Below, piece by piece: positions 1-64,000 of a stretch of DNA of 64,000 nucleotides. Under the pieces are notes generated by a model, which saw only the letters and a list, made by a program, of their open reading frames with translations, was not told where the DNA came from and did not search any database. Location of the stretch: contig CP062796.1 of the NCBI GenBank assembly GCA_018208355.1, positions 1 through 64,000 on the forward strand, given 5' to 3'. Made by a program: the position numbers and the translations under genes. Position 1 is the stretch's first letter, and each line of letters opens with the position of its first letter. This stretch comes from Candidatus Fermentithermobacillus carboniphilus. GTDB lineage: Bacteria; Bacillota; Sulfobacillia; Fermentithermobacillales; Fermentithermobacillaceae.

Positions 1-3000
1 TGTGGGGGGTGCTGAAGGGAGGAGTGGGTTGTATTGGTTTTGAGCCTACCTATGAGGGATGGAAATCCGAGCGGATGGACTGGGTCGTATAGGGTAGAGA
101 AGTTTTGAGCCTACCTATGAGGGATGGAAATCGGAATGTGGTGACGGTTAAGGTGTATACTGCTTCGTTTTGAGCCTACCTATGAGGGATGGAAATTCGT
201 TTTCCAGCTCTTCGACGATGACGTCGAGGAGCGTTTTGAGCCTACCTATGAGGGATGGAAATTAGAATGGGGAGAGGAAGTATGACCGAGCGTAACTGGG
301 TTTTGAGCCTACCTATGAGGGATGGAAATTTGGCTCCAACGGGTGCGAAAGGCGGAGGACCTATTGTTTTGAGCCTACCTATGAGGGATGGAAATTCTAT
401 ACGAGGTATATTACGACGCTCTCGTGCAAGAAAGTTTTGAGCCTACCTATGAGGGATGGAAATACATCGAGAGATCACTGCGTGATCGGATCGTGATATA
501 GTTTTGAGCCTACCTATGAGGGATGGAAATTATGGATCCTTTCACGTCATGAATGACTACGGATACGTTTTGAGCCTACCTATGAGGGATGGAAATAGTT
601 TCTCGGCCGGCCGGGATACGTGAGTTTCCATGTTTTGAGCCTACCTATGAGGGATGGAAATTCCGAGGACCCCCTCGGCTGGTCCCATTCGTTGCAGGAC
701 GTTTTGAGCCTACCTATGAGGGATGGAAATCTAAGGCGTTTGAGATCATGAACGTTGCCTTTTGGCACGTTTTGAGCCTACCTATGAGGGATGGAAATAC
801 GACGGGCATAATCTAACGCCTTGGTGAGTAACACGTTTTGAGCCTACCTATGAGGGATGGAAATCTTTCGGTACGGCCACGGCCGACCGGAAGTCCTCGC
901 GGTTTTGAGCCTACCTATGAGGGATGGAAATTGTAGTAGTACCTACTAATCAGGGGGGGTAAAAAGCAGTTTTGAGCCTACCTATGAGGGATGGAAATCC
1001 GTCTGGATCCGGCATCAACACCGGGACCAAAATCGAGTTTTGAGCCTACCTATGAGGGATGGAAATATCCCAGCCGCGAGGGCGACTCGGATCCTCTCCT
1101 CGCCGTTTTGAGCCTACCTATGAGGGATGGAAATAAGAATGGCATGACGCCATTCACGACCAGCTCCTCGACGTTTTGAGCCTACCTATGAGGGATGGAA
1201 ATTCCGGTGCCGGAAGTGTGGAGAAGTGCTGGGGAAGGTGGTTTTGAGCCTACCTATGAGGGATGGAAATCGTCTGCAACGAATACCTCGTCCCTCTCGA
1301 CGCCAGTTTTGAGCCTACCTATGAGGGATGGAAATTCATCATGATTCCTCCCTTTCGTCGCAATTCTGTGACTGTTTTGAGCCTACCTATGAGGGATGGA
1401 AATCGACCTGGTCAAAGTCAGCACCCATGCGGGAAGTTGGTTTTGAGCCTACCTATGAGGGATGGAAATGCGAACCCGTAGGGTCTTGGGGTTGGAATAA
1501 TTACGTTTTGAGCCTACCTATGAGGGATGGAAATATGCGGTGCGCGCTGCCGGTGCAACGGCGGTGTCGGTTTTGAGCCTACCTATGAGGGATGGAAATA
1601 TCCCTTCCTCGGTGAGCTGGGAACGGATCAGTGTGGTTTTGAGCCTACCTATGAGGGATGGAAATGCGGCTCGCCCCTCTACACGTCCCGACTTAATTTA
1701 TGGTTTTGAGCCTACCTATGAGGGATGGAAATCGCTCCCGAATACGCGGAGCCCATATTCGAGACCGAGTTTTGAGCCTACCTATGAGGGATGGAAATCG
1801 AGTCTTGTCAATGTGCTTAAGAGCATCCCGCTTGTTTTGAGCCTACCTATGAGGGATGGAAATATGCATTCGATGTTTTGCGTCCTGAGCCAGTCTAGCC
1901 AGTTTTGAGCCTACCTATGAGGGATGGAAATTACCAAGATTCGTATTGTTTTGCACGCCCTCTGAGCCAGGTTTTGAGCCTACCTATGAGGGATGGAAAT
2001 ATGTACAGATTCGAAACCTGTACCTCCGCTGGGGCCGGTTTTGAGCCTACCTATGAGGGATGGAAATGGCATTCGCAGAGGCCTCCTGTGTTGACACTTT
2101 GCAAGTTTTGAGCCTACCTATGAGGGATGGAAATACTGGCGCGGCAACCCGGCACTGCTGCTGGGGGACAGTTTTGAGCCTACCTATGAGGGATGGAAAT
2201 CACGATGCAAGATAACCGGCTCGTCGTTGAAGGCGAGTTTTGAGCCTACCTATGAGGGATGGAAATATTGTGGTAACGCGCTGGCCCAAACTTCCGAGGT
2301 GGGTTTTGAGCCTACCTATGAGGGATGGAAATCTTGCCCTAGCAGTGTAAACTCCCCGGCTGGGGTGGGTTTTGAGCCTACCTATGAGGGATGGAAATCT
2401 AGGACGGCGCGTTTTGGGACTCTTAGAGACGCGAGTTTTGAGCCTACCTATGAGGGATGGAAATCACGCCCACGTAGCCAGTACCTCGGGGACGTGATGA
2501 GTTTTGAGCCTACCTATGAGGGATGGAAATATCCCTTCCTCGGTGAGCTGGGAACGGATCAGTGTGGTTTTGAGCCTACCTATGAGGGATGGAAATCGCT
2601 CCCGAATACGCGGAGCCCATATTCGAGACCGAGTTTTGAGCCTACCTATGAGGGATGGAAATCGCCTTCGATGGTTTCGGTTCCGGTGAGAGGCTTCTGG
2701 TTTTGAGCCTACCTATGAGGGATGGAAATCATCTGGTCGGAAAGGTCTATCTCGTCCAGCTTCCGTTTTGAGCCTACCTATGAGGGATGGAAATCTGCGA
2801 TGTTAGAAAGTCAAGCGTATCGAGCAAGTCGTTTTGAGCCTACCTATGAGGGATGGAAATCTCTCATACGTTCCAGCATCCAGAGCCCGTACGGGAGTTT
2901 TGAGCCTACCTATGAGGGATGGAAATACGCCTTCGCAAGCATTTTCAAGACATCGGGTGAAGGAGTTTTGAGCCTACCTATGAGGGATGGAAATTCTGCG

Positions 3001-6000
3001 GAAGGCATGCCATATGAGTTCATCGTGCTCCAGTTTTGAGCCTACCTATGAGGGATGGAAATCCAGTGCGGTGAACTCATTCGCTCTCGGCTCACTACGG
3101 TTTTGAGCCTACCTATGAGGGATGGAAATTACAGGATATCGCATAAGAAAGAAAGAAAGGAGAGATCGTTTTGAGCCTACCTATGAGGGATGGAAATACT
3201 AAGCGACTAAGTAATGTCTTTCCAGAAAAGAAAGTTTTGAGCCTACCTATGAGGGATGGAAATCACGTCCCCGGAGCCAGTACCGCGGGGACGTAATCGT
3301 TTTGAGCCTACCTATGAGGGATGGAAATAGATAGGAGCCCAGTAAATGAGCGGTGGCACGGCGGGTTTTGAGCCTACCTATGAGGGATGGAAATATGCGG
3401 TGCGCGCTGCCGGTGCAACGGCGGTGTCGGTTTTGAGCCTACCTATGAGGGATGGAAATTCCGGTATGACGTGTTCCGGACCCCGGCCGCGAGCGGTTTT
3501 GAGCCTACCTATGAGGGATGGAAATAGGGAGGTGACGGCCGTGGCCGGCAAGACGACGAAGTTTTGAGCCTACCTATGAGGGATGGAAATAGGTGCATCC
3601 GGCAATAACGGTGACTATGACTAGTGCGTTTTGAGCCTACCTATGAGGGATGGAAATCTAGTTTCCTGAGGTGTTTTTCGTGGACATCTCGCGTTTTGAG
3701 CCTACCTATGAGGGATGGAAATGCTAGCACCGGGTTGTGAGTAATCACAAGGAACTGCCGTTTTGAGCCTACCTATGAGGGATGGAAATCTGGACCTGGG
3801 CGTTGTACTTGCTCCAGAGGTTTAGTTTTGAGCCTACCTATGAGGGATGGAAATTTTGAAAATTAGAACTTTCTTTTTGGGACAAAAAACGTTTTGAGCC
3901 TACCTATGAGGGATGGAAATCGAAAAACCTGAAGCAAGAGTCTATCGCGGAGGCCGGTTTTGAGCCTACCTATGAGGGATGGAAATCGGGACCAGTGCCA
4001 GCAGACGGGCGTGCCGTTCTTCTTGTTTTGAGCCTACCTATGAGGGATGGAAATCCACTACGCTCAAGATCTACTCCCATGTCCTGCCGTCACTGTTTTG
4101 AGCCTACCTATGAGGGATGGAAATCAGGTGTTCAGATGCTGAAATCGCAGCTTGGGATGCGTTTTGAGCCTACCTATGAGGGATGGAAATCATGGGCCAT
4201 GGGATGGATAAAGTTCATTTCTTACCTGGTTTTGAGCCTACCTATGAGGGATGGAAATCGTGCTTTCAACACTAACGGCGAACTACCAGATCAGTTTTGA
4301 GCCTACCTATGAGGGATGGAAATAGGGCCACGAAAAGCGAATAGAGGATTACGCCAAGGTTTTGAGCCTACCTATGAGGGATGGAAATTCTGCAGGGATC
4401 AGGCCTTTTTCGGCGAGAGCCTGGTTTTGAGCCTACCTATGAGGGATGGAAATCCTCTCCGCCTCTCGCCCATCGCTGGGAGCAGTCCAGTTTTGAGCCT
4501 ACCTATGAGGGATGGAAATAACTTCTCATGATGATGTCCGAAGTCAGCCCGGCGGGTTTTGAGCCTACCTATGAGGGATGGAAATCCTCCGGCAGGTGAG
4601 GTCTAATGAGCCGTAAACCGGTTTTGAGCCTACCTATGAGGGATGGAAATCCCTCCTTCCGCTGAGTTTCGCTCTAAGTGCTCCCGTTTTGAGCCTACCT
4701 ATGAGGGATGGAAATGTGCCTTCGGTTTCGGCCCCAGTTTCGGCCCCAGCGGTTTTGAGCCTACCTATGAGGGATGGAAATCCGTAATGGTGTACCCGTG
4801 GGGCCAGAACATTATACGTTTTGAGCCTACCTATGAGGGATGGAAATTATAGCAATCGGTGATGGAACCACAGAGCCCAGCCAGTTTTGAGCCTACCTAT
4901 GAGGGATGGAAATGCAGTCCATCCTGAAGAACACATGAATCAGGTCCCCGTTTTGAGCCTACCTATGAGGGATGGAAATTCTGAATCTGGATGAGCTGCT
5001 TCACAATCCTCCCAGTTTTGAGCCTACCTATGAGGGATGGAAATTACCAGCCGTTCTCCAGTATGCCCGGGTAGCAGTAGTTTTGAGCCTACCTATGAGG
5101 GATGGAAATGAGGTGATATGAATGGGACGCAAAGTCTCAGACGGAGGTTTTGAGCCTACCTATGAGGGATGGAAATCATACGTCTGGACGGTTGCTTCAT
5201 TGATAACTATGCCAGTTTTGAGCCTACCTATGAGGGATGGAAATTTCCTCCTCATTCTCATTTGTCCGCGTGATTTCGGTATGGTTTTGAGCCTACCTAT
5301 GAGGGATGGAAACACACGCGTCTCCGCAATCGCTATGAGATTATGCGGAGTTTTGAGCCTACCTATGAGGGATGGAAACTCTTCATGTTCGCGCCTCCCT
5401 TGGTCCCGTCGTCACGTTTTGAGCCTACCTATGAGGGATGGAAACGTTGTGTAAGTTTTTGGAACTCAATGAACCCCGGCCGGGTTTTGAGCCTACCTAT
5501 GAGGGATGGAAACGACGTTGGCCCCTGTGTATGACAAAATAACCGTCCCGCGTTTTGAGCCTACCTATGAGGGATGGAAACCGCTCGACGCATGGCGTAT
5601 AGACTACGCGGTCGATAGTTTTGAGCCTACCTATGAGGGATGGAAACAAGAGGAAGTTGGAGGAGAAGAAGCATCGAAATTCTCGTTTTGAGCCTACCTA
5701 TGAGGGATGGAAACGGGGCACGTAGTTTTCTGTACTTCGCGAACGACTCCGTTTTGAGCCTACCTATGAGGGATGGAAACGAATCCTGGGGACTCATTAG
5801 AAATTTGGGTCCGGTCTGTTTTGAGCCTACCTATGAGGGATGGAAACTGAAAGACTTCATTGACCCAAACTGGACCATAAAGAGTTTTGAGCCTACCTAT
5901 GAGGGATGGAAACTCAGGATGGAGATGAAGGCGCAGACTGGACTGTGGTGTTTTGAGCCTACCTATGAGGGATGGAAACTGCATCTTGCGACCGATAGTG

Positions 6001-7908
6001 CGACCCTGGATGAACGTTTTGAGCCTACCTATGAGGGATGGAAACATTGCTGCGGCCCGCATGGCGATGGCCTGGTTGATTGGTTTTGAGCCTACCTATG
6101 AGGGATGGAAACCCACGCCGCTGTCCAACAGTGCATGATCGCGTACCAGTTTTGAGCCTACCTATGAGGGATGGAAACAAAGTCATAGTGGGCTATCCCA
6201 AGAGAGGCCAGGCAGTTTTGAGCCTACCTATGAGGGATGGAAACAAATACTTGGGGTAGGTGTGAATAAGGGCGGAAGGGTGTTTTGAGCCTACCTATGA
6301 GGGATGGAAACCCATGCGCCAGAGCGCAAGGCCGTTGAGCGAGGACGGGTTTTGAGCCTACCTATGAGGGATGGAAACGATGTCAGAGTAAGAAATGTTC
6401 TGGACGTGGCCGTTCGTTTTGAGCCTACCTATGAGGGATGGAAACCGATTCCGGTGAGTGTGGGTTCGGATGGTACTTTTAGGTTTTGAGCCTACCTATG
6501 AGGGATGGAAACAAACCGACGACCTGGGCAGGCCGCGATCGCCGGCGCTCGTTTTGAGCCTACCTATGAGGGATGGAAACTGAAGTCCGGGCATACAACG
6601 AGGCAGGCGAAGGACCGTTTTGAGCCTACCTATGAGGGATGGAAACCATGGCCGGACTTTAAAATCTCCTGCAGGGCCTCTTCTGTTTTGAGCCTACCTA
6701 TGAGGGATGGAAACCCTTCTGCTGATGCCAGATTCGCATAGTGTGTTTGTGTTTTGAGCCTACCTATGAGGGATGGAAACCTCAGTCACTTCGAGGATTA
6801 CAAGGGTCTGATAGGGGTTTTGAGCCTACCTATGAGGGATGGAAACTGGGAGGTATCAGGTGTGGGTGGATGGTGATAGCGGTTTTGAGCCAACCTATGA
6901 GGGATGGAAACCCCCCGCTCTTTGAACTTACCAAAAAACTCGGTATCGAGTTTTGCGCCTACCTATGAGGGATGGAAACCGAGCACCCGTGAGGGCGCCG
7001 AGGCCTGGCGACGTGACGTTTTGAGCCTACCTATGAGGGATGGAAACTCGATCTCTCGCAGTACGTGCGCGTTGAGACGGTCGGTTTTGAGCCTACCTAT
7101 GAGGGATGGAAACTAGACTTCCTGCAGTACATCCGGCCTTAGGGGTTGTGTTTTGAGCCTACCTATGAGGGATGGAAACATGACCCACCAGCCGAGCGCC
7201 ATGCACCCGGCACAGCGTTTTGAGCCTACCTATGAGGGATGGAAACAATTCGGCCATGCGAAGAGAAACGGTGGCCGGGTGGGTTTTGAGCCTACCTATG
7301 AGGGATGGAAACGCCTTCGGGACCGGACGACCTGGGATGACTAACTTAGTTTTGAGCCTACCTATGAGGGATGGAAACTCAATCCAGCAACAAGACCGAC
7401 GGCATCTTTGAGCAAGTTTTGAGCCTACCTATGAGGGATGGAAACCGTGTCACAGGAGATAGCATGATAGGGGCGCGCATTCAGTTTTGAGCCTACCTAT
7501 GAGGGATGGAAACCTTCCGACAGCCACGAGACCGGCTCCAGCCGCAGCAAGGTTTTGAGCCTACCTATGAGGGATGGAAACTCAGGGTGGAGACCCGGGG
7601 CGAGAGGACCCGGCTTAGTTTTGAGCCTACCTATGAGGGATGGAAACGGGTGATGGAGAGTGTTGGTGGTGTGGTGTATGCGGGTTTTGAGCCTACCTAT
7701 GAGGGATGGAAACAAGGCGATCATCATGGATGCAGTGAGGAAAACCGAGTTTTGAGCCTACCTATGAGGGATGGAAACCGTTGATGACGCAGGAACGCCT
7801 TGTCATCGATATGGTTTTGAGCCTACCTATGAGGGATGGAAACTGTCGGGGTCCGGACGTTTGTGACTACTGGTTGAGCGTTTTGAGCCTACCTATGAGG
7901 GATGGAAC
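1..7908 (+). CRISPR. Long CRISPR array, 119 repeats, leader off the left edge
   Basis: I count 119 repeats of 30 bp (GTTTTGAGCC, then TACCTATGAG, then GGATGGAAAY), the first at 37-66 and the last, one base short, at 7880-7908. Repeat starts are 65-70 bp apart, so spacers are about 35-40 bp. The window opens inside a spacer (1-36), so more repeats lie to the left. Repeats 1-79 (37 to 5244) end in T; repeats 80-119 (from 5284) end in C. Point-mutated repeats occur only on the right (6882, 6950, 7880). This places the leader and newest spacers to the left, with transcription on the plus strand. Ends of the GGAAAC type are typical of type I-B and III-B repeats, matching both effector loci downstream. 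Three spacers are present twice. Confidence 0.99.
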
Positions 7909-7957
7909 GGATAAGCAAGGAGCCAGCGAATTGCAAAGCGAAAGAGGACAAGGATTG

Positions 7958-8839
7958 CTAGGAAAGGAATCGCCCAGAGAGAAAAGACCGGACGAACAGC
8001 AGGAAAGCGGAACAAGAGCCACGTATAGCTGACGCTATCATGGCGGCTAATAAGGCACTGTATGCAAGAAGACAGTCTCCTTGGTTCCATCTTTTCTCGT
8101 GCCTCATTTTCAGTACACAGCCCATTTCTTGGTAGGCTCGATTCTGGGAAAGGTCGAAACCTACCGTGAACTCTTGCGGTTCCACCAGAAACGCTTTCTC
8201 AAGAACCTCAATCTGATACAGGCCTTTTTCAGGGATATGGGTTTTAGGTGGAGTCTTCCCGAAAGGCTCCATCTTGTAATGGACGATGATTCTTTGGGCA
8301 AGAGGCTGGATATGATTGAGTTTCAATCGCGTGCTCAAAAAAGGCAAACCGGCTATGATCACGACGAAAGGGTTTTTGGAATCCATGGAGAAGTTGAATA
8401 TCATCGCCAGATCCAGGAGGAATTCAGGTTTCGCCAGGTGCATTTCGTCCAAAATGAACACCGGCGTAACTCTCTTCTCGTAGAAGAAGTGCTCAACTGC
8501 CTTTTGGATCTGGCGGAAGAGATCGCTCTTGCGATATCTCGGCTCTTCTCCCAGCCCTGTCACAAGATTACGGTACATGTCCATTGTTGTGCCTGATGAC
8601 ATGGGAAGGTAGATGGTTTTGTACAGAGCTGGGTTGAGACTTTCGGCCATGGTCCTGAGGGCATATGTCTTGCCTGACCCTGATTCCCCCAAGATGGCGC
8701 CAAAGCCTCTGGTATCCACCAGGTATTTTAGTCGGGCCAAGGCCTCTTTGAAACTCTGGGAAGGAAAGTGCTCTTGCGGTTTTATGTCTTTACCGAAGGG
8801 TTCTTTAGAGAGCGAGTAGAAAGGCCTGTACATGCTCAA
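7958..8839 (-). pseudogene. AAA ATPase of a Mu/Tn552-like transposon (C-terminus altered)
   Basis: Residues 1-200 read as a TniB/ExeA-like transposition ATPase: N-terminal YRPFYSLSKEPFGKDI, Walker A GESGSGKT (about residues 50-57) and a Walker B-like FILDEMHLA. Such ATPases help the partner transposase select and activate its target. After about residue 200 the sequence no longer resembles the family (it ends in a serine- and leucine-rich tail), so a frameshift or rearrangement has probably replaced the C-terminus. It starts 4 bp inside the end of the transposase gene (8836), consistent with one operon. It is unlikely to be functional because the transposase is broken. Confidence 0.7.
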
Positions 8840-9611
8840 TCCTCCTCATCTTTAGCGATGTCAGACAATCGCAGCGCAGGTTTTTCCCGTTTTACCCTGG
8901 CGTTATCAGTAAGATTCACGGGTTTCAGGCGGGCGACCTCAAGGCCGTTTTCATAGATGAGCACTTCACTTAGGTCTTTAGGTTCAAATCTTACCTCGAT
9001 GCTTTGACCTATGAACCTGGGAGGAACTTCAAAGAGAGTGTTTTCGACGCTGATGGTGGAATCATGCCTAACTTTGCGGTTCTCCCGCCTCAAAAAGAGG
9101 GGATCCAAAGAGGAAGGGTCCTGCACCATCTTTACGTCACTAGCCTGGGACATGTATTTATCCAAAGGAGTCATATCTATGGCGCTGTGGTGTCTGCCAT
9201 TGTAGTCTTTCTCAAGCCAGGAGTGGAAAGCCTGGTTAAGGGCATCCAGGGATGTGAGGGTTTCGGCTTCAAGGGTTGAGTAGAAGCGCTGTTTTACAGT
9301 GAGAAAGAACCTCTCGATTTTTCCCTTTGCTGCGGCGTCATAAGGTTGGGTGTGAAGGAGGGCTATGCCAAGGGATGCGCAGACAAACTGGAATTGGCCT
9401 GACCTGTAGATCTTCCCGTTATCGGCGTAAACTTTTGACGCGGCTTTAAGCCGTCGAATCCCTCTTTCATGTATGCCCTGAACCAGGACTCAATTGTTTT
9501 TGGGCTGTACTCCACATTTCCATAGCAGGGCACCTCGTAGGTTCTGCTTGAAACCGAAGCCAGGTATGAAGCCCTGTCTTCCACGCTTCCCTGCAGCATG
9601 GGCGCAATCAA
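8836..9611 (-). pseudogene. DDE transposase (rve core plus Mu-type C-terminal domain), internally deleted
   Basis: The N-terminal part (9611 down to about 9440) is a helix-turn-helix segment (SPKTIESWFRAYMKEGFDGL). The frame then changes, and from about 9440 down to 8836 another frame encodes the later integrase core (VYADNGKIYRSG, then AAKGKIERFFLTVKQRF with the presumed catalytic E) and a Mu-type C-terminal domain. The section that should carry the first catalytic aspartate is absent, so an internal deletion of several hundred bases joined the two frames. The element cannot move by itself. Confidence 0.75.
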
Positions 9612-9678
9612 TCCGTACCGGAAAAGCGCTACTTGAAAACAAAGAGGCTTTTTAGGCTGGATTAAAGTGCTAAGCTAC

Positions 9679-9825
9679 AATGAGGGATGGAAACCTGGCC
9701 GCCCATGTCTGGGCATCGAGTGCCGCCCTGTTTTGAGCCTACCTATGAGGGATGGAAACCTGTCTAGCACACAAGCCAACCCAGTCCTGATAGGAGTTTT
9801 GAGCCTACCTATTAGGGATGGAAAC
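9679..9825 (+). CRISPR. Stranded remnant of the CRISPR array
   Basis: A partial repeat (ATGAGGGATGGAAAC, ending at 9694) is followed by a 35-bp spacer, a perfect C-type repeat at 9730-9759, another spacer and a repeat with one change (CTATTAGGG for CTATGAGGG) at 9796-9825. These are the oldest leader-distal units, cut from the main array by the transposon at 7.9-9.7 kb. All end in C, supporting C as the ancestral last base. Confidence 0.95.
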
Positions 9826-9852
9826 TCTTCCGCTTAGCCTTCAGGCAAAAAA

Positions 9853-9970
9853 AAGTTCTACGAGGGCGTAGAAACCTTGCGGGCCGATCTTGACGAGTGG
9901 CTAAGGTGGTACAACAACGAGCGCCCGCACCGGGGATACAGGAACATGGGTAGGACACCAAATGGAAAGC
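9853..9970 (+). pseudogene. IS481-like transposase C-terminal fragment
   Basis: The translation contains LDEWLRWYNNERPHRGY and NMGRTP, the conserved tail after the catalytic glutamate in IS481-family integrases. No start or catalytic core is present. The homology stops near 9970, and from about 10041 the same frame continues into the end of a different element (IS3-like), so this is a scar of nested insertions. Confidence 0.65.
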
Positions 9971-10040
9971 ACCAGACAATACTTGGCAAGACTGGGACCT
10001 CAGGAATCAAGCAATGTCAACAAAGAAGCTTAACCGTACA

Positions 10041-10190
10041 GTTCAAAAAGTCCTGGATCATAGCACGTTTGGGCTACAGTACGCTGCTTGAGGTGTTGCA
10101 AAAACTTTCCTGCGGCCGGGAGGGAGCAGACTAACCGACATCGAATTGGTGTATACGCAAACCAGTGTCCAAAAAACCGGGTGCGGTGCA
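10041..10190 (+). repeat. Copy of the 3' end of the adjacent IS3-like element
   Basis: This stretch repeats 11286-11432 in direct orientation: the peptide SWIIARL, the stop, then GACTAACCGAC and AACCGGGTGC. It is the leftover right end of an earlier copy of the same element, directly abutting the intact orfA/orfB pair. Confidence 0.85.
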
Positions 10191-10495
10191 GAAACAAGGA
10201 GTCGTCCAACGGAAGACATACTGCCAAAGAGAAGAAGGAAATCGTGCTGCGCCTTCTAAGGGGAGAACCCATAGACGAAGTGGCGCGGGAACTGAATCTG
10301 CCGGTTCATGTTCTGGCCCAGTGGAGGGACGATTTCATCGAAGCAGGTACAGAAGGCCTAAAGTCACGCCCTGTTAGTCTGGCAGAGAAAAGGCTGAAAG
10401 CGGCACAGGCCAAGATCGGAGAACTGGGTATGCAGGTAGAGATACTGCAGGAGTACCTCAAAAAAAGGGGCTTTGGCCACCGCCGCCGACGTTAG
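10181..10495 (+). CDS. IS3-family transposase OrfA
   Basis: About 104 residues with a helix-turn-helix (EKKEIVLRLLRGEPIDEVAR, then LPVHVLAQWRDDFIEAG) and a C-terminal coiled coil (KRLKAAQAKIGEL, QVEILQEYLKK), the usual OrfA layout for binding IS ends. GTG at 10181 is chosen because upstream codons belong to the previous IS end. It overlaps orfB by 23 bp at a run of A and G (CAAAAAAAGGGG, 10459-10470). The frame change needed to fuse OrfA to OrfB here is +1 (or -2), not the usual -1. Confidence 0.8.
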   Translation: MRCRNKESSNGRHTAKEKKEIVLRLLRGEPIDEVARELNLPVHVLAQWRDDFIEAGTEGLKSRPVSLAEKRLKAAQAKIGELGMQVEILQEYLKKRGFGHRRRR

Positions 10496-11378
10496 GGAGC
10501 TTTTGATGAGAGAAGATGGGTCAAGGCGACCTGTAAAACTCGTCTGTGCAACACTTGGGGTGGCCAAATCGAGTTTCTACAGGTCAAAAGAATCAGGAGA
10601 AAAGAAGGGTAAAAGAGGTTCCAAGACAGAGTTCAGCGACGAGGAAGTACTGGGAGCAATCAAAGAAGTGCTGGGAGAAACCCCTTTTTGGGGCGAAGGA
10701 CATAGGAAGGTGTGGGCGCGTCTTAGGAAATGGAAGAACATTTTTGTATCACAGAAGAGGGTCCTAAGGATAATGCGTAAGAACGGACTGCTTGCCCCAT
10801 TTAGGAAGAGGCACGTTCACTCTGACGGAAAACATGACGGTACGATAATTCCTAAAAGCGTCAATGAGCTATGGGGAGCAGATGCAGCCCGGTTGTGGAC
10901 AGAGGAAGACGGATGCTGCTGGGCTTTCGTGTGCATAGACCACTACAATCTGGAGCCCTTCGTGAGGGTGAGCAAGTCCGGAACGAAATTCGAGGCGCTG
11001 GACCCAGTGCTAAAGGCAGTGAAGGAGAGGTTTGGAAGAGTTGAGAAGGGAGTCTGTCGAGGACTTACCTTAAGACATGACCATGGCTCCCAGTACATAA
11101 GCAAGTACTTCCAGAGCGAACTTCGCTGGCTTGGCATAAGATCATCGCCGGCATATGTAGGTGAGCCTGAAGGGAACGGCGTAGCTGAGTGGTTTATTAG
11201 AACTTTGAAGGAGCAGGTCATCTGGCCAAACAGGTTTAAGAACGTGGCTCAGGCAGCCGATGCTATCGAGGCCTTTGTCCAGGAGTTTAAGAGGTCCTGG
11301 ATTATAGCACGTTTGCGCTACAGAACGCCGCTTGAGGTATTGCAAGAACTTTCCTCCGACCGGGAGGTGGCAGACTAA
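10473..11378 (+). CDS. IS3-family transposase OrfB (DDE integrase)
   Basis: 302 codons reading as a full OrfB. It has an HTH_21-like N-terminal region (FWGEGHRKVWARL), then an rve core with ELWGADAARLW (first Asp), LRHDHGSQYIS (second Asp) and EPEGNGVAEWFIRTLKEQ (Glu). The first position listed is a TTG; ATG at 10506 is another possible start if it is translated separately from OrfA. The reading frame is intact, so this is the only complete transposase in the left half of the window and could still be active. Confidence 0.88.
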   Translation: MATAADVRELLMREDGSRRPVKLVCATLGVAKSSFYRSKESGEKKGKRGSKTEFSDEEVLGAIKEVLGETPFWGEGHRKVWARLRKWKNIFVSQKRVLRIMRKNGLLAPFRKRHVHSDGKHDGTIIPKSVNELWGADAARLWTEEDGCCWAFVCIDHYNLEPFVRVSKSGTKFEALDPVLKAVKERFGRVEKGVCRGLTLRHDHGSQYISKYFQSELRWLGIRSSPAYVGEPEGNGVAEWFIRTLKEQVIWPNRFKNVAQAADAIEAFVQEFKRSWIIARLRYRTPLEVLQELSSDREVAD

Positions 11379-11432
11379 CCGACGGCGAATGTTGTATACT
11401 CAAACCCGTGTCCCAAAAACCGGGTGCGATGC
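11286..11432 (+). repeat. Right end of the IS3-like element (direct-repeat partner of 10041-10190)
   Basis: Covers the last 30 codons of orfB and the following non-coding end. Shared landmarks with the left copy are TAACCGAC, GTATAC/GTATACT and AACCGGGTGC. The 265 bp from 11433 to the cas8b start hold no gene I can support. Confidence 0.8.
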
Positions 11433-11697
11433 AATGGTCAGCGACTGAAAGAAGGAAGGAGAGCTGTCAGTGGCGAAATTCCACGGCAAATTGGGCAACC
11501 TCCGTGAAAAACGTGCCTAACACCTGTAACGGGGCGGGGGAGTTAGAGATCAGGGGATCTGTCCACGAAGGTAGGAAAATGTGGATGTCCGGCAGAATTA
11601 TGGAATTCGAGGTTTCGCAGGGGATTATGCGTTGGAAGACTGTGCCTAGTAAGGTATTTCATTTTTGCGTATGGCCGAGAAAGAGGTGATCAGTGAC

Positions 11698-13155
11698 ATG
11701 GGTTTTCTTAGCGCTGTCAGGGATATAAGTCTGATGGAGCGAAAAAGTGGCATTGAGCAGCAGCTGAAGTTTCCCATGGAGAATAAGAACGGTGGTATCA
11801 TCCGCGTTTTTCTGGACGTAGATGACTTAAATGCAAAACAACTCTGCATCAATGGCGTTAAGAAGGTGGATGTCATCGATTATCGGACCGAGCCTGAAAT
11901 GAAAGTTAAGTACCTTTGGAGAGAGCGGGTTGGTTCCAATGTTTTTTGGGGATTCAGCCCCATCTATAAAGCCGGGAAACCGCTGGCTGATGTACAAAAA
12001 AGGAAAGAAAGTTTCCTCGGGAAAAATGGCGACTGGCTTGCCGACAAAGACTGTCACCTTTACAAAATTCGATTAAGAATCCTTAATGATTACGAGAAGG
12101 AAGGGTTTTTCTCGAGCGGCTCGGTTGACAGGATCATGCGCGATCTTCCGAACAAGATAAATGAGCAACTGGAGAGTCTAGATAAACGTAAATCTTATAT
12201 CGTGGTTTTTGGAATAGCAACAGTAGGCGACGATGAATTCCTTTATCCAGGGGAAGTTCCGTGTTTTGTATCTTATTTCGAGCACAAATTGTCTAAAGAA
12301 GTGTTTGGGCTAGGTGATACAGAATCTAAAGGTTCTGCGTCCGACGAAAAACGATGTGCATTATGTGGCAAACGTGGGAAGACAACCACTCTGGATAAGA
12401 TATTTAAGTTCTCTACTTTTGACAAAGTAAGTATTCTTCCGGGCTTAAGCGAGCTCGAGGCAACCCAAGTTTTTCCCATTTGTCTGGACTGTCAGGCAAA
12501 GCTAAGTGCCGGTCGTGAGTACATCGAGAGAAACCTCACGAATGTCTCGGCTATCGGTGGTATTAGGATTTGGGCAGTGCCAGAGCAACTTGGCAATGAC
12601 TCCGGAAAATTCCGGCAACTGGTTCGCAACTTAATCGAAAATTTCAAACGAGACGCAATAGGAACTCCTGGGGAGAAAACGGAAGAAAAATATTTTCATC
12701 GATTGGCTAGAGACGGTCAGGGCCTTATTTTCCATTTCCTGTTCTGGGAGAAAAATAATAGCCAGGAACTCGTCCACTTCATGGTCGAAGATGTGCCGCC
12801 AGAGCGGCTTGCTTTCTTGGAAACTGCCTGGAAAGAAGCTGCATCGGTAACCAATTCAAAGTTGGTAGATGGATCTAACCTTGACTCATGCATACGAAGC
12901 CTTTACAGGACCCTATACAGTATTGCCGGGAAAAGCGAAGTTGAAAGGTCTGTCCTGAGAGACTTTGTACTGGAGATCGTGGGGCACCTATTGTCGGGAA
13001 CCAAGGCTCCCGTTAAAGCTTTCAAACAAATAATAGTCTCTCGTCTTCCCGGTTTCATGCACCAAAATGAGAACTGGTCGGAGGTGGTAACTGTCTTAAA
13101 TTATGCGCTGACGCTTGTGGAATTCATGAACATCGTCAACGAAGGTTTGCTTTAA
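11698..13155 (+). CDS. cas8b: Cas8b (TM1802 type), large subunit of type I-B Cascade
   Basis: The large subunit of the type I-B effector complex; in this family it recognises the PAM and the crRNA 5' end. The protein is about 485 residues and carries a four-cysteine zinc-finger pair (CALCGKRG near residue 220 and CLDC near residue 262), typical of TM1802-like Cas8b. ATG at 11698 is chosen because GAGGTGAT lies 8-9 bp upstream; an upstream ATG at 11665 lacks a ribosome site. It lacks the small-subunit-like C-terminal domain of full-length Csh1, which is instead encoded by the next gene. It leads the I-B operon and is followed by a 51-bp gap. Confidence 0.88.
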   Translation: MGFLSAVRDISLMERKSGIEQQLKFPMENKNGGIIRVFLDVDDLNAKQLCINGVKKVDVIDYRTEPEMKVKYLWRERVGSNVFWGFSPIYKAGKPLADVQKRKESFLGKNGDWLADKDCHLYKIRLRILNDYEKEGFFSSGSVDRIMRDLPNKINEQLESLDKRKSYIVVFGIATVGDDEFLYPGEVPCFVSYFEHKLSKEVFGLGDTESKGSASDEKRCALCGKRGKTTTLDKIFKFSTFDKVSILPGLSELEATQVFPICLDCQAKLSAGREYIERNLTNVSAIGGIRIWAVPEQLGNDSGKFRQLVRNLIENFKRDAIGTPGEKTEEKYFHRLARDGQGLIFHFLFWEKNNSQELVHFMVEDVPPERLAFLETAWKEAASVTNSKLVDGSNLDSCIRSLYRTLYSIAGKSEVERSVLRDFVLEIVGHLLSGTKAPVKAFKQIIVSRLPGFMHQNENWSEVVTVLNYALTLVEFMNIVNEGLL

Positions 13156-13206
13156 AGTCAGGAAATAGCGTAAAGACGAGCCCGAAAAGCTGGGGGGAAG
13201 ACTGGC

Positions 13207-13659
13207 ATGAACTTGGAACTATTGAAAGAATTCAAGGATCCCTACATGAAAACACCTGAAGGACAAGGGGCTTTTCTGTCAGGCGTTCTTCTTGGCTACA
13301 TAGCGTACAGACAGGTTGCGCCATCTAGGGAAGAGGGAGCGTCCAAGGGATCAAGTGCACAGGGTATAGATAAATCTCCTCTCTTCAAACAGATTCAATT
13401 CGGACGCCTTGACGGGAGAAGTCTCAAAAGGCTGCTGGCCCGGGTGCCACAGCTTATCGCAGCTTACGGCGAATCCCTTTCCGGTGTATCAGGCAGCCTT
13501 TCTAGACTCTGCGCCAAAGCTGGTGAGCTGCTCCTCTCAGGGAAATCTGATGAATTGGGCGTAGACGGCAATTTCGCTTTTACCATTGGCTTTACTAATT
13601 CTGTAGCCTACTTCTGGCGGATCTTTGAATTTAGAGATGAGTCTGGAGATCAAGAATAG
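13207..13659 (+). CDS. cas11b: Cas11b, separately encoded small subunit of type I-B Cascade
   Basis: A 150-residue, mostly helical protein between cas8b and cas7. Segments such as GAFLSGVLLGYIAYRQ, FGRLDGRSLKRLLARVPQLI and NFAFTIGFTNSVAYFW resemble the C-terminal part of Csh1/Cas8b, which forms the small subunit lining the target strand. In many I-B and I-D systems this subunit is produced from an internal start within cas8 or cas10d; here it has its own gene with a purine-rich ribosome site (GGGGGGAAG) and ATG. Assignment rests on position and on resemblance to Csh1 C-termini, not on a search. Confidence 0.72.
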   Translation: MNLELLKEFKDPYMKTPEGQGAFLSGVLLGYIAYRQVAPSREEGASKGSSAQGIDKSPLFKQIQFGRLDGRSLKRLLARVPQLIAAYGESLSGVSGSLSRLCAKAGELLLSGKSDELGVDGNFAFTIGFTNSVAYFWRIFEFRDESGDQE

Positions 13660-13689
13660 AAGAACCATAAGAACAAGGAGGAAATAAGT

Positions 13690-14604
13690 ATGAGTCTGAA
13701 AAGTCGCAGAGAGTTTCTGTTCCTTTACACAGTGAAGGATGCCAATCCAAACGGAGACCCCCTTAATGAAAACCATCCCAGATTTGACGAGGATACTATG
13801 CAGGCTATGGCCTCAGATGTACGTATAAAGAGGACCATCAGGGACGAGTTCATTCGCCAGAGAAAGAACGTATTGATAGACGCTGAACCAAAGTCTCTCA
13901 AGCAGAGGCTGGATGAACTCAAGCAAGCATTGGGAAAAGATAATGCCAAAGATGTCATCAAAGAATGCATCGATACAAGGTTGTTCGGTGTTACCTTTGC
14001 ACTTGGTAAAGAAGCATTTGCGTGGACAGGTCCTGTCCAGTTCAAGTGGGCTCGTTCCCTCCACGCGGCAACTTTCACCTTCATTCAAGGGGCCTCTGCT
14101 TTTGCCACTGAAAGTAGAGATAATCAGGCTAAGCAGCAAAGATCGTTCAGGAATGAATACAAGGTCCCGTTTGCCCTTATGTCAGTATATGGCATTGCCA
14201 ACCAGTACCCGTCGATAGAAACAGGAGCCACGGACCAAGATGTCGATGAGATGCTTGATGCTTTGTGGAAGGGTACAGATAACCTTATCACCAGAAGCAA
14301 GACTGAACACAAATCTAGATTCTTGTTGGAGATAGTCTACAAAGAAGGTTTCGACGGAAAAATAGCGGCCCTGGACGAAAAAATTAGTATTGTAGCGCCA
14401 GATGGACATCGCTTCGATAAAGACGAAGAGAAATCCCTTAGAAGCTTGTCGGAGTTCCTGGTAGATGTTACTCCGCTCACAGAAGCTATCCTGAACCATG
14501 CTGGCGTAATTGAAAACGTGAAAGTCATCCGAGATCCTGAGATACGTCTGAAGGGTGACGATGACTTGAAAAAGTTTGCAAAACTCACGCTCGAGATGAG
14601 GTGA
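13690..14604 (+). CDS. cas7: Cas7b (Csh2), backbone subunit of type I-B Cascade
   Basis: 304 residues with the hallmark N-terminus of Csh2/Csd2 proteins (FLYTVKDANPNGDP) and the conserved ARSLHAATFTFIQGAS region. Several copies bind along the crRNA spacer to form the Cascade filament. AAGGAGG lies 7 bp before ATG 13690. The stop overlaps the cas5 start (GTGA at 14601-14604), indicating translational coupling. Confidence 0.93.
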   Translation: MSLKSRREFLFLYTVKDANPNGDPLNENHPRFDEDTMQAMASDVRIKRTIRDEFIRQRKNVLIDAEPKSLKQRLDELKQALGKDNAKDVIKECIDTRLFGVTFALGKEAFAWTGPVQFKWARSLHAATFTFIQGASAFATESRDNQAKQQRSFRNEYKVPFALMSVYGIANQYPSIETGATDQDVDEMLDALWKGTDNLITRSKTEHKSRFLLEIVYKEGFDGKIAALDEKISIVAPDGHRFDKDEEKSLRSLSEFLVDVTPLTEAILNHAGVIENVKVIRDPEIRLKGDDDLKKFAKLTLEMR

Positions 14605-15350
14605 GACCTTTGGTCTTAGTATTTGACGTCTCATCAGACCTGGCTATGTTCCGCAAGTCTTATACGACTACATCGGCTGTATCGTTTCCATTTCCGCCGC
14701 CCACGGCACTGGCGGGGCTTATAGGTGCTATTTGCGGGCTGAAGCATGGTTCTAACTCCAGCGCATCGTCGGCGAGATTCTGGAAGGAAATGTCAGGAAT
14801 GAGGGTGGCAGTTGGGATTAAAAGGCCCATCCGATGGTTTACAACAGCTGTGAATCTCATGAAGTTTAAGACGCCCAATGCTTCCATGGGAGAACATATT
14901 CAGGTCAAGCACCAATTCGCTAAGATGCCCAAGTACAGAGTTTATGTGGAGGGCGATACAGAAGTATATCGCACGTTAAGAAAATGCCTGAAAGAAGGAC
15001 GATTCGTTTACACTCCATATCTAGGACTTGCGTTTTGCATAGCTGATGTTGAATTTTTAGGAGAATTTGAAACAGAGCCCGTCTTCTTCGAGGAAAACTC
15101 AAGGATAAACATAGACACCGTGTTACCTGACTACGGAGAAGTGGAAGTGGATGTCCTTGCTACGGGCGGCGTGCACCGGGAGGTAGTTCCCTTCCGGATG
15201 GATGAAAATAGGCGTTTAGAGGAAACAGTTACTGTCTTTTATCCGCATGTAAGCCAAGAATCATCATGTCACCTGGTGCTGTCGAAACAAGGCCAGGTGG
15301 ACATAACTGCCGTAGGAAGTGAAAAAGTTGCCTGGTTCAGACCCTGGTGA
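14601..15350 (+). CDS. cas5: Cas5b (Csh-type), crRNA 5'-handle-binding subunit
   Basis: 249 residues starting at GTG 14601 in a 4-bp overlap with cas7. The N-terminus (LVLVFDVSSDLAMFRKSYTT) and SFPFPPPTALAGLIGAICGL match the Cas5h family, whose RAMP fold caps the 5' handle of the crRNA. The C-terminus VAWFRPW is typical. No catalytic residues are expected, as Cas6 normally processes crRNA in I-B systems, and no cas6 is found in this window. Confidence 0.92.
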   Translation: MRPLVLVFDVSSDLAMFRKSYTTTSAVSFPFPPPTALAGLIGAICGLKHGSNSSASSARFWKEMSGMRVAVGIKRPIRWFTTAVNLMKFKTPNASMGEHIQVKHQFAKMPKYRVYVEGDTEVYRTLRKCLKEGRFVYTPYLGLAFCIADVEFLGEFETEPVFFEENSRINIDTVLPDYGEVEVDVLATGGVHREVVPFRMDENRRLEETVTVFYPHVSQESSCHLVLSKQGQVDITAVGSEKVAWFRPW

Positions 15351-15363
15351 GATAAATAATATC

Positions 15364-17820
15364 ATGATTTGCAGTCATCCGGGGAAGCCCCTGGAGAGAC
15401 ACTTGATAACGACGCTGGATATAGCGCTACAAATCAAGGAAAACTTTGGGATTGAGCTTTCTCCTACCGTGCTTGTTGCCATATGTTTCCACGATCTTGG
15501 GAAGGCTCATCCCAAGTTTCAGTTAAAACTATGCAAGGTTTGCCCTCAGAGAAAAGAATGCTCGAAGCGTTTTAAAGGTACCGAAAGCAGAACTTCTAAT
15601 TTCGGGCATGCAGAACCTTCCGCTGTTTTGGTTTTTGCTATGACCAGAGACCCAATAGCGGCTGAAATCGTGAGAAGGCATCATACCGAGTTGGAGAACT
15701 TATCGTCAGCGTCAAAATTCTGGAGTGAAAAAGAATACATCGGTGATCCGTCATCGGAAGATGCGGTAGTTAACGTTATTAAAAAGATTCCTTTTTGGAC
15801 CGGGCTACTCGACGTAGCAAGGAAAATCAAAACTATTCACGGAGATTTAGGCCATTCGCTTGAGCATATGGTCTGTGATGTTGAGAGTAACCATGCCCAT
15901 TGGCTCAGATACCTTCCTGGGCAAGAGGAATGGGATGACCTGGTATTTGATATTTGGCAAGACCTCGTATACGACAATGATGAAAAAAACATGAGTTTAT
16001 TATGGTTAAAAACAAGGCAAGCGTATTCTGTTTTGATCACTTCTGATAGGTGGGAGGCTTCGACTGGTTCCAATTTCACTGTCGGTAGGCTTGTTATAGA
16101 CCATGAAAAAATCTCAAATTACGCAAACAGCCTGAAAAACACCGCTTCTAAATTTGGTCCGTGGAGAGAATCCGTCAGGAAGAGCGTGGTGGAGAACGCA
16201 CGCAACGTTATAAGTGAGCCGGGCGTATACACCATCACTCTTCCGACGGGGACGGGAAAAACCCTCATCGGTCTGACCGTTGCGGCTGAGGCGGCGGAGA
16301 AGTTTCATGCCACAGGTATCGTTTACTGCCTTCCCTACATCTCTATCGTGGAACAAAATGCCGATGTAGCAGCCAGGCTTTTTGATCGCGTTCAGGAGGA
16401 TCACAGCCTGGCTTATGACGCGAGCCCCGGTCCGGCCAGTTCTTCCTCGGGCCGAACCGAGGTAACCCAAAACGATGGTAGAGAGTCTACCCCGGAGGAA
16501 CGCTTCATGGCTTTTTACCGGTACTGGCGATCCCCGGTAGTAGTGACCACGCTCGCCAAAATGTGGGAAGTTCTATTTTCTCCCAAAGCAAATGATACCA
16601 TGTCATTTCACAGGTTGAGCCGCGCAGTCGTAATTCTTGATGAACCGCAAACTATTCCGGCCCGATACTGGGATGGATTTGGAAAAACTCTTTCCCTCAT
16701 TTCGAGGGAAACGGGGACTACGTTCATCTTGATGACTGCCACGCAGCCAGAGATCGTTGAGAAGAGTTCCAGAGCGGAATTGGCAAGGGAAAGGTACGCC
16801 TTCCCCAAAAACCGATACCGGGTGGAGTGGTTGGGGCAAGCGCGGCCCAAAATGACCCTTACAGACCTCAAAGCGTTTATAGAAGAGGAAGGGTTAAAAG
16901 ACCAGGATGTTGCTGCAGTTATGAACACAAAAGAATGTGCCTTGAGATTGTACTGCCACATGAAGTCCGCTGGAGTTGAGCCGTTTTTACTGTCACGCTG
17001 GCTAACGCCCCGTGACAGAAGGGACGTAATGCGCAAACTTCATTCAATGGAGAAAGAGGGAAAGAGAAGATGGCTTGCAGCCACTCAGGTGATCGAAGCG
17101 GGAGTAGACCTGGACTTTCGTGTAGTGATAAGGGACCTAGGACCATTAGATAGCATTGTTCAGGTGGCCGGGCGGTGCAATCGTCATGGGGAAAGGGAGG
17201 ATGAAGGTAGAGTCATTGTAGTGGATATGGTAGACGACAGTCGCGAAAGAATAAGGCGTTATTCTTCAGTATATGATCCAGTACTTTTAAACCAGACGAA
17301 ACAAGTGTTATCAGAGTATCCAGTTTTCGACGAATCTGAGGCCAGCTCAGTCATTTCACGATATTACCGGCTGGTCCGAGGGGCAATCGAAAGGTCCCCT
17401 CTCTGGGACCAAATATGCAAAGGTGACTGGGGCGAATATGAACGTTTGATAGAAGAAGAGCAACGTGGGATTCCAGAGGTTACCCTTATTGTTGACAAGG
17501 ACGGTACTGTGGGGCGTTTAGCGATGGAAGCATTTACTAACGGTAAGAACTTCGAAGATATTGAGAGACGCGATGCGCTTTTCCGATCTATATCGCAGCA
17601 TTCTATCGAAGTGAGAAAGGACTATCTTGAAGCGTGGCTCAGCTCTACGGGGAGTTACTTCATCGATGAAGATAGACCTGCCCTAGAATGCATCAACGAC
17701 GAAGGCACAATGTGGCTACTCAACCCTAAAGGGCTCGGGACTATTTACCGGGAAGGAATTGGGTTTATTCCTTTGAATATCGCTAGCGAATTTGAAGATG
17801 TTCTAAAACAGTCCGGCTAG
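15364..17820 (+). CDS. cas3: Cas3 helicase-nuclease with N-terminal HD domain
   Basis: Recruited by Cascade to unwind and degrade target DNA. From ATG 15364 (after GGTGAGAT): HD nuclease residues H5, H13, H43-D44 (FHDLGKAH), then FGHAE and RRHH; Walker A LPTGTGKT near residue 290; DEPQ Walker B (VVILDEPQ) near 425; MTATQP; and QVAGRCNRHGE (motif VI) near 600. A short cysteine cluster (C57-x2-C60-x5-C66) follows the HD motif. At 818 residues it is full length. It is the last gene of the I-B operon, and no terminator is obvious behind it. Confidence 0.95.
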   Translation: MICSHPGKPLERHLITTLDIALQIKENFGIELSPTVLVAICFHDLGKAHPKFQLKLCKVCPQRKECSKRFKGTESRTSNFGHAEPSAVLVFAMTRDPIAAEIVRRHHTELENLSSASKFWSEKEYIGDPSSEDAVVNVIKKIPFWTGLLDVARKIKTIHGDLGHSLEHMVCDVESNHAHWLRYLPGQEEWDDLVFDIWQDLVYDNDEKNMSLLWLKTRQAYSVLITSDRWEASTGSNFTVGRLVIDHEKISNYANSLKNTASKFGPWRESVRKSVVENARNVISEPGVYTITLPTGTGKTLIGLTVAAEAAEKFHATGIVYCLPYISIVEQNADVAARLFDRVQEDHSLAYDASPGPASSSSGRTEVTQNDGRESTPEERFMAFYRYWRSPVVVTTLAKMWEVLFSPKANDTMSFHRLSRAVVILDEPQTIPARYWDGFGKTLSLISRETGTTFILMTATQPEIVEKSSRAELARERYAFPKNRYRVEWLGQARPKMTLTDLKAFIEEEGLKDQDVAAVMNTKECALRLYCHMKSAGVEPFLLSRWLTPRDRRDVMRKLHSMEKEGKRRWLAATQVIEAGVDLDFRVVIRDLGPLDSIVQVAGRCNRHGEREDEGRVIVVDMVDDSRERIRRYSSVYDPVLLNQTKQVLSEYPVFDESEASSVISRYYRLVRGAIERSPLWDQICKGDWGEYERLIEEEQRGIPEVTLIVDKDGTVGRLAMEAFTNGKNFEDIERRDALFRSISQHSIEVRKDYLEAWLSSTGSYFIDEDRPALECINDEGTMWLLNPKGLGTIYREGIGFIPLNIASEFEDVLKQSG

Positions 17821-17873
17821 ATCGTTTGCAAAGAATTAACCTAGCAGCTGTTCTAACGTAGAGTTAGATAAAC

Positions 17874-18296
17874 TCACTCATTCCCGCCTTTTTTCACGGC
17901 CAAGGATCTGCCAGACCCAACGAGACTTCGCCGTTCTTCTTCGGTATGTGGCCTGTGGGTCCCCAATCCAAAAATCACTTTTATCCTTTCGTCGGGAATC
18001 CCCGCTGAATTCAAAGCGCTTAATACTGGACGGAGCATTTTTTCTCTCGGAAGCGTTCGAGTTATATCGGGGACAACGATAGCGGCCGATCTTCTGCCAC
18101 GGGCAATCTCCGTCAATGGAGGTGTGCCAATTGGACAGGATAGAGCACGTAATATCTCTGCATCTTCATCCGGTGTTTTTTCCACGACACCGGCACTTAT
18201 GCACGCTATGATAGAGCTCCCACGAATCTGAGCCTTTACGCTACCTTCTCCGTACTTTAGATCTACACTACGGTACCCGCACCTTCTCCTGACCAT
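17874..18296 (-). pseudogene. N-terminal fragment of LarA-like (DUF2088) nickel-dependent racemase
   Basis: 140 codons with the LarA N-terminal pattern: KYGEGSVKAQI, CPIGTPPLTEIARG, SAAIVVPDITRTLP and FGLGTHRPHTEEE. LarA-family proteins are about 420 residues; the C-terminal domain and catalytic histidines are absent here, the frame ending in KKGGNE. It is a truncated host gene abutting the end of the I-B operon. The 300 bp upstream (18297-18600) show no gene apart from the repeat noted separately. Confidence 0.75.
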
Positions 18297-18538
18297 AATA
18301 CTATCTCACCTCTCACCTTTTATCGTTGCTACCCGATTCTCACTCTGACTACCGCCATACAACCGGCAGTAGCCCCTTCTGCATCCATCATGCCAACAGC
18401 AGAAAAAGGACTTGACCCCAGCTTCCTCCGACGCTGGTTGTAACGCCCTGCCTTATTAGGCACTCTGCCTCACGGTGCAAGAGAATCCCGCGTCTGAGTG
18501 GCTGTGGATATCCACAAAACCTGGTGAGGCCGCAAACT

Positions 18539-18592
18539 GAGCATGTCCCACGTTTCGTGGAATTTGATGGCGGCTCTCCAGCCTGTTGTGTT
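18539..18592. repeat. 54-bp dispersed inverted repeat, left copy
   Basis: Matches 33972-34025 in inverted orientation with three internal differences (for example CCCACGTTTCGTGG against CCCACATTTCATGG). Read on the minus strand, both copies give a peptide of the form GWRAAIKFHExWDML, so this may be a fragment of a duplicated coding sequence rather than an IS end. The two copies bracket the IS graveyard and the whole type III-B locus. Confidence 0.85.
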
Positions 18593-18603
18593 ACAACAGG
18601 AAA

Positions 18604-19240
18604 ATGGAAAATCAGAAACAGAAAGGAGAACTGCCAGTGTCAGAATATCACGATAAGCACCCAAAAAGAAACCAGAAAATTGAAGAATCGGAGAAACCGT
18701 TTTGGGAGAGAGTTCTCTCAAGATATTTTGATTTCCTTGGTGAGCCTAGCCAAAGCGGCAAAGGAAGGTCTATTGGCGCTTGCAGTTCAGGTCGAGCGGG
18801 AAATGTTCAGAAAATTGATGGAAATTGAGCTGACCATGAAGGTCGGAGAAGAAGGGAAGCACAATCCCAATAGACAGGCTTACCGGCACGGATACGAGAC
18901 AGGTGAAATCGTCCTGGGAGCTCGTAAGGTTAAAGTCCAGCGACCAAGGGCTCGGACCGTCGATAGGCGGAAAGTTGAACTTGAGGTGTATAAGGCATTT
19001 CAGGAAGAAGACATGCTGTCTCGAGCGATCTTGGAGCGAATGATACACGGTTTGTCGTGCCGGTGTTACCTCTCTGGTTTAGAGGATATTGGGTCTACTG
19101 TAGAAGCAGTTGGCATATCAAAGAGTACCCTGAGCCGACGGTTTGTTGAAATCACCAGAAGAGTGCTGGGAGTACTTCTGAGCTGGTCACTGAACGACCT
19201 GGATGGGGTGGACCCCATGTTGCCACCGTTGATCAGGTGA
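18604..19240 (+). pseudogene. IS256-family transposase N-terminal remnant, frameshifted
   Basis: Starting at ATG 18604, the first 40 codons are in one frame; near 18735 the reading continues in another (SLAKAAKEGLLALAVQVERE). Conserved IS256/Mutator landmarks follow: NPNRQAYRHGYETG, GARKVKVQRPRARTV and GISKSTLSRRFVEI. It stops at 19240, before the catalytic D-D-E core, so it is inactive. The next 200 bp (19241-19446) hold only degenerate sequence. Confidence 0.8.
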
Positions 19241-19446
19241 GCACGCGGGGGAAAGTCTCCGGGTAGGGAAGCGCCCCGCCGGCAATTCGGGGGTGCCTGG
19301 GTTGGAGGTAATCTATCAGCGGTGCGCAGGGATCGACAGTGCACAAAAAGAGTGTAACGGTGTGTCTTATCCTAACTTGACCGGTGGTTGGAAAAATCCC
19401 TGCCAGAGGTGGGTGGCATTACTGGCTTCGTAACTACGCTATCGAG

Positions 19447-19591
19447 GGCTCGCCTGGGCGGGTCCTAGGGCAACCAAACACCGGAACGGGTTCTGTGACC
19501 CAGCAGAATCAACGGCTGCCCTGCTGCATCCATTGGCTTTGTCTGCGCCCTGATGCCGATATTCGAGGCGCTTGCGCTTTTATCATGCCAA
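19447..19591 (-). ncRNA. Candidate IS110 bridge-RNA region, inverted remnant copy
   Basis: A 145-bp segment that is the reverse complement of 21411-21555 with only six differences. In the plus copy the segment lies just upstream of an IS110 transposase, where IS110 elements encode a bridge (seek) RNA. The 8-bp stem GGGCAGCC/GGCTGCCC of the other copy becomes GGGCAGCC/GGTTGCCC here, so it can still pair through a G-U wobble. No transposase follows this copy, so it is an orphan. Confidence 0.5.
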
Positions 19592-19843
19592 CAGGGAACC
19601 GTTCTTGCACGGCAGTACAAAACAGCACTAACTGAGTTCATTAACGCCGTTCCGGGATGGTACTGAAGAGATTCCAGCCTGTAACCATAAATCTTGACAA
19701 GGAGGTGTACGGGCAGGCCAGAGTGCCTGCCCTCAACACATGACATGACAAGCCCGAGAAGAATGTACTGGATCTTCTCAGAATCCTTAGCTTTGACCAA
19801 GGTGAGGTTCAGATAATTGCTGGATTCAACGCTCTTTTGTAAA

Positions 19844-20158
19844 ATGGAGGCGAACGAGGTGAGCACTGTGACCGGCAAAGTAGTTCCAGTGCCGGAAAAA
19901 CTCCAGGAAGCTATCGGGAAAGAGGCCACGGAAGAACTCGTAAACCTCATAAATGAAGTGGCGGCAACTGTAAGTTCCACCAAGGTCGATAAGACAGAAT
20001 ATGATGCTCACACGCTACTGGTCAGAGAGCAGTTTGAGCGTTTTAAAGTCGAAGTTAAGAACATGGTGAACTCAGCGCTTCTCAAGGGGCTTGCATGGGT
20101 AACAGTGCTGATTTTCGGTCTTTTCGGGGTGCTGTGTGTTTTGACAAGCACGCGCTGA
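19844..20158 (+). CDS. Small coiled-coil protein with one C-terminal membrane segment
   Basis: About 104 residues from ATG 19844 (a GTG at 19859 is also possible). A charged helical region (KLQEAIGKEATEELVNLI, then VDKTEYDAHTLLVREQFERF) suggests a coiled coil. It ends in a single hydrophobic helix (GLAWVTVLIFGLFGVLCVL), so it is probably a tail-anchored membrane protein. It resembles small DUF1640-like coiled-coil membrane proteins, but I cannot assign a function. It stands alone among mobile-element remnants. Confidence 0.6.
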   Translation: MEANEVSTVTGKVVPVPEKLQEAIGKEATEELVNLINEVAATVSSTKVDKTEYDAHTLLVREQFERFKVEVKNMVNSALLKGLAWVTVLIFGLFGVLCVLTSTR

Positions 20159-20206
20159 GGTAACGTAGTCGCGGTTTCAGGGCATGTTAATTGCGAGGGG
20201 ATAGAT

Positions 20207-20515
20207 ATGATTGCGAGGCACTTATCAAAGGAGACTGTGTTGAGACAACTGGAAGAGTCTGCTGGGATCATCAAAGAGTACGGAGTTCGCCGAATTGGGA
20301 TTTTTGGGTCGGTCCTCCGCGGTGAGGCACGGGAAGACAGCGACTTGGACGTGTTGGTAGAGTTCTCTGAAAAGACTTTTGATAAGTGCTTTGGACTCAA
20401 AGTGTTTCTCGAAGACCTTTTCGGGGCAAAGATAGATCTTGTCATTGCGGACAAGGTGAAGTCCCGGCTGAGGGGACAGATTTTCGGAGAAGTTGAGTAT
20501 GCAGCGGGATTTTAA
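20207..20515 (+). CDS. mntA: MntA-like minimal nucleotidyltransferase (antitoxin of HepT-MntA)
   Basis: 102 residues with the nucleotidyltransferase signature FGSVLRGEAREDSDLDVLVE (GSx10DxD type) and a third acidic residue in AKIDLVIAD. In HepT-MntA toxin-antitoxin modules this protein modifies and neutralises the HEPN toxin HepT. ATG 20207 follows GGGGATAG. It overlaps a hepT start at 20499, the normal antitoxin-then-toxin arrangement, but the toxin gene is cut. Confidence 0.88.
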   Translation: MIARHLSKETVLRQLEESAGIIKEYGVRRIGIFGSVLRGEAREDSDLDVLVEFSEKTFDKCFGLKVFLEDLFGAKIDLVIADKVKSRLRGQIFGEVEYAAGF

Positions 20516-20609
20516 AGTTTATCTAGAAGATGTACTGGAAGCGATTCACAGGATACGACTGTATACCAGGGATCTTTCGTATTTCAGGCGGCTCCTACCG
20601 GCTTTTTGA
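20499..20609 (+). pseudogene. hepT: HepT toxin, N-terminal 29 codons only
   Basis: The reading frame overlapping the end of mntA encodes MQRDFKVYLEDVLEAIHRIR followed by LYTRDLSYF, the standard HepT N-terminus. After about codon 29 (near 20586) the sequence changes to unrelated codons and stops at 20609. The HEPN motif (Rx4-6H) lies further on in HepT and is missing, so no active toxin can be made. The break coincides with the start of mobile remnant sequence containing the perfect palindrome CCGGCTTTTT-G-AAAAAGCCGG. Confidence 0.82.
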
Positions 20610-20611
20610 AA

Positions 20612-21120
20612 AAGCCGGGGTTAAGCTCTCTGGCCCTCTAGGCGACGGCCTGCCTGAAATTAACCTGAACATCGTAGCCTTTAACGGACCTGCTGACTGT
20701 GGACACCCGCATGGTTACGAACTGGGATTCCCTGGCCTGCTCCAGATGCAGGTGGCGTAATTTCGGGGGAACCTGTATCCGGCACGTGGGCAGGCGGCTC
20801 TGTGGCAGCGACGCGGTACTGCGACGGAGACTGCTCGTGCGAGAGACTTGTCTTCCAGCGCGTCTATACGCCGCCAGGCAGGACCAAACGAGGACGGTCT
20901 TTGGTTTGACTTTTGCAAAACCGCATTCAAGCCTTATGGTGTGACAGTTACTGCATTCTTGCTCATTGCAAAGCACCATCTTGGTAAGCAGATCGTCGTC
21001 CGTACGGACGGCGAAGACGCGCACTGGTTTGATGCCAAGGTGTTCTGCATGGCCGGACTTGGATACGGCCTTGAATACCGTATCCAAGACGGTGAACTTG
21101 AGGCCACCCGACTGGCCTAA
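20612..21120 (+). pseudogene. Degenerate conserved hypothetical gene on a remnant
   Basis: Two plus-strand blocks in different frames seem to belong together: LPEINLNIVAFNGPADC (ending at a stop at 20758-20760) and, in a second frame to 21120, DGLWFDFCKTAFKPYGVTVT with AFLLIAKHHLGKQIVVRTDG. The second block resembles a conserved phage- and plasmid-associated hypothetical family that I cannot name. A longer minus-strand frame over the same region looks low in protein character. The flanks to about 21400 hold no other gene. Confidence 0.45.
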
Positions 21121-21410
21121 TCCGGCACAAAAAGGAGGTGTCGGCACAGCAGGCCATCGGGGGCTTGCTGTACCAAAATACATGAGAATCTTGAAAATCT
21201 GGAGGGACGAGTGAGCAGATTCGCCCCGTTCCCGGGACAACCTGGGTACGATGGTGGGTCAAGTCTTTTTTTGCTGTTCTCCCGAAAATTGGCATGCGGG
21301 CTCGTGGCACCAAAGAAACCCCGGCTTTTTCCAACCGGCTGTTTGCCAGTACTCTACCGCATCAGCGCGAGATTTTCATTCCCGGTGGCGGCGCGAAGCG
21401 CCATGAACAA

Positions 21411-21621
21411 TTGGCATGATAAAAGCGCAAGCGCCTCGAATATCGGCATCAGGGTGCAGACAAAGCCAATGGGTGCGGCAGGGCAGCCGTTGATTCTGCT
21501 GGGTCACAGAACCCGTTCCGGTGTTTGGCTGCCCTACGACCCGCCCAGGTGAGCCGTGAGATCGGATAGGTGAGTGTTGCCCAGCCTTGGCTGCACCCAT
21601 GATCCCGAGGGAGGCATGCGT
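21411..21621 (+). ncRNA. Candidate IS110 left end and bridge-RNA region
   Basis: Non-coding stretch directly upstream of an IS110 transposase start. It begins with TTGGCATGAT, has a small hairpin GCGC-AA-GCGC at about 21425-21434, and a larger one closed by GGGCAGCC (21481-21488) with GGCTGCCC (21527-21534), inside which GGGT pairs with ACCC. Position and fold fit the bridge RNA of IS110 elements, which pairs with donor and target DNA. The first 145 bp recur inverted at 19447-19591. Confidence 0.55.
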
Positions 21622-22008
21622 ATGCGTTACATTGCTCTGGACGTGCACCAGCGTTATTGCGAAGGTGCCGAACTGCTAGCCAATGGTAAGATCAGGCGTT
21701 TTGGCATATCTACGACACGCGGATGCCTCGAGCAGTTTGCCAGCCAGCTCGGCCCTGATGGGAAACGCCCTATGGATTTACGACTTGATTTCGCCTCATG
21801 TAGAGAAAATCCTGCTGGCAAACACTTTACGCACAAGGGCGATTGCCGAGGCGCGAATTAAAACTGATAGGCTGGATGCTGAAATACTTGTCCGGCTGTT
21901 GGCTGCAGACTTCATTCCCGAGGTCTGGGTACCAAGTCCAGAACAGCGCCAAGTTCTGGCGCTGCTTGAATACCGCACGCGTTTAGTGCAGTTGAGGACT
22001 CGCCTGAA
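21622..22008 (+). pseudogene. IS110-family transposase (DEDD) N-terminal remnant, frameshifted
   Basis: ATG 21622 lies 7 bp after GGGAGG. The first frame gives MRYIALDVHQRYCEGAEL with the first D of the RuvC-like DEDD site. Near 21760 reading shifts by one frame to WIYDLISPHVEKILLANTLR and then ARIKTDRLDAEILVRLL with the later acidic residues. Homology ends at LRTRLKN (22008), where a CRISPR-repeat-like sequence and a purC fragment follow. The serine-containing Tnp20 domain is missing. A C-terminal IS110 piece exists at 46962-47206. Confidence 0.85.
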
Positions 22009-22033
22009 GAACCTACCTATGAGGGATGAAAAC
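22009..22033 (+). repeat. Solitary CRISPR-repeat-like sequence at an IS110/purC junction
   Basis: Matches positions 6-30 of the array repeat at 23 of 25 bases (CCTACCTATGAGGGATGAAA with flanking GAA and AC). It is flanked by CTGAAGAACC and CTCAAGAACC, a 10-bp direct repeat with one mismatch. It is 14 kb from the array, with no spacer or second repeat nearby. Confidence 0.85.
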
Positions 22034-22160
22034 TCAAGAACCACCTTGCGGAAAAGGGCCTTGAACTGATAGACATAAAGTACGAGTTCGGCGAAGTTGG
22101 CGGGCAGCCCGTGATCATCGACGAGATCTCGGGCGACTGCATGAGAGTGGCAAAAAAACG
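22030..22160 (+). pseudogene. C-terminal fragment of PurC (SAICAR synthetase)
   Basis: In the frame of 22111 the translation reads LKNHLAEKGLELIDIKYEFG, then QPVIIDEISGDCMRV, the conserved IDxKxEFG and DEISGD segment near the C-terminus of SAICAR synthetase, an enzyme of purine synthesis. No start or ATP-binding N-terminus is present. After about 22160 the codons cease to look like PurC. The following 330 bp (to 22490) hold short imperfect repeats of the type AAGGARCACAAGGG (22395-22440) and no gene. Confidence 0.65.
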
Positions 22161-22491
22161 GACAAGTTCTTTTGCAGAAAGAGCTGTGTCCTGCGATCCT
22201 CGGGGAATAGCCTGGGTCTTGGCGAATAGCAAGAAACCGTCGAAGATTGAAGATCCGGCAAACGCCAGTAAAGAGGCGAATGGCGGAAAACCGATGAAAG
22301 GCAGGAAGGCCGCGGTTGTTTCTCGCGCGGGATGGTCGTCCAGACTGGTACCGAGCATTACAATTTCCTCACGTGCTCGCGTTCGAGGAGCACAAGGGTA
22401 GAGGCCAAGGAACACAAGGGTTGAGATCAAGGAGCACAAATGTCGGGCAGGTGTCTACTCATAGGACGATGGCATTGACTCTAAGTCTATC

Positions 22492-23412
22492 GTGCTGGCT
22501 GCGAAGAACATCGCTGATCACGTCGGCTTGCCACCATCCCGGGCCGCATTCGTTATTTACTCGCCGCCTAAAGAGGTGCTAGCGAGCGCAATCGCCGCGG
22601 AACTTGAGAACCGGGGAATTGCCTGTTCGATGCTGCGATTGGGGAGTTTCTCGGGCCCGGGGCCTGCTCCGTTGCGGGATATGGTGAGGAGTCTGGCTGG
22701 TGATACGGGACTCGTCTTTCTCACCACTTGGGCGCACTCGGAGTTGCTTTTTGAGACAATTGGCAGGCCAGACAGAGGGATCAAGGTTCCATCCGATCAT
22801 CTCTACGCGGATTTCTGTGTTGGAATGGCTGCGTTCGTGCGCACCCATGCGGTCGACGCTTCCGAACTCAAGACTTTCCGCGAGAACCTATTGGCACTTC
22901 TAAGCAGTGCCCGGAGGATTCGCGTAACCGCGCCTGGCGGAACAGACATCACGTTGGTGCCCAGAGCCTGGAACTGGACTAACGGTGAGGTGTTTACCGC
23001 ACCGCTGGAAGGTACCGCACGGGGGACCATCGTTGTGGACGGGTGCGCTTATTCTGGCCCGCCTAAGAAGCCGTTCAGGTTGGTGGTTGAGGATGGCCGC
23101 GTGGTCAATCTGGCTGAACTGGACAAGGATGACGACCAGCAGGCGATGGTTCTGACCGACCTTACACGGGATGACAACGCAGCCGTACTCGCCGAGTTTG
23201 GGATCGGTATCAATCCCGGTGCGCTCCCCAATGCGGATCTGATGGAAGCTGAACAGGCTCGGGGTACCTGCCACTTTGGATTTGGCCACAACCTTGAGTA
23301 CGGAGGCAACAATTCGAGTGTGTATCACTTTGACCTGGTCGTCCGCAATCCCATCATTCAGGTTGAAAGGCAAGACGGCCAATCTCTCCGAGTTGATCTA
23401 TCTGACGGATGA
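22492..23412 (+). CDS. M29/NicX-like metal-dependent hydrolase (aminopeptidase-like)
   Basis: 306 residues resembling the leucyl aminopeptidase T (M29) and 2,5-dihydroxypyridine dioxygenase-like superfamily. Conserved features are GGTDITLVPRAWNW, the acidic GTIVVDGCAYSGPP, AEFGIGINPGA with an aligned glutamate, and GTCHFGFGHNLEYGG plus HFDLVV with metal-binding histidines, glutamate and aspartate. Such proteins bind a divalent metal and hydrolyse small peptides or related substrates. GTG 22492 is the first usable codon, but the N-terminus may have been lost to the upstream rearrangement. Confidence 0.6.
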   Translation: MLAAKNIADHVGLPPSRAAFVIYSPPKEVLASAIAAELENRGIACSMLRLGSFSGPGPAPLRDMVRSLAGDTGLVFLTTWAHSELLFETIGRPDRGIKVPSDHLYADFCVGMAAFVRTHAVDASELKTFRENLLALLSSARRIRVTAPGGTDITLVPRAWNWTNGEVFTAPLEGTARGTIVVDGCAYSGPPKKPFRLVVEDGRVVNLAELDKDDDQQAMVLTDLTRDDNAAVLAEFGIGINPGALPNADLMEAEQARGTCHFGFGHNLEYGGNNSSVYHFDLVVRNPIIQVERQDGQSLRVDLSDG

Positions 23413-23538
23413 CGGACACATGATCGTCTGCTGAGGGTTTAGCACTCGGAACAGTACTCCTGTTGACGTCTCTAGAAGAGTACTAATGTGCTCTTGCCGC
23501 TATTGTGTCACAAGTCTCGAACGGGAGGGATGCTCACC

Positions 23539-24120
23539 ATGACTGCTGCCGAGGTCTCGTGGTACGCCTCGCACACAAAGGTCACCGACCCAGGCTCCAT
23601 GACGGAGATCCTTAAGTTCCTGTCAAAAGGAATCGGGGCCATTCCTGAGCTTATGGAATTAATCCAGGGTCTTTTTGTTCACATCTTCTGAGCGGAACGT
23701 TACAGGATGTCACTCTCGGAAGAGAAGCGAACCCATGTGCAGTACCGTCTGGTTTCGAGGACCCTGGAAATCATAACGAAAATGGATTCTTCCCCTCTCA
23801 CGGTCAAGCGGTCTCTCGATAGGCGTTTTTTGGGAAATTGCAGGGACTTTTCTGTGTTTCTCTGCTCTGTTCTCCGCGAACAGGGAATCCCCGCACGCGC
23901 CCGTTGCGGGTTTGGAACGTACTTTCGTCCAGGTGGTTTCGAAGACCACTGGGTTTGCGAGTACTGGAACGGCGAGAGATGGGTGATAGTCGATGCCCAG
24001 ATTCACGGGTTCCAGCGGAAAACCCTGCGGATCCATTTTGACTTTCTGGACATGCCTCGCGGTCTCTACGAGCAGGAGCCGAGACTCAGGGTCCCTCCGG
24101 AGATGATTGTCTCTGGGTAG
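23539..24120 (+). pseudogene. Transglutaminase-like protein interrupted by one in-frame TGA
   Basis: From ATG 23539 (after GGGAGGG) the frame reads TAAEVSWYASHTKVTDPG and continues to VHIF, then TGA at 23689-23691, then AERYRMSLSEEKR in the same frame to 24120. The second part has the triad of transglutaminase-like domains: Cys in LGNCRDFSVFL, His in FEDHWVCEYW and Asp in VIVDAQIHG. Relatives would be expected to carry Trp at the stop (TGG to TGA). Translation could restart at ATG 23707, leaving the catalytic domain without its N-terminus. Confidence 0.75.
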
Positions 24121-24124
24121 GCAT

Positions 24125-24445
24125 TTGGCTTCGGAACTCAGGCGACACGAGGATATTCTAGACTGGGTTGAGCTTTGCCAGGTGACAACCGAGGTGGAGA
24201 TGGATCTCATTCGTTCGGCCCTGGAGCTGTACGGCATACAGCTAATCTTCAAGTCGCTCCTGCTGACGAGCGTCTATCCTGGCCTATCCCCAGTTACCCA
24301 AACGGGAGGCGATCCAGCCTTACTCCACTATTTCAGCTTTCGGCGGCTAAACGTGGTCCCACCTGAAAACGTGTATCGCCAGGTGCATAACGATCCACAA
24401 GAAAAGATGTCACCTTCTGCGATAGCGACCTTGATGACGCCATAG
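24125..24445 (+). CDS. DUF2007-like small protein
   Basis: About 106 residues from TTG 24125, just after the transglutaminase stop. The core WVELCQVTTEVEMDLIRSAL followed by ELYGIQLIFKS resembles the DUF2007 fold, a small regulatory-looking domain found in many bacteria. The C-terminal 40 residues are not recognisable. Gene position suggests it was co-transcribed with the broken transglutaminase. Function unknown. Confidence 0.5.
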   Translation: MASELRRHEDILDWVELCQVTTEVEMDLIRSALELYGIQLIFKSLLLTSVYPGLSPVTQTGGDPALLHYFSFRRLNVVPPENVYRQVHNDPQEKMSPSAIATLMTP

Positions 24446-24589
24446 ACGTTTCTGTCGACTCATTCTCCTGCAAGTCGATTCTTGTGATCTTCTGGAGGAA
24501 CCTGTCCCACTCGCGTAGAATCCAGAATAGGTAATTATTAGGGGCTTTCGACTTTCCTTTACTCGAACCTAGCGGAGGTGGAGGGTTTT

Positions 24590-27376
24590 GTGACAGATGG
24601 GTTTTGGCAATTGAAAACTGTGGCGTACCTGCATGATCCGCCCCACAAGTCGCTTCTTCTCGGGCGAGGAATAGGTCACGAGGCGGTCGCCCTAAGTTTG
24701 ATCTCTGCGGCGACCGGCACAACGCCTTCGGCTCAGGAGTGGGGTACTGTTAAGGTTGCAGACCGTATCGCATCAGCGGCGGATCGCGTCGATTTCCCGA
24801 AGGATGCCGAAGTGTATTGGTCAAAGAGGCCTGTCCTCTGTCATCCATTGTCTGGGGAACGTTACGATTTGGGTCATTTGGTCGATGTTGACCCTCAAAC
24901 CTTGGGGAAATTGGTGGAACAAGTTGTAACAGGCGTACGTTCCAAGTACGGAGGTAACGAACAGAAGACGTTCTTGCACCTTTGGAGATACCTGGCCGAT
25001 GACCTAAAGAATCAAGAAACATCCAACAAACTCGGCTGCCTGTGGGATCTGCTTCCTGCTGATACGCGCATTCCTGACCACACGATTTGGCATCATAACC
25101 GTATAGTTTCGGCTATCGCTGGAGCGCTCCCGAATCCTGCCTTGGTGGTAATGTCCATTGGACCTGTCCAAGATTTCATCGCTTGCGCGCGAACGACACG
25201 CGACCTTTGGACTGGCAGCTGGCTCTTATCCTTCCTTGCCTGGCAAGGTATGAAAGCCATATCGGAAGAATGGGGACCAGACGCCATACTGTTCCCGGAC
25301 CTCCGCGGACAACCCCTTGTAGACAAGTGGCTCCAGGAACTGGGGATACAGGGTCCATCCGCAGAAACTGAAGACTACCTTGCTACCCCTTCTCTTCCCA
25401 ACCGTTGGGTAGCTATTCTGCCTGCGGACGCTGTTCGCAGGGTTGCAGATGGCGCGGAAGAGGTCATAAAAGCTGCCTGGCGAGATCTCGCTCGACAGGT
25501 CAAAGACTTACTTGGGGACCGCGCGAAGGGTTACGACTTAGACTTGTCCCAATGGCAAAGGCAGGGAGACTGGGTGGAAGTCTATTGGTCTTCCCACGCC
25601 TGGCCCGATGTCACCGCAGGTGTGACGCCGCAAGTCGAAGCTTCCCTTGACGCGCTCCTTGGACCGGATCAGGATTACGGGAGGCTATTGCATTCGTTTC
25701 GTAAGTCCGGGAAGTGGGAACCTAACCTGGGCACCATATATGGGCGACTGCATTCGTTGGTCGATCGCGTTCACGGGAGCAGGAAGGCTCTCAGGGATTT
25801 CGGTGGTTCAGAATCGGGTGAACCCGGATACAAATGTACGCTGTGTGGCGTCCGGGAACCCGTCAGAGATCTAAATACCGATTCGTCTTACTATAGGGAA
25901 CTAATCTCTTTCTGGGCGAAGATAGGCGACGACTTGGGCGCCGGTACCGTTGAGGAGAACGGGAAAGAGCGTCTTTGCACAGTTTGCCTAACCAAACGTC
26001 TCGCGCCGAAAGTTCTACAGGAGAGTCTAGGCCTCAGAAGCGCTTTCCCGTCTACGAGCGAGATCTCGGCCACCAAGTACAAAATCGCTGTTCTCCAAGA
26101 ATGTATCAAGAACGAGGAACTACAATGCGCTGTTAGCGAGTTTGTCGCTGCCTTCCCCAAGGACCTGGCTGTGGCTTCGTACGTTCCTGCGGTTGGTTTG
26201 GAGCTCAAGAAAGTAAGGTCTTTGGCCTCGGTGGATTCATCCGTTTTGGAACGATTTGCGAAGATAGATGGGGAATGGCTCTTTCCGGAGACTTACGAAT
26301 CTGAGGAGAGCGATCATCTACTGGGAGAAAACAAGGCGACCATGGCCCGCCTTGCGGCCAATCTGCGGGAAAAGGCTAAGAAAGCCGGAATAACACATCT
26401 TTCTCCTTATTATGCCGTCTTGGCCATAGACGGCGACCAAATGGGGAAGTGGGTTTCCGGCACCCATAGCGACCTTCCCAAGATAAGAGAAGTCCTGCAT
26501 CCTGACATCGTGAACATTTGTTCCAACATGTTCGGCTCGGACGTGTTGGAGCAGAAGAGACCTCAATCGCCGTCCCTGCAAGGAACCCTGAGTTCCACGC
26601 TCCTCGGTTTCAGCTTGTACGTGGCCCGATATGCCGTAGAGGTGCAAAACGCCGGTAAAATCGTATATTCGGGTGGGGATGACGTACTTGCGTTCTTGCC
26701 TCTCGAAGATGCCCTTACCGCCGCCGATGATGTTCGAAGAATGTTCCAGAAGTTTGCCGTGGTTTCAGGAGACACGGTTCGAGTGGGCCAAGACCTCTTG
26801 CGTGGTGATATTGGACGCTCATTCAGAAACGCACACCTTGGCCTGGGAAATCGTATTACAGCGAGCGCCGGAATCGCGGTTGCCCATTACCGCCAGCCCC
26901 TGCGACAGGTGTTGGACGCAGCCAGACATATGGAGGAAGCGGCGAAGGAAAGCATGGGGAGGTCAGCATTTGCAGTGGCTACCCTCAAGCATTCTGGTGA
27001 ACGGACTGAGGCAGGTGCGCCGTGGAGGGTGGACGACCGTCTTGAAACAATACCATTCCTGATGAACTTGGTTGCCCTATTTGGCGACGAGGAAGGACTA
27101 TCTGCTCGTCTCTTACCCCAGCTGGCGTACGAAATCACCGCCTATCCCGGACTACCCAGCGAGGCAACCAGCCAGCGCGTTGAGTATCTGGTAAAGAGGC
27201 ACCTTGGCCAGGGGAGAGAGGAGCTGGCTCGCGCTATCGCTCGTGACGTTTGCTCACTGCAGGAGTGGTTTGCGGGGAAAGGACGCGGTCAGCTTTGGGC
27301 CTGGGAGAAGGCATTAGACCTCATTAGTCTCGCATCTTTCATGGCTAGATACTGCAAAAAGGTGGTGAGAAATTGA
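24590..27376 (+). CDS. cmr2: Cas10/Cmr2, large subunit of type III-B complex
   Basis: About 928 residues. An N-terminal HD-like motif HDPPHK (H15-D16), a D4 region FIACARTTRDLWTGSWLL, zinc cysteines CTLCGVREP and CTVCL (about residues 410-465), the palm-1 motif AIDGDQMGKW (near 614) and an intact GGDD (YSGGDDVLAFLP, about 694-697). An intact GGDD means it should make cyclic oligoadenylates on target binding, while HD permits single-strand DNA cleavage. GTG 24590 is chosen because CGGAGGTGGAGG lies just before it. First gene of the cmr operon; it overlaps cmr3 by 4 bp. Confidence 0.94.
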   Translation: MTDGFWQLKTVAYLHDPPHKSLLLGRGIGHEAVALSLISAATGTTPSAQEWGTVKVADRIASAADRVDFPKDAEVYWSKRPVLCHPLSGERYDLGHLVDVDPQTLGKLVEQVVTGVRSKYGGNEQKTFLHLWRYLADDLKNQETSNKLGCLWDLLPADTRIPDHTIWHHNRIVSAIAGALPNPALVVMSIGPVQDFIACARTTRDLWTGSWLLSFLAWQGMKAISEEWGPDAILFPDLRGQPLVDKWLQELGIQGPSAETEDYLATPSLPNRWVAILPADAVRRVADGAEEVIKAAWRDLARQVKDLLGDRAKGYDLDLSQWQRQGDWVEVYWSSHAWPDVTAGVTPQVEASLDALLGPDQDYGRLLHSFRKSGKWEPNLGTIYGRLHSLVDRVHGSRKALRDFGGSESGEPGYKCTLCGVREPVRDLNTDSSYYRELISFWAKIGDDLGAGTVEENGKERLCTVCLTKRLAPKVLQESLGLRSAFPSTSEISATKYKIAVLQECIKNEELQCAVSEFVAAFPKDLAVASYVPAVGLELKKVRSLASVDSSVLERFAKIDGEWLFPETYESEESDHLLGENKATMARLAANLREKAKKAGITHLSPYYAVLAIDGDQMGKWVSGTHSDLPKIREVLHPDIVNICSNMFGSDVLEQKRPQSPSLQGTLSSTLLGFSLYVARYAVEVQNAGKIVYSGGDDVLAFLPLEDALTAADDVRRMFQKFAVVSGDTVRVGQDLLRGDIGRSFRNAHLGLGNRITASAGIAVAHYRQPLRQVLDAARHMEEAAKESMGRSAFAVATLKHSGERTEAGAPWRVDDRLETIPFLMNLVALFGDEEGLSARLLPQLAYEITAYPGLPSEATSQRVEYLVKRHLGQGREELARAIARDVCSLQEWFAGKGRGQLWAWEKALDLISLASFMARYCKKVVRN

Positions 27377-28482
27377 CCTCCATAGTTGTCGAACCTGTTG
27401 ACGTCCTGTTGTTCCGGGACGGCAAACCTTTTTCTGCGGGATCGGACCATTTGGCCAGGAGCGTATTTCCTCCACATCCAGGGACTTTGGCAGGATTCGT
27501 TCGTTCCAGGCTTCTACGGGATGCTGACCTTGATTGGGCGAAGGCCAGAGAGAAGTTCGGCAATCTGGGTGGGCCCAGCGATTACGGGGACTTCCGTATA
27601 ACCGGCTTCTTCTTAAGAAAAGGGGAAGAAGACTATGTGCCAGTCCCCACGGACTTGGTTTGCGGGAAGACTTCGGGGAACTATTTCCTCGTTCGCCCGC
27701 TTAGGGCTGAGGATGCTTCTGGTCTAGCCAGCAATTTTCCACAAGAGCAGAAAGACCTACTCCATCCCTGGGTCCGAACCGGGGAACCGATTGAGTCAGC
27801 CCATGGTTTCATCTCCCTCAGAAACCTTTTCGAATACATTCTGGCTGGACAAGCTCCTCCCCGGAACGCGCTACTCCAGGAATCGGACTTTGCGCTCAGA
27901 GAAGCCAGGACGATAGTAGGTTTGGCCAAGACCAGTCTCACATCTGATCCGGGGCGTCTTGCAACCATTGAGTTTGTCAGAATGCTCGATGGAGCCAGCT
28001 TCCACTTGCGGTTCGAAGGCGTTCGCTGGCCGGGTAATGTAGGACTAGGTACTTTGGGTGGGGAGGGTAGAACCGTCCGCTGGAAGGTTCTCGAGAACTG
28101 GGTTCCTCCTGATGCCAAGAAGGTTATGGAATCGATCAAGTCAACCGGGCGATTTAAGGTTGTCCTTCTTACTCCCGCCATCTTCGAGGGCGGTTGGGTG
28201 CCCAAGAGGCGCCTGCAAGAGCTTCTCAAGCAGAAAGGCGTAGAGGCGCGTTTGGTCGCAGCGATAGTAAACCGTCCTGCTCATGTTGGCGGTTTTGACC
28301 TTCATAGGCGGGCTCCAAAGCCCATGTTCCCGGCGGCGCCGGCTGGAAGCGTGTATTACTACGAGGTTGTTAAGGGTGACGTTGCCGGGTTAGTTAACAG
28401 CCTGGAGATGAGCTGCATATCGGACAGGGATTGGGAAGTAGGTATGGGATTATCCGTTGTGGGAGGTTGGGAATATGCCTGA
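27373..28482 (+). CDS. cmr3: Cmr3, crRNA 5'-tag-binding subunit of type III-B
   Basis: 369 residues from TTG 27373 (TTGA overlap with cmr2). The N-terminus (VEPVDVLLFRDGKPFSAGSD) and FPPHPGTLAGFVRSRLL are the Cmr3 signature; GLGTLGGEGRTVRW is the conserved glycine-rich loop. Cmr3 pairs with Cmr2 at the base of the complex and holds the crRNA 5' tag. The C-terminus overlaps the start of cmr4. Confidence 0.93.
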   Translation: MTSIVVEPVDVLLFRDGKPFSAGSDHLARSVFPPHPGTLAGFVRSRLLRDADLDWAKAREKFGNLGGPSDYGDFRITGFFLRKGEEDYVPVPTDLVCGKTSGNYFLVRPLRAEDASGLASNFPQEQKDLLHPWVRTGEPIESAHGFISLRNLFEYILAGQAPPRNALLQESDFALREARTIVGLAKTSLTSDPGRLATIEFVRMLDGASFHLRFEGVRWPGNVGLGTLGGEGRTVRWKVLENWVPPDAKKVMESIKSTGRFKVVLLTPAIFEGGWVPKRRLQELLKQKGVEARLVAAIVNRPAHVGGFDLHRRAPKPMFPAAPAGSVYYYEVVKGDVAGLVNSLEMSCISDRDWEVGMGLSVVGGWEYA

Positions 28483-29437
28483 AAACGTCAAATCCTCTGG
28501 TGCGAAATTTGGTGAGAAAATAGCCACGGAGATATTGTTCATTCATGCGCTAACATCGCTCCATCCCGGTTCGGGAACTGCCCTGGGAGTGGTAGATCTA
28601 CCGGTTCAGAGGGAGCGTCACACACAGTGGCCCGTGATTCCCGGATCTAGCCTAAAAGGAGTACTCAGGGATGTCTCACGTCGGCAAGTCTTATCCTCAG
28701 ATGCAGGGAACCCTGACGAGGACGTGTGGATAGAGACGGTTTTCGGACCTTCTGTAGGCGGGGCCGAGAAACACGCGGGCGCTGTGAGCATTTCGGACGC
28801 AAAAATTCTCGCTTTCCCCGTTAGATCTTTGCGGGGAGTCTTTGCATGGGTGACGTGCCCGGCAGTTTTGGAACGTTTCAATCGTGATCTGGCGCTTATA
28901 GATTCCAATCTCTTGACCGACATCCCTCATCCCGACAAAGACACTGCAGTATGTGCAGACGAAAACCTTCTCTTGGCGGACAGAAACAGAATAATGCTGG
29001 AGGAATTCGAGTTTGCCGTCAGCACTACTCAGAGGTCTAACAACGTTGCAGCATGGATCGCTGATCACGGGATTCCGGAAATGGACGAGGCCACGCGGCA
29101 ACGGTTCAAGAGGAACCTTGTTGTGCTCCACGACGATGACTTCACATATTTCGTCCGTCACGCCACAGAAGTGGTTGCCAGGATCGGTCTCGATTATCAA
29201 CGGAAAACCGTCAAAGAGGGAGCTCTATTCTATCAAGAGTTCATTCCTCCCGAGACCGTTTTTTATTCTGTCATAATGGCTAACTCAAGCAGGAGAGAGG
29301 GGCATCCCCAGGCTGCAGCTGAGGTGCTTGACCGCTTGAACCAGTGGTTACCAAAGGTGGTCCAGGTCGGAGGAGATGAAACCATCGGAAAAGGGCTTTG
29401 CGCCTTGCGCGTCTGCAAACAGGGGGTAGGAGCATGA
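28475..29437 (+). CDS. cmr4: Cmr4, backbone and target-RNA-cleaving subunit
   Basis: About 320 residues. ATG 28475 is preferred over the upstream in-frame codon at 28457 because GGGAGGTTGG precedes it. The catalytic loop is visible as GTALGVVDLPVQRE, with D41 the likely residue that cuts target RNA at 6-nt intervals, and PVIPGSSLKGVLRD is the RAMP glycine-rich motif. Multiple copies form the helical backbone on the crRNA. Overlaps cmr5 by ATGA. Confidence 0.94.
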   Translation: MPENVKSSGAKFGEKIATEILFIHALTSLHPGSGTALGVVDLPVQRERHTQWPVIPGSSLKGVLRDVSRRQVLSSDAGNPDEDVWIETVFGPSVGGAEKHAGAVSISDAKILAFPVRSLRGVFAWVTCPAVLERFNRDLALIDSNLLTDIPHPDKDTAVCADENLLLADRNRIMLEEFEFAVSTTQRSNNVAAWIADHGIPEMDEATRQRFKRNLVVLHDDDFTYFVRHATEVVARIGLDYQRKTVKEGALFYQEFIPPETVFYSVIMANSSRREGHPQAAAEVLDRLNQWLPKVVQVGGDETIGKGLCALRVCKQGVGA

Positions 29438-29862
29438 CGGCAAAGAATCTGGCAGATGGGATTGCCCCAGGAGCAAGAACCACTCTCGCTCAGAGACGTG
29501 CCCAACATGCTTGGAATGCTGTACAGCGAGCGAGAAAAAAGAGTGGACCTCATCGTGAGCAAGACCTGGATAAATTCGCAGCTGAAGTAAAGAAACTTCC
29601 GATTAGAATCTTGACCTCTGGTCTAGGAAAGACCCTCGCTTATCTGGAAGATGTGCCTGGACTTCTGGCGGAGATCTCAGATTGGGTGCTTAACCATAGA
29701 TATCCATCCAGCAACGACGGAGGAAACGACCTGCTTGACCGCATCCTCAGGGGGGATTCCGACTTCTTGCGGCGGGTAACGGAAGAGGTACTAGAATACA
29801 GTGAGTGGCTTACCCGCTTCTGTGAGGCCGCTCTAGAGGGGGGCAGCGACGGTGAGTCCTGA
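29434..29862 (+). CDS. cmr5: Cmr5, small helical subunit of type III-B
   Basis: 142 residues, start ATG 29434 in the 4-bp overlap with cmr4. The N-terminus LAQRRAQHAWNAVQRARKK and LPIRILTSGLGKTLAYL are the Cmr5 pattern; small subunits line the target strand opposite Cmr4. It overlaps the next gene by 11 bp (29852-29862), so all five genes are translationally coupled. Confidence 0.92.
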   Translation: MTAKNLADGIAPGARTTLAQRRAQHAWNAVQRARKKSGPHREQDLDKFAAEVKKLPIRILTSGLGKTLAYLEDVPGLLAEISDWVLNHRYPSSNDGGNDLLDRILRGDSDFLRRVTEEVLEYSEWLTRFCEAALEGGSDGES

Positions 29863-32281
29863 TAATCCTGTCCCAGCTAGTACCAAGTCGTTGCTCAATG
29901 CGGTGCCTATAGAAAGTCGCCACCCTGGGCTGCAATTGGACAAGATATCCTTTGCTCGGGGTCAGGAAGGACAAAAGGTTTGCCTCGAAGAGGTATGTCA
30001 TACAGCCGGGGACGAGCGCTTGCTTGCGGAGCTGCTCGACAGGCGCGCGCGGTGGTTGGATGCCCTGTCCGCAAGGGTAATCAGGCTGAAGACCTCAAGC
30101 CCCCTCACGTTGCACTTGAGTAGAGCATCCGCCTTAGAAAACGCTGGTATATGCTTGCATCCCATATACGGGTTTACGTATCTGCCTGGTAGCGGTTTGA
30201 AGGGAATGGCCAGGGCGTACGCGGAGACGGTTTGGCTCCCCGCGCAGAAAGACTACGTGGCTGCCTCCCGCAAAGTAGCGGAGGTGTTCGGCTGGGCCAA
30301 AGAACGCACGGGGAAGGAAGAGCCTGCTCTCGCTTGTGGCACGCTCGGTCCAGGTGAGGGCGTCGTTGCCGAGAAGGAGCCGGGAGAAGCAGGTTCGGTC
30401 GTTTTTCACGATGCGTGGCCCGAAAAATGGCCGAAACTCGTGTTAGATATAGTCAATAATCACCATGGCGACTACTACAAGGGTTTGGAAGCTCCCGGGG
30501 ACTGGCAGGAGCCAAACATGGTCTATTTTCTTTCGGTTGGACCGGGAGAAACCTTTTCATTTGCTTTGTCAAAGAGAAACCCGAGCGTCTCTGATGAGTG
30601 CTTGGAGCTCGCCGAAACCTGGCTCAAAGGGGCGCTTACCTACCTTGGCGCTGGCGCCAAAACTAATGCCGGATATGGATGTTTCTCTGTTTCTGAGGAA
30701 GTTCACACAGATCCCAGTCCGTCCCTCGAGGTCTACGAGACACGGCTTAAACTTGTCTCTCCTGCTTTCCTGGCTGGGGCGACACAGGGGGAGAGCGATT
30801 GTGATCTTCGCGGTGCTACCTTGCGAGGTCAGCTCCGCTGGTGGTGGCGTACTTTACATGCGGGCTTTGTGGATTGGCAGACCCTCAGGAGGCTCGAGAC
30901 AGCGATTTGGGGAAGCGACGAATCGGGCGGGGCCGTTAGGATCACGGTTGAGCCCGTGCAGGACACCATCGTCAAGGAGCAGTACGATCCCCGGTCGATA
31001 GCAAGTGGGCATCGCCTCCCTGCCCCATCCCGCGGGCTTATTCAAGGGCTCAAGTACCACTCGTACGGGATGGAGGCTAGTAGAGGACGTGCCAGCCGGT
31101 GGTACATTGCTCCTGGAGCACAGTGGGTGGTCAGGCTCATCGCCCGCCCGGGATACTACTCTCCTGACTCAGTTAAAGATGAGTCTGAGAATGGGAAATC
31201 CAGGAAGAGGGCCAAGAGAGCGGCCAATGGTACAGCCAGCGGTTCTGGCGGCTGCAAGATCTTGATTTTGAGTCCTTCAACGGTACTCGAGCAAGCCAAG
31301 GCAGCGTTATGGCTACTTTGCAGGTACGGAGGAGTCGGCGCGAAAGCCCGGAAAGGCTTTGGCTCGTTTGAGGATGTCCCTGACATGAACCTGGAGAAAT
31401 GCAAACAAGCGGCCATGAATCTCCGAAGAGAGTGCGGGCTGAACGATGCTTTCTCAAGTGAAAGGGCCGAGACGCCTTCCCTGGAGGAGATGATGGGTTT
31501 CGAACTTCCCACTGCATGGGATGACCCATGGTTTGCTCTGGACCAGGTAGGATACGCGGTCCAGGGCTTTGCCCGGAACCATGCCCGTGATCTCGCCAAG
31601 AAAGCCCTGGGATTGCCTCGCCGCATCGGTTCTCCGGCGCATGGCGAATTCAAACCGGTCAAGCGCATAGGAGATCGTCACGCTTCACCGGTGCTGTATC
31701 ATCTATCGAAAGACTCCAACGGTAAGATCATGGTGAGGGTGACGGCTTTCGTCGCTAAGCGTCTGCCGAGCCCCGAGAAAAGCAAGAGCTTCTTGAGGGA
31801 GTTCCTTGATTACCTGAAGCCCGAGCTCGAGGCGCGCGCTGCCGGGGGAATTGTACCCCCGGGATCTACCTCGATGTCGTCGCTGAATCAAACTAAGCGC
31901 GCTGGCGCAAAGGGTCCGAGGGCGGCCGCTCCAGCACTTTCTCCTGCCCGTCCAGCTCCGCGGTCGCCGACTGGCGTGACCCCAACGCCAGATGAGAGGC
32001 TAGTTCCAGGAGATCGCGTCGAAGTAGAACTTCTCGAAGAGAAAACTAAGAAGGGCGGTTGGAAAGCGAAGGCTGTAGTTTCCGGCAAGATTGGTCCCAT
32101 ACAGAACACAAAGGACGTGCCCGGCGATAAGAAGCCCGGCGAACGCGCCATTGTGTACGTCCATTCTGCAAGCAACGAGGCCGTTCAGTTCCTATGGCCC
32201 ACACCTGAGGTCGAAGCTCGTTTCAGGAGGAGAGACGGCGGAAATAGGCCGAACAACCCTCCGGGAAATCGCAATCGTTGA
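29852..32281 (+). CDS. cmr6-cmr1: Fused Cmr6-Cmr1 protein with C-terminal beta-barrel-like domain
   Basis: 809 residues in one uninterrupted frame. Residues about 1-290 read as Cmr6: IYGFTYLPGSGLKGMARAYA, VVFHDAWPEK, DIVNNHHGDYY and LTYLGAGAKTNAGYG. From about 295 to 685 they read as Cmr1: RLKLVSPAFLAGA, DLRGATLRGQLRWWWRTL, AIWGSDESGGAVRI and a late RHASPVLYHL. A proline-, alanine- and lysine-rich linker (about 690-715) leads to a small domain (GDRVEVELLEEKTKKGGWKA, then KKPGERAIVYVHSA) resembling an OB/TRAM-type RNA-binding fold. Cmr6 and Cmr1 cap the 3' end of the crRNA filament; here they are covalently joined. No separate cmr1 or cmr6 exists in the window. Confidence 0.88.
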   Translation: MSPDNPVPASTKSLLNAVPIESRHPGLQLDKISFARGQEGQKVCLEEVCHTAGDERLLAELLDRRARWLDALSARVIRLKTSSPLTLHLSRASALENAGICLHPIYGFTYLPGSGLKGMARAYAETVWLPAQKDYVAASRKVAEVFGWAKERTGKEEPALACGTLGPGEGVVAEKEPGEAGSVVFHDAWPEKWPKLVLDIVNNHHGDYYKGLEAPGDWQEPNMVYFLSVGPGETFSFALSKRNPSVSDECLELAETWLKGALTYLGAGAKTNAGYGCFSVSEEVHTDPSPSLEVYETRLKLVSPAFLAGATQGESDCDLRGATLRGQLRWWWRTLHAGFVDWQTLRRLETAIWGSDESGGAVRITVEPVQDTIVKEQYDPRSIASGHRLPAPSRGLIQGLKYHSYGMEASRGRASRWYIAPGAQWVVRLIARPGYYSPDSVKDESENGKSRKRAKRAANGTASGSGGCKILILSPSTVLEQAKAALWLLCRYGGVGAKARKGFGSFEDVPDMNLEKCKQAAMNLRRECGLNDAFSSERAETPSLEEMMGFELPTAWDDPWFALDQVGYAVQGFARNHARDLAKKALGLPRRIGSPAHGEFKPVKRIGDRHASPVLYHLSKDSNGKIMVRVTAFVAKRLPSPEKSKSFLREFLDYLKPELEARAAGGIVPPGSTSMSSLNQTKRAGAKGPRAAAPALSPARPAPRSPTGVTPTPDERLVPGDRVEVELLEEKTKKGGWKAKAVVSGKIGPIQNTKDVPGDKKPGERAIVYVHSASNEAVQFLWPTPEVEARFRRRDGGNRPNNPPGNRNR

Positions 32282-32452
32282 TCGGTGTGGGTGTTTACTT
32301 TCGCCTGCTTATGCATGGGTAGTAGCTGTTGTTGAGGCCACCATGGATCGGGGGACCGTTATCGAGCCTCCGAGCTGTGGTGGCCAACCCGAGTTAATCT
32401 TTTGCGAGACTCTTCTTTAGCCTTACAATCCCGACCGGTAGGTGACTTTGAG

Positions 32453-32911
32453 ATGAGAGTATTGGTAGTAACCGTTGGTGGCTCTCCAGCGCCTATTATT
32501 AGTGCTTACAAAGAGTTTGAGCCAGATTTCACGTACTTCGTCTGTTCAAAGGGGAACCCACCCTCGGGAACTGAGGGCATGGTAGACGGCGAAGGCGATC
32601 CCTGCGGAGACAGGCGCACAAAGGTTTGTCCCCATTGCGGGGGGATTGTACCTCTCGGGGATCCTAAGGGTAAGTGCCTGGTGGAGCAACTTCAAATCCC
32701 AAAGGATGCTTATAAGAAAGTGATATTGAACGACCCTGACGATCTCCAAGAAGTGTATGACGCGATGCTGGGAATTCACAAGGAAGTCAGCGAGCGGTTC
32801 CGCCCGGACCGGAAGGCGATTTGCTATACGGGTGGTACAAAGACCATGACAGCAGGAGCTGTTCTCTTGGGGATCCGGTATCCCGATTGGGAGCTAGCGA
32901 TCGAGAGGTGA
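32453..32911 (+). CDS. CARF half of a Cas02710-type (TIGR02710) ancillary effector
   Basis: 152 residues beginning VLVVTVGGSPAPIISAYKEF, the N-terminal signature of the TIGR02710 CARF family, and including the ligand-pocket motif CYTGGTKTMTAGAVLLG. It carries a cysteine cluster, CPHC with an upstream GDPC. CARF domains bind the cyclic oligoadenylates made by Cas10. The frame ends at TGA 32909-32911, but the same frame continues downstream with PREDLDVVRRGNSWW, so in relatives this is one protein. ATG 32453 follows GGTGACTTTGAG. It lies 170 bp after the cmr operon. Confidence 0.8.
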   Translation: MRVLVVTVGGSPAPIISAYKEFEPDFTYFVCSKGNPPSGTEGMVDGEGDPCGDRRTKVCPHCGGIVPLGDPKGKCLVEQLQIPKDAYKKVILNDPDDLQEVYDAMLGIHKEVSERFRPDRKAICYTGGTKTMTAGAVLLGIRYPDWELAIER

Positions 32912-32929
32912 CCCAGGGAGGACCTTGAC

Positions 32930-33760
32930 GTGGTACGAAGGGGCAATAGTTGGTGGCCTCAAGACGCCACAACAGTGTACGCGGACATCCAGGTGGAAGT
33001 GTGCAAGTCACTCTTGAGCAAGTACGAGTACGATACAGTTGGACAGCTGTTGATCCCGCTACAGATGAGTCCAACGCTCTCGCGAGAGAAACGCTTCCGA
33101 ATCCAACGTCTCCGACAGCTGTGTCAAGCTTTCAGCCTGTGGGATCGGTTCGAGCATGAAGCTGCCTTGGGCCTCCTTGAAGCGCTAGGGAGCCCGGGAA
33201 TTGCTCCATGGATCCGCCGTTCGAAGGTACTTGCCGGAAAGGTTAGGAAAACGAATCGGTTCCAGATAGTTGCGGACCTCGTTCTCAACGCTGAGCGACG
33301 CGTAGTGCAGAAGAAGTATGTTGATGCAGTGGCTCGTCTATATCGCGCGGTTGAGATGTTGGCTCAGACGAGGCTCGTGGACAAGTACCAAATAGATACG
33401 AGCAAAGTCTCCCTCGAAAAACTGCCGGATGTACTCAGAGCCAAGTACAGCGAGATGGCAGATGAAAGCGGAAATGTGGTGCTATCGTTGCAACAGGCAT
33501 ATGAGCTCTTGATGGACTTCAACGATGAACTGGGCCTGTATTTTCAGGGACAGCGGAAGAAGATTGGCAACGCTTTGCACGTGCGAAACCAGTCCATATC
33601 TGGACACGGTGTTGCGCCGGTGACTGAGGAAAGGTACGCGGAGTGTGGGCGAGTCTTTGAAGACTTCATCCGGAGCGGATTGAGCGTTTGCCGGGCAGAT
33701 GTGGAGTGGACCCAGCTTCCAGGGGAGGAGCTTGTCGAATTGTCGGAAGAGACCCGCTAG
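32930..33760 (+). CDS. HEPN half of the Cas02710-type effector, with its own ribosome site
   Basis: 276 residues in the same frame as the CARF part, after an in-frame TGA. GGGAGG stands 8 bp before GTG 32930, so it could be translated by reinitiation. The middle (RRVVQKKYVDAVARLYRAVE, MLAQTRL) and RNQSISGHGVAPV near residues 218-230 match the C-terminal half of TIGR02710; RNQSISGH fits the Rx4-6H site of HEPN ribonucleases. In intact relatives cyclic oligoadenylate binding to CARF switches on this RNase. Alone, the domain would be either inactive or unregulated. Confidence 0.75.
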   Translation: MVRRGNSWWPQDATTVYADIQVEVCKSLLSKYEYDTVGQLLIPLQMSPTLSREKRFRIQRLRQLCQAFSLWDRFEHEAALGLLEALGSPGIAPWIRRSKVLAGKVRKTNRFQIVADLVLNAERRVVQKKYVDAVARLYRAVEMLAQTRLVDKYQIDTSKVSLEKLPDVLRAKYSEMADESGNVVLSLQQAYELLMDFNDELGLYFQGQRKKIGNALHVRNQSISGHGVAPVTEERYAECGRVFEDFIRSGLSVCRADVEWTQLPGEELVELSEETR

Positions 33761-34200
33761 TAACTGCTCCCTGTGGCCCTTGTGGATACCAGCTGGAACG
33801 GCATGGTGGCGCCGGTAGAGTTGAACGGGAGCTGATCCCCTAAGGAAGCCTGGAGATGTCGAAAAGGGTTCGCTGCCGAACCTTGTTGCCCTCGCTGTAA
33901 CCTTCGACGATTTGCGCAGATGCCTAGGTCTTGCCGTTGACCGTTTTGTGCCTGATCGCTACGTACATGGCAACACAGCAGGCTGGAGAGCCGCCATCAA
34001 ATTCCATGAAATGTGGGACATGCTCGCACTTTGATCCCCGTGCGCCCGGTTTACCTTCGAATCGACGGCGACACCACCACTTTAGAAAGGGGCCTGCCTG
34101 CCCAGTGGCCCGGGCAGACAGGCTAGACGCAAGAGGGAGGGGTGATGCGCTGACTGCCTAACGGGAATGCGCTATCGTAAATCCGAGTTATTGCGCCAGC
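33761..34200. other. Gene-free interval after the type III-B locus
   Basis: 440 bp with no supportable gene. It contains a plus-strand peptide remnant (DRFVPDRYVHGNTAGWRAAI) running into the dispersed repeat at 33972-34025, and GC-rich sequence up to the alkaline phosphatase stop at 34202. Confidence 0.6.
33972..34025. repeat. 54-bp dispersed inverted repeat, right copy
   Basis: Inverted partner of 18539-18592 (three internal differences). Similarity fades within about 15 bp on either side. Read on the plus strand it encodes GWRAAIKFHEMWDML followed by a stop. Confidence 0.85.
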
Positions 34201-34201
34201 T

Positions 34202-35824
34202 TTAATTCAGGAAATCAAGTGCTTCCTGTGGTACAAAGGTGCGCACACCATTAAAGACGGTGACGCCGTTCATCTTAACCAGCTTACCGTTGACTTCGGC
34301 AAGATTCTTGTTAACGGGAAATCTCAGTGTATCATTGCCTTTGGTGACCACAACCACAGGGTTGTTGGGATCTGCTGTGTTCCATTGCACCGTAGCGCCC
34401 TTGGCCTCAAAAGCAGCCCTTACCGGCACGAAGAGTTTCTTGGTGGTTTCTGCTAGGTTGAGGCCCAGTAATCTCTCCATGTACTTGGCTATATCTGTGT
34501 TTTCGATAACTCCAGTGGGCCGGTCGCCGGTCGGCGAGTACACGTACAGAACCACATCTTCGCCAGTGTGGCCGCCGGTGGTCCACCCGATATGGGCCCG
34601 CACGCTAATCATCGGTCCCACGACAGAATTCAACGTGCCTGGTTTGGCTTCTTTGATTGCTTTGAGTTCGCTATCCGTGAGGTCGGTGATGCCGTAATAA
34701 GTTGCCATCACCTCTTTGATGTTGCTCCTGTCGGCGTTCAATTTCTTCTCGACGCCTTCCCCGGTCAGTTTTGCTCTCTTTAGAGGTTCGATGAATGCGG
34801 AAAGAGGCAGCTGGTCGTAATTTCTGGTGGTTCCCCGGTCTCCAATGGTGATTCCACCGTTACCGTGGTCAGACACTACGATGACAACGGTGTTCTTATC
34901 CTTTTTGGCAAAGTCTAAGGCTACCTTAACGGCGTTATCAAAGGCCAGGATATCGCTGATTACGCCGACCGGGTCATTGGCATGGGCGGCCCAGTCTATT
35001 TTGCTCCCTTCCACCATCAGGAAGAATCCGTCGTTATCCTTGGAAAGCACCTCAATAGCTTTGGCGGTCATCTCCGCCAGGCTCGGCTGTGTTGTGGGGT
35101 CACGGTCAAAATCATAGCTCAAATCTTTAGGAGCGAACATTCCCCATATTTTGCTGGACGCGGACTTATTCATGGCATCCGGGGTGGTCACATAGTCATA
35201 ACCCTGTTCCTTGATAACCTTGATTAAGTCTTCCTTGTCCTTCCTGGTCGTGGGTTCCAGGAACTTGGAACCTCCGGCGAGCACCACGTCTATACCGCTG
35301 TACACCATTTGCTCGAGAATGTCGTCGTAGTTGTTCCGGTTCGGGCAATGAGAGGAGAAGGCCGCCGGGGTGGCATGGGGTATTTCACTTGTAGCCACCA
35401 GCCCAGTAGCTTTTCCTGCCAGCCTTGCTGCTTCGAGAATGGTGGCCACGGGTTTCTTTTCATCGCCCCGGGCGATTGGTTGAAGGCCCGGCATGCTGGC
35501 CACGTCAGGCAAAACCGCCAGGTAGCCCGTATGGGACTTAAAGCCGGTGGAGTACGCTGTTGCCGCAGGTGCGGAGTCAGCGATGGCTGCGTCGGAGGAG
35601 TAAGTTCTCACCAGGCCGCAAGCCATTTCGTCCATGGCGAGGGGTGTACCGCCTTTATACCACCTGGCCAGAGTTGTACCGTCAATGCTCATGCCGTCAG
35701 GGATCATGAGGATGACGTTTTTTACGGCAGGAATACTTGCCGCCCCGGCGGGGAAAGGAAACGTGCTCAACAAAAGGAGCAAGAGGACGAGGAAAGCCGG
35801 AACTCTCTTCATGGTTCTGGTCAT
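34202..35824 (-). CDS. Secreted alkaline phosphatase with copper-amine-oxidase-like tail
   Basis: 540 residues. An N-terminal signal peptide (FLVLLLLLLSTFPFPAGAA), then a PhoA-type domain: NVILMIPDGM (metal Asp), DSAPAATAYSTG (nucleophile Ser within DSA), VEGSKIDWAAHANDP and VVVSDHGNGG (metal Asp and His), and a late GWTTGGHTGEDV. It releases phosphate from phosphomonoesters outside the cell. The last 80 residues (FVPVRAAFEAKGATVQW, FVPQEALDFL) resemble the PF07833 wall-associated module common in Bacillota. GGAGGT precedes the ATG by 5 bp, and a Pho box lies upstream. Confidence 0.92.
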   Translation of the reverse strand: MTRTMKRVPAFLVLLLLLLSTFPFPAGAASIPAVKNVILMIPDGMSIDGTTLARWYKGGTPLAMDEMACGLVRTYSSDAAIADSAPAATAYSTGFKSHTGYLAVLPDVASMPGLQPIARGDEKKPVATILEAARLAGKATGLVATSEIPHATPAAFSSHCPNRNNYDDILEQMVYSGIDVVLAGGSKFLEPTTRKDKEDLIKVIKEQGYDYVTTPDAMNKSASSKIWGMFAPKDLSYDFDRDPTTQPSLAEMTAKAIEVLSKDNDGFFLMVEGSKIDWAAHANDPVGVISDILAFDNAVKVALDFAKKDKNTVVIVVSDHGNGGITIGDRGTTRNYDQLPLSAFIEPLKRAKLTGEGVEKKLNADRSNIKEVMATYYGITDLTDSELKAIKEAKPGTLNSVVGPMISVRAHIGWTTGGHTGEDVVLYVYSPTGDRPTGVIENTDIAKYMERLLGLNLAETTKKLFVPVRAAFEAKGATVQWNTADPNNPVVVVTKGNDTLRFPVNKNLAEVNGKLVKMNGVTVFNGVRTFVPQEALDFLN

Positions 35825-35862
35825 ACCGACACCTCCGAGATAGGTTTCTTCCGGCCTTGTTT

Positions 35863-35923
35863 TAACAACTTCATGTTAAGTTTCAATTGATAGTCGGTTA
35901 ATTGCTTGTTAACTGATTGTTAT
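35863..35923 (-). promoter_or_regulatory. Pho box: six hexamers at 11-bp spacing
   Basis: Read toward the alkaline phosphatase gene, six TTAACA-like hexamers recur every 11 bp: ATAACA (35923-35918), TTAACA (35912-35907), TTAACC (35901-35896), TCAATT (35890-35885), TTAACA (35879-35874), TTGTTA (35868-35863). This is the PhoP site pattern of Gram-positive bacteria. It ends about 40 bp before the start codon, so the gene should be induced by phosphate starvation. Confidence 0.85.
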
Positions 35924-36308
35924 ATGCGTGTCGGCGTCTTATCAGGCTCCCCTGAACTGCATCACCCCTTTTTGATCAATCGGAAAGCAAGTTTAGCGGG
36001 GTGGCAGAGACGGGGGTAATGGGTTTGCGGGTGGCCGGCAGGCCGGGGCATTAAAGAACGTCGAAAGCCGCGAGGGGCAAGCCTTGTCTTCGGTAAGTAG
36101 TCTATGGGTTGTTGACGTGTGGTGCCTTGCGGAAATGAGAGGAGGCGGGTCATCCCTTGAAAGAAGGAGCTGGAGTCATCACCAGGGAACTTCCATAGTG
36201 GAGGGAATGATCTTCACGCATGTTCAGTCGACGATTGATCACAAGATACGCCTTTGGTGAAAAATGCCTGTGCGGTCCAAAGGCAATGGATACAGGGGAG
36301 GGGTATGT

Positions 36309-37688
36309 TTGCACGGAGTGGATTTATCGAAGTACTCACAGCTCCTTACGGCATATACGGAGCTGCGCGTACAGGAGAACAGGAGCGTTCAGATTAGTTT
36401 CGTTAAGGGTAATAACACGATAAACTCACGATCGATCACGGGCGGGGTCTCTGCTAGAGTATATAAGAACGGGTCGTGGGGTTTTGCCTCAAACCCCGAA
36501 GTTACCGACGATTCCATAAGATCGGTCATAAAAGTGGCGACCGACAATGCCGTATTTCTGGATTCGAGGGAGCGAAAGGGCAAAAAGCCCCTTCCGGTTA
36601 CGGCGGCTTCGTCTGACAACGACTTCTCAACCAAGAAGTCGAGGCTTGGACAGAGACAGCTAGTCGAGTTTGCGCGTGAAGTCGACAGCCACATAGTCCG
36701 GAAATATCCCAACCTCTCCAGCAGGACCGTGGTTCTGAGCTGCCTCGACATGGAGAAGACTCTCCTCACGTCTGACGGTTCTTACGCTCATTCGATGATC
36801 CCTAGGAGCTTTATCCACGTTACCCTTTCGGTCGAAAAAGACGGGAAGCCTGTTGAACTTTCAGACTCATACGGAGGGCTAGGGCAGTTTGAGGACGTGT
36901 TTGAGTCCCCGGCTTCTATCTTCGACGGTATAGAGAAACAGTACCAGCACCTGATGAAGAAGAAAGAAGGAGTTTTCCCCGAGGCAGGCGTTAAGACATG
37001 CGTGCTCGACGCTGAACTGGCCGGTATCCTTGCCCACGAAGCCATAGGTCACACCACAGAAGCGGACCTCGTTATGGGAGGGTCAGTAGCGGGTGGATTG
37101 CTGGGTAAGGAAGTTGCCAGCCCGCTTATCACCCTTGTAGATTTTGCCAACACCTGCTTGGGCAAGACGTGCCCGGTACCTGTGTACGTGGACGATGAGG
37201 GTACCAGAGCAGAAGATGTTGTTATAATCGATAAGGGTGTGCTCAAAGGCTTCATGCACAATAAAGAGAGTGCTGCCCATTTCGGAGTATCCCCCACCGG
37301 TAATGCTCGCGCCTTTCTGTTCTCCGACGAGCCTCTCATCCGGATGAGGAATACCGCCATCATGCCCGGCACAAGCAAGCTTGAGGACATGATCGCGTCG
37401 GTGGACGACGGTTACTACCTGATTAACCCCAGCAACGGCCAGGCTGACTCGACCAGCGAGTTCATGTTCGGTATAACCCTCGGATACGAAATCAAGAACG
37501 GCAAGATAGGAAGAGCAATCGTAGATACCACAATTTCTGGAGTAGCGTTCGATGTCCTCAAGACAGTGACTATGGTTTCAGACGAAATGAAATGGCTGAG
37601 CGCCGGGATGTGCGGCAAGAAGCAGCCGATCCCCGTAGGGATGGGCGGTCCGGCCATAAAGTGCAAGGTCAATATAGGAGGCAGGTAG
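36309..37688 (+). CDS. tldD: TldD-family metalloprotease
   Basis: About 460 residues. HEAIGH (near residue 242, in ILAHEAIGHTTEAD) is the zinc-binding HExxxH motif of TldD; downstream SNGQADSTSEFMFG and IPVGMGGPAIKCKVNIGG are also typical. With TldE it forms a complex that degrades unfolded peptides and matures some peptide natural products. TTG 36309 is chosen because GGGGAGGGG (36296-36303) is correctly spaced; GTG 36318 is an alternative. The 380 bp upstream, after the Pho box, show no gene. Confidence 0.92.
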   Translation: MHGVDLSKYSQLLTAYTELRVQENRSVQISFVKGNNTINSRSITGGVSARVYKNGSWGFASNPEVTDDSIRSVIKVATDNAVFLDSRERKGKKPLPVTAASSDNDFSTKKSRLGQRQLVEFAREVDSHIVRKYPNLSSRTVVLSCLDMEKTLLTSDGSYAHSMIPRSFIHVTLSVEKDGKPVELSDSYGGLGQFEDVFESPASIFDGIEKQYQHLMKKKEGVFPEAGVKTCVLDAELAGILAHEAIGHTTEADLVMGGSVAGGLLGKEVASPLITLVDFANTCLGKTCPVPVYVDDEGTRAEDVVIIDKGVLKGFMHNKESAAHFGVSPTGNARAFLFSDEPLIRMRNTAIMPGTSKLEDMIASVDDGYYLINPSNGQADSTSEFMFGITLGYEIKNGKIGRAIVDTTISGVAFDVLKTVTMVSDEMKWLSAGMCGKKQPIPVGMGGPAIKCKVNIGGR

Positions 37689-37690
37689 AC

Positions 37691-38986
37691 ATGAGAGACC
37701 CGAAAAAGCTGGCAAAATCAGGTCTGGATGCTCTATTGAAGGCCGGTGCGGAGAAAGCCCAGTGCCTCTTGAGTCTTACCGATAAACACGAGATGAACGT
37801 GGACGCGGGCGAACTGAGTCTTTTCAGGACCACCTTTGACACTCGCCTCAGCATGACTGCCATAAAAGGCCAGAAGAAAGGAACCAGCAGTATAAACAAG
37901 GCAGATAGCGAGTCCATCGAAAGGGCCGCCGCTGAGGCACTCGCCATCGCAGATGCTTCGCAGCCCGACGAGGCCAATGATATCGCAGAATACCAGGTGC
38001 CTCAGGAGTTTTCGGCGGGGAGCGACTCGCCAGATTTTGGTAGGATGCACTATCGTCTTAAAGAACTACTCAACACGGTTAGGGCGAGATACCCCAAAAT
38101 CGTTCTCCGCCAGGCGTACCTTGATTTCACGCGTGAAAGGCTCTATCTGGTCAACTCCAACGGGGTGGACTTTGTCAGCACAAAAGGAGTCTACCGGTGT
38201 TTCATCATCTTCTCGTCGAGAGATGGGGAAAAGGTATCATCTTTCAATTACACGGGCGTTGCTATGAAGGATCTGGAAAAGGAGATTATAGAATGTGGTT
38301 CCATTGATATCCTTCTTCGCCAATCGACGGAGCAGATTACTACCCGCTCTGTCGGGAGCAAGTTTGTCGGAGATGTGATCGTTGCGCCGGATTGCCTCGA
38401 GGATGTGCTTGGATTCCTAACCGCCTCAATAAGCGATAGGCCGATGATATCGGGGACGAGCATCTATAAAGACAAGCTGAATCAGCCCGTTGCCAGCCCT
38501 CTTCTTACCGTACATTCAAAACCTGTTTCCGATGAGATATGCGATGGATACTTTCTGACTCAAGACGGGTACGCTGCGCGGAATAGCACCATTGTTGGCC
38601 GCGGGGTATTGAGAGCTTTCCTTTTGAGCCTGTACGGCTCAAGGAAGACTGGTAAGGAACGCTCTGTGAACGACGGAAGGGCGTTTGTTGTGGAGCCAGG
38701 CCATACCTCGTTGGAGGACATGGTGAAAGCCGTCAAGAAAGGGATTTTGCTTGTCAGGTTCTCGGGCGGCCGGCCCAACGAAAACGGTGATTTTGCGGGA
38801 GTAGCCAAGAACAGCTACTATATCGAGGATGGTGAGATTAAGTACCCAATTAGTGAAACCATGATTTCCGGAAACTTCGCCCAGATGCTGGGAAATATCA
38901 CCGCCATATCATCCGAACGGATTGATTACGGATTCGCGGTCTTGCCCTGGGTTGCATTCTCTGGGGTCGTAATCTCGGGGAAGTAG
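37691..38986 (+). CDS. tldE: TldE (PmbA), partner of TldD
   Basis: 431 residues beginning 2 bp after tldD, with AGGAGG ahead of ATG 37691. The family features are an N-terminal ferredoxin-like region (EMNVDAGELSLFRTTFDTRL), SKFVGDVIVAPDCLEDVLGF, and the C-terminal GVAKNSYYIEDGEIKYPISE. TldE lacks the HExxxH motif, as here, and acts as the non-catalytic half of the TldD/E protease. Confidence 0.92.
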   Translation: MRDPKKLAKSGLDALLKAGAEKAQCLLSLTDKHEMNVDAGELSLFRTTFDTRLSMTAIKGQKKGTSSINKADSESIERAAAEALAIADASQPDEANDIAEYQVPQEFSAGSDSPDFGRMHYRLKELLNTVRARYPKIVLRQAYLDFTRERLYLVNSNGVDFVSTKGVYRCFIIFSSRDGEKVSSFNYTGVAMKDLEKEIIECGSIDILLRQSTEQITTRSVGSKFVGDVIVAPDCLEDVLGFLTASISDRPMISGTSIYKDKLNQPVASPLLTVHSKPVSDEICDGYFLTQDGYAARNSTIVGRGVLRAFLLSLYGSRKTGKERSVNDGRAFVVEPGHTSLEDMVKAVKKGILLVRFSGGRPNENGDFAGVAKNSYYIEDGEIKYPISETMISGNFAQMLGNITAISSERIDYGFAVLPWVAFSGVVISGK

Positions 38987-39031
38987 GCCCGCTTTGGGTA
39001 TCGCCCCGGGCTTCTGGATCTGGGCACGCAA

Positions 39032-39268
39032 ATGACATTTGAGAATTTGCAGGCAAAGAGGGGATCAGGGTTGTATGTCATTGATCGCTTTGAAGGGAAA
39101 TGGGCCGTCGTGGCAGGCGATGGCGGCGAGGTGTTTAACCTCCCAAAAGACCTGCTACCTGATACTGCCCGAGAAGGAGATGTTGTCCGGATCCTGGTCC
39201 AGGTGGATCCAGAGGAGACAATGGCTCGTCGTGAAAGGATCAGGAGCCTTTTAAAGTTTGATAAATAG
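39032..39268 (+). CDS. DUF3006 small protein
   Basis: Up to 78 residues. The core YVIDRFEGKWAVVAGDGGEV, then LPKDLLPDTAREGDVV, matches DUF3006, a small beta-rich domain. A TTG at 39071 (GGGATCAGGG upstream) would give the more usual length; ATG 39032 lacks a ribosome site. DUF3006 genes often accompany ComEC-type metallo-beta-lactamase proteins, as here, 33 bp downstream. Function unknown. Confidence 0.8.
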   Translation: MTFENLQAKRGSGLYVIDRFEGKWAVVAGDGGEVFNLPKDLLPDTAREGDVVRILVQVDPEETMARRERIRSLLKFDK

Positions 39269-39300
39269 ACGTTCCGCTCTGCAGGGGACGGTAGGAAATC

Positions 39301-40257
39301 GTGAAGAGACTCAAGCTGCTTGTGTCTTTGATTGTTACAGTCTTAGCGTTTCTCCGTTTAAGCGTACCGTGGTACCATGCGAAGAACCTGGCGCCTAGCA
39401 TTGAGGTCCATTTCCTTGATGTGGGCCAAGCTGACAGCATCTTCATCCAGACCTCCAGCGGGGTTAACGTGCTTATTGACGGAGGAAACAATTCCGATGG
39501 AGAAAGAGTTGTCTCCTACCTGAAGGCACAGGGAGTCAAGCGTCTGGACGCCGTGGTTGCGACCCATCCCCACGAGGATCACATTGGAGGACTGGACAGG
39601 GTACTCAACGAGTTCCCGGTTGACCGGGTTTACATGCCCAATGCCGTCACCACTACGAGGACGTACGAGGACTTCCTTTTAGCTGTGAAAGGTGCGAAGG
39701 CCAGGGTGATCCAGGCAAAGGCGGGGGTTAAACTGGATGTTCCGGGATTAGAAGGTGTCTTCCTGGCTCCCAACGGTGACTACTACGAGGATCTCAACAA
39801 TTACAGCGCAGTGCTGAAAGTAACCTTCGGTAGCGTTTCTTTTCTTTTCGCCGGGGATGCCGAGTTTGTTTCGGAAGCAGAGATGCTGAAGGCAGGTTAC
39901 GACCTCAGGGCAAACGTTCTAAAAGTAGGTCATCACGGAAGTGACAGTTCAACGTCCAGCGCGTTCCTGGCCAAAGTTTCACCCGAGTATGCGGTCATTT
40001 GCGTTGGTGCTGGCAACGATTTTGGGCACCCGTCGGATACCGTGCTCAAGAGGCTCTCAGATGCCCGCGTGAAAGTATATCGCACAGACCGAGACGGGAA
40101 TATTGTGATGAGGTCAAACGGGAAGCAGATAAGCGTGAGTCTGAATTCGTCGGCGACAGGGTACGGCGAAGGTCCATCAAGAGAAGTCACTGCGGCAGCG
40201 GCGTCGCAACTGTATTCACGCAACTGTGACGACGCTGCCGCTTCGCCCAACGGCTAG
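39301..40257 (+). CDS. ComEC-type metallo-beta-lactamase-fold hydrolase, exported
   Basis: 318 residues from GTG 39301. A hydrophobic N-terminus (LLVSLIVTVLAFLRLSV) acts as signal or anchor. The beta-lactamase fold follows: VHFLDVGQADSIFIQ, ATHPHEDHIGG (HxHxDH), FLFAGDAE and LKVGHHGSDSS, then FGHPS. This is the free-standing form of the ComEC C-terminal domain, probably an extracellular nuclease or phosphodiesterase. The last 40 residues are Ser- and Ala-rich and unlike the fold. Confidence 0.9.
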   Translation: MKRLKLLVSLIVTVLAFLRLSVPWYHAKNLAPSIEVHFLDVGQADSIFIQTSSGVNVLIDGGNNSDGERVVSYLKAQGVKRLDAVVATHPHEDHIGGLDRVLNEFPVDRVYMPNAVTTTRTYEDFLLAVKGAKARVIQAKAGVKLDVPGLEGVFLAPNGDYYEDLNNYSAVLKVTFGSVSFLFAGDAEFVSEAEMLKAGYDLRANVLKVGHHGSDSSTSSAFLAKVSPEYAVICVGAGNDFGHPSDTVLKRLSDARVKVYRTDRDGNIVMRSNGKQISVSLNSSATGYGEGPSREVTAAAASQLYSRNCDDAAASPNG

Positions 40258-40893
40258 TCACCTGATAAGATGAATCCAATCCCGGAACAAAAGCTCAAGC
40301 CTGGGAATGAACAGTCCGAGACGCGCCATGACCGTCGAACCAAAGACGGCGCCGAAAGTAACCATCAGGACCAGTCTACCCAGGTAGGAGGAAGCCGAAA
40401 CGACTCGCCAGGCTGCGATCTGGACGGAGCCAACCTGTCCCTCGGGCTTGTTCCCGACTATGAAGAAGAAGACCGATAGTGCCGCCACTGTAAACAGTAG
40501 CGTTACCAGGCTGCTGATATTCGTCACGGGCTTCATGGCAGCCCGTACTTGTGCTATGATACCGGCCTCAATGACTCCGGTTATAGTGACGCCGGAAGCC
40601 GTCCCGACGAGATACGCTATTGGATAGCGGCTCAGCCACGCGGCTTTCGGGAACCACCGGGCGAATAGCAGAACGCCGAGGACTATCGGAATTACGGTTG
40701 CCCATTCGCCATTCGCGAGACGAGTTAGAGCCATGGTTTTTACATTGGTCCATCCCATGACCACGAGATGAGCCAGGGATAAACCGGTGTATGCATGTTC
40801 GCAGAACCGGAAAAACGGGTTTTCCCTGAAAAGGTAGCTGTAAAGCCCGAGAGTCATCAGCGCCATGAGCCAGATCCTTACATCGGTCGTCAT
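40258..40893 (-). CDS. Module 1, gene D: multi-pass membrane protein
   Basis: 211 residues with about five or six hydrophobic helices (for example LIMALMTLGLYSYLF-like start, VIPIVLGVLLFARWF, VTLLFTVAALSVFFFIV). It is the paralogue of 58350-58976: shared landmarks are ENPxxRxxEHxYxGxxxAHxxxMGW, SRYPxxxLxGxxxG and a C-terminal RDWIHLIR/GDWLHLIK. Last gene of the four-gene module; it overlaps gene C by 4 bp. Function unknown. Confidence 0.85.
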   Translation of the reverse strand: MTTDVRIWLMALMTLGLYSYLFRENPFFRFCEHAYTGLSLAHLVVMGWTNVKTMALTRLANGEWATVIPIVLGVLLFARWFPKAAWLSRYPIAYLVGTASGVTITGVIEAGIIAQVRAAMKPVTNISSLVTLLFTVAALSVFFFIVGNKPEGQVGSVQIAAWRVVSASSYLGRLVLMVTFGAVFGSTVMARLGLFIPRLELLFRDWIHLIR

Positions 40894-41711
40894 CCCTCAC
40901 TCCTCCTTCCCTGAGATCTCCGGCTATACCAGTAACTTACGTTCCCGATCAGCATGAGAACCAGGAGATAGATATGACCTGCAGATTGTGCGTCCATCGA
41001 CTTTGTGGCCATTCCTGGTTTACCGAGCCTCTGTTCGTAGTAAGCGGCTCCCCGAACTCCGCCGAGCATGCCCACAAGCTGGCCGTTTTTGTAATAAGTG
41101 AGGCTATCGGGGGTTGCCACGGATACAGTCGAACTGATGCAGGGTACCTGATACTTACCCCAGATGTGTCGCACAAGCCACCAGGTATCGTCGCTGGACG
41201 TATAGCACGACACTACTGCGAAGTCCTTGATAGACTGTATCCTTGTCCAGAGAGGTAAATTGTTCAAATCCTGCTTGAACTGGTCTTCTTTATAGACCCC
41301 GCGAATGTTGTCCGCTACGGCTGCAAGAGCCGTCTCTCTGCCCGCCACGTACGGCAGTACGATATAGTCCTCGCCGTATTTTGCCCCGTATTCCTTTTCA
41401 AGCAGCTTTCCGAGCTCCAGGGAATACATGATGCCGTCGGGAATAAAGGTGCTTATCACTACCTTGTGGCCCTTCTCCAAATGATGACGGGCGATGGCGA
41501 TGGCAGCCGGCCAGATTTCACCGGCGTTGGAGGGAGCGACCTCGCAAACCATCATGGTTATGGACCCCTTGGGTAAGTTATCTATGAACTTGAATGCGGC
41601 TTCGGTTTCAGCGGCGTAACCTACCGGAAGGCCAATGGGCTTTACGAGGGGGAGGAGGACAACGATCGATAGAAGTCCCCATATAAGCCACTGTTGAGTG
41701 AATTTGTACAT
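40890..41711 (-). CDS. Module 1, gene C: membrane-anchored protein with Rossmann-like domain
   Basis: 273 residues: an N-terminal membrane helix (WGLLSIVVLLPLVKPIGLPVGY), a soluble region (DNLPKGSITMMVCEVAPSNA, YGEDYIVLPYVAGRETALAA) and a C-terminal helix (IYLLVLMLIGNVSYWY). Paralogue of 57522-58349, sharing the preferred order hydrophobic anchor, EYGxDxxxLxYVAGxETAxxA and GLRGAAxYEQ. The alternating beta strands suggest a nucleotide-binding-like fold, but no known motif is visible. Confidence 0.85.
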   Translation of the reverse strand: MYKFTQQWLIWGLLSIVVLLPLVKPIGLPVGYAAETEAAFKFIDNLPKGSITMMVCEVAPSNAGEIWPAAIAIARHHLEKGHKVVISTFIPDGIMYSLELGKLLEKEYGAKYGEDYIVLPYVAGRETALAAVADNIRGVYKEDQFKQDLNNLPLWTRIQSIKDFAVVSCYTSSDDTWWLVRHIWGKYQVPCISSTVSVATPDSLTYYKNGQLVGMLGGVRGAAYYEQRLGKPGMATKSMDAQSAGHIYLLVLMLIGNVSYWYSRRSQGRRSEG

Positions 41712-41713
41712 GG

Positions 41714-42346
41714 TCAGTTCCCCCCATCAGACATGTAGGATCTTTCGAGTCCCAGGATCACGCGCAGGCCAAGGCTCACGATGCCTAGAGAACCTCCTAT
41801 GGTGATCGCTCTTATGCCAGCTGTATTGACGGTATCAAGAAGCCAGGAGCTAAACCTGGGAATCAGAGGCGAGATGGCTGTACCTATTCCTATCTGACCA
41901 AGCATGACTGCCGCGCCGGTGAACATCAGGATGCCCGCGTGCAGGTTTCTAATTCTAAAAGCTCGCCATACCGCATTCGTCATGTAAAAGAGAGTCATGG
42001 AATACATGGTTGCAGAAGCTGGCTGGTAGAGGGACTTCCAAACATACTGGTACTGTGCTGAATTGGATCCGCGGATAAGGCCGATTGCTAAATACGGAAG
42101 GAAAAACACGAGAAAGACCACGCTGTACTGCCAGTTTCTGCCTTTGTGGTGAATGTTTTTGCCGTGGAGGCGTACCATATTCAAGGCACCGAGCGCCAGG
42201 GCGAAAGCCGCGATGATTAGGCGCCACCTCACTACTGTATCCGAGATTGATTTGAGCCCGGTGGATTTCAGGAAGTAGGATGTGATCACTATGGATCCCG
42301 TGAGGAATCCGATGAGGATGGGTCCTTCTTTTTTCATCGAGATCAC
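41714..42346 (-). CDS. Module 1, gene B: multi-pass membrane protein
   Basis: 210 residues, about six hydrophobic helices. Shares LIIAAFALxLxxxNxxRxH near residue 45, YRAFR/WRAFR-IRN, and the C-terminal SLGLRxxxGLERSY with the paralogue at 56858-57490. ATG 42346 sits 1 bp after gene A. Function unknown. Confidence 0.85.
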   Translation of the reverse strand: MISMKKEGPILIGFLTGSIVITSYFLKSTGLKSISDTVVRWRLIIAAFALALGALNMVRLHGKNIHHKGRNWQYSVVFLVFFLPYLAIGLIRGSNSAQYQYVWKSLYQPASATMYSMTLFYMTNAVWRAFRIRNLHAGILMFTGAAVMLGQIGIGTAISPLIPRFSSWLLDTVNTAGIRAITIGGSLGIVSLGLRVILGLERSYMSDGGN

Positions 42347-42347
42347 C

Positions 42348-43103
42348 TCAGTTCTTTAAAATGTTCACGAGGGAGTCTTTGCCGAAAGAGGCTAGGGCAG
42401 CACCGATGAGCATCAACGTTACAGCTGCGACTTTGGCTGCTTCCTGCGCGGTGAGGGCGCCAATTTCACTAGGTTCCCGCGACATGTACACCCCTGCAGC
42501 AAAGAGCTCTTCGCCGATGAGGGTATAGTCGCAGGCAGCGACGAAGAACGGGAGCTGATGAAAATTGGCGGTTCCGGCTATTGTTGCAGCACCGACGAGA
42601 CTTGCTGCTTCGGCGAAAACCATTGACTCATAATAGTAATTGCCAAATAGAAGTACGCCGGACACCTTTTCGCGCTGAAAAAGCCCGAGTACCGAGGCCT
42701 TAGAACTGTCGGCAGGCAGGTATTGGACAAAGTCCTGGTTGAAGTCCTGGGGTTTGCCTTGTTTCACGTAGGCCGAGCGCTGAATCTCAAGACACATTGG
42801 ATAAATCTCGGGAAGCGGGGTGACGGTGTGTAGCCGCGCGTCGTACCGTGCTACCTGTTCGCACACGTATCCCAAGATACGCAGGCTGGCAAATGTCTGC
42901 GCTTCCATTTCGCCAGCACCGAAGACAAACGCCAGGGGACGCCCCATTTCTGTAGCCCGACCGACAAGTTCGTCAATTGCATCAAGACCGGGTATCCTTC
43001 GGATCCGGAACTTGCCGGTTCGTTTGTAAGATTCGGACGCGATAAATAGGATGCATATGAACGCGACGAGAAAGACCAGTTGAGAGATGCGACCAGGATT
43101 CAA
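42348..43103 (-). CDS. Module 1, gene A: DUF6754 membrane protein
   Basis: About 251 residues. The start TTG 43103 is chosen because AAAGGAGGAG ends 5 bp before it; the frame stays open to 43124 but would then code through that ribosome site. One N-terminal helix (LVFLVAFICILFIA), then the DUF6754 domain: IPGLDAIDELVGRATEMGRP, AQTFASLRILGYV, ESMVFAEAASLVGAATIAGT and FFVAACDYTLIGEELFA, and a C-terminal helix. Paralogue of 56030-56806. First gene of the module; function unknown. Confidence 0.88.
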   Translation of the reverse strand: MNPGRISQLVFLVAFICILFIASESYKRTGKFRIRRIPGLDAIDELVGRATEMGRPLAFVFGAGEMEAQTFASLRILGYVCEQVARYDARLHTVTPLPEIYPMCLEIQRSAYVKQGKPQDFNQDFVQYLPADSSKASVLGLFQREKVSGVLLFGNYYYESMVFAEAASLVGAATIAGTANFHQLPFFVAACDYTLIGEELFAAGVYMSREPSEIGALTAQEAAKVAAVTLMLIGAALASFGKDSLVNILKN

Positions 43104-43662
43104 CGATGCTCCTCCTTTCAGCAAGAAACGTTAATGATAGCGTACGAGGCAAGACGCGTCTTGCCGGTACGTCACAGAGGTGTTACAGGCGTGCCATGCA
43201 GATAATAAAACCCGCACGGCACCCGCTTTTTGAGGGAACTTACCGCACGGGTCTTTTCTACCCACGGTGTGCTCGCTGCAGCGAGCTTGTGCCGCTCGGA
43301 CCATGACATCCGGCTAGGGCCGGACCGGAACCCTAAGGCACCCTTCCCGCAGCCTTATTGTGAGGAGTCGACTCGCTCAAGCGTATTTGGAAGGAATAAT
43401 AGCACCCGAACACCGAGTTGACAATATGATAACGCATATTTTTGCATTCCTTAATTGGGCCCTCCGGGTGCCCGGACAAGAACCTTTTGTGCAAGGCCCC
43501 GGCCGAAGGGAACTTTCTCGTAAGATTTGAACAGGGCAAGCTCGTCGTTAACGGGATGTTGTGGTATGGTTATTCTTGAAGATGGGGCCGGTCTCCCAAT
43601 TGTGGGGTAATTATGGGATACACGGCCCGGTCAATAACGCCGAAAGAGGGGATCTCCAAACC

Positions 43663-44499
43663 ATGGACCTTTCCTGGCTCATATGGGGTTTCTTCTTGAT
43701 ATCTATGATCCTTCCGGTGATTCAGCGGAAACAATTAGATGCTATGCGGGTAAAGCTTATCCGGAGTCTTGAAAAGAAGCGTGGGTCCAGAGTCATCACC
43801 CTCATTCATAGGCAGGAAGCTCTGAACTTCCTTGGCTTGCCCATTTCTCGCTACATCGACATCGAAGATTCAGAACAGGTGCTCAGAGCCATAAGGATGA
43901 CACCAGAGGACATGCCGATAGACATAATACTGCACACGCCTGGAGGTCTGGTATTGGCGGCAGAACAGATAGCGCGCGCATTGCTTCGGCACAAGGCTAA
44001 GGTGACGGTCTTCGTTCCACACTACGCTATGTCCGGTGGGACGCTTATCGCACTGTCAGCTGATGAACTCGTGATGGATCCGAACGCGGTTCTCGGCCCC
44101 GTTGACCCACAGATCGGTAAGTACGCGGCTGTGTCGATCTTGAGGGTCATGAAGGAGAAGGATCGAAATCAAATTGACGATGAGACGATAATCCTTGCGG
44201 ATATGGCTGAAAAGGCAATCAAACAGGTGACGAGTACTGTAACTGATATGCTGTCTCAACGGATGGACCGCGAAAAAGCGCAAGCTCTCGCTGAAAAACT
44301 GACTTCAGGTCAATGGACTCATGACTATCCGCTAACTTGCGAGGAACTCAAGGAATTCGGATTTCCTCCCATATGTACGGATATGCCCGTAGAGATCTAC
44401 CAGCTTATGGAGCTGTATCCACAGCCAGCACAAACCAGGCCCTCAGTGCAATATGTTCCCGTACCTTACCGGGACGAAAAAGAACGCATGAGAAAGTAG
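43663..44499 (+). CDS. Membrane-anchored ClpP-like serine protease (SDH family)
   Basis: About 278 residues. N-terminal helix LSWLIWGFFLISMILPVI, then a ClpP-fold core of the serine dehydrogenase proteinase family (PF01972): IDIILHTPGGLVLAAEQIAR, VPHYAMSGGTLIALSADELV (Ser in MSGG) and VLGPVDPQIGKY. Probably a membrane-tethered cytoplasmic protease or peptidase. ATG 43663 is preferred, about 10 bp after AGAGGGGAT; an in-frame ATG at 43561 lacks a ribosome site. It is divergent from DUF6754 module 1. Confidence 0.88.
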   Translation: MDLSWLIWGFFLISMILPVIQRKQLDAMRVKLIRSLEKKRGSRVITLIHRQEALNFLGLPISRYIDIEDSEQVLRAIRMTPEDMPIDIILHTPGGLVLAAEQIARALLRHKAKVTVFVPHYAMSGGTLIALSADELVMDPNAVLGPVDPQIGKYAAVSILRVMKEKDRNQIDDETIILADMAEKAIKQVTSTVTDMLSQRMDREKAQALAEKLTSGQWTHDYPLTCEELKEFGFPPICTDMPVEIYQLMELYPQPAQTRPSVQYVPVPYRDEKERMRK

Positions 44500-44635
44500 G
44501 TGCGAAAGAGGTTAGTTTAGAGATTAGTCTAGAGGTCAGCTTCGGGGAAATCCAAGGCGCTCCCGGGACCTTACCCTGGGACTTGCCCTGGGAAATCTCA
44601 TATAATCTGCGGGGAAGACCTTTATAGCTCTTTTC

Positions 44636-44677
44636 GGGGCCGGTCTCGGGAAAAACCGCCGGTCTGGGAACGGCCCC
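44636..44677. terminator. Hairpin between convergent genes
   Basis: GGGGCCG (44636-44642) pairs with CGGCCCC (44671-44677), preceded by TTTTC. It lies between the ClpP-like gene (+) and the ATP-grasp ligase (-), so a bidirectional terminator is likely, though the T-tract is short. Confidence 0.45.
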
Positions 44678-44697
44678 TGTGGAGGTCTCTTCCGTCT

Positions 44698-45744
44698 CTA
44701 CGCTACGTATCCCACCTTGGGGATCCCGCTGTATCTCTTCAGCGCCGCCTCAACTATGCTTCCAACCAGCCACGAACGCGGTTTTCCCAACGAAGCCGCC
44801 ATCTTGCCCATATAGCTGACATGGATCGCCGAATCTTGCCCGGGACCCTCACCGCCGGGACTGGCAAGCCCCGGGAAAGTGTTGAGCTCGAGGAAATAGG
44901 GCTTGTCGCCTTCGAGCATGATATCGATCCTTCCGTAATCCCTGGCTCCCAAGGCCTTGTACGCGCGGATAGCCAGTTTCCTTAAATTCTCTGCCTGTTC
45001 AGACGGGAGGGGTACAGGGCATATCAGTACTTCTTTGTCGCTCATTTTATGAGCATAGGTATTGGTCAACGCGTCGGAGTATCCTACTTCAAGCAGAGGC
45101 AAAACCGTGATTTCGTCTCCGTTGCCTATTAGCCCGATGCTTATCTCACGTCCCCTTATGTACTTCTCGACCAGCACCAGTTGTCTCAGATTCTGGAGAA
45201 TTCTAATGGCAGCCTCGGAGAGTCCTGATTCGTCGTAAACGATGGAATCCTCGGTTATACCCGAACTCCCGCGTCCTTTGGCCGGCTTAACGAAGAGGGG
45301 GAAATCCAGACCTCGCCTAGCAAGCAGTTCCCGGACCCGATTAAGCTGTGTCCGGTTCGATATCGTGACGAATTCGGGGGTGGGGATTCCCTCGTAGACC
45401 CAGATTTTCTTTCTGGTAGGCTTATCCAGGGGGACCAGATCGATACCCGACCCGACATACGGGATCCTGCATGCTTCACAGAAAGAGACTTCTTCTTCAG
45501 ATGAAGCATTGAAAACGAGAGCAGGCTTTATCTTATTAATCTCCTGTAGCACTAAATCAAGTCTGTCGGGTTTCCACTGAACGAGCTCCGCCGAGAAACC
45601 GGCTTCTCTTAGAGCGTGGCAATGATACAAGGCTTCGTCCCTTGAGTCGTCGTGGAGTGTCTGACCGGTAAATTCCTCTTGTAGCTCAGTGTTCCTGCGT
45701 GGACGCCATAAAACCGCAATTTTTATGGCGTTCACCGATCTCAC
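44698..45744 (-). CDS. D-alanine--D-alanine ligase-like ATP-grasp enzyme
   Basis: 348 residues with Ddl architecture: an N-terminal Rossmann part (IKIAVLWRPRR, PALVFNASSEEEVSF), the lid (VGSGIDLVPLDKPTRKKIW), ATP-grasp motifs FPLFVKPAKGRGSSGI and LVLVEKYIRGREISIGLIG, and the metal-binding YGRIDIMLEGDKPYFLELNT followed by FPGL. It probably joins two amino acids (D-Ala-D-Ala or a related dipeptide). No mur genes are nearby, so the substrate may differ from that of the housekeeping Ddl. Confidence 0.85.
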   Translation of the reverse strand: MRSVNAIKIAVLWRPRRNTELQEEFTGQTLHDDSRDEALYHCHALREAGFSAELVQWKPDRLDLVLQEINKIKPALVFNASSEEEVSFCEACRIPYVGSGIDLVPLDKPTRKKIWVYEGIPTPEFVTISNRTQLNRVRELLARRGLDFPLFVKPAKGRGSSGITEDSIVYDESGLSEAAIRILQNLRQLVLVEKYIRGREISIGLIGNGDEITVLPLLEVGYSDALTNTYAHKMSDKEVLICPVPLPSEQAENLRKLAIRAYKALGARDYGRIDIMLEGDKPYFLELNTFPGLASPGGEGPGQDSAIHVSYMGKMAASLGKPRSWLVGSIVEAALKRYSGIPKVGYVA

Positions 45745-45834
45745 CTCACTTCATGGATTATTCTGGAGTATATTGTCAGCTATCTACCTCCCGGGGGCAA
45801 GTCCGGTGAGTCAAGCGGAGAAGAAGGTGACCGG

Positions 45835-46590
45835 TCAATGACGCACCACACTTGCAAAAAACCTGCAGCCTGTGTAAGACTTGAGGATCTGGAAGTGGAC
45901 TATGCGGAAACCATTCTCCTCCATCTCCCTGGCATATCCGGCGTGATCTTTAGGCCTTGCTGGTACTCTAGGGATCCGTATCTTTACTTCCTTACCTCCA
46001 TTGTACGCTGTTCTTTCCTCGATGGTTGTGAGGTCGGGTTTGAAGATGTTCAGGTACTGCTGGAACGACTCTACTGGGCCAGTGTAGGCACCGTCCAGGT
46101 ATAGCTCGTTAAACATGACGTAAGCTCCTGGCTTAAGCACGCGCCGGAGGCTACTGAGGTACTTCTGTCTGTCCCGGTCAACGACCAGCATGTGCAGGAA
46201 CTTATTGTCCACGGCGAGGTCGAAACTTGCTGCGGGAAGGAACGAAAGGTCGGTGGCGTCGTGGAGGATAAAGCGGGCGTGATCCATAAGTCCGGCTTCT
46301 TTCAGCCTAAGCTGCGCTTTCTCCAGAGCCGATGGTGCTAACTCTATTCCCAAGTAGTCGAAACCTCTCTGGATTAGAGCGAGCGCCAAGTGACCTTCAC
46401 CGCAACCGGGTTCGAGGACCCGGTGAATCCCGGGGCGGGCTCCCGCGAAATCCAGGAAAGAGTCTAGCCCGTCAAGGTCCTCGTGAATTTCCCACGGAAG
46501 GTCAGACCAGTACTTCACTCCCTGGCGGTAGACATCTTTATATCTATCCTCGTATGCCTGATAGTATTTCTTTTCCATTTGCAAGACCAC
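45835..46590 (-). CDS. SAM-dependent class I methyltransferase
   Basis: 251 residues. Motif I is VLEPGCGEGHLALALIQRG near residue 57, followed by YLGIELAPSALEKAQ and DATDLSFLPAASFDLAVD. The substrate is not identifiable. GTG 46590, a TTG 7 bp after AGGAG, or ATG 46578 could be the start. About 90 bp separate it from the ATP-grasp gene in the same direction, so both may be co-transcribed. The 370 bp upstream (46591-46960) hold no gene, only an AT-rich stretch near 46840. Confidence 0.85.
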   Translation of the reverse strand: MVLQMEKKYYQAYEDRYKDVYRQGVKYWSDLPWEIHEDLDGLDSFLDFAGARPGIHRVLEPGCGEGHLALALIQRGFDYLGIELAPSALEKAQLRLKEAGLMDHARFILHDATDLSFLPAASFDLAVDNKFLHMLVVDRDRQKYLSSLRRVLKPGAYVMFNELYLDGAYTGPVESFQQYLNIFKPDLTTIEERTAYNGGKEVKIRIPRVPARPKDHAGYAREMEENGFRIVHFQILKSYTGCRFFASVVRH

Positions 46591-46961
46591 ACTCCTAGTC
46601 GTGACTACTCTTCTTGCTTTAAGCTTGCTGACCGGCCCAACAGGTCCCGGGGTGACTTCTAGAAACTTGGAAGGTTTTCCTTCCAGCGCGGGTAGGTGTC
46701 CAGGGTTACGAGCACATCCCCTGTTCTCCTTTCGAACGAGTGGTACTCTGAGCAGGGGCGTGGCTATACGCTACGGTTTCATCGTGTGCTTTGCGGCGTT
46801 TGCAGGATATGTGGTTTTTCGGCGTTTAGGCTCTAAATATATATTTTAATTTAACCCAAAGTTCTGTCAAATAGGTGGTTTGCAACGGCGGTACCGGGCC
46901 ATTAACTATTGTGTACAGTTAGGCTTCTCTTTTGACATACGGCTTTCAACGGTATTTTATG

Positions 46962-47206
46962 GAAGACAAGAAGAAATAGCTTTGGCCTTTCCTCAGCATG
47001 GAGAAGACCAGGCTTACGAGTTTGCGGGCGGTAAATACCATGGCTCTCTTATGCCGGTGTTTAGGGATCTCCTGGTATTTGCCCTGTAGAAGCGTTTGAA
47101 CTCCTCGTTGTGCACCCTCAACGAGTTGCCTGCTTCGACCAGGTAGTACCCGAGATATCTGTTGCCTGTCTCGGTCAGAGAGTCTTCTTCGGCTTCGAAG
47201 TCACCT
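46962..47206 (-). pseudogene. IS110-family transposase C-terminal fragment, frameshifted
   Basis: Minus-strand reading gives DSLTETGNRYLGYYLVEAGN, then SLRVHNEEFKRFYR in one frame and KYQEIPKHRHKRAMVFTARK, LVSLVFSMLRKGQSY in the next, the ordinary C-terminus of an IS110 transposase with one frameshift near 47070. It is unconnected to the N-terminal IS110 fragment at 21622 but could come from a related element. The region to 47315 holds nothing else. Confidence 0.8.
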
Positions 47207-47315
47207 CATCCCTCATCTGTCATCATTAAGGTGCAAGTCTAACTGCGGAAATCAGTTTGGGCCCAGAGTCAGCAGGTGACCTTTGTTTGTTGTCAGATAC
47301 TGGGAGCCGGCCCTA

Positions 47316-48809
47316 TTACGAAGAAGACCGGACCAATACCCTCCCGGGAAAAGCATCTGTTCTCTCGGACGATAATATGACAGGTACTCCGTTAACTAAT
47401 ACATGCTCTATTCCTGCTGGGTACGCTGTAGGTTCTAGTAGGGTCGCCCGGTCTGAAACAGTGCCTGGGTCGAAAACGACTATGTCGGCGTATGCCCCTG
47501 CCTGAAGTCTTCCCCGGCCTTTGAATCCAAAAGTATCTGCCGGGAGAGAGGTCATTTTCCGGATTGCCTCCTCGAGCGTGAGCACTCCTTTTTCCCGCAC
47601 GTACCTTCCCAAGACCCGGGGAAAAGTTCCATGGGTTCGAGGGTGGAAGGCACCGAGGACTCCATCGGTGCCAACCATAACCCAGGGCTCAGTCATAAAG
47701 GAAATCAATTCTTCTTCCGATACAGACTCATATGCCAGGGCGAACTCACCCTTTGATTCGTAGAGGGCCTCGATGCAAAACTCGCCCGGAGAAATCCCCC
47801 GCAATTGGGCGGCGTCCAGCAGGGATTTTCCTAGATAGCCGGGTTCGGCAACTCTGATGATGGTGAAATACTGAGCTCCGCCTCTTTCTCGGAGCAGAGA
47901 GTCCACGTAATAGCTCATGCGTTTTCGTTCCGAAACATCACCGTATCTTTCAAGAAAGCGCCCAGGACCGGTTTCTTTGTCCCAACCCTCCACAAGTTTC
48001 GAGGCACCGTACAGACCGCCGCCGGTGATAGTATATGGATACTGGTCCGCAGCGACATTCAGGCCTGCTTCTTTTTCTTTTATCACTGTTTCTATGATGT
48101 TTTGCGCCTTTCCCCAGTTCCGAGGGAGTATCACCTTAATGTGGGAGATCTGGAGTTGGGCTTGTGAAGCCCTCGCAACCTCCAATGCTTCTCTCAAAGC
48201 CTGAGATATTTCGTCGCTCTCGCTGCGCATGTGAGTAGCGTAGATTCCGCCGTATTGCGCCGCTACTTTTGCTAGCTGGACAAGCTCGTTTGTATCTGCG
48301 AACCTTCCGGGAGCGTAGATGAGCCCTGTAGAGAGACCCAGGGCACCTTCATCCATTGCCTTCCTTGTGAGGTCCTTCATAATGGATATTTCTTCTGGAT
48401 TTGGAGGACGTTTTTCTTCCCCCATGACTTCCTTTCTTATTGAACCGTGGCCTGCGAAAAGCGCGTAGTTGGTGCCGAGGCCCCTGGACTCGGCCTGGCT
48501 GAAATGGGCTGCAGGTGATACCGGTGCGGTACCACACAGTCCTGCTATTTGAGTGGTGATGCCCTGGCGTTCTTGGTGATCGTCCCACTGACCTTCCAGG
48601 ATGCTCCAATCGGTATGACAGTGAACATCGATGAAACCGGGGGCCACCACCTTGCCGGTAGCGTCGATCACAAGGGAGGCGTTTTCTAATGGGAGGTTTC
48701 TTTCGATAGCGGAGATTCGGTCTCCTACTATGCCCACATCGGCCAGAAATCCTGGTTTGCCTGTTCCATCAACTACTGTGCCGCCTTTGATCACAATGTC
48801 CATCGCCAT
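47316..48809 (-). CDS. N-acyl-D-amino-acid deacylase (D-aminoacylase)
   Basis: 497 residues of the amidohydrolase superfamily. MDIVIKGGTVVDGTGKPGF, VVAPGFIDVHCHTDW (HxH metal ligands), EEISIMKDLTRKAMDEGALG, LSTGLIYAPGRFAD, THMRSES (His) and ILQISHIK-type QISHIKV, a late VGTDGVLGAFHPRTHGTFPR (Asp) and KGRGRLQAGAYADIVVFDP. It frees D-amino acids from N-acyl or dipeptide forms, which fits the nearby Ddl-like ligase. The start may be 48803 or 48809. Confidence 0.92.
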   Translation of the reverse strand: MAMDIVIKGGTVVDGTGKPGFLADVGIVGDRISAIERNLPLENASLVIDATGKVVAPGFIDVHCHTDWSILEGQWDDHQERQGITTQIAGLCGTAPVSPAAHFSQAESRGLGTNYALFAGHGSIRKEVMGEEKRPPNPEEISIMKDLTRKAMDEGALGLSTGLIYAPGRFADTNELVQLAKVAAQYGGIYATHMRSESDEISQALREALEVARASQAQLQISHIKVILPRNWGKAQNIIETVIKEKEAGLNVAADQYPYTITGGGLYGASKLVEGWDKETGPGRFLERYGDVSERKRMSYYVDSLLRERGGAQYFTIIRVAEPGYLGKSLLDAAQLRGISPGEFCIEALYESKGEFALAYESVSEEELISFMTEPWVMVGTDGVLGAFHPRTHGTFPRVLGRYVREKGVLTLEEAIRKMTSLPADTFGFKGRGRLQAGAYADIVVFDPGTVSDRATLLEPTAYPAGIEHVLVNGVPVILSSERTDAFPGRVLVRSSS

Positions 48810-48888
48810 GGTTTAATGCCTCTTTCACATTAGAATAACTGCGCGGTTCTGCCACCCGGTCGCCGGGCCGCTTAAAGAGTCCGTTCAA

Positions 48889-49152
48889 TTAATGAGTATA
48901 GGATCTGTTTTGTGGTTTTGCCATAACGCAATGTGTTTCTTGCCCATTCCCAAGAGGCATTATTATCGTGAAGCAGCTCCCCTGGCCTGGCCGACTTTGT
49001 ACTGAAATGCGACCACCGTGAGCTTCAACGACCTCCTTGGCTAGCGAAAGGCCCAAGCCAAAGCCCTTTCCGTCATCCGCCGACCCTATTAATTCCGGAT
49101 CGTCAAGGTCCATATGGTTATAGTCACCATGTTCCTGTTCGGGACCGGTCAT
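48889..49152 (-). pseudogene. Sensor histidine kinase, C-terminal ATPase fragment
   Basis: About 87 codons containing [20 protein letters not shown] and [17 protein letters not shown], the G2 box and end of a HATPase_c domain. Sensor, membrane and phospho-acceptor regions are missing. It directly follows the response-regulator fragment, the normal order of a two-component operon, so both are relics of one system that has suffered deletions. Confidence 0.8.
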
Positions 49153-49173
49153 ACCCTGGATTTCCTCGATAAG

Positions 49174-49440
49174 CTATTCTTCCTCCCGCAGGGTGTAACC
49201 CACGCCACGCACGGTATGCAATAACCGTGTGGGGAAGGGTTCGTCTATCTTGGCCCGCAGATAGCGTATGTAAACGTCAACGACGTTGGTGTTCCCGTAG
49301 TAGTCAAACCCCCAGACCCGATTAAGGATGATCTCGCGGCTTAAGACGATCCCCGCATTCTCGGCCAGGAAGGCCAGTAGGTCGAACTCTCGCCTGGTCA
49401 GGGGAATGGTCTTGCCACCTCTTGTGACCTGTCGCGTTTT
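49174..49440 (-). pseudogene. OmpR-family response regulator, C-terminal DNA-binding fragment
   Basis: The minus strand encodes IPLTRREFDLLAFLAENAGI, then VLSREIILNRVWGFDYYGNT, VVDVYIRYLRAKID and LLHTVRGVGYTLREEE with a stop: a complete winged-helix domain. The receiver domain with the phosphorylated aspartate is absent; sequence upstream of about 49440 is plus-strand PepSY coding sequence. Confidence 0.82.
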
Positions 49441-49452
49441 CCGGCAAATCGC

Positions 49453-49812
49453 ATGGTCCAGGATAACGAAGCGGCGGAAAGCAGTTCTTTGAGGCTAATT
49501 GCGAAAATCGGCCCCAAACAGGCCAGCGCGAGTGCCCTGCAAGCAGTACCGGGAAAAGTCATCAAGGTATCTCTGGATAACGAGGACGGCAACCTGGTGT
49601 ACAGCGTGGAAATAAAGACGTCGACAGGGGTCGTGGATGTCAAGGTTGATGCTGGCAACGGAAAAGTGCTCTCACAGGACACCTGGGAAGATGATATCTT
49701 TCTGAACATTAACAAAGCTCTCATGCGCCCCGTTTTTCTCGGTAGTAGTGACAAGGGAAGTAAGACTGGCTATTGCACTCAGGATTCCTCCTGCTATGTA
49801 AGCATACTTTAA
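49453..49812 (+). pseudogene. PepSY-domain fragment overlapping the MFS gene
   Basis: From residue 20 on the frame reads ASASALQAVPGKVIKVSLDN, then YSVEIKTSTGVVDVKVDAGN, a PepSY domain (often a protease inhibitor on the cell surface or partner of two-component systems). It has no signal peptide. PepSY similarity ends near 49690, and the rest overlaps the 3' end of the MFS gene on the other strand, so both ends appear to be deletion junctions. Confidence 0.6.
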
Positions 49813-51138
49813 TCCTGACAGGAAGGCCGCGATTTCCGAACTTTCAAGGGTAGCCTTTTGAAGGATATGGGAGGGGACAATGGCGTAGAGCACCGCACCT
49901 CCCATAGCAATACCCAAAGCCATGCCTACGTTTCGCATTGTCGCAAGAATCCCGGAAGCTACACCCAGGTGAGATTTCGGCGCACTCCCCATCACCGCAC
50001 TATTGTTTGGAGACTGGAAAATGCCGGTGCCTAGCCCGAAGAGAGCTAATCTCCACACAACGTCTGCCGTACTGGCCGAGGCTGGCAATCGGCTCATGAG
50101 GAACAGCGATAGGGCGGACGTACCGGCACCGAGACAGGTTAGTATCCTCGTACCCACGCGGTCGGAAAGGGAGCCGCTAAAAGGAGCAATTACCATGACA
50201 GCTAACGGGAAAGAGGTCATGATGAGTCCTACCTTATTCGGAGCATAGTGCAACACCCTTTGAAGATAGAAAGGAGTAAGGAAAACCGTCACGTACTGGG
50301 ACATGAAGTTGAGCAGAGCGCTGAAATTCGCAAAGGAAAAGGTTACATTGCGAAAAAGACTTAGGTTGAGCATGGGCTGCGTGACAGTGCTCTCTATCCG
50401 AAGGAAAGCGACGCCGGCCAGAACCGCGACCAGTAACATAATACCGGTGGCATAACTTAGGCCCAAACTTTGGAAGCGGTTGACAAAGAGAAGGGTAGAA
50501 AAGAGGGAAATAAAGGCGGTCACTGCTCCCGGTATATCTACCGCACCGGGCTGACCCTTCAATTCAGGGATAACGCGGCGTCCCCATAAGAGAGCCGCAA
50601 TTCCAATCGGGATGTTAATGAGGAAAACAAAACGCCAATTTAACAAGGAAGTGATGAACCCGCCAAGGGAGGGTCCTATTGCCAAGCCGGCGGAGATACT
50701 TGTAGCGTTGATACCAAGCGCTTTGCCCCGCTCTGCAGCCGGGAAGGTAGCAGTTATAATGGCATAGGGCACCGCCATCATCATGCCGGCGGCGAGTCCT
50801 TGGACGGCCCGAAAGGCGATAAGCCAATGGATCGTGGGGGAAAAGCCACACAGGCCGGAAGCAATCACAAACCCCGCAAGGCCGGACAAATATACTTTCT
50901 TGTATCCCAGGATATCCCCCAATCGACCATAGAATAGGAGCAGGCTACTGATGGTGAGAAGGTATATCATCGGGACCCATTGGGCCGTGGAAATGCTTAC
51001 ACCGAAGTACTGGGTGATAGTAGGGAGTATGACGTTGACTATACTGGCGTCAATAGGACCCATGATGCCACCAAGCATAATCGCAGCCAAAACCGAATAG
51101 CGTCCCGCGTAACGCGTATCAATGGTTTTTCCGTCCAT
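49672..51138 (-). CDS. MFS drug exporter, DHA2 (EmrB/QacA) type
   Basis: 488 residues, 14 hydrophobic helices. Early landmarks are MGPIDASIVNVILPTI and STAQWVPMIYLLTISSLLLF, then LFYGRLGDILGYKK (motif A) and a motif C-like GLAIGPSLGGFI. Proton-driven export of drugs or metabolites is expected. The last 20 residues (KNGAHESFVNVQKDIIFPGV) overlap the plus-strand PepSY fragment and probably come from a deletion junction. Divergent from pckA. Confidence 0.88.
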   Translation of the reverse strand: MDGKTIDTRYAGRYSVLAAIMLGGIMGPIDASIVNVILPTITQYFGVSISTAQWVPMIYLLTISSLLLFYGRLGDILGYKKVYLSGLAGFVIASGLCGFSPTIHWLIAFRAVQGLAAGMMMAVPYAIITATFPAAERGKALGINATSISAGLAIGPSLGGFITSLLNWRFVFLINIPIGIAALLWGRRVIPELKGQPGAVDIPGAVTAFISLFSTLLFVNRFQSLGLSYATGIMLLVAVLAGVAFLRIESTVTQPMLNLSLFRNVTFSFANFSALLNFMSQYVTVFLTPFYLQRVLHYAPNKVGLIMTSFPLAVMVIAPFSGSLSDRVGTRILTCLGAGTSALSLFLMSRLPASASTADVVWRLALFGLGTGIFQSPNNSAVMGSAPKSHLGVASGILATMRNVGMALGIAMGGAVLYAIVPSHILQKATLESSEIAAFLSGLKYAYIAGGILSAIASLTSLVTTTEKNGAHESFVNVQKDIIFPGVL

Positions 51139-51388
51139 CCACAGCGCCTCCCTGGTAACCAGGGCTCGAAATTGCAGGTGACACGTACACCTGGTTTCTT
51201 CGATACGAACTTAATCATACATTCGCCGGCAGTTAATCTACCACCTCCTGGTTGCTCTGTCTCGTTTTTTGCCGGAAGGAATCTTAACTCGTATGTCGAA
51301 GACTCTTACTCTGAGTATTTCCGCCAGATAGCCGATCGAAAGTTGGCAGTAACGATATTCAGAAAACATTGGAATGGAGTGACAACAC

Positions 51389-53035
51389 TTGGCTGCAATC
51401 GAACGCAAACCGTGGCAGGATTGTTGCCACAACGTAGCTTCATCGCTGGTAGATCGACTCTCTCCCTTTGTCAAAGTTCAAAATCCTCCGGTGGCGACAT
51501 TGGTAGAGATGACTCTCGCTGCGGGTACCGGTAAGCTGACCGAATCAGGAGCTTTAAGCGTTTTTACAGGCTCCAGGACAGGCCGTTCACCAAGCGACCG
51601 GTTCATAGCAAGAAAGTCCGGGACCGAGGGTGAAATAGCCTGGGGGAAAGTGAACCTGCCCGTTGAACCGGAGAAGGCAGAAAAAGTCCGAGAGTTAATC
51701 ATAAGGTACCTTTCGGGAGGAAGGGAACTCATTCGTCTCGATGCCTGGGTAGGTGCCGACAGCAGATTTGGAAGGCCTGTGATAGTGTTTACTGATTCTC
51801 CATGGCACGCTCTTTTTGCTCGAAATATCTTCCGGCGCGTGAGCGTAGAACCGGACGGCAGTTTACTGGACCCAGACGGAACCGCGCTACCCAAACGAAA
51901 CCCGCTGGTAATCCTCGCTGCGCCGTATCTCACGATAGATCCGAAGGAGTCCGGCCTGAGGTCGGAGGTTGGCATAATCCTCGACCTTGACGAAGGGGTT
52001 ATTACCATCCACGGGACCCAGTATGCTGGGGAAATAAAGAAGTCGGTGTTCACCGCGATGAATTTCTACCTACCGTTCGAAGGAGTTCTCCCGATGCATT
52101 GCTCCGCCAACGTCGGCAAGGACGGAGGTGTAGCCCTATTCTTCGGCCTTTCTGGCACCGGAAAGACCACGCTGTCTGCGGACTCATCCCGCCAACTTAT
52201 AGGAGATGACGAGCACGGCTGGTCTGATTCCGGGGTGTTCAACTTCGAAGGTGGTTGTTACGCAAAGTGCATAAATCTGTCCAGGGAGCACGAGCCGGAG
52301 ATATGGAATGCGATCCGTTTCGGCGCTATCCTTGAAAACGTAGTTGTAGACCCCCGAAGTCGCATTCCGGATTTCGCTGATGGGTCAGTAACCGAGAACA
52401 CCCGAGCCACATATCCGCTTTCCCACAACACAGTCGTGTATCCTGGCGGAATGGCCGGACACCCGACGACCATTTTCTTCCTCGTAGCCGATGCTTTCGG
52501 GGTTATGCCTCCCATTGCCGAACTTACGCCAGAGCAGGCCATGTATTATTTCATTTCCGGCTACACGGCAAAACTTGCGGGGACCGAGGCGGGCATGGGA
52601 AACGCGGTACAGGCTACCTTCTCAAGCTGTTTCGGTGAACCGTTCCTCCCTCTCCACCCTCAAAGATACGCAGACATGCTGAGAGATCGTATTCAGAAGC
52701 ATGGTACCAGGTGTTACCTACTCAATACGGGATGGAGCGGTGGCCCCTATGGGGTGGGTGAGAGGTTACGCCTGCCGTGGAGTAGAGCAATGGTTAATGC
52801 CGCTCTTTCAGGCGAACTTTTGAAGGTGGAAACGTATGTTGACCCGGTTTTCGGTCTCAAGGTACCGCTTTCGTGCCCGGGCGTTCCTTCGGAGGTGCTC
52901 GTGCCCGAGAATACTTGGAAAGATAAGGAAGAGTACCGGAGAAAGCGTCACGAGCTTGCGATTCAGTTCAAAGAGAACATGAATAGGTTCAGAGGGATGT
53001 CGCCCGAGGTTCTCGCCGCCGGTCCCAGGGTATAG
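51389..53035 (+). CDS. pckA: Phosphoenolpyruvate carboxykinase (ATP)
   Basis: 548 residues from TTG 51389 (GGAGTGA upstream). Signature stretches: FTGSRTGRSPSDRFI, MHCSANVG, the kinase loop LFFGLSGTGKTTLSAD, LIGDDEHGW, NFEGGCYAKCINLS and NTRATYPL, ending in YRRKRHELAIQFKENMNRF. It converts oxaloacetate and ATP to PEP, CO2 and ADP, either for gluconeogenesis or, in anaerobes, in reverse. The N-terminal 20 residues are Cys-rich and variable. Confidence 0.95.
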   Translation: MAAIERKPWQDCCHNVASSLVDRLSPFVKVQNPPVATLVEMTLAAGTGKLTESGALSVFTGSRTGRSPSDRFIARKSGTEGEIAWGKVNLPVEPEKAEKVRELIIRYLSGGRELIRLDAWVGADSRFGRPVIVFTDSPWHALFARNIFRRVSVEPDGSLLDPDGTALPKRNPLVILAAPYLTIDPKESGLRSEVGIILDLDEGVITIHGTQYAGEIKKSVFTAMNFYLPFEGVLPMHCSANVGKDGGVALFFGLSGTGKTTLSADSSRQLIGDDEHGWSDSGVFNFEGGCYAKCINLSREHEPEIWNAIRFGAILENVVVDPRSRIPDFADGSVTENTRATYPLSHNTVVYPGGMAGHPTTIFFLVADAFGVMPPIAELTPEQAMYYFISGYTAKLAGTEAGMGNAVQATFSSCFGEPFLPLHPQRYADMLRDRIQKHGTRCYLLNTGWSGGPYGVGERLRLPWSRAMVNAALSGELLKVETYVDPVFGLKVPLSCPGVPSEVLVPENTWKDKEEYRRKRHELAIQFKENMNRFRGMSPEVLAAGPRV

Positions 53036-53289
53036 CTGTTGACCTCCTGGTTCTCAGGTTTCTCAGGTTCGCCGATGTACTGGGGTTTCGGGTTCCTACG
53101 ATGGTGCGCGAAAAAGCGCGACGTCATCCGGACCCGAGGCCCCAGGTTAGGTTTTTTATCCACACATCAAGACAGGCGGCCAGTTACGCTGCACTTGACC
53201 CGCAAGTGTACCAGTCTGGTGATACCAGGATTTGCGGTAAGATCGGCAAGAATGCGAACGAGCTATTGCGGATCATTCTCGTCGAGGCT

Positions 53290-53937
53290 TTACCATGCGA
53301 GGAGTGCTGCCACCAGGCCCGCCAGGAAGATTCCATCGTAAACGCCTGCTCCTCCGATGGACAGAATCCCTGGGCCCATCCGGAGGATCTCGCCGAGGTG
53401 CAGTAAGTCGGCCCCGATCAAAGTACCCATGGTCCCTGAGATATATGCTACCACTGCTGGATTGTCGCGGCTGAAGAGGAGCGCCGACAAAGCTGCGGCC
53501 AACGGTGGGATAAAAGCCGGCATGAGAATTCCCCGTCCCGGTACCGGCCGCGCTGCCAGGTAGCAGGCGACAGCGACCATGGCAGTAGAGATGAGAACTG
53601 GGAGTAAATGTGCCCTGGGAAGAAGATAGAGGCTGAACAGCGCAGGAACTACTGCCCCTCCGAGGTTAATGGCCACTATTTGTTCCTGCACGGCAGGCGG
53701 GTAAAAGAAGAACATCGGGAAAACCGGGAAGACGGGCCTTCTGACTACCACCGTCCTTGAGAAGACGGGTATGTTAACGACACTGCCCATGAGGGAGACC
53801 GTGAACAAGAAGAATGCCCCCTGCGGAGACAAGCCAAGTTTTCCGAAAGATAGAGCAGCGACGTTCAAGTACAGCAGAAAGAACAGGGTAGGAACGCCGA
53901 GCAATATCAGTAAGAGCAAGTACAGTGGAAACAACAT
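53290..53937 (-). CDS. DUF1614 membrane protein
   Basis: 215 residues with six or seven hydrophobic helices: LYLLLLILLGVPTLFFLLYL, LMGSVVNIPVF, EQIVAINLGGAVVPALFSLY, and a C-terminal IGADLLHLGEI followed by GAGVYDGIFLAGLVAALLAW. This is the DUF1614 pattern; no function is known. The 250 bp upstream to pckA (53036-53289) hold no other gene. Confidence 0.85.
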   Translation of the reverse strand: MLFPLYLLLLILLGVPTLFFLLYLNVAALSFGKLGLSPQGAFFLFTVSLMGSVVNIPVFSRTVVVRRPVFPVFPMFFFYPPAVQEQIVAINLGGAVVPALFSLYLLPRAHLLPVLISTAMVAVACYLAARPVPGRGILMPAFIPPLAAALSALLFSRDNPAVVAYISGTMGTLIGADLLHLGEILRMGPGILSIGGAGVYDGIFLAGLVAALLAW

Positions 53938-54240
53938 GCCGAGTCCCTTCTTCCAAATAAGTTAACCCTTTCTTACAATTGTACGTCATTCTCCGGATTT
54001 GTGCTGATGATTGACTTTCCAAGATGCTCCGGGTAACTCCAAGGAGTGTACCCCCTTTAAGTTGAGGTGTAGTTTTAATTGTCTCAAATGTCTGGGGAAA
54101 AAGCAGGGAACTGTTGGTTCTGTGGAGAATATAGGTTACATAGAAGAAATGCCATATCTTATATAGAAACCATATCCATATAATAGTATATGTCTCACCG
54201 CATTCCGGTTCCTTGAAGTCACAGGGGGTGTCTCATAACA
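53938..54240. promoter_or_regulatory. AT-rich divergent intergenic region with likely promoter
   Basis: About 300 bp between divergent DUF1614 (-) and DUF1028 (+). Near 54170-54190 ATCCATATAATAGTAT contains a perfect TATAAT, suitable as a -10 element for the DUF1028/IclR transcript. No gene is seen. Confidence 0.5.
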
Positions 54241-55122
54241 GTGATGCCTACTGAACTTGAAAGACCTTACCCGTCTACTTTCTCAATTGTTGCTTGGGAC
54301 GGGGATGCCAGAGAATGGGGAGTAGCCGTACAATCCAAGTTCTTGGGGGTTGGCTCGGTTGTCCCATGGGCTCAGGCAGGGGTTGGGGCTATAGCTACTC
54401 AAGCCAGGGCGAATACGCGGTACGGGCCGCTGGGCCTTGAACTACTCCGGTCGGGAAAGACAGCCAGGGAAGTTGTAGAGGAACTTATCTCAACTGACGA
54501 AGGAGCAGATTCTCGCCAGCTAGGAGTCGTGGATTCCCACGGGAGAGCGTGGGCTTTTACGGGTAGCTCCTGTCTGCACTGGGCGGGGCACCAAGTCGGT
54601 GAAGGTTTTTCTTGCCAGGGTAATATCCTCGCCGGACCGGAAGTCGTTGCCGAAATGGCTCGCGCGTTCCGTGAGTCTTCCGGAGACTTAGCCGAACGGT
54701 TGCTCCAGTCGCTGCTGGCAGGGCAAGCTGCAGGTGGCGATAGGCGCGGTAAACAGTCGGCGGCGATTCTCGTTGTGAGAGAAAAGGGCGGGTACGGTCA
54801 ACTGAACGACAGATACATAGACCTGCGGGTGGAAGATCACCCCGATCCCATCACGGAGCTTGTGAGGTTAGTTGACACCCACAGGATATACTTTTTTAGC
54901 TTGCACGCCGGCAAAACGTACCCCTTCCGAGGCCCAATAATCGGCAAACTTCGGGACGCCTTTGTACGGCTTGGGAAAGTGGAAGAGACGGTATGTGCCG
55001 ATAGAGTCTACCAAGAGGTTTTGGACTGGGGCAGGCGAGAAGGAATTCCGGAACCTCGGGAAGGTTGGATAAACCACGACGTAGTCCTTTCGATCTTCAG
55101 AGCATTACAAGATAGACAGTGA
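54241..55122 (+). CDS. DUF1028 Ntn-hydrolase-like protein
   Basis: 293 residues. STFSIVAWDGDAREWGVAVQ, SKFLGVGSVVPWAQAGVGAI and ANTRYGPLGLELLRSGKTA are the DUF1028 signature; the fold is Ntn-hydrolase-like and often linked to peptide or amide metabolism. GTG 54241 or ATG 54244 starts it. It is followed after 22 bp by the IclR regulator in the same direction, likely one transcript. Confidence 0.88.
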   Translation: MMPTELERPYPSTFSIVAWDGDAREWGVAVQSKFLGVGSVVPWAQAGVGAIATQARANTRYGPLGLELLRSGKTAREVVEELISTDEGADSRQLGVVDSHGRAWAFTGSSCLHWAGHQVGEGFSCQGNILAGPEVVAEMARAFRESSGDLAERLLQSLLAGQAAGGDRRGKQSAAILVVREKGGYGQLNDRYIDLRVEDHPDPITELVRLVDTHRIYFFSLHAGKTYPFRGPIIGKLRDAFVRLGKVEETVCADRVYQEVLDWGRREGIPEPREGWINHDVVLSIFRALQDRQ

Positions 55123-55144
55123 TGTTGACGGAGGTAGCTGCAAA

Positions 55145-55975
55145 GTGAAGATTCCAGGGTTAAACGGCGACGGAGGCAGAGAGTGCACCGTGCCGCGGAT
55201 GAGCGTCTCGGAGCCTAACGAAGCGTACATACTCAAGACTCTTGAAAACGGACTTTCCGTCCTGATGTTGTTTTCCCCGACACGCCCCCGGCTGAGCCTT
55301 AAAGAGATAGACGACGAACTTCACCTGGGAAAATCGAGGACGTTTAAGCTGGTGAGGACCCTGCTCAAGATGGGTTTCTTAAAAGAAAGCGTACCGGGAC
55401 CCGGGTACTCGCTAGGCCCTTCTGTGGCTGTTCTGGGGCTCACTGCGCTCGGACAAATGGATGCCCGGAGACTCGCAGGCCCGATCCTGGCGGAGTTGGC
55501 TGCCTCCACCCAGGAAACAGCCATCCTTACGGTCCGGAACGGCGATTACAGCGTAGTCATCGACAAAGTTGATTCTCCCTTGTCGGTCCGTATGGCTGCA
55601 GAGATCGGTGCCAGGGGTGTCCTCTATGCGGGTGCATCTAACTTGCCCCTCCTGGCATTCGGTCCTGAAGAACTCCGCGAAAAATACTTGTCGGGCGAAG
55701 TGACGCTTAAGCGTTTTACCGATAACACTGCATCGGATGCAAAGAGTCTTTCAAAGCTTCTCGACGCAATCCGGCAGCGCGGGTACCACGTGAGCAAAGC
55801 CGAGGTGGAACAGGACATTATGGCTGTTGGGGCTCCGGTTTTCGATCGTCGAAAATCAGTGGACTTCTGTATTAGTGTCGCCGGGCCTTTGCAGCGTATG
55901 GAGCCCAGAGAGGAGTTCATCATCAGGGAGGTGATGAAAGCGGCTGAGAGGCTTAGCAGTCTACTGGCGGTGTAG
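55145..55975 (+). CDS. IclR-family transcriptional regulator
   Basis: 276 residues from GTG 55145. N-terminal winged helix-turn-helix (ILKTLENGLSVLMLF, RLSLKEIDDELHLGKSRTFK) and the IclR effector domain (TQETAILTVRNGDYSVVIDK, LYAGASNLPLLAF, GYHVSKAEVEQDIMAVGAPV). The ligand is unknown. It lies 54 bp before the second DUF6754 module and may control it. Confidence 0.92.
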   Translation: MKIPGLNGDGGRECTVPRMSVSEPNEAYILKTLENGLSVLMLFSPTRPRLSLKEIDDELHLGKSRTFKLVRTLLKMGFLKESVPGPGYSLGPSVAVLGLTALGQMDARRLAGPILAELAASTQETAILTVRNGDYSVVIDKVDSPLSVRMAAEIGARGVLYAGASNLPLLAFGPEELREKYLSGEVTLKRFTDNTASDAKSLSKLLDAIRQRGYHVSKAEVEQDIMAVGAPVFDRRKSVDFCISVAGPLQRMEPREEFIIREVMKAAERLSSLLAV

Positions 55976-56029
55976 CTTTTGCGGAGTCCTTGAGTCCGAA
56001 AGAAGACCACATCAACGGGGGTGACTTAT

Positions 56030-56806
56030 GTGTACCAGGGCAGAGGTTTTATACTCGTTGTCTTTGTAGTATTGAGCGGAGCCATATTTTATCGTATTAG
56101 GCTCGCTCGGACGGGAAAGGTACCTTACCTCCGGAAGCTTGCGGGAGTCAGCGCTATCGAAGAGGCTGTGGGTCGCGCTACAGAGTTGGGCAGGCCGATA
56201 GTGTTCTCACCGGGAATCGCAGGTTTAGGCGGGGAATATGGGGCGCAGACGTTTGCGGCACTTGAGATCCTCGGGTATGTGGCGAGAACCGCCGCGAAAT
56301 ACGACACGCGGATCATTGTCGGCATCAGGATCCCCGAAGTCCTACCGATAGCCGAAGAGATCGTGCGCTCGGCCTTCGCGGCTGAAGGAAAACTGGACCG
56401 CTATAACCCCGACGACGTCCGCTTCTTATCGCAGGCCCAATTTGCCTATGCTGCCGGAGTTATGGGGATAATGGAGCGGGAAAGACCCGGGGCTACCTTC
56501 CTCATCGGCGGATTTTGGGCCGAGTCACTCATGTTTGCAGAGGTTGGAAACTCGATAGGAGCTCTCCAGATAGCTGGAACCGCCAACTTGCACCAAATAC
56601 AGTTCTTCGTGGCAGCATGCGATTACACCCTCCTGGGGGAAGAGATGTTTGCGGTTGGAGCCTACTTCTCAGGTGATCCCGTCAAGAAAGCCATTATTGC
56701 AGGTCAGGATTTCGGCAAGATTATAGCGATTTTCCTGATTGTTGCTGGGACCTTGTTTGCAACATTCGGACTGGAGTCAATAGTCAACAGGGTAATCAAT
56801 TGGTGA
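56030..56806 (+). CDS. Module 2, gene A: DUF6754 membrane protein
   Basis: 258 residues from GTG 56030 (GGGGGTGA upstream). N-terminal helix FILVVFVVLSGAIFYRI, then DUF6754: VSAIEEAVGRATELGRPIVF, AQTFAALEILGYV, AESLMFAEVGNSIGALQIAG, FFVAACDYTLLGEEMFAVGA, and a C-terminal helix. Clear paralogue of module 1 gene A (42348-43103). Function unknown. Confidence 0.88.
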   Translation: MYQGRGFILVVFVVLSGAIFYRIRLARTGKVPYLRKLAGVSAIEEAVGRATELGRPIVFSPGIAGLGGEYGAQTFAALEILGYVARTAAKYDTRIIVGIRIPEVLPIAEEIVRSAFAAEGKLDRYNPDDVRFLSQAQFAYAAGVMGIMERERPGATFLIGGFWAESLMFAEVGNSIGALQIAGTANLHQIQFFVAACDYTLLGEEMFAVGAYFSGDPVKKAIIAGQDFGKIIAIFLIVAGTLFATFGLESIVNRVINW

Positions 56807-56857
56807 CGCGCGAACCCGGAAATCAACCGGCTCAAAACATGATACCAGGGAGGGGTA

Positions 56858-57490
56858 GTGGTGAAGAGGGAAATACCTCTTGTTATCACGTTCGTAGTGG
56901 GCGTGATCATAATTCTCGATTATTTCTTCAAGATAGGAATCGGAACCCTTTCCCTTGCCACCGTGTCGATGGAGATCCAGAACTGGACCCTCATCATAGC
57001 TGCCTTCGCTTTGGGACTTGCGGCTGTAAACCTACTCAGGATTCACAGCGCTAATATCAGGTTGAAGAGACCGGGCTGGTACAACAGTCTTGCGCTTATT
57101 ATTACCATGGTCATAATGTCTTTCGTCGGAATAACTCAAGGAACCAACAGCCCGCTCTACAGATACTGGTACACCGGTTTCCTGGTCCCTGTTGATGCTA
57201 CTATTTTCAGCCTTCTCGCATTTTATATCACCTCTGCCGCGTATCGGGCCTTCAGAGCTAGGAATGTCGATGCCACAATTCTGCTGGTGACCGCATTTGT
57301 GGTCATGCTCGGCCGTGCGCCCGTCGGGGAACTCATATGGAAAGATGTTCCTCGAGTTACCAAGTGGCTCATGGATTATCCCAATATGGCAGGCCAGCGC
57401 GGCATCATCATCGGAGCTGCTGTCGGGGCTCTTTCACTGGGCCTGCGTATACTGATTGGGCTCGAACGGTCATATCTTGGTCAGGATTGA
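56858..57490 (+). CDS. Module 2, gene B: multi-pass membrane protein
   Basis: 210 residues; GTG 56858 or 56861 after AGGGAGGGG. About six hydrophobic helices, with LIIAAFALGLAAVNLLRIH, SAAYRAFRARNVDA and SLGLRILIGLERSY shared with 41714-42346. Function unknown. Confidence 0.85.
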   Translation: MVKREIPLVITFVVGVIIILDYFFKIGIGTLSLATVSMEIQNWTLIIAAFALGLAAVNLLRIHSANIRLKRPGWYNSLALIITMVIMSFVGITQGTNSPLYRYWYTGFLVPVDATIFSLLAFYITSAAYRAFRARNVDATILLVTAFVVMLGRAPVGELIWKDVPRVTKWLMDYPNMAGQRGIIIGAAVGALSLGLRILIGLERSYLGQD

Positions 57491-57521
57491 CTGACGCTGA
57501 CTAGAAAGAGGGGTGAATGCG

Positions 57522-58349
57522 GTGTCTATCTGGCAAAGGCTTCTCAATATCGACCGGCGGATAGTGTACCTTTTCCTTTTTGCGTTCATATCGTTGCCAT
57601 TGTTGGTCCCGATTGGATTGCCTCTTACGATCAGCCCTGAAACCAGGGCAATCTACGATTATATCGAAAAACTGCCTGAAGGGTCAGTGGTAGTGGTATC
57701 GTTTGATTACAGCCCATCTTCCTACTCTGAACAACACCCGCAGGCCGTCGCCGTAATGAACCACCTCATGCGGAAACCTGGCATAAAGATTATCCTGGTG
57801 GCGTTCTGGGAACAAGGTCCGATAATGGCAGAAGAGATACTCAGGACCATAGATACCCACGGGAAGGAATACGGGAAAGATTTTGTCCACCTCGGATACG
57901 TTGCGGGCGGCGAGACGGCTATGAGCGCTTTTGCTGCCGACATTCATAAGACCTTCCCCGTGGACTACAGGAAAAATCCGATCGATAGTCTTCCTATGAT
58001 GGCCGATATAAGGTCGGCGAAAGACATATCTTTGCTCATCTCAATTGCAGCGGGGTCACCTGGTGTCCCAGAGTTTGCCCGCCAGATCCAGGGGCCGTAT
58101 AAGGTGCCGTTCGCAGCCGGGTTGGTTGCCATATCAGTTCCGATCACCATGCCTTACATGCAGTCCGGGCAAATGTTCGGGCTAATGGCCGGCCTCAGAG
58201 GTGCCGCGGAATACGAGCAACTACTCAACATGAAAGGTAAAGGTAGCATCGGTATGGACGCCATATCGTTCTCACATATAGTAGTGCTCGCGTTCATCCT
58301 CATCGCTAACGTAGCCTACCTGGCCAACCGAAAGGGAGGTGCGAAGTAG
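57522..58349 (+). CDS. Module 2, gene C: membrane-anchored protein with Rossmann-like domain
   Basis: About 275 residues; GTG 57522 is preferred because AGAGGGG abuts the upstream GTG 57513. N-terminal helix YLFLFAFISLPLLVPIGLPL, soluble part GSVVVVSFDYSPSSYSEQHP, VHLGYVAGGETAMSAFAADI, and C-terminal helix IVVLAFILIANVAYLA. Paralogue of 40890-41711. Function unknown. Confidence 0.85.
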   Translation: MSIWQRLLNIDRRIVYLFLFAFISLPLLVPIGLPLTISPETRAIYDYIEKLPEGSVVVVSFDYSPSSYSEQHPQAVAVMNHLMRKPGIKIILVAFWEQGPIMAEEILRTIDTHGKEYGKDFVHLGYVAGGETAMSAFAADIHKTFPVDYRKNPIDSLPMMADIRSAKDISLLISIAAGSPGVPEFARQIQGPYKVPFAAGLVAISVPITMPYMQSGQMFGLMAGLRGAAEYEQLLNMKGKGSIGMDAISFSHIVVLAFILIANVAYLANRKGGAK

Positions 58350-58976
58350 ATGCTTGGCCCTGTCTTTGCGACATGGATGGGAGCCGTCCTCACACTCGTG
58401 GTCTTTTCTTTCCTTCTAAAGGAGAATCCTGCCTGGAGACTTGTTGAGCACATTTACCTCGGGTTCACTGCAGCGCACGCGATCTCGATGGGATGGGCCA
58501 ACGTGCGCAATCTGGCTTGGACTCCGATTACCACCAAGGGCAAATACTACCTGGTGATCCCGTGCATCCTGGGCTTGATGTTGTACGCAAGGTTTACTAA
58601 GAATTACAAGTGGGTATCCCGTTATCCGATGTCGTTTCTCATCGGTGCGAGCACGGGGATGATCTTAAAGGGAATAATTCAGGCTCAGTTTGTTTCGCAG
58701 GTCAAAGCTTCAATGGTCCACATAAGCTTCGATAATGGTTTCTGGCCTGGTCTTGGGAACCTTGTTATTGCCGTGGGTACCGTGGCGGTCCTGTTCTACT
58801 TCATTTTCTCCACTAAAGAGAAGCATCCGGCCGAAAGGCATTTCAGGACCTTAGGGCGATGGGTTATGATGGTGGCTTTTGGGGCTACATTCGGAAACGC
58901 GGTGATGGGAGAAATGACGCTCCTTATAGGGCGGCTACAGTTCCTGTATGGTGACTGGCTGCATTTGATAAAGTAG
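58350..58976 (+). CDS. Module 2, gene D: multi-pass membrane protein
   Basis: 208 residues, ATG 58350 one base after the gene C stop. KENPAWRLVEHIYLGFTAAH, ISMGWANVRNLAWTP and a C-terminal QFLYGDWLHLIK match module 1 gene D. Last gene of the module; the TPP riboswitch transcript begins about 120 bp later. Confidence 0.85.
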   Translation: MLGPVFATWMGAVLTLVVFSFLLKENPAWRLVEHIYLGFTAAHAISMGWANVRNLAWTPITTKGKYYLVIPCILGLMLYARFTKNYKWVSRYPMSFLIGASTGMILKGIIQAQFVSQVKASMVHISFDNGFWPGLGNLVIAVGTVAVLFYFIFSTKEKHPAERHFRTLGRWVMMVAFGATFGNAVMGEMTLLIGRLQFLYGDWLHLIK

Positions 58977-59095
58977 CCCCAAGGTTATCTAGTAGGTAAT
59001 GCTACCACTTTTGTCGGTCCGGAAGAGGTGATATAGTTATATCGTGAAAGAACTGGTCACTGAAAACTGAATAAAATTACGGACAGTTGATTTAT

Positions 59096-59182
59096 GTCCC
59101 TGGGGGTGTTGGGGGTCGGACCCCGGCTGAGATAATACCCCTAGAACCTGTAAGGGTAATGCCTGCGTAGGGAAAGGGACAT
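59096..59182 (+). promoter_or_regulatory. TPP riboswitch (THI element)
   Basis: Contains the THI-box core: GTCCCTGGGGGTG, CCCCGGCTGAGA (59121-59132), TACCCCTAGAACCTG (59136-59150), TAATGCCTGCGTAGGGAAAG (59158-59177), with the outer stem GTCCCT/GGGAC closing. It binds thiamine pyrophosphate and should switch the thiDME operon off when thiamine is plentiful. A rho-independent terminator follows. Confidence 0.96.
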
Positions 59183-59272
59183 CCGTGTGGCCGGACGGAC
59201 TTGACCAGTTTGCTGGTGGCCAAGTGGCCTTTACCAGCGATCAACGTCAGATTATGCTAGAAACCAATCCCC

Positions 59273-59310
59273 AACTTCGCGGGCTCCTAACAGGCTCGCG
59301 AAGTTTTTTT
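59273..59310 (+). terminator. Rho-independent terminator after the TPP riboswitch
   Basis: AACTTCGCG (59273-59281) pairs with CGCGAAGTT (59297-59305), followed by a run of seven T. Its place between riboswitch and thiD indicates control by premature termination. Confidence 0.9.
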
Positions 59311-59408
59311 GTGGCGTTACCCCAAATGGCTCCACCCCCAAACATAAAAGGGACAGGGAGTTCTCAACGTAGCACACAGAGGCCAGCGTAATAAAGGAGG
59401 CGATTTCT

Positions 59409-60323
59409 TTGCGCCGAAACGAGCCGTCGGAGGGCGGTCAAACAGAAAACCGGATTGCCCGGGAACTAGGCTGGGTGGCTGGTGAAAATGGCACCGGGAG
59501 AACGAGGATTCCCAGAGCCCTGACTATAGCCGGTTCGGACAGCGGGGGAGGAGCCGGGATCCAGGCGGACTTAAAGACTTTTACCGCTCTGGGAGTATTC
59601 GGGATGTCTGCCATTACCGCCATTACCGCGCAGAATACCCGGGAGGTTAGAGGAGTTCACATCATTCCTCCTGAGATGGTACGGTCCCAGATTCTCGCTG
59701 TCGCTGAAGACATCGGTGTCGATGCAGCGAAGACAGGGATGCTCGCAAACGAGGATGTCACCGTAGCCGTCGCGAAAGCCTTGCGAGAGACGGGCATCAC
59801 CAACCTTGTGGTCGACCCGGTCATGATATCCAAGAGCGGCTATTCTCTCCTTCCCGCCCAGGCGCAGAAAGCCGTTATCAGGCAGGTGTTCCCGCTTGCC
59901 AGAATCGTGACCCCGAATATTCCCGAGGCACAGGCGATTACCGGGATGACCATCACCGGCCTGAAAGAGATGAAGGAAGCTGCGAGGAGAATTCTGGCGA
60001 TGGGCCCCGAGTGGGTGGTGCTCAAGGGCGGCCATCTCTCAGGGGAGGCGGTGGATGTTGTTTCATCCTGGGACCGTATGCTCGAGATAGTCTCGCCCCG
60101 CATTGAGACTAAAAATACCCACGGTACAGGGTGCACTCTCTCGGCTGCAATTTGCGCCTATCTCGCCAAGGGAATGGAGCCTCTGGAGGCCATCAAGTTT
60201 GCAAAGAAGTTCATCACATGGGCAATCATGAATTCATTGCCTCTCGGCAATGGTTACGGACCGACTAACCACTTTTATTTCGTCAGAGAAGGAGATGTGG
60301 AAGTGACTGTAAGGGAGGTATAA
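59409..60323 (+). CDS. thiD: Hydroxymethylpyrimidine/phosphomethylpyrimidine kinase
   Basis: 304 residues from TTG 59409 (AAAGGAGGCG upstream). The family core starts at residue 37, [20 protein letters not shown], with [27 protein letters not shown] and [20 protein letters not shown] (catalytic region). It phosphorylates HMP twice to HMP-PP for thiamine synthesis. The 35-residue N-terminal extension is unusual and could indicate a later true start. First gene of thiDME under TPP riboswitch control. Confidence 0.95.
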
Positions 60324-60326
60324 CCT

Positions 60327-61229
60327 GTGGAAGAGAGCCTTATGGGCGATGAAAAGACTCTGATAGAGGAAATGGCGCGCCTACTGGAGGAAGTCCGCGC
60401 CAAGAAACCCCTTGTCCACAACATAACCAACTGGGTGGTCACCAACGTTACCGCTAACATCCTCCTGGCGGCTGGGGCGTCTCCCGTCATGGCTCACGCC
60501 AAAGAAGAAGTCGAAGAGATGGCTTCGATTGCCGACGCCCTCGTCCTCAACATAGGGACCCTGACATCGTACCTTGTGGAATCCATGGTTCTGGCCGGGA
60601 AGAAAGCCAACTTCCTGGGTGTCCCGGTGATTCTTGACCCCGTGGGGGCAGGCGCCACGGGACTTCGCACCGACGCCGCCCGAAAGATCCTCTCAGAGGT
60701 CAAAGTGGACATCCTTCGCGGGAACAGTTCGGAGATATCTGTAGTGGCGGGATTTGGTGGAGTGTCCAGGGGGGTTGATTCAGGGACATCCGCCCTTTCC
60801 GGAGAACGTCTGGCCTTTGAGGCTGCCAAGAACCTGGGATGCGTGGTGGCTGTGACCGGCAAGACCGATTATGTGTCAGATGGCATGGACGTTATTGCCA
60901 TCGACAACGGCCACGAGCTCCTCACCAGGGTGACGGGGACCGGGTGCATGGCTACGAGTCTTATCGGGGCATTTGCTGGAGTCGCCGTGAAAGGTTCGTG
61001 GGAGACATGCTTAAAGGGGAGTTCCACAGGTGCAAATGTCAAGAAGAAGTGCCTGGTGGCGGCGGCTTCCGCCCTCGCGTTCTTCGGTTACTCGGCGGAA
61101 CGGGCCGGCGCGCTGGCGAAGGGGCCGGGGTCTTTCCAGGTCGCCCTGTTTGACAGTGTCCACAGCATGTCGGTGAACGAGTTCAAAAAAGGAGCCAGAG
61201 CGAGAGTCCTAGGGCCGTCTGCCCGGTAA
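60327..61229 (+). CDS. thiM: Hydroxyethylthiazole kinase
   Basis: 300 residues; GTG 60327. PLVHNITNWVVTNVTANILL, LVLNIGTLTSYLVESMVLAG, ILDPVGAGATGLRTDAARKI, LRGNSSEISVVAG and VTGTGCMATSLIGAFAGVA (Cys at the active site) define ThiM. It salvages thiazole by phosphorylation. Three bases after thiD. Confidence 0.96.
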   Translation: MEESLMGDEKTLIEEMARLLEEVRAKKPLVHNITNWVVTNVTANILLAAGASPVMAHAKEEVEEMASIADALVLNIGTLTSYLVESMVLAGKKANFLGVPVILDPVGAGATGLRTDAARKILSEVKVDILRGNSSEISVVAGFGGVSRGVDSGTSALSGERLAFEAAKNLGCVVAVTGKTDYVSDGMDVIAIDNGHELLTRVTGTGCMATSLIGAFAGVAVKGSWETCLKGSSTGANVKKKCLVAAASALAFFGYSAERAGALAKGPGSFQVALFDSVHSMSVNEFKKGARARVLGPSAR

Positions 61230-61236
61230 GCGGCTG

Positions 61237-61980
61237 ATGAAGCGAATTGAGGAGTTAAGGTTGGCTCTGGGAGTGGAGCTTATGAAAAGAGAAAGCAAAA
61301 TAGAAAGCGGCGAAGCCCGTCGCATTTCACGGAAAGAGTTCAAACAGGATCCAAAGAGGTACCTTTCCCTATATGTGGTGACCGATAGAAAACTCAGTCT
61401 CGGACGTACCGAGGAAGAAGTGATTGAAGCTGCCATAAGGGGCGGAGCTACTGCCGTACAGCTGCGGGCAAAAGACTTGGCTGACGACGAGTTCGTGGGA
61501 GTTGCAAAAAGGTTAAGGGACCTCACCGGCCGCTTCGGTGTCCTCTATATAGTTAACGATCGAGTTGACATTGCCCTTGCGGTTGGAGCTGATGGCGCCC
61601 ATGTAGGGCAGGAAGATTTACCTGCCTGTCGCGCCCGGGAGATGCTGGGTGATGACCGTATCCTGGGCGTAACCGCCGAAACCCCGGAACAGGCGGTGAA
61701 AGCCGAACAAGAAGGTGCCGACTATCTCGGGACCCGGGCGGTCTTCTATACCAGCACCAAGCAATATGCTGCTCCGCCACTGGGACTTTGCGGACTGAGA
61801 GAGATTGTACAGGCCGTTAAAATCCCGGTAGTCGCCATAGGGGGAATCAACACGGATAACGCCCGCCTGGTTCTTTCGACGGGTGTCTGCGGTATAGCAG
61901 TAGTCTCGGCTATCGTCGCACAGCCGGATGTGGAAGGTGCCGCCCGGGCAATGAGAGCGGTGATTGGTCGGGCAGGTTAG
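61237..61980 (+). CDS. thiE: Thiamine phosphate synthase
   Basis: 247 residues. LSLYVVTDRKLSLGR, AIRGGATAVQLRAKDLADDE, VNDRVDIALAVGADGAHVGQ, DYLGTRAVFYTSTK and IPVVAIGGINTDN match ThiE, which joins HMP-PP and thiazole phosphate. About 45 N-terminal residues precede the usual start of the fold. ATG 61237 lies 7 bp after thiM. Confidence 0.95.
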   Translation: MKRIEELRLALGVELMKRESKIESGEARRISRKEFKQDPKRYLSLYVVTDRKLSLGRTEEEVIEAAIRGGATAVQLRAKDLADDEFVGVAKRLRDLTGRFGVLYIVNDRVDIALAVGADGAHVGQEDLPACRAREMLGDDRILGVTAETPEQAVKAEQEGADYLGTRAVFYTSTKQYAAPPLGLCGLREIVQAVKIPVVAIGGINTDNARLVLSTGVCGIAVVSAIVAQPDVEGAARAMRAVIGRAG

Positions 61981-62026
61981 AAACGGGTGGGCCTATCAGT
62001 ACAGTATCGAGAGGGTATTTTAGGAA

Positions 62027-62070
62027 CTCGGAAGGCCAGTGGAAAACCTTTGCCGCACCGGCCTTCCGAG
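62027..62070. terminator. Strong 11-bp hairpin between convergent genes
   Basis: CTCGGAAGGCC (62027-62037) pairs perfectly with GGCCTTCCGAG (62060-62070). It has no T-tract, but lies just after thiE and at the end of the opposing permease fragment, so it probably stops or protects transcripts from both sides. Confidence 0.55.
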
Positions 62071-62089
62071 CCTGCTTGTCATTGGATTA

Positions 62090-62420
62090 TTACCTGATCA
62101 ACCAGAAGTAGTACAGCAGCGGCAATGCGAGGACGAAAAGACCTGGTCATCAGTATGAGTGAGACTGTTATTGGCCCTTTTGGCACCCCGGCAGCGCCAA
62201 GAGTGGCCGGCACTACGGCCAGAACGTAAGCCATGGTGACGAATATGGTGACGAATGTAGTAGACCAGCTAGGACCTCGGTCCGAACACTGGTGTTCCAA
62301 TCGCTGAGTTTGAAAAGTCGTTCGAGAAGGGACAAGCCACCTTTGATACCAGCGGTTGTCTCAGGTAATTTTGCTATCTTTTTTCGTTTGTACCTCCTTA
62401 CACGCGTCTGACTTAATAGA
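62090..62420 (-). pseudogene. NCS2 (AzgA-type) purine permease, N-terminal fragment, frameshifted
   Basis: Minus-strand reading gives LLERLFKLSDWNTSVRTEVL then AGL in one frame and, after a shift near 62275, TIFVTMAYVLAVVPATLGAA followed by GVPKGP. This is the N-terminus of AzgA/PbuG-type adenine/guanine permeases (about 430 residues when whole). The rest is missing. It follows adenine deaminase in the same direction, a natural salvage pair. Confidence 0.75.
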
Positions 62421-62482
62421 CTTGAACGTGGACTCACCTGTGGCTTGTGTGTCCGTAGGTGGAGTCCCGATCTAGGTCCCAT

Positions 62483-64000
62483 CTACCATAAGAGCGGCAC
62501 CGGAGTTTCATCCACCATGTCGAAGATACCCTGGTCGGTGATGACGTACCGCCACGGATCGCAGGTCAGGAAAGCGAAAGAAAGCACATCCAGGGGCTGC
62601 TGTTCCAGCGCCTGCGCCAGGTGGTAGGGCATCCTGTGGACGGGTACCGTGCTTTCGCCGCCTTTACGCAAGGATACAGCTGCCTGTTCCAACTTTCTGA
62701 TACCTGCGGCAACTTCTTCAGCAGGCGCATCTGACATCAGTCCGAAAATGGGGAGTGCCAGTTCGGCCAGGACCTTCCCGTCTTCGACGACCACGATGCC
62801 GCCCTGGAGCTCAGCGATCCGGTTTACGGCAAAAGCCATATCCCGGTCGTTGGTGCCGACTACCGAAATGTTGTGGCTGTCGTGAAGCACGCTCATGGCG
62901 ACCGCTCCACGCTGAAATCCCCACTGCCAGAAACTTATGCCGATCTTTCCTGTTTCGCGGTGCCGTTCCACGACCGCTACTTTATTGATCCCGCGGCTTG
63001 GATCGGGCAATACCTCACCGTCGCGTACTGGAAGAGGCTGTATTATGTCATCCTTCGTACCCGTCCAGAAACAGGGAGGTATAACCAGAGCCCGAACGTC
63101 GTGTCTGCCTGGTGGGGCAGCTACTCTGAAGTCATCGGCTGTCACCTTGCGGGCGAGCCGGACGGTCTCCCGGGCGTAGGCGGGGGCGTACCTTGCGGGT
63201 AGAGGTTGGATGAGCTCACCGTCACGAGCCACTTCCCGACCGTTTGCGAAGACCCGCGACACCACGACTCCTTCCAGGTCGGTTATTACTAGAATGTCGG
63301 CGTAACGACCAGGGGCGATGCCGCCATGGTCCCTGTCCAACCGCCAGTGCCGGGCGTTATTGATGGTCGCCATTTGGTATGCCCGGATCGGCGGGACGCC
63401 CAGCTTGATAGCTGAGCGGACTTCGTTGTCGAGCCCCCCGATTTCTAGAAGCCGTTCAGCCGGACGATCATCTACCGCAAGACCCACGCGGCTCCAATCA
63501 ATCTGGCTTTCCAAAAGACGGCGGAGGGTGGGAATCTCCCGCTCTACTTTGAGCTGGATGAAGAATCCCCTGCGCAGCATCTCTATAGCTTGTTCCGGCG
63601 TACGTGGGCTGTGAGTCGAGCCAATCCCAGCTGAAGCATAAGCCGATAGGTTTTTGCCCGAAAACCCGCTGTGACCCTCTATAGGTTGGCCGGTTTCGAT
63701 GGCTAGTTCCAGAAGGCCCCAGAGTCGCTCATCACCGTTGTATATGCGTTGAGGGTCCATCATCTCTCCAAGCCCCATGACCCGAGGCCAGGACAGGGCT
63801 TCGCGGGCCTCCTGTGCCCCGATGTATCCGCCCGTAGTCTCTACGTTGCTGGGAGGTGTGGCGGACGAGACTTGGACATAGACTTTTTGGGGTAGTCCCT
63901 CAGTGTTTTCAAGTATGTAGCGGATGGCGTCTAGGCTGCCGGAAGCACATGCCTCATGGGGGTCTTCCACCAAGACGGTGATTCCCCTGGGAAGAGTAAC
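62483..64000 (-). CDS. ade: Adenine deaminase (5' end beyond the window)
   Basis: At least 505 codons, open to the right edge, so the N-terminal metal-binding HxH lies outside. Visible motifs are EDPHEACASG, GYIGAQEAREALSWPRVMGL, IEGHSGFSGKNLSAYASAGI, STHSPRTPEQAIEMLRRGFF, GLAVDDRPAERLL and the C-terminal domain motif DSHNISVVGTNDRDMAFAVN. It converts adenine to hypoxanthine. Codons from 63974 to the edge (LPRGITVLVEDP) continue in frame. Confidence 0.93.
   Translation of the reverse strand, partial: VTLPRGITVLVEDPHEACASGSLDAIRYILENTEGLPQKVYVQVSSATPPSNVETTGGYIGAQEAREALSWPRVMGLGEMMDPQRIYNGDERLWGLLELAIETGQPIEGHSGFSGKNLSAYASAGIGSTHSPRTPEQAIEMLRRGFFIQLKVEREIPTLRRLLESQIDWSRVGLAVDDRPAERLLEIGGLDNEVRSAIKLGVPPIRAYQMATINNARHWRLDRDHGGIAPGRYADILVITDLEGVVVSRVFANGREVARDGELIQPLPARYAPAYARETVRLARKVTADDFRVAAPPGRHDVRALVIPPCFWTGTKDDIIQPLPVRDGEVLPDPSRGINKVAVVERHRETGKIGISFWQWGFQRGAVAMSVLHDSHNISVVGTNDRDMAFAVNRIAELQGGIVVVEDGKVLAELALPIFGLMSDAPAEEVAAGIRKLEQAAVSLRKGGESTVPVHRMPYHLAQALEQQPLDVLSFAFLTCDPWRYVITDQGIFDMVDETPVPLLW

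Follow-up and report, generated by a model that had tools for sequence, protein, structure and literature searches.

Does a type III-B CRISPR-Cas operon really encode Cmr6 and Cmr1 as a single protein with an additional C-terminal domain, and what could such a domain be doing there? This is the question raised by the window (the whole stretch of DNA analysed here, 64,000 nucleotides of Candidatus Fermentithermobacillus carboniphilus). Four effector genes, whose ends overlap or touch, lie in the same direction upstream of the fusion gene, and a ribonuclease gene follows it:

24578..27376, + strand, cas10/cmr2 (TIGR02577, E 3.4e-68), with an HD motif at residue 19 and GGDD at residue 699
27373..28482, + strand, cmr3 (PF09700, E 5e-65)
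28457..29437, + strand, cmr4, the backbone Cas7 (TIGR02580, E 6.8e-77)
29398..29862, + strand, cmr5, the small subunit (PF09701, E 5.6e-20)
29852..32281, + strand, the cmr6-cmr1-CTD fusion gene, an uninterrupted frame of 809 aa with a GTG start at 29852
32402..33760, + strand, a TIGR02710-like CARF-HEPN ribonuclease gene, directly downstream of the fusion, with an in-frame TGA at 32909-32911

The fusion gene shares its first 11 nt with the end of cmr5. With a Cas10 that has the palm GGDD, with cmr3, cmr4 and cmr5, and with both Cmr6 and Cmr1, the locus is, judged by its gene content, a complete type III-B effector operon, with cmr6 and cmr1 merged into a single gene. The TGA splits the CARF-HEPN gene into a CARF part of 169 aa and a HEPN part of 276 aa, and the HEPN-matching frames of related fusion operons are in one piece, of about 440-595 aa. 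The gene of the window is either a decayed effector or the product of a sequencing error.

The surroundings hold further CRISPR-Cas material. The window opens with several kilobases of CRISPR array (more than 100 repeats). A type I-B locus (11665-17820) adjoins it, between the array and the type III-B operon. The cas8b/Csh1 of this I-B locus is divided between ORFs of 496 and 150 aa, with a stop and 51 nt between them and an IS3 transposase alongside; it could be a pseudogene, or its C-terminal part could be a separately encoded small-subunit-like protein. The space between the I-B and III-B loci (17874-24120) is taken up by fragments of genes (LarA-like racemase, Mutator transposase, M29 peptidase, transglutaminase-like).

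The fusion protein is divided as follows:

30074..30694, + strand, Cmr6 RAMP domain (residues ~75-281), with the motifs LPGSGLKGMARAY and GAGAKTNAGYG
30728..31843, + strand, Cmr1 part (residues ~293-664), two RAMP-type lobes, with the motif DLRGATLRGQLRWWWRTL
31844..31996, + strand, basic Pro/Ala/Arg-rich linker (residues ~665-715), predicted to be disordered (AlphaFold2, pLDDT ~30)
31997..32206, + strand, predicted C-terminal S1/TRAM-like OB domain (residues ~716-785; AlphaFold2 and Foldseek)
32039..32062, + strand, EKTKKGGW motif (residues 730-737) in the beta1-beta2 loop, conserved in the alignments and in unseeded homologues
32207..32278, + strand, basic RG/N-rich C-terminal tail (residues 786-809), net charge +4

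Both RAMP assignments are supported by several comparisons. The NCBIfam profile TIGR01898 (Cmr6) matches residues 78-278 (E 2.1e-34, 119 bits, cut-off 51) and TIGR01894 (Cmr1) matches residues 299-507 (E 5.3e-10, 39.8 bits, cut-off 28.65), and PADLOC agrees with NCBIfam on both. In a phmmer search of the PDB the first part of the chain finds Cmr6 (3x1l_H and 9l7c_I, E 1e-27) and the second part Cmr1 chains (4l6u_A, E 3.4e-8). We also modelled the full chain with AlphaFold2 (14-member alignment, pLDDT 74) and compared the model by Foldseek with solved structures, among which Cmr1 (4w8x, 4l6u, 9l7c_A) and Cmr6 (9l7c_I, 3x1l_H, 4w8v) came out on top; for the Cmr1 part TMt was 0.60-0.66 against 4w8x/4l6u. 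The possibility that the second half is another Cmr6 is ruled out by the NCBIfam Cmr1 match and by Foldseek. No second Cmr1 was found in the single-contig genome of 2.32 Mb, in which the fusion carries the sole copy. Cmr6 and Cmr1 thus stand in one chain, joined by a short linker (about residues 282-292), and are followed by the longer linker (net charge +5 over residues 668-714) and a compact beta domain. The sequence-only reading had proposed these three parts in this order within one 809-codon frame, with a flexible linker before the last; profiles and predicted structure agree with it on each point, including the disorder of that linker.

What is the beta domain? It matches no family in Pfam, NCBIfam or PADLOC, and its sequence finds only chance matches in the PDB. 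In the full-chain model, residues 722-795 form a confident five-strand-plus-helix domain. A separate AlphaFold2 model of the domain, built on 25 homologues (pLDDT 82.5), gave Foldseek matches to S1/OB proteins (eIF2alpha, eIF1A, IF-1, MJ1198) and to TRAM domains (MiaB, RlmCD), the best E-value being 7e-4 (eIF2alpha S1) and TMt reaching 0.67 for MJ1198. The predicted fold is an S1/TRAM-like five-stranded OB barrel, in line with the OB/TRAM fold guessed from the letters, with the conserved E-[KR]-T-[KN]-K-G-G-W placed in the loop that joins the first two strands. The Pfam S1 profile (PF00575) does not recognise the window domain, and of the 25 homologues it touches only one (E 0.07); the RNP1-type K-G-F-G-F-I motif of cold-shock domains is absent from the window protein.

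A scan of 84,980 genomes, with the peptide EKTKKGGW among the seeds, returned 13 intact full-length relatives and one frameshifted contig. The full-length relatives are 33-48% identical to the window protein from end to end and belong, by the titles of their records, to Deltaproteobacteria, Binatia, Blastopirellula, Planctomycetaceae, Acidobacteria, Thermoanaerobaculia, Sericytochromatia, Rhodothermales, Hyphomonadaceae, Hydrogenedentes and Lentisphaera. The loci with sufficient flanking sequence show the order cas10-cmr3-cmr4-cmr5-fusion, and the fusion is the only Cmr1 match in 9 of the 13 other fusion-bearing genomes. Could the fusion still be an artefact of assembly or frame, made from two adjacent genes? 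Some neighbours in the window are indeed broken (the CARF-HEPN gene, the LarA fragment). However, the same continuous frame occurs in at least 13 independent genomes and in further ones found by unseeded searches, and with so many unrelated genomes sharing it no stop or frameshift has been missed; an artefact is thereby ruled out, and its chances are, in our estimate, negligible. The three-part protein is a genuine and widespread variant across several bacterial phyla, and the fusion that the sequence-only reading suggested looking for in relatives does exist there.

A scan with EKTKKGGW among its seeds is no measure of the constancy of the C-terminal domain. We therefore discounted the invariance of this peptide in alignments A1 and A2 and relied on unseeded searches, in which the whole protein was compared with sampled genomes of the window's phylum and of the phyla of L046, L048 and L051. 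Of the nine full-length window-type fusions found without the motif as a seed, eight keep the domain (L071, L073, L091, L092, L112, L113, L114, L123); a further one, L115, is cut by the contig end. In the ninth (L072) the unseeded search detected no copy of the domain, and its N-terminus is cold-shock-like by profile. The pattern E-[KR]-T-[KN]-K-[GED]-G-W is present in 11 of 13 further loci from these searches (the window not counted), and in L071 and L083 the domain is present with a degraded motif. Basic C-terminal tails are found in many homologues as well. In the phylum of L051, four fusions (L112, L113, L114, L123) begin with long low-complexity extensions, and the linkers ahead of their OB domain are longer and rich in Arg and Pro, and one Sericytochromatia genome (G418) has two different three-part fusion genes, L051/L111 and L123 (frames of 774 and 928 aa). 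Searches among viruses and plasmids found neither the domain nor the full chain; with the whole protein, plasmids yielded only separate Cmr6 genes and short RAMP fusions of the cyanobacterial type.

How far the fusion is new depends on the part considered. That Cmr1 and Cmr6 are normally separate holds for Thermus, Pyrococcus and Archaeoglobus (3x1l, 4w8v, 4w8x, 4l6u, 9l7c), whose proteins resemble the window chain in fold and motifs and share its expected position at the crRNA 3' end, but are encoded by two genes and lack the C-terminal OB domain. A Cmr6-Cmr1 fusion has nevertheless been published already: the type III-B Cmr1-6 of Microcystis aeruginosa was purified with Cas10, Cmr3, Cmr4 and Cmr5 as an active complex, and it was also assayed in E. 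coli against phage T4 (PMC11855584). This protein and its cyanobacterial relatives (such as WP_103672748.1, L007) likewise have Cmr6 and then Cmr1 in one chain, and in L007 the fusion is the last gene, after cmr5, as in the window, with no separate cmr1 predicted in the cluster. Unlike the window protein, the cyanobacterial fusions measure about 570-630 aa, have a very divergent Cmr1 half and are without the C-terminal OB domain. The fusion as such is thus already known, and the C-terminal domain is the less expected part; in the papers that we searched, from the open-licence part of PubMed Central, we found neither the three-part chain nor this domain on III-B subunits, which is weak evidence of absence. 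As to the idea that fusion fixes a Cmr1:Cmr6 ratio of 1:1, the covalent link is real, but it leaves the ratio unchanged, since native Thermus Cmr, in which the two subunits cap the complex, already contains each of them once (PMC8376896).

The window-type and cyanobacterial fusions fall into separate groups on both of our trees. On the Cmr1 tree, 24 fusions form one group (SH-aLRT 99), apart from unfused Cmr1 proteins and also from the short fusions of cyanobacteria. The Cmr6 tree places 21 of the 23 fusion+CTD rows in one set (support 97), with two Lentisphaera fusions outside, and is compatible with a single clade for these rows (AU p 0.29). A single fusion origin shared with the cyanobacterial type is not rejected (AU p 0.279 for Cmr6, 0.146 for Cmr1). 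The two Lentisphaera proteins (L057, L058) have a Cmr1 half that groups with the other fusions and a Cmr6 half that does not; a domain swap or fast evolution of the latter is possible. Insertion of Cmr1 between Cmr6 and a pre-existing C-terminal domain would fit the domain orders, but we do not claim it, as the Cmr6 tree does not put the fusions beside the Cmr6+CTD proteins.

The KTKKGGW domain is by no means confined to the fusions. It stands at the C-terminal end of unfused Cmr6 proteins (L039, L059, L061, L062, L063, L079, L083, L099), some of which belong to systems with a clear separate cmr1; L063, for instance, has the order cmr1-cas10-cmr3-cmr4-cmr6+domain, and a short ORF takes the place of cmr5. 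The same domain ends RAMPs of a different kind and subtype, the type III-D TIGR03986 proteins L064-L069 (Treponema, Desulfobacteraceae, Planctomycetota), and the two loci that we checked (L064, with Csx19, and L067) are III-D loci with Csx10. S1-domain fusions in Csx10 systems were reported in 2011 (Makarova et al., PMC3150331), possibly with this same domain. To explain where the domain is present and where absent, the Cmr6 tree needs no fewer than 9 changes; gain or loss has thus occurred more than once. An N-terminal cold-shock domain, with the K-G-F-G-F-I motif, is found on other Cmr6 proteins (L034, L036, L074, L084); counted together with the cold-shock-like N-terminus of fusion L072, such domains account for at least five changes on the same tree. 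In the solved III-B complex 9arw (also 9z7q) such a Cmr6 occurs: as in the window, an OB-fold domain is fused to Cmr6, but here it is a classical cold-shock domain, it is N-terminal and Cmr6 is not fused to Cmr1. Fusion L072 combines a cold-shock-like N-terminus with the Cmr6-Cmr1 fusion and has no recognisable KTKKGGW domain.

The subunits that carry the domain have a position in common. In Thermus Cmr, the crRNA 3' end lies exposed in a cradle of Cmr1 and Cmr6, and it is there that pairing with the target begins (PMC8376896). In type III-Dv it is the Cas7-insertion subunit that keeps hold of this end and of a 6-nt seed (PMC11026444), and the TIGR03986 chain 8s9t_E (795 aa) is, by its length and residue numbers, most probably that subunit. 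On these placements, the KTKKGGW domain is found in two subtypes on subunits that are, or are thought to be, at the seed end, and the simplest reading of this recurrence is a tethered OB arm that contacts the target RNA or the crRNA 3' end. We consider it likely that the window protein is the whole distal III-B head in one polypeptide, with the OB domain as its tethered RNA arm. By analogy with the established structures, its Cmr6 and Cmr1 parts would cap the crRNA 3' (seed) end beside the last Cmr4 of the backbone, and the flexible basic linker would carry the small OB domain. This domain, we infer, would bind RNA through the KTKKGGW loop and the basic flanks; it may capture the target close to the 3' seed, which lies exposed, or keep the 3' end of the crRNA in place. 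In either case it would speed up or stabilise seed pairing ahead of Cas10 activation.

The core of the domain is only weakly basic (net +2 in the window protein, mean +1.7 over 38 copies), so that any RNA contact would fall to the motif, the linker and the tail, and this makes protein docking a serious rival. The degraded motif of L071 and L083, the lack of a detectable copy in L072 and the modest best Foldseek E-value (7e-4) also count against the RNA arm. The domain might then be a docking module for Cas6, for the CARF-HEPN ribonuclease or for a host RNase active in crRNA 3' trimming, with no RNA arm at all. OB folds often serve for protein docking, and a CARF-HEPN gene lies directly downstream in several fusion operons. 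Yet the domain is equally present in loci where we found no HEPN gene (L046, L049, L051, L055, L056), it also occurs in other III-B systems, on Cmr6, and in III-D, on subunits whose partners are different, and its conserved element is a Lys/Gly/Trp loop suited to nucleic-acid contacts. The unrelated cold-shock domain at a comparable place in other Cmr6 proteins likewise speaks against docking, which we regard as rather unlikely. One might also argue that the tether between Cmr6 and Cmr1 alone matters, as in Microcystis Cmr1-6, the C-terminal domain being a relic or no more than an aid to assembly or solubility; the short fusions of cyanobacteria (570-630 aa) do without it, and the Microcystis one is active (PMC11855584). 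Its retention in eight of nine unseeded full-length window-type fusions and the conservation of its motif across phyla and protein contexts make this improbable.

Besides the tethered RNA arm of the window protein, a broader proposal can be put forward, tentatively and at somewhat less than even chances: the KTKKGGW OB domain may serve type III effectors in general as a mobile module of the seed end, attached independently to Cmr6, to the fusions and to the III-D 3'-end RAMP, with cold-shock domains as functional stand-ins. It would catch target RNA and set the on-rate of guide-target pairing, and in the fusion clade the whole III-B 3' cap and the arm would have become a single exchangeable protein. 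According to published work, target recognition by type III complexes starts at the crRNA 3' end (PMC8376896, PMC11026444). A small uncatalogued domain that occurs on the III-B and III-D subunits placed, or presumed, at that end, and for which cold-shock domains seem to stand in, makes a seed-end arm for the first capture of RNA directly testable by deletion. The C-terminal domain is the part of the finding worth following. The fusion itself is a further step in the series of Cas7-Cas7 fusions that includes the III-D and III-E effectors, and would offer a ready-made single-chain 3' cap with which to build or simplify Cmr tools.
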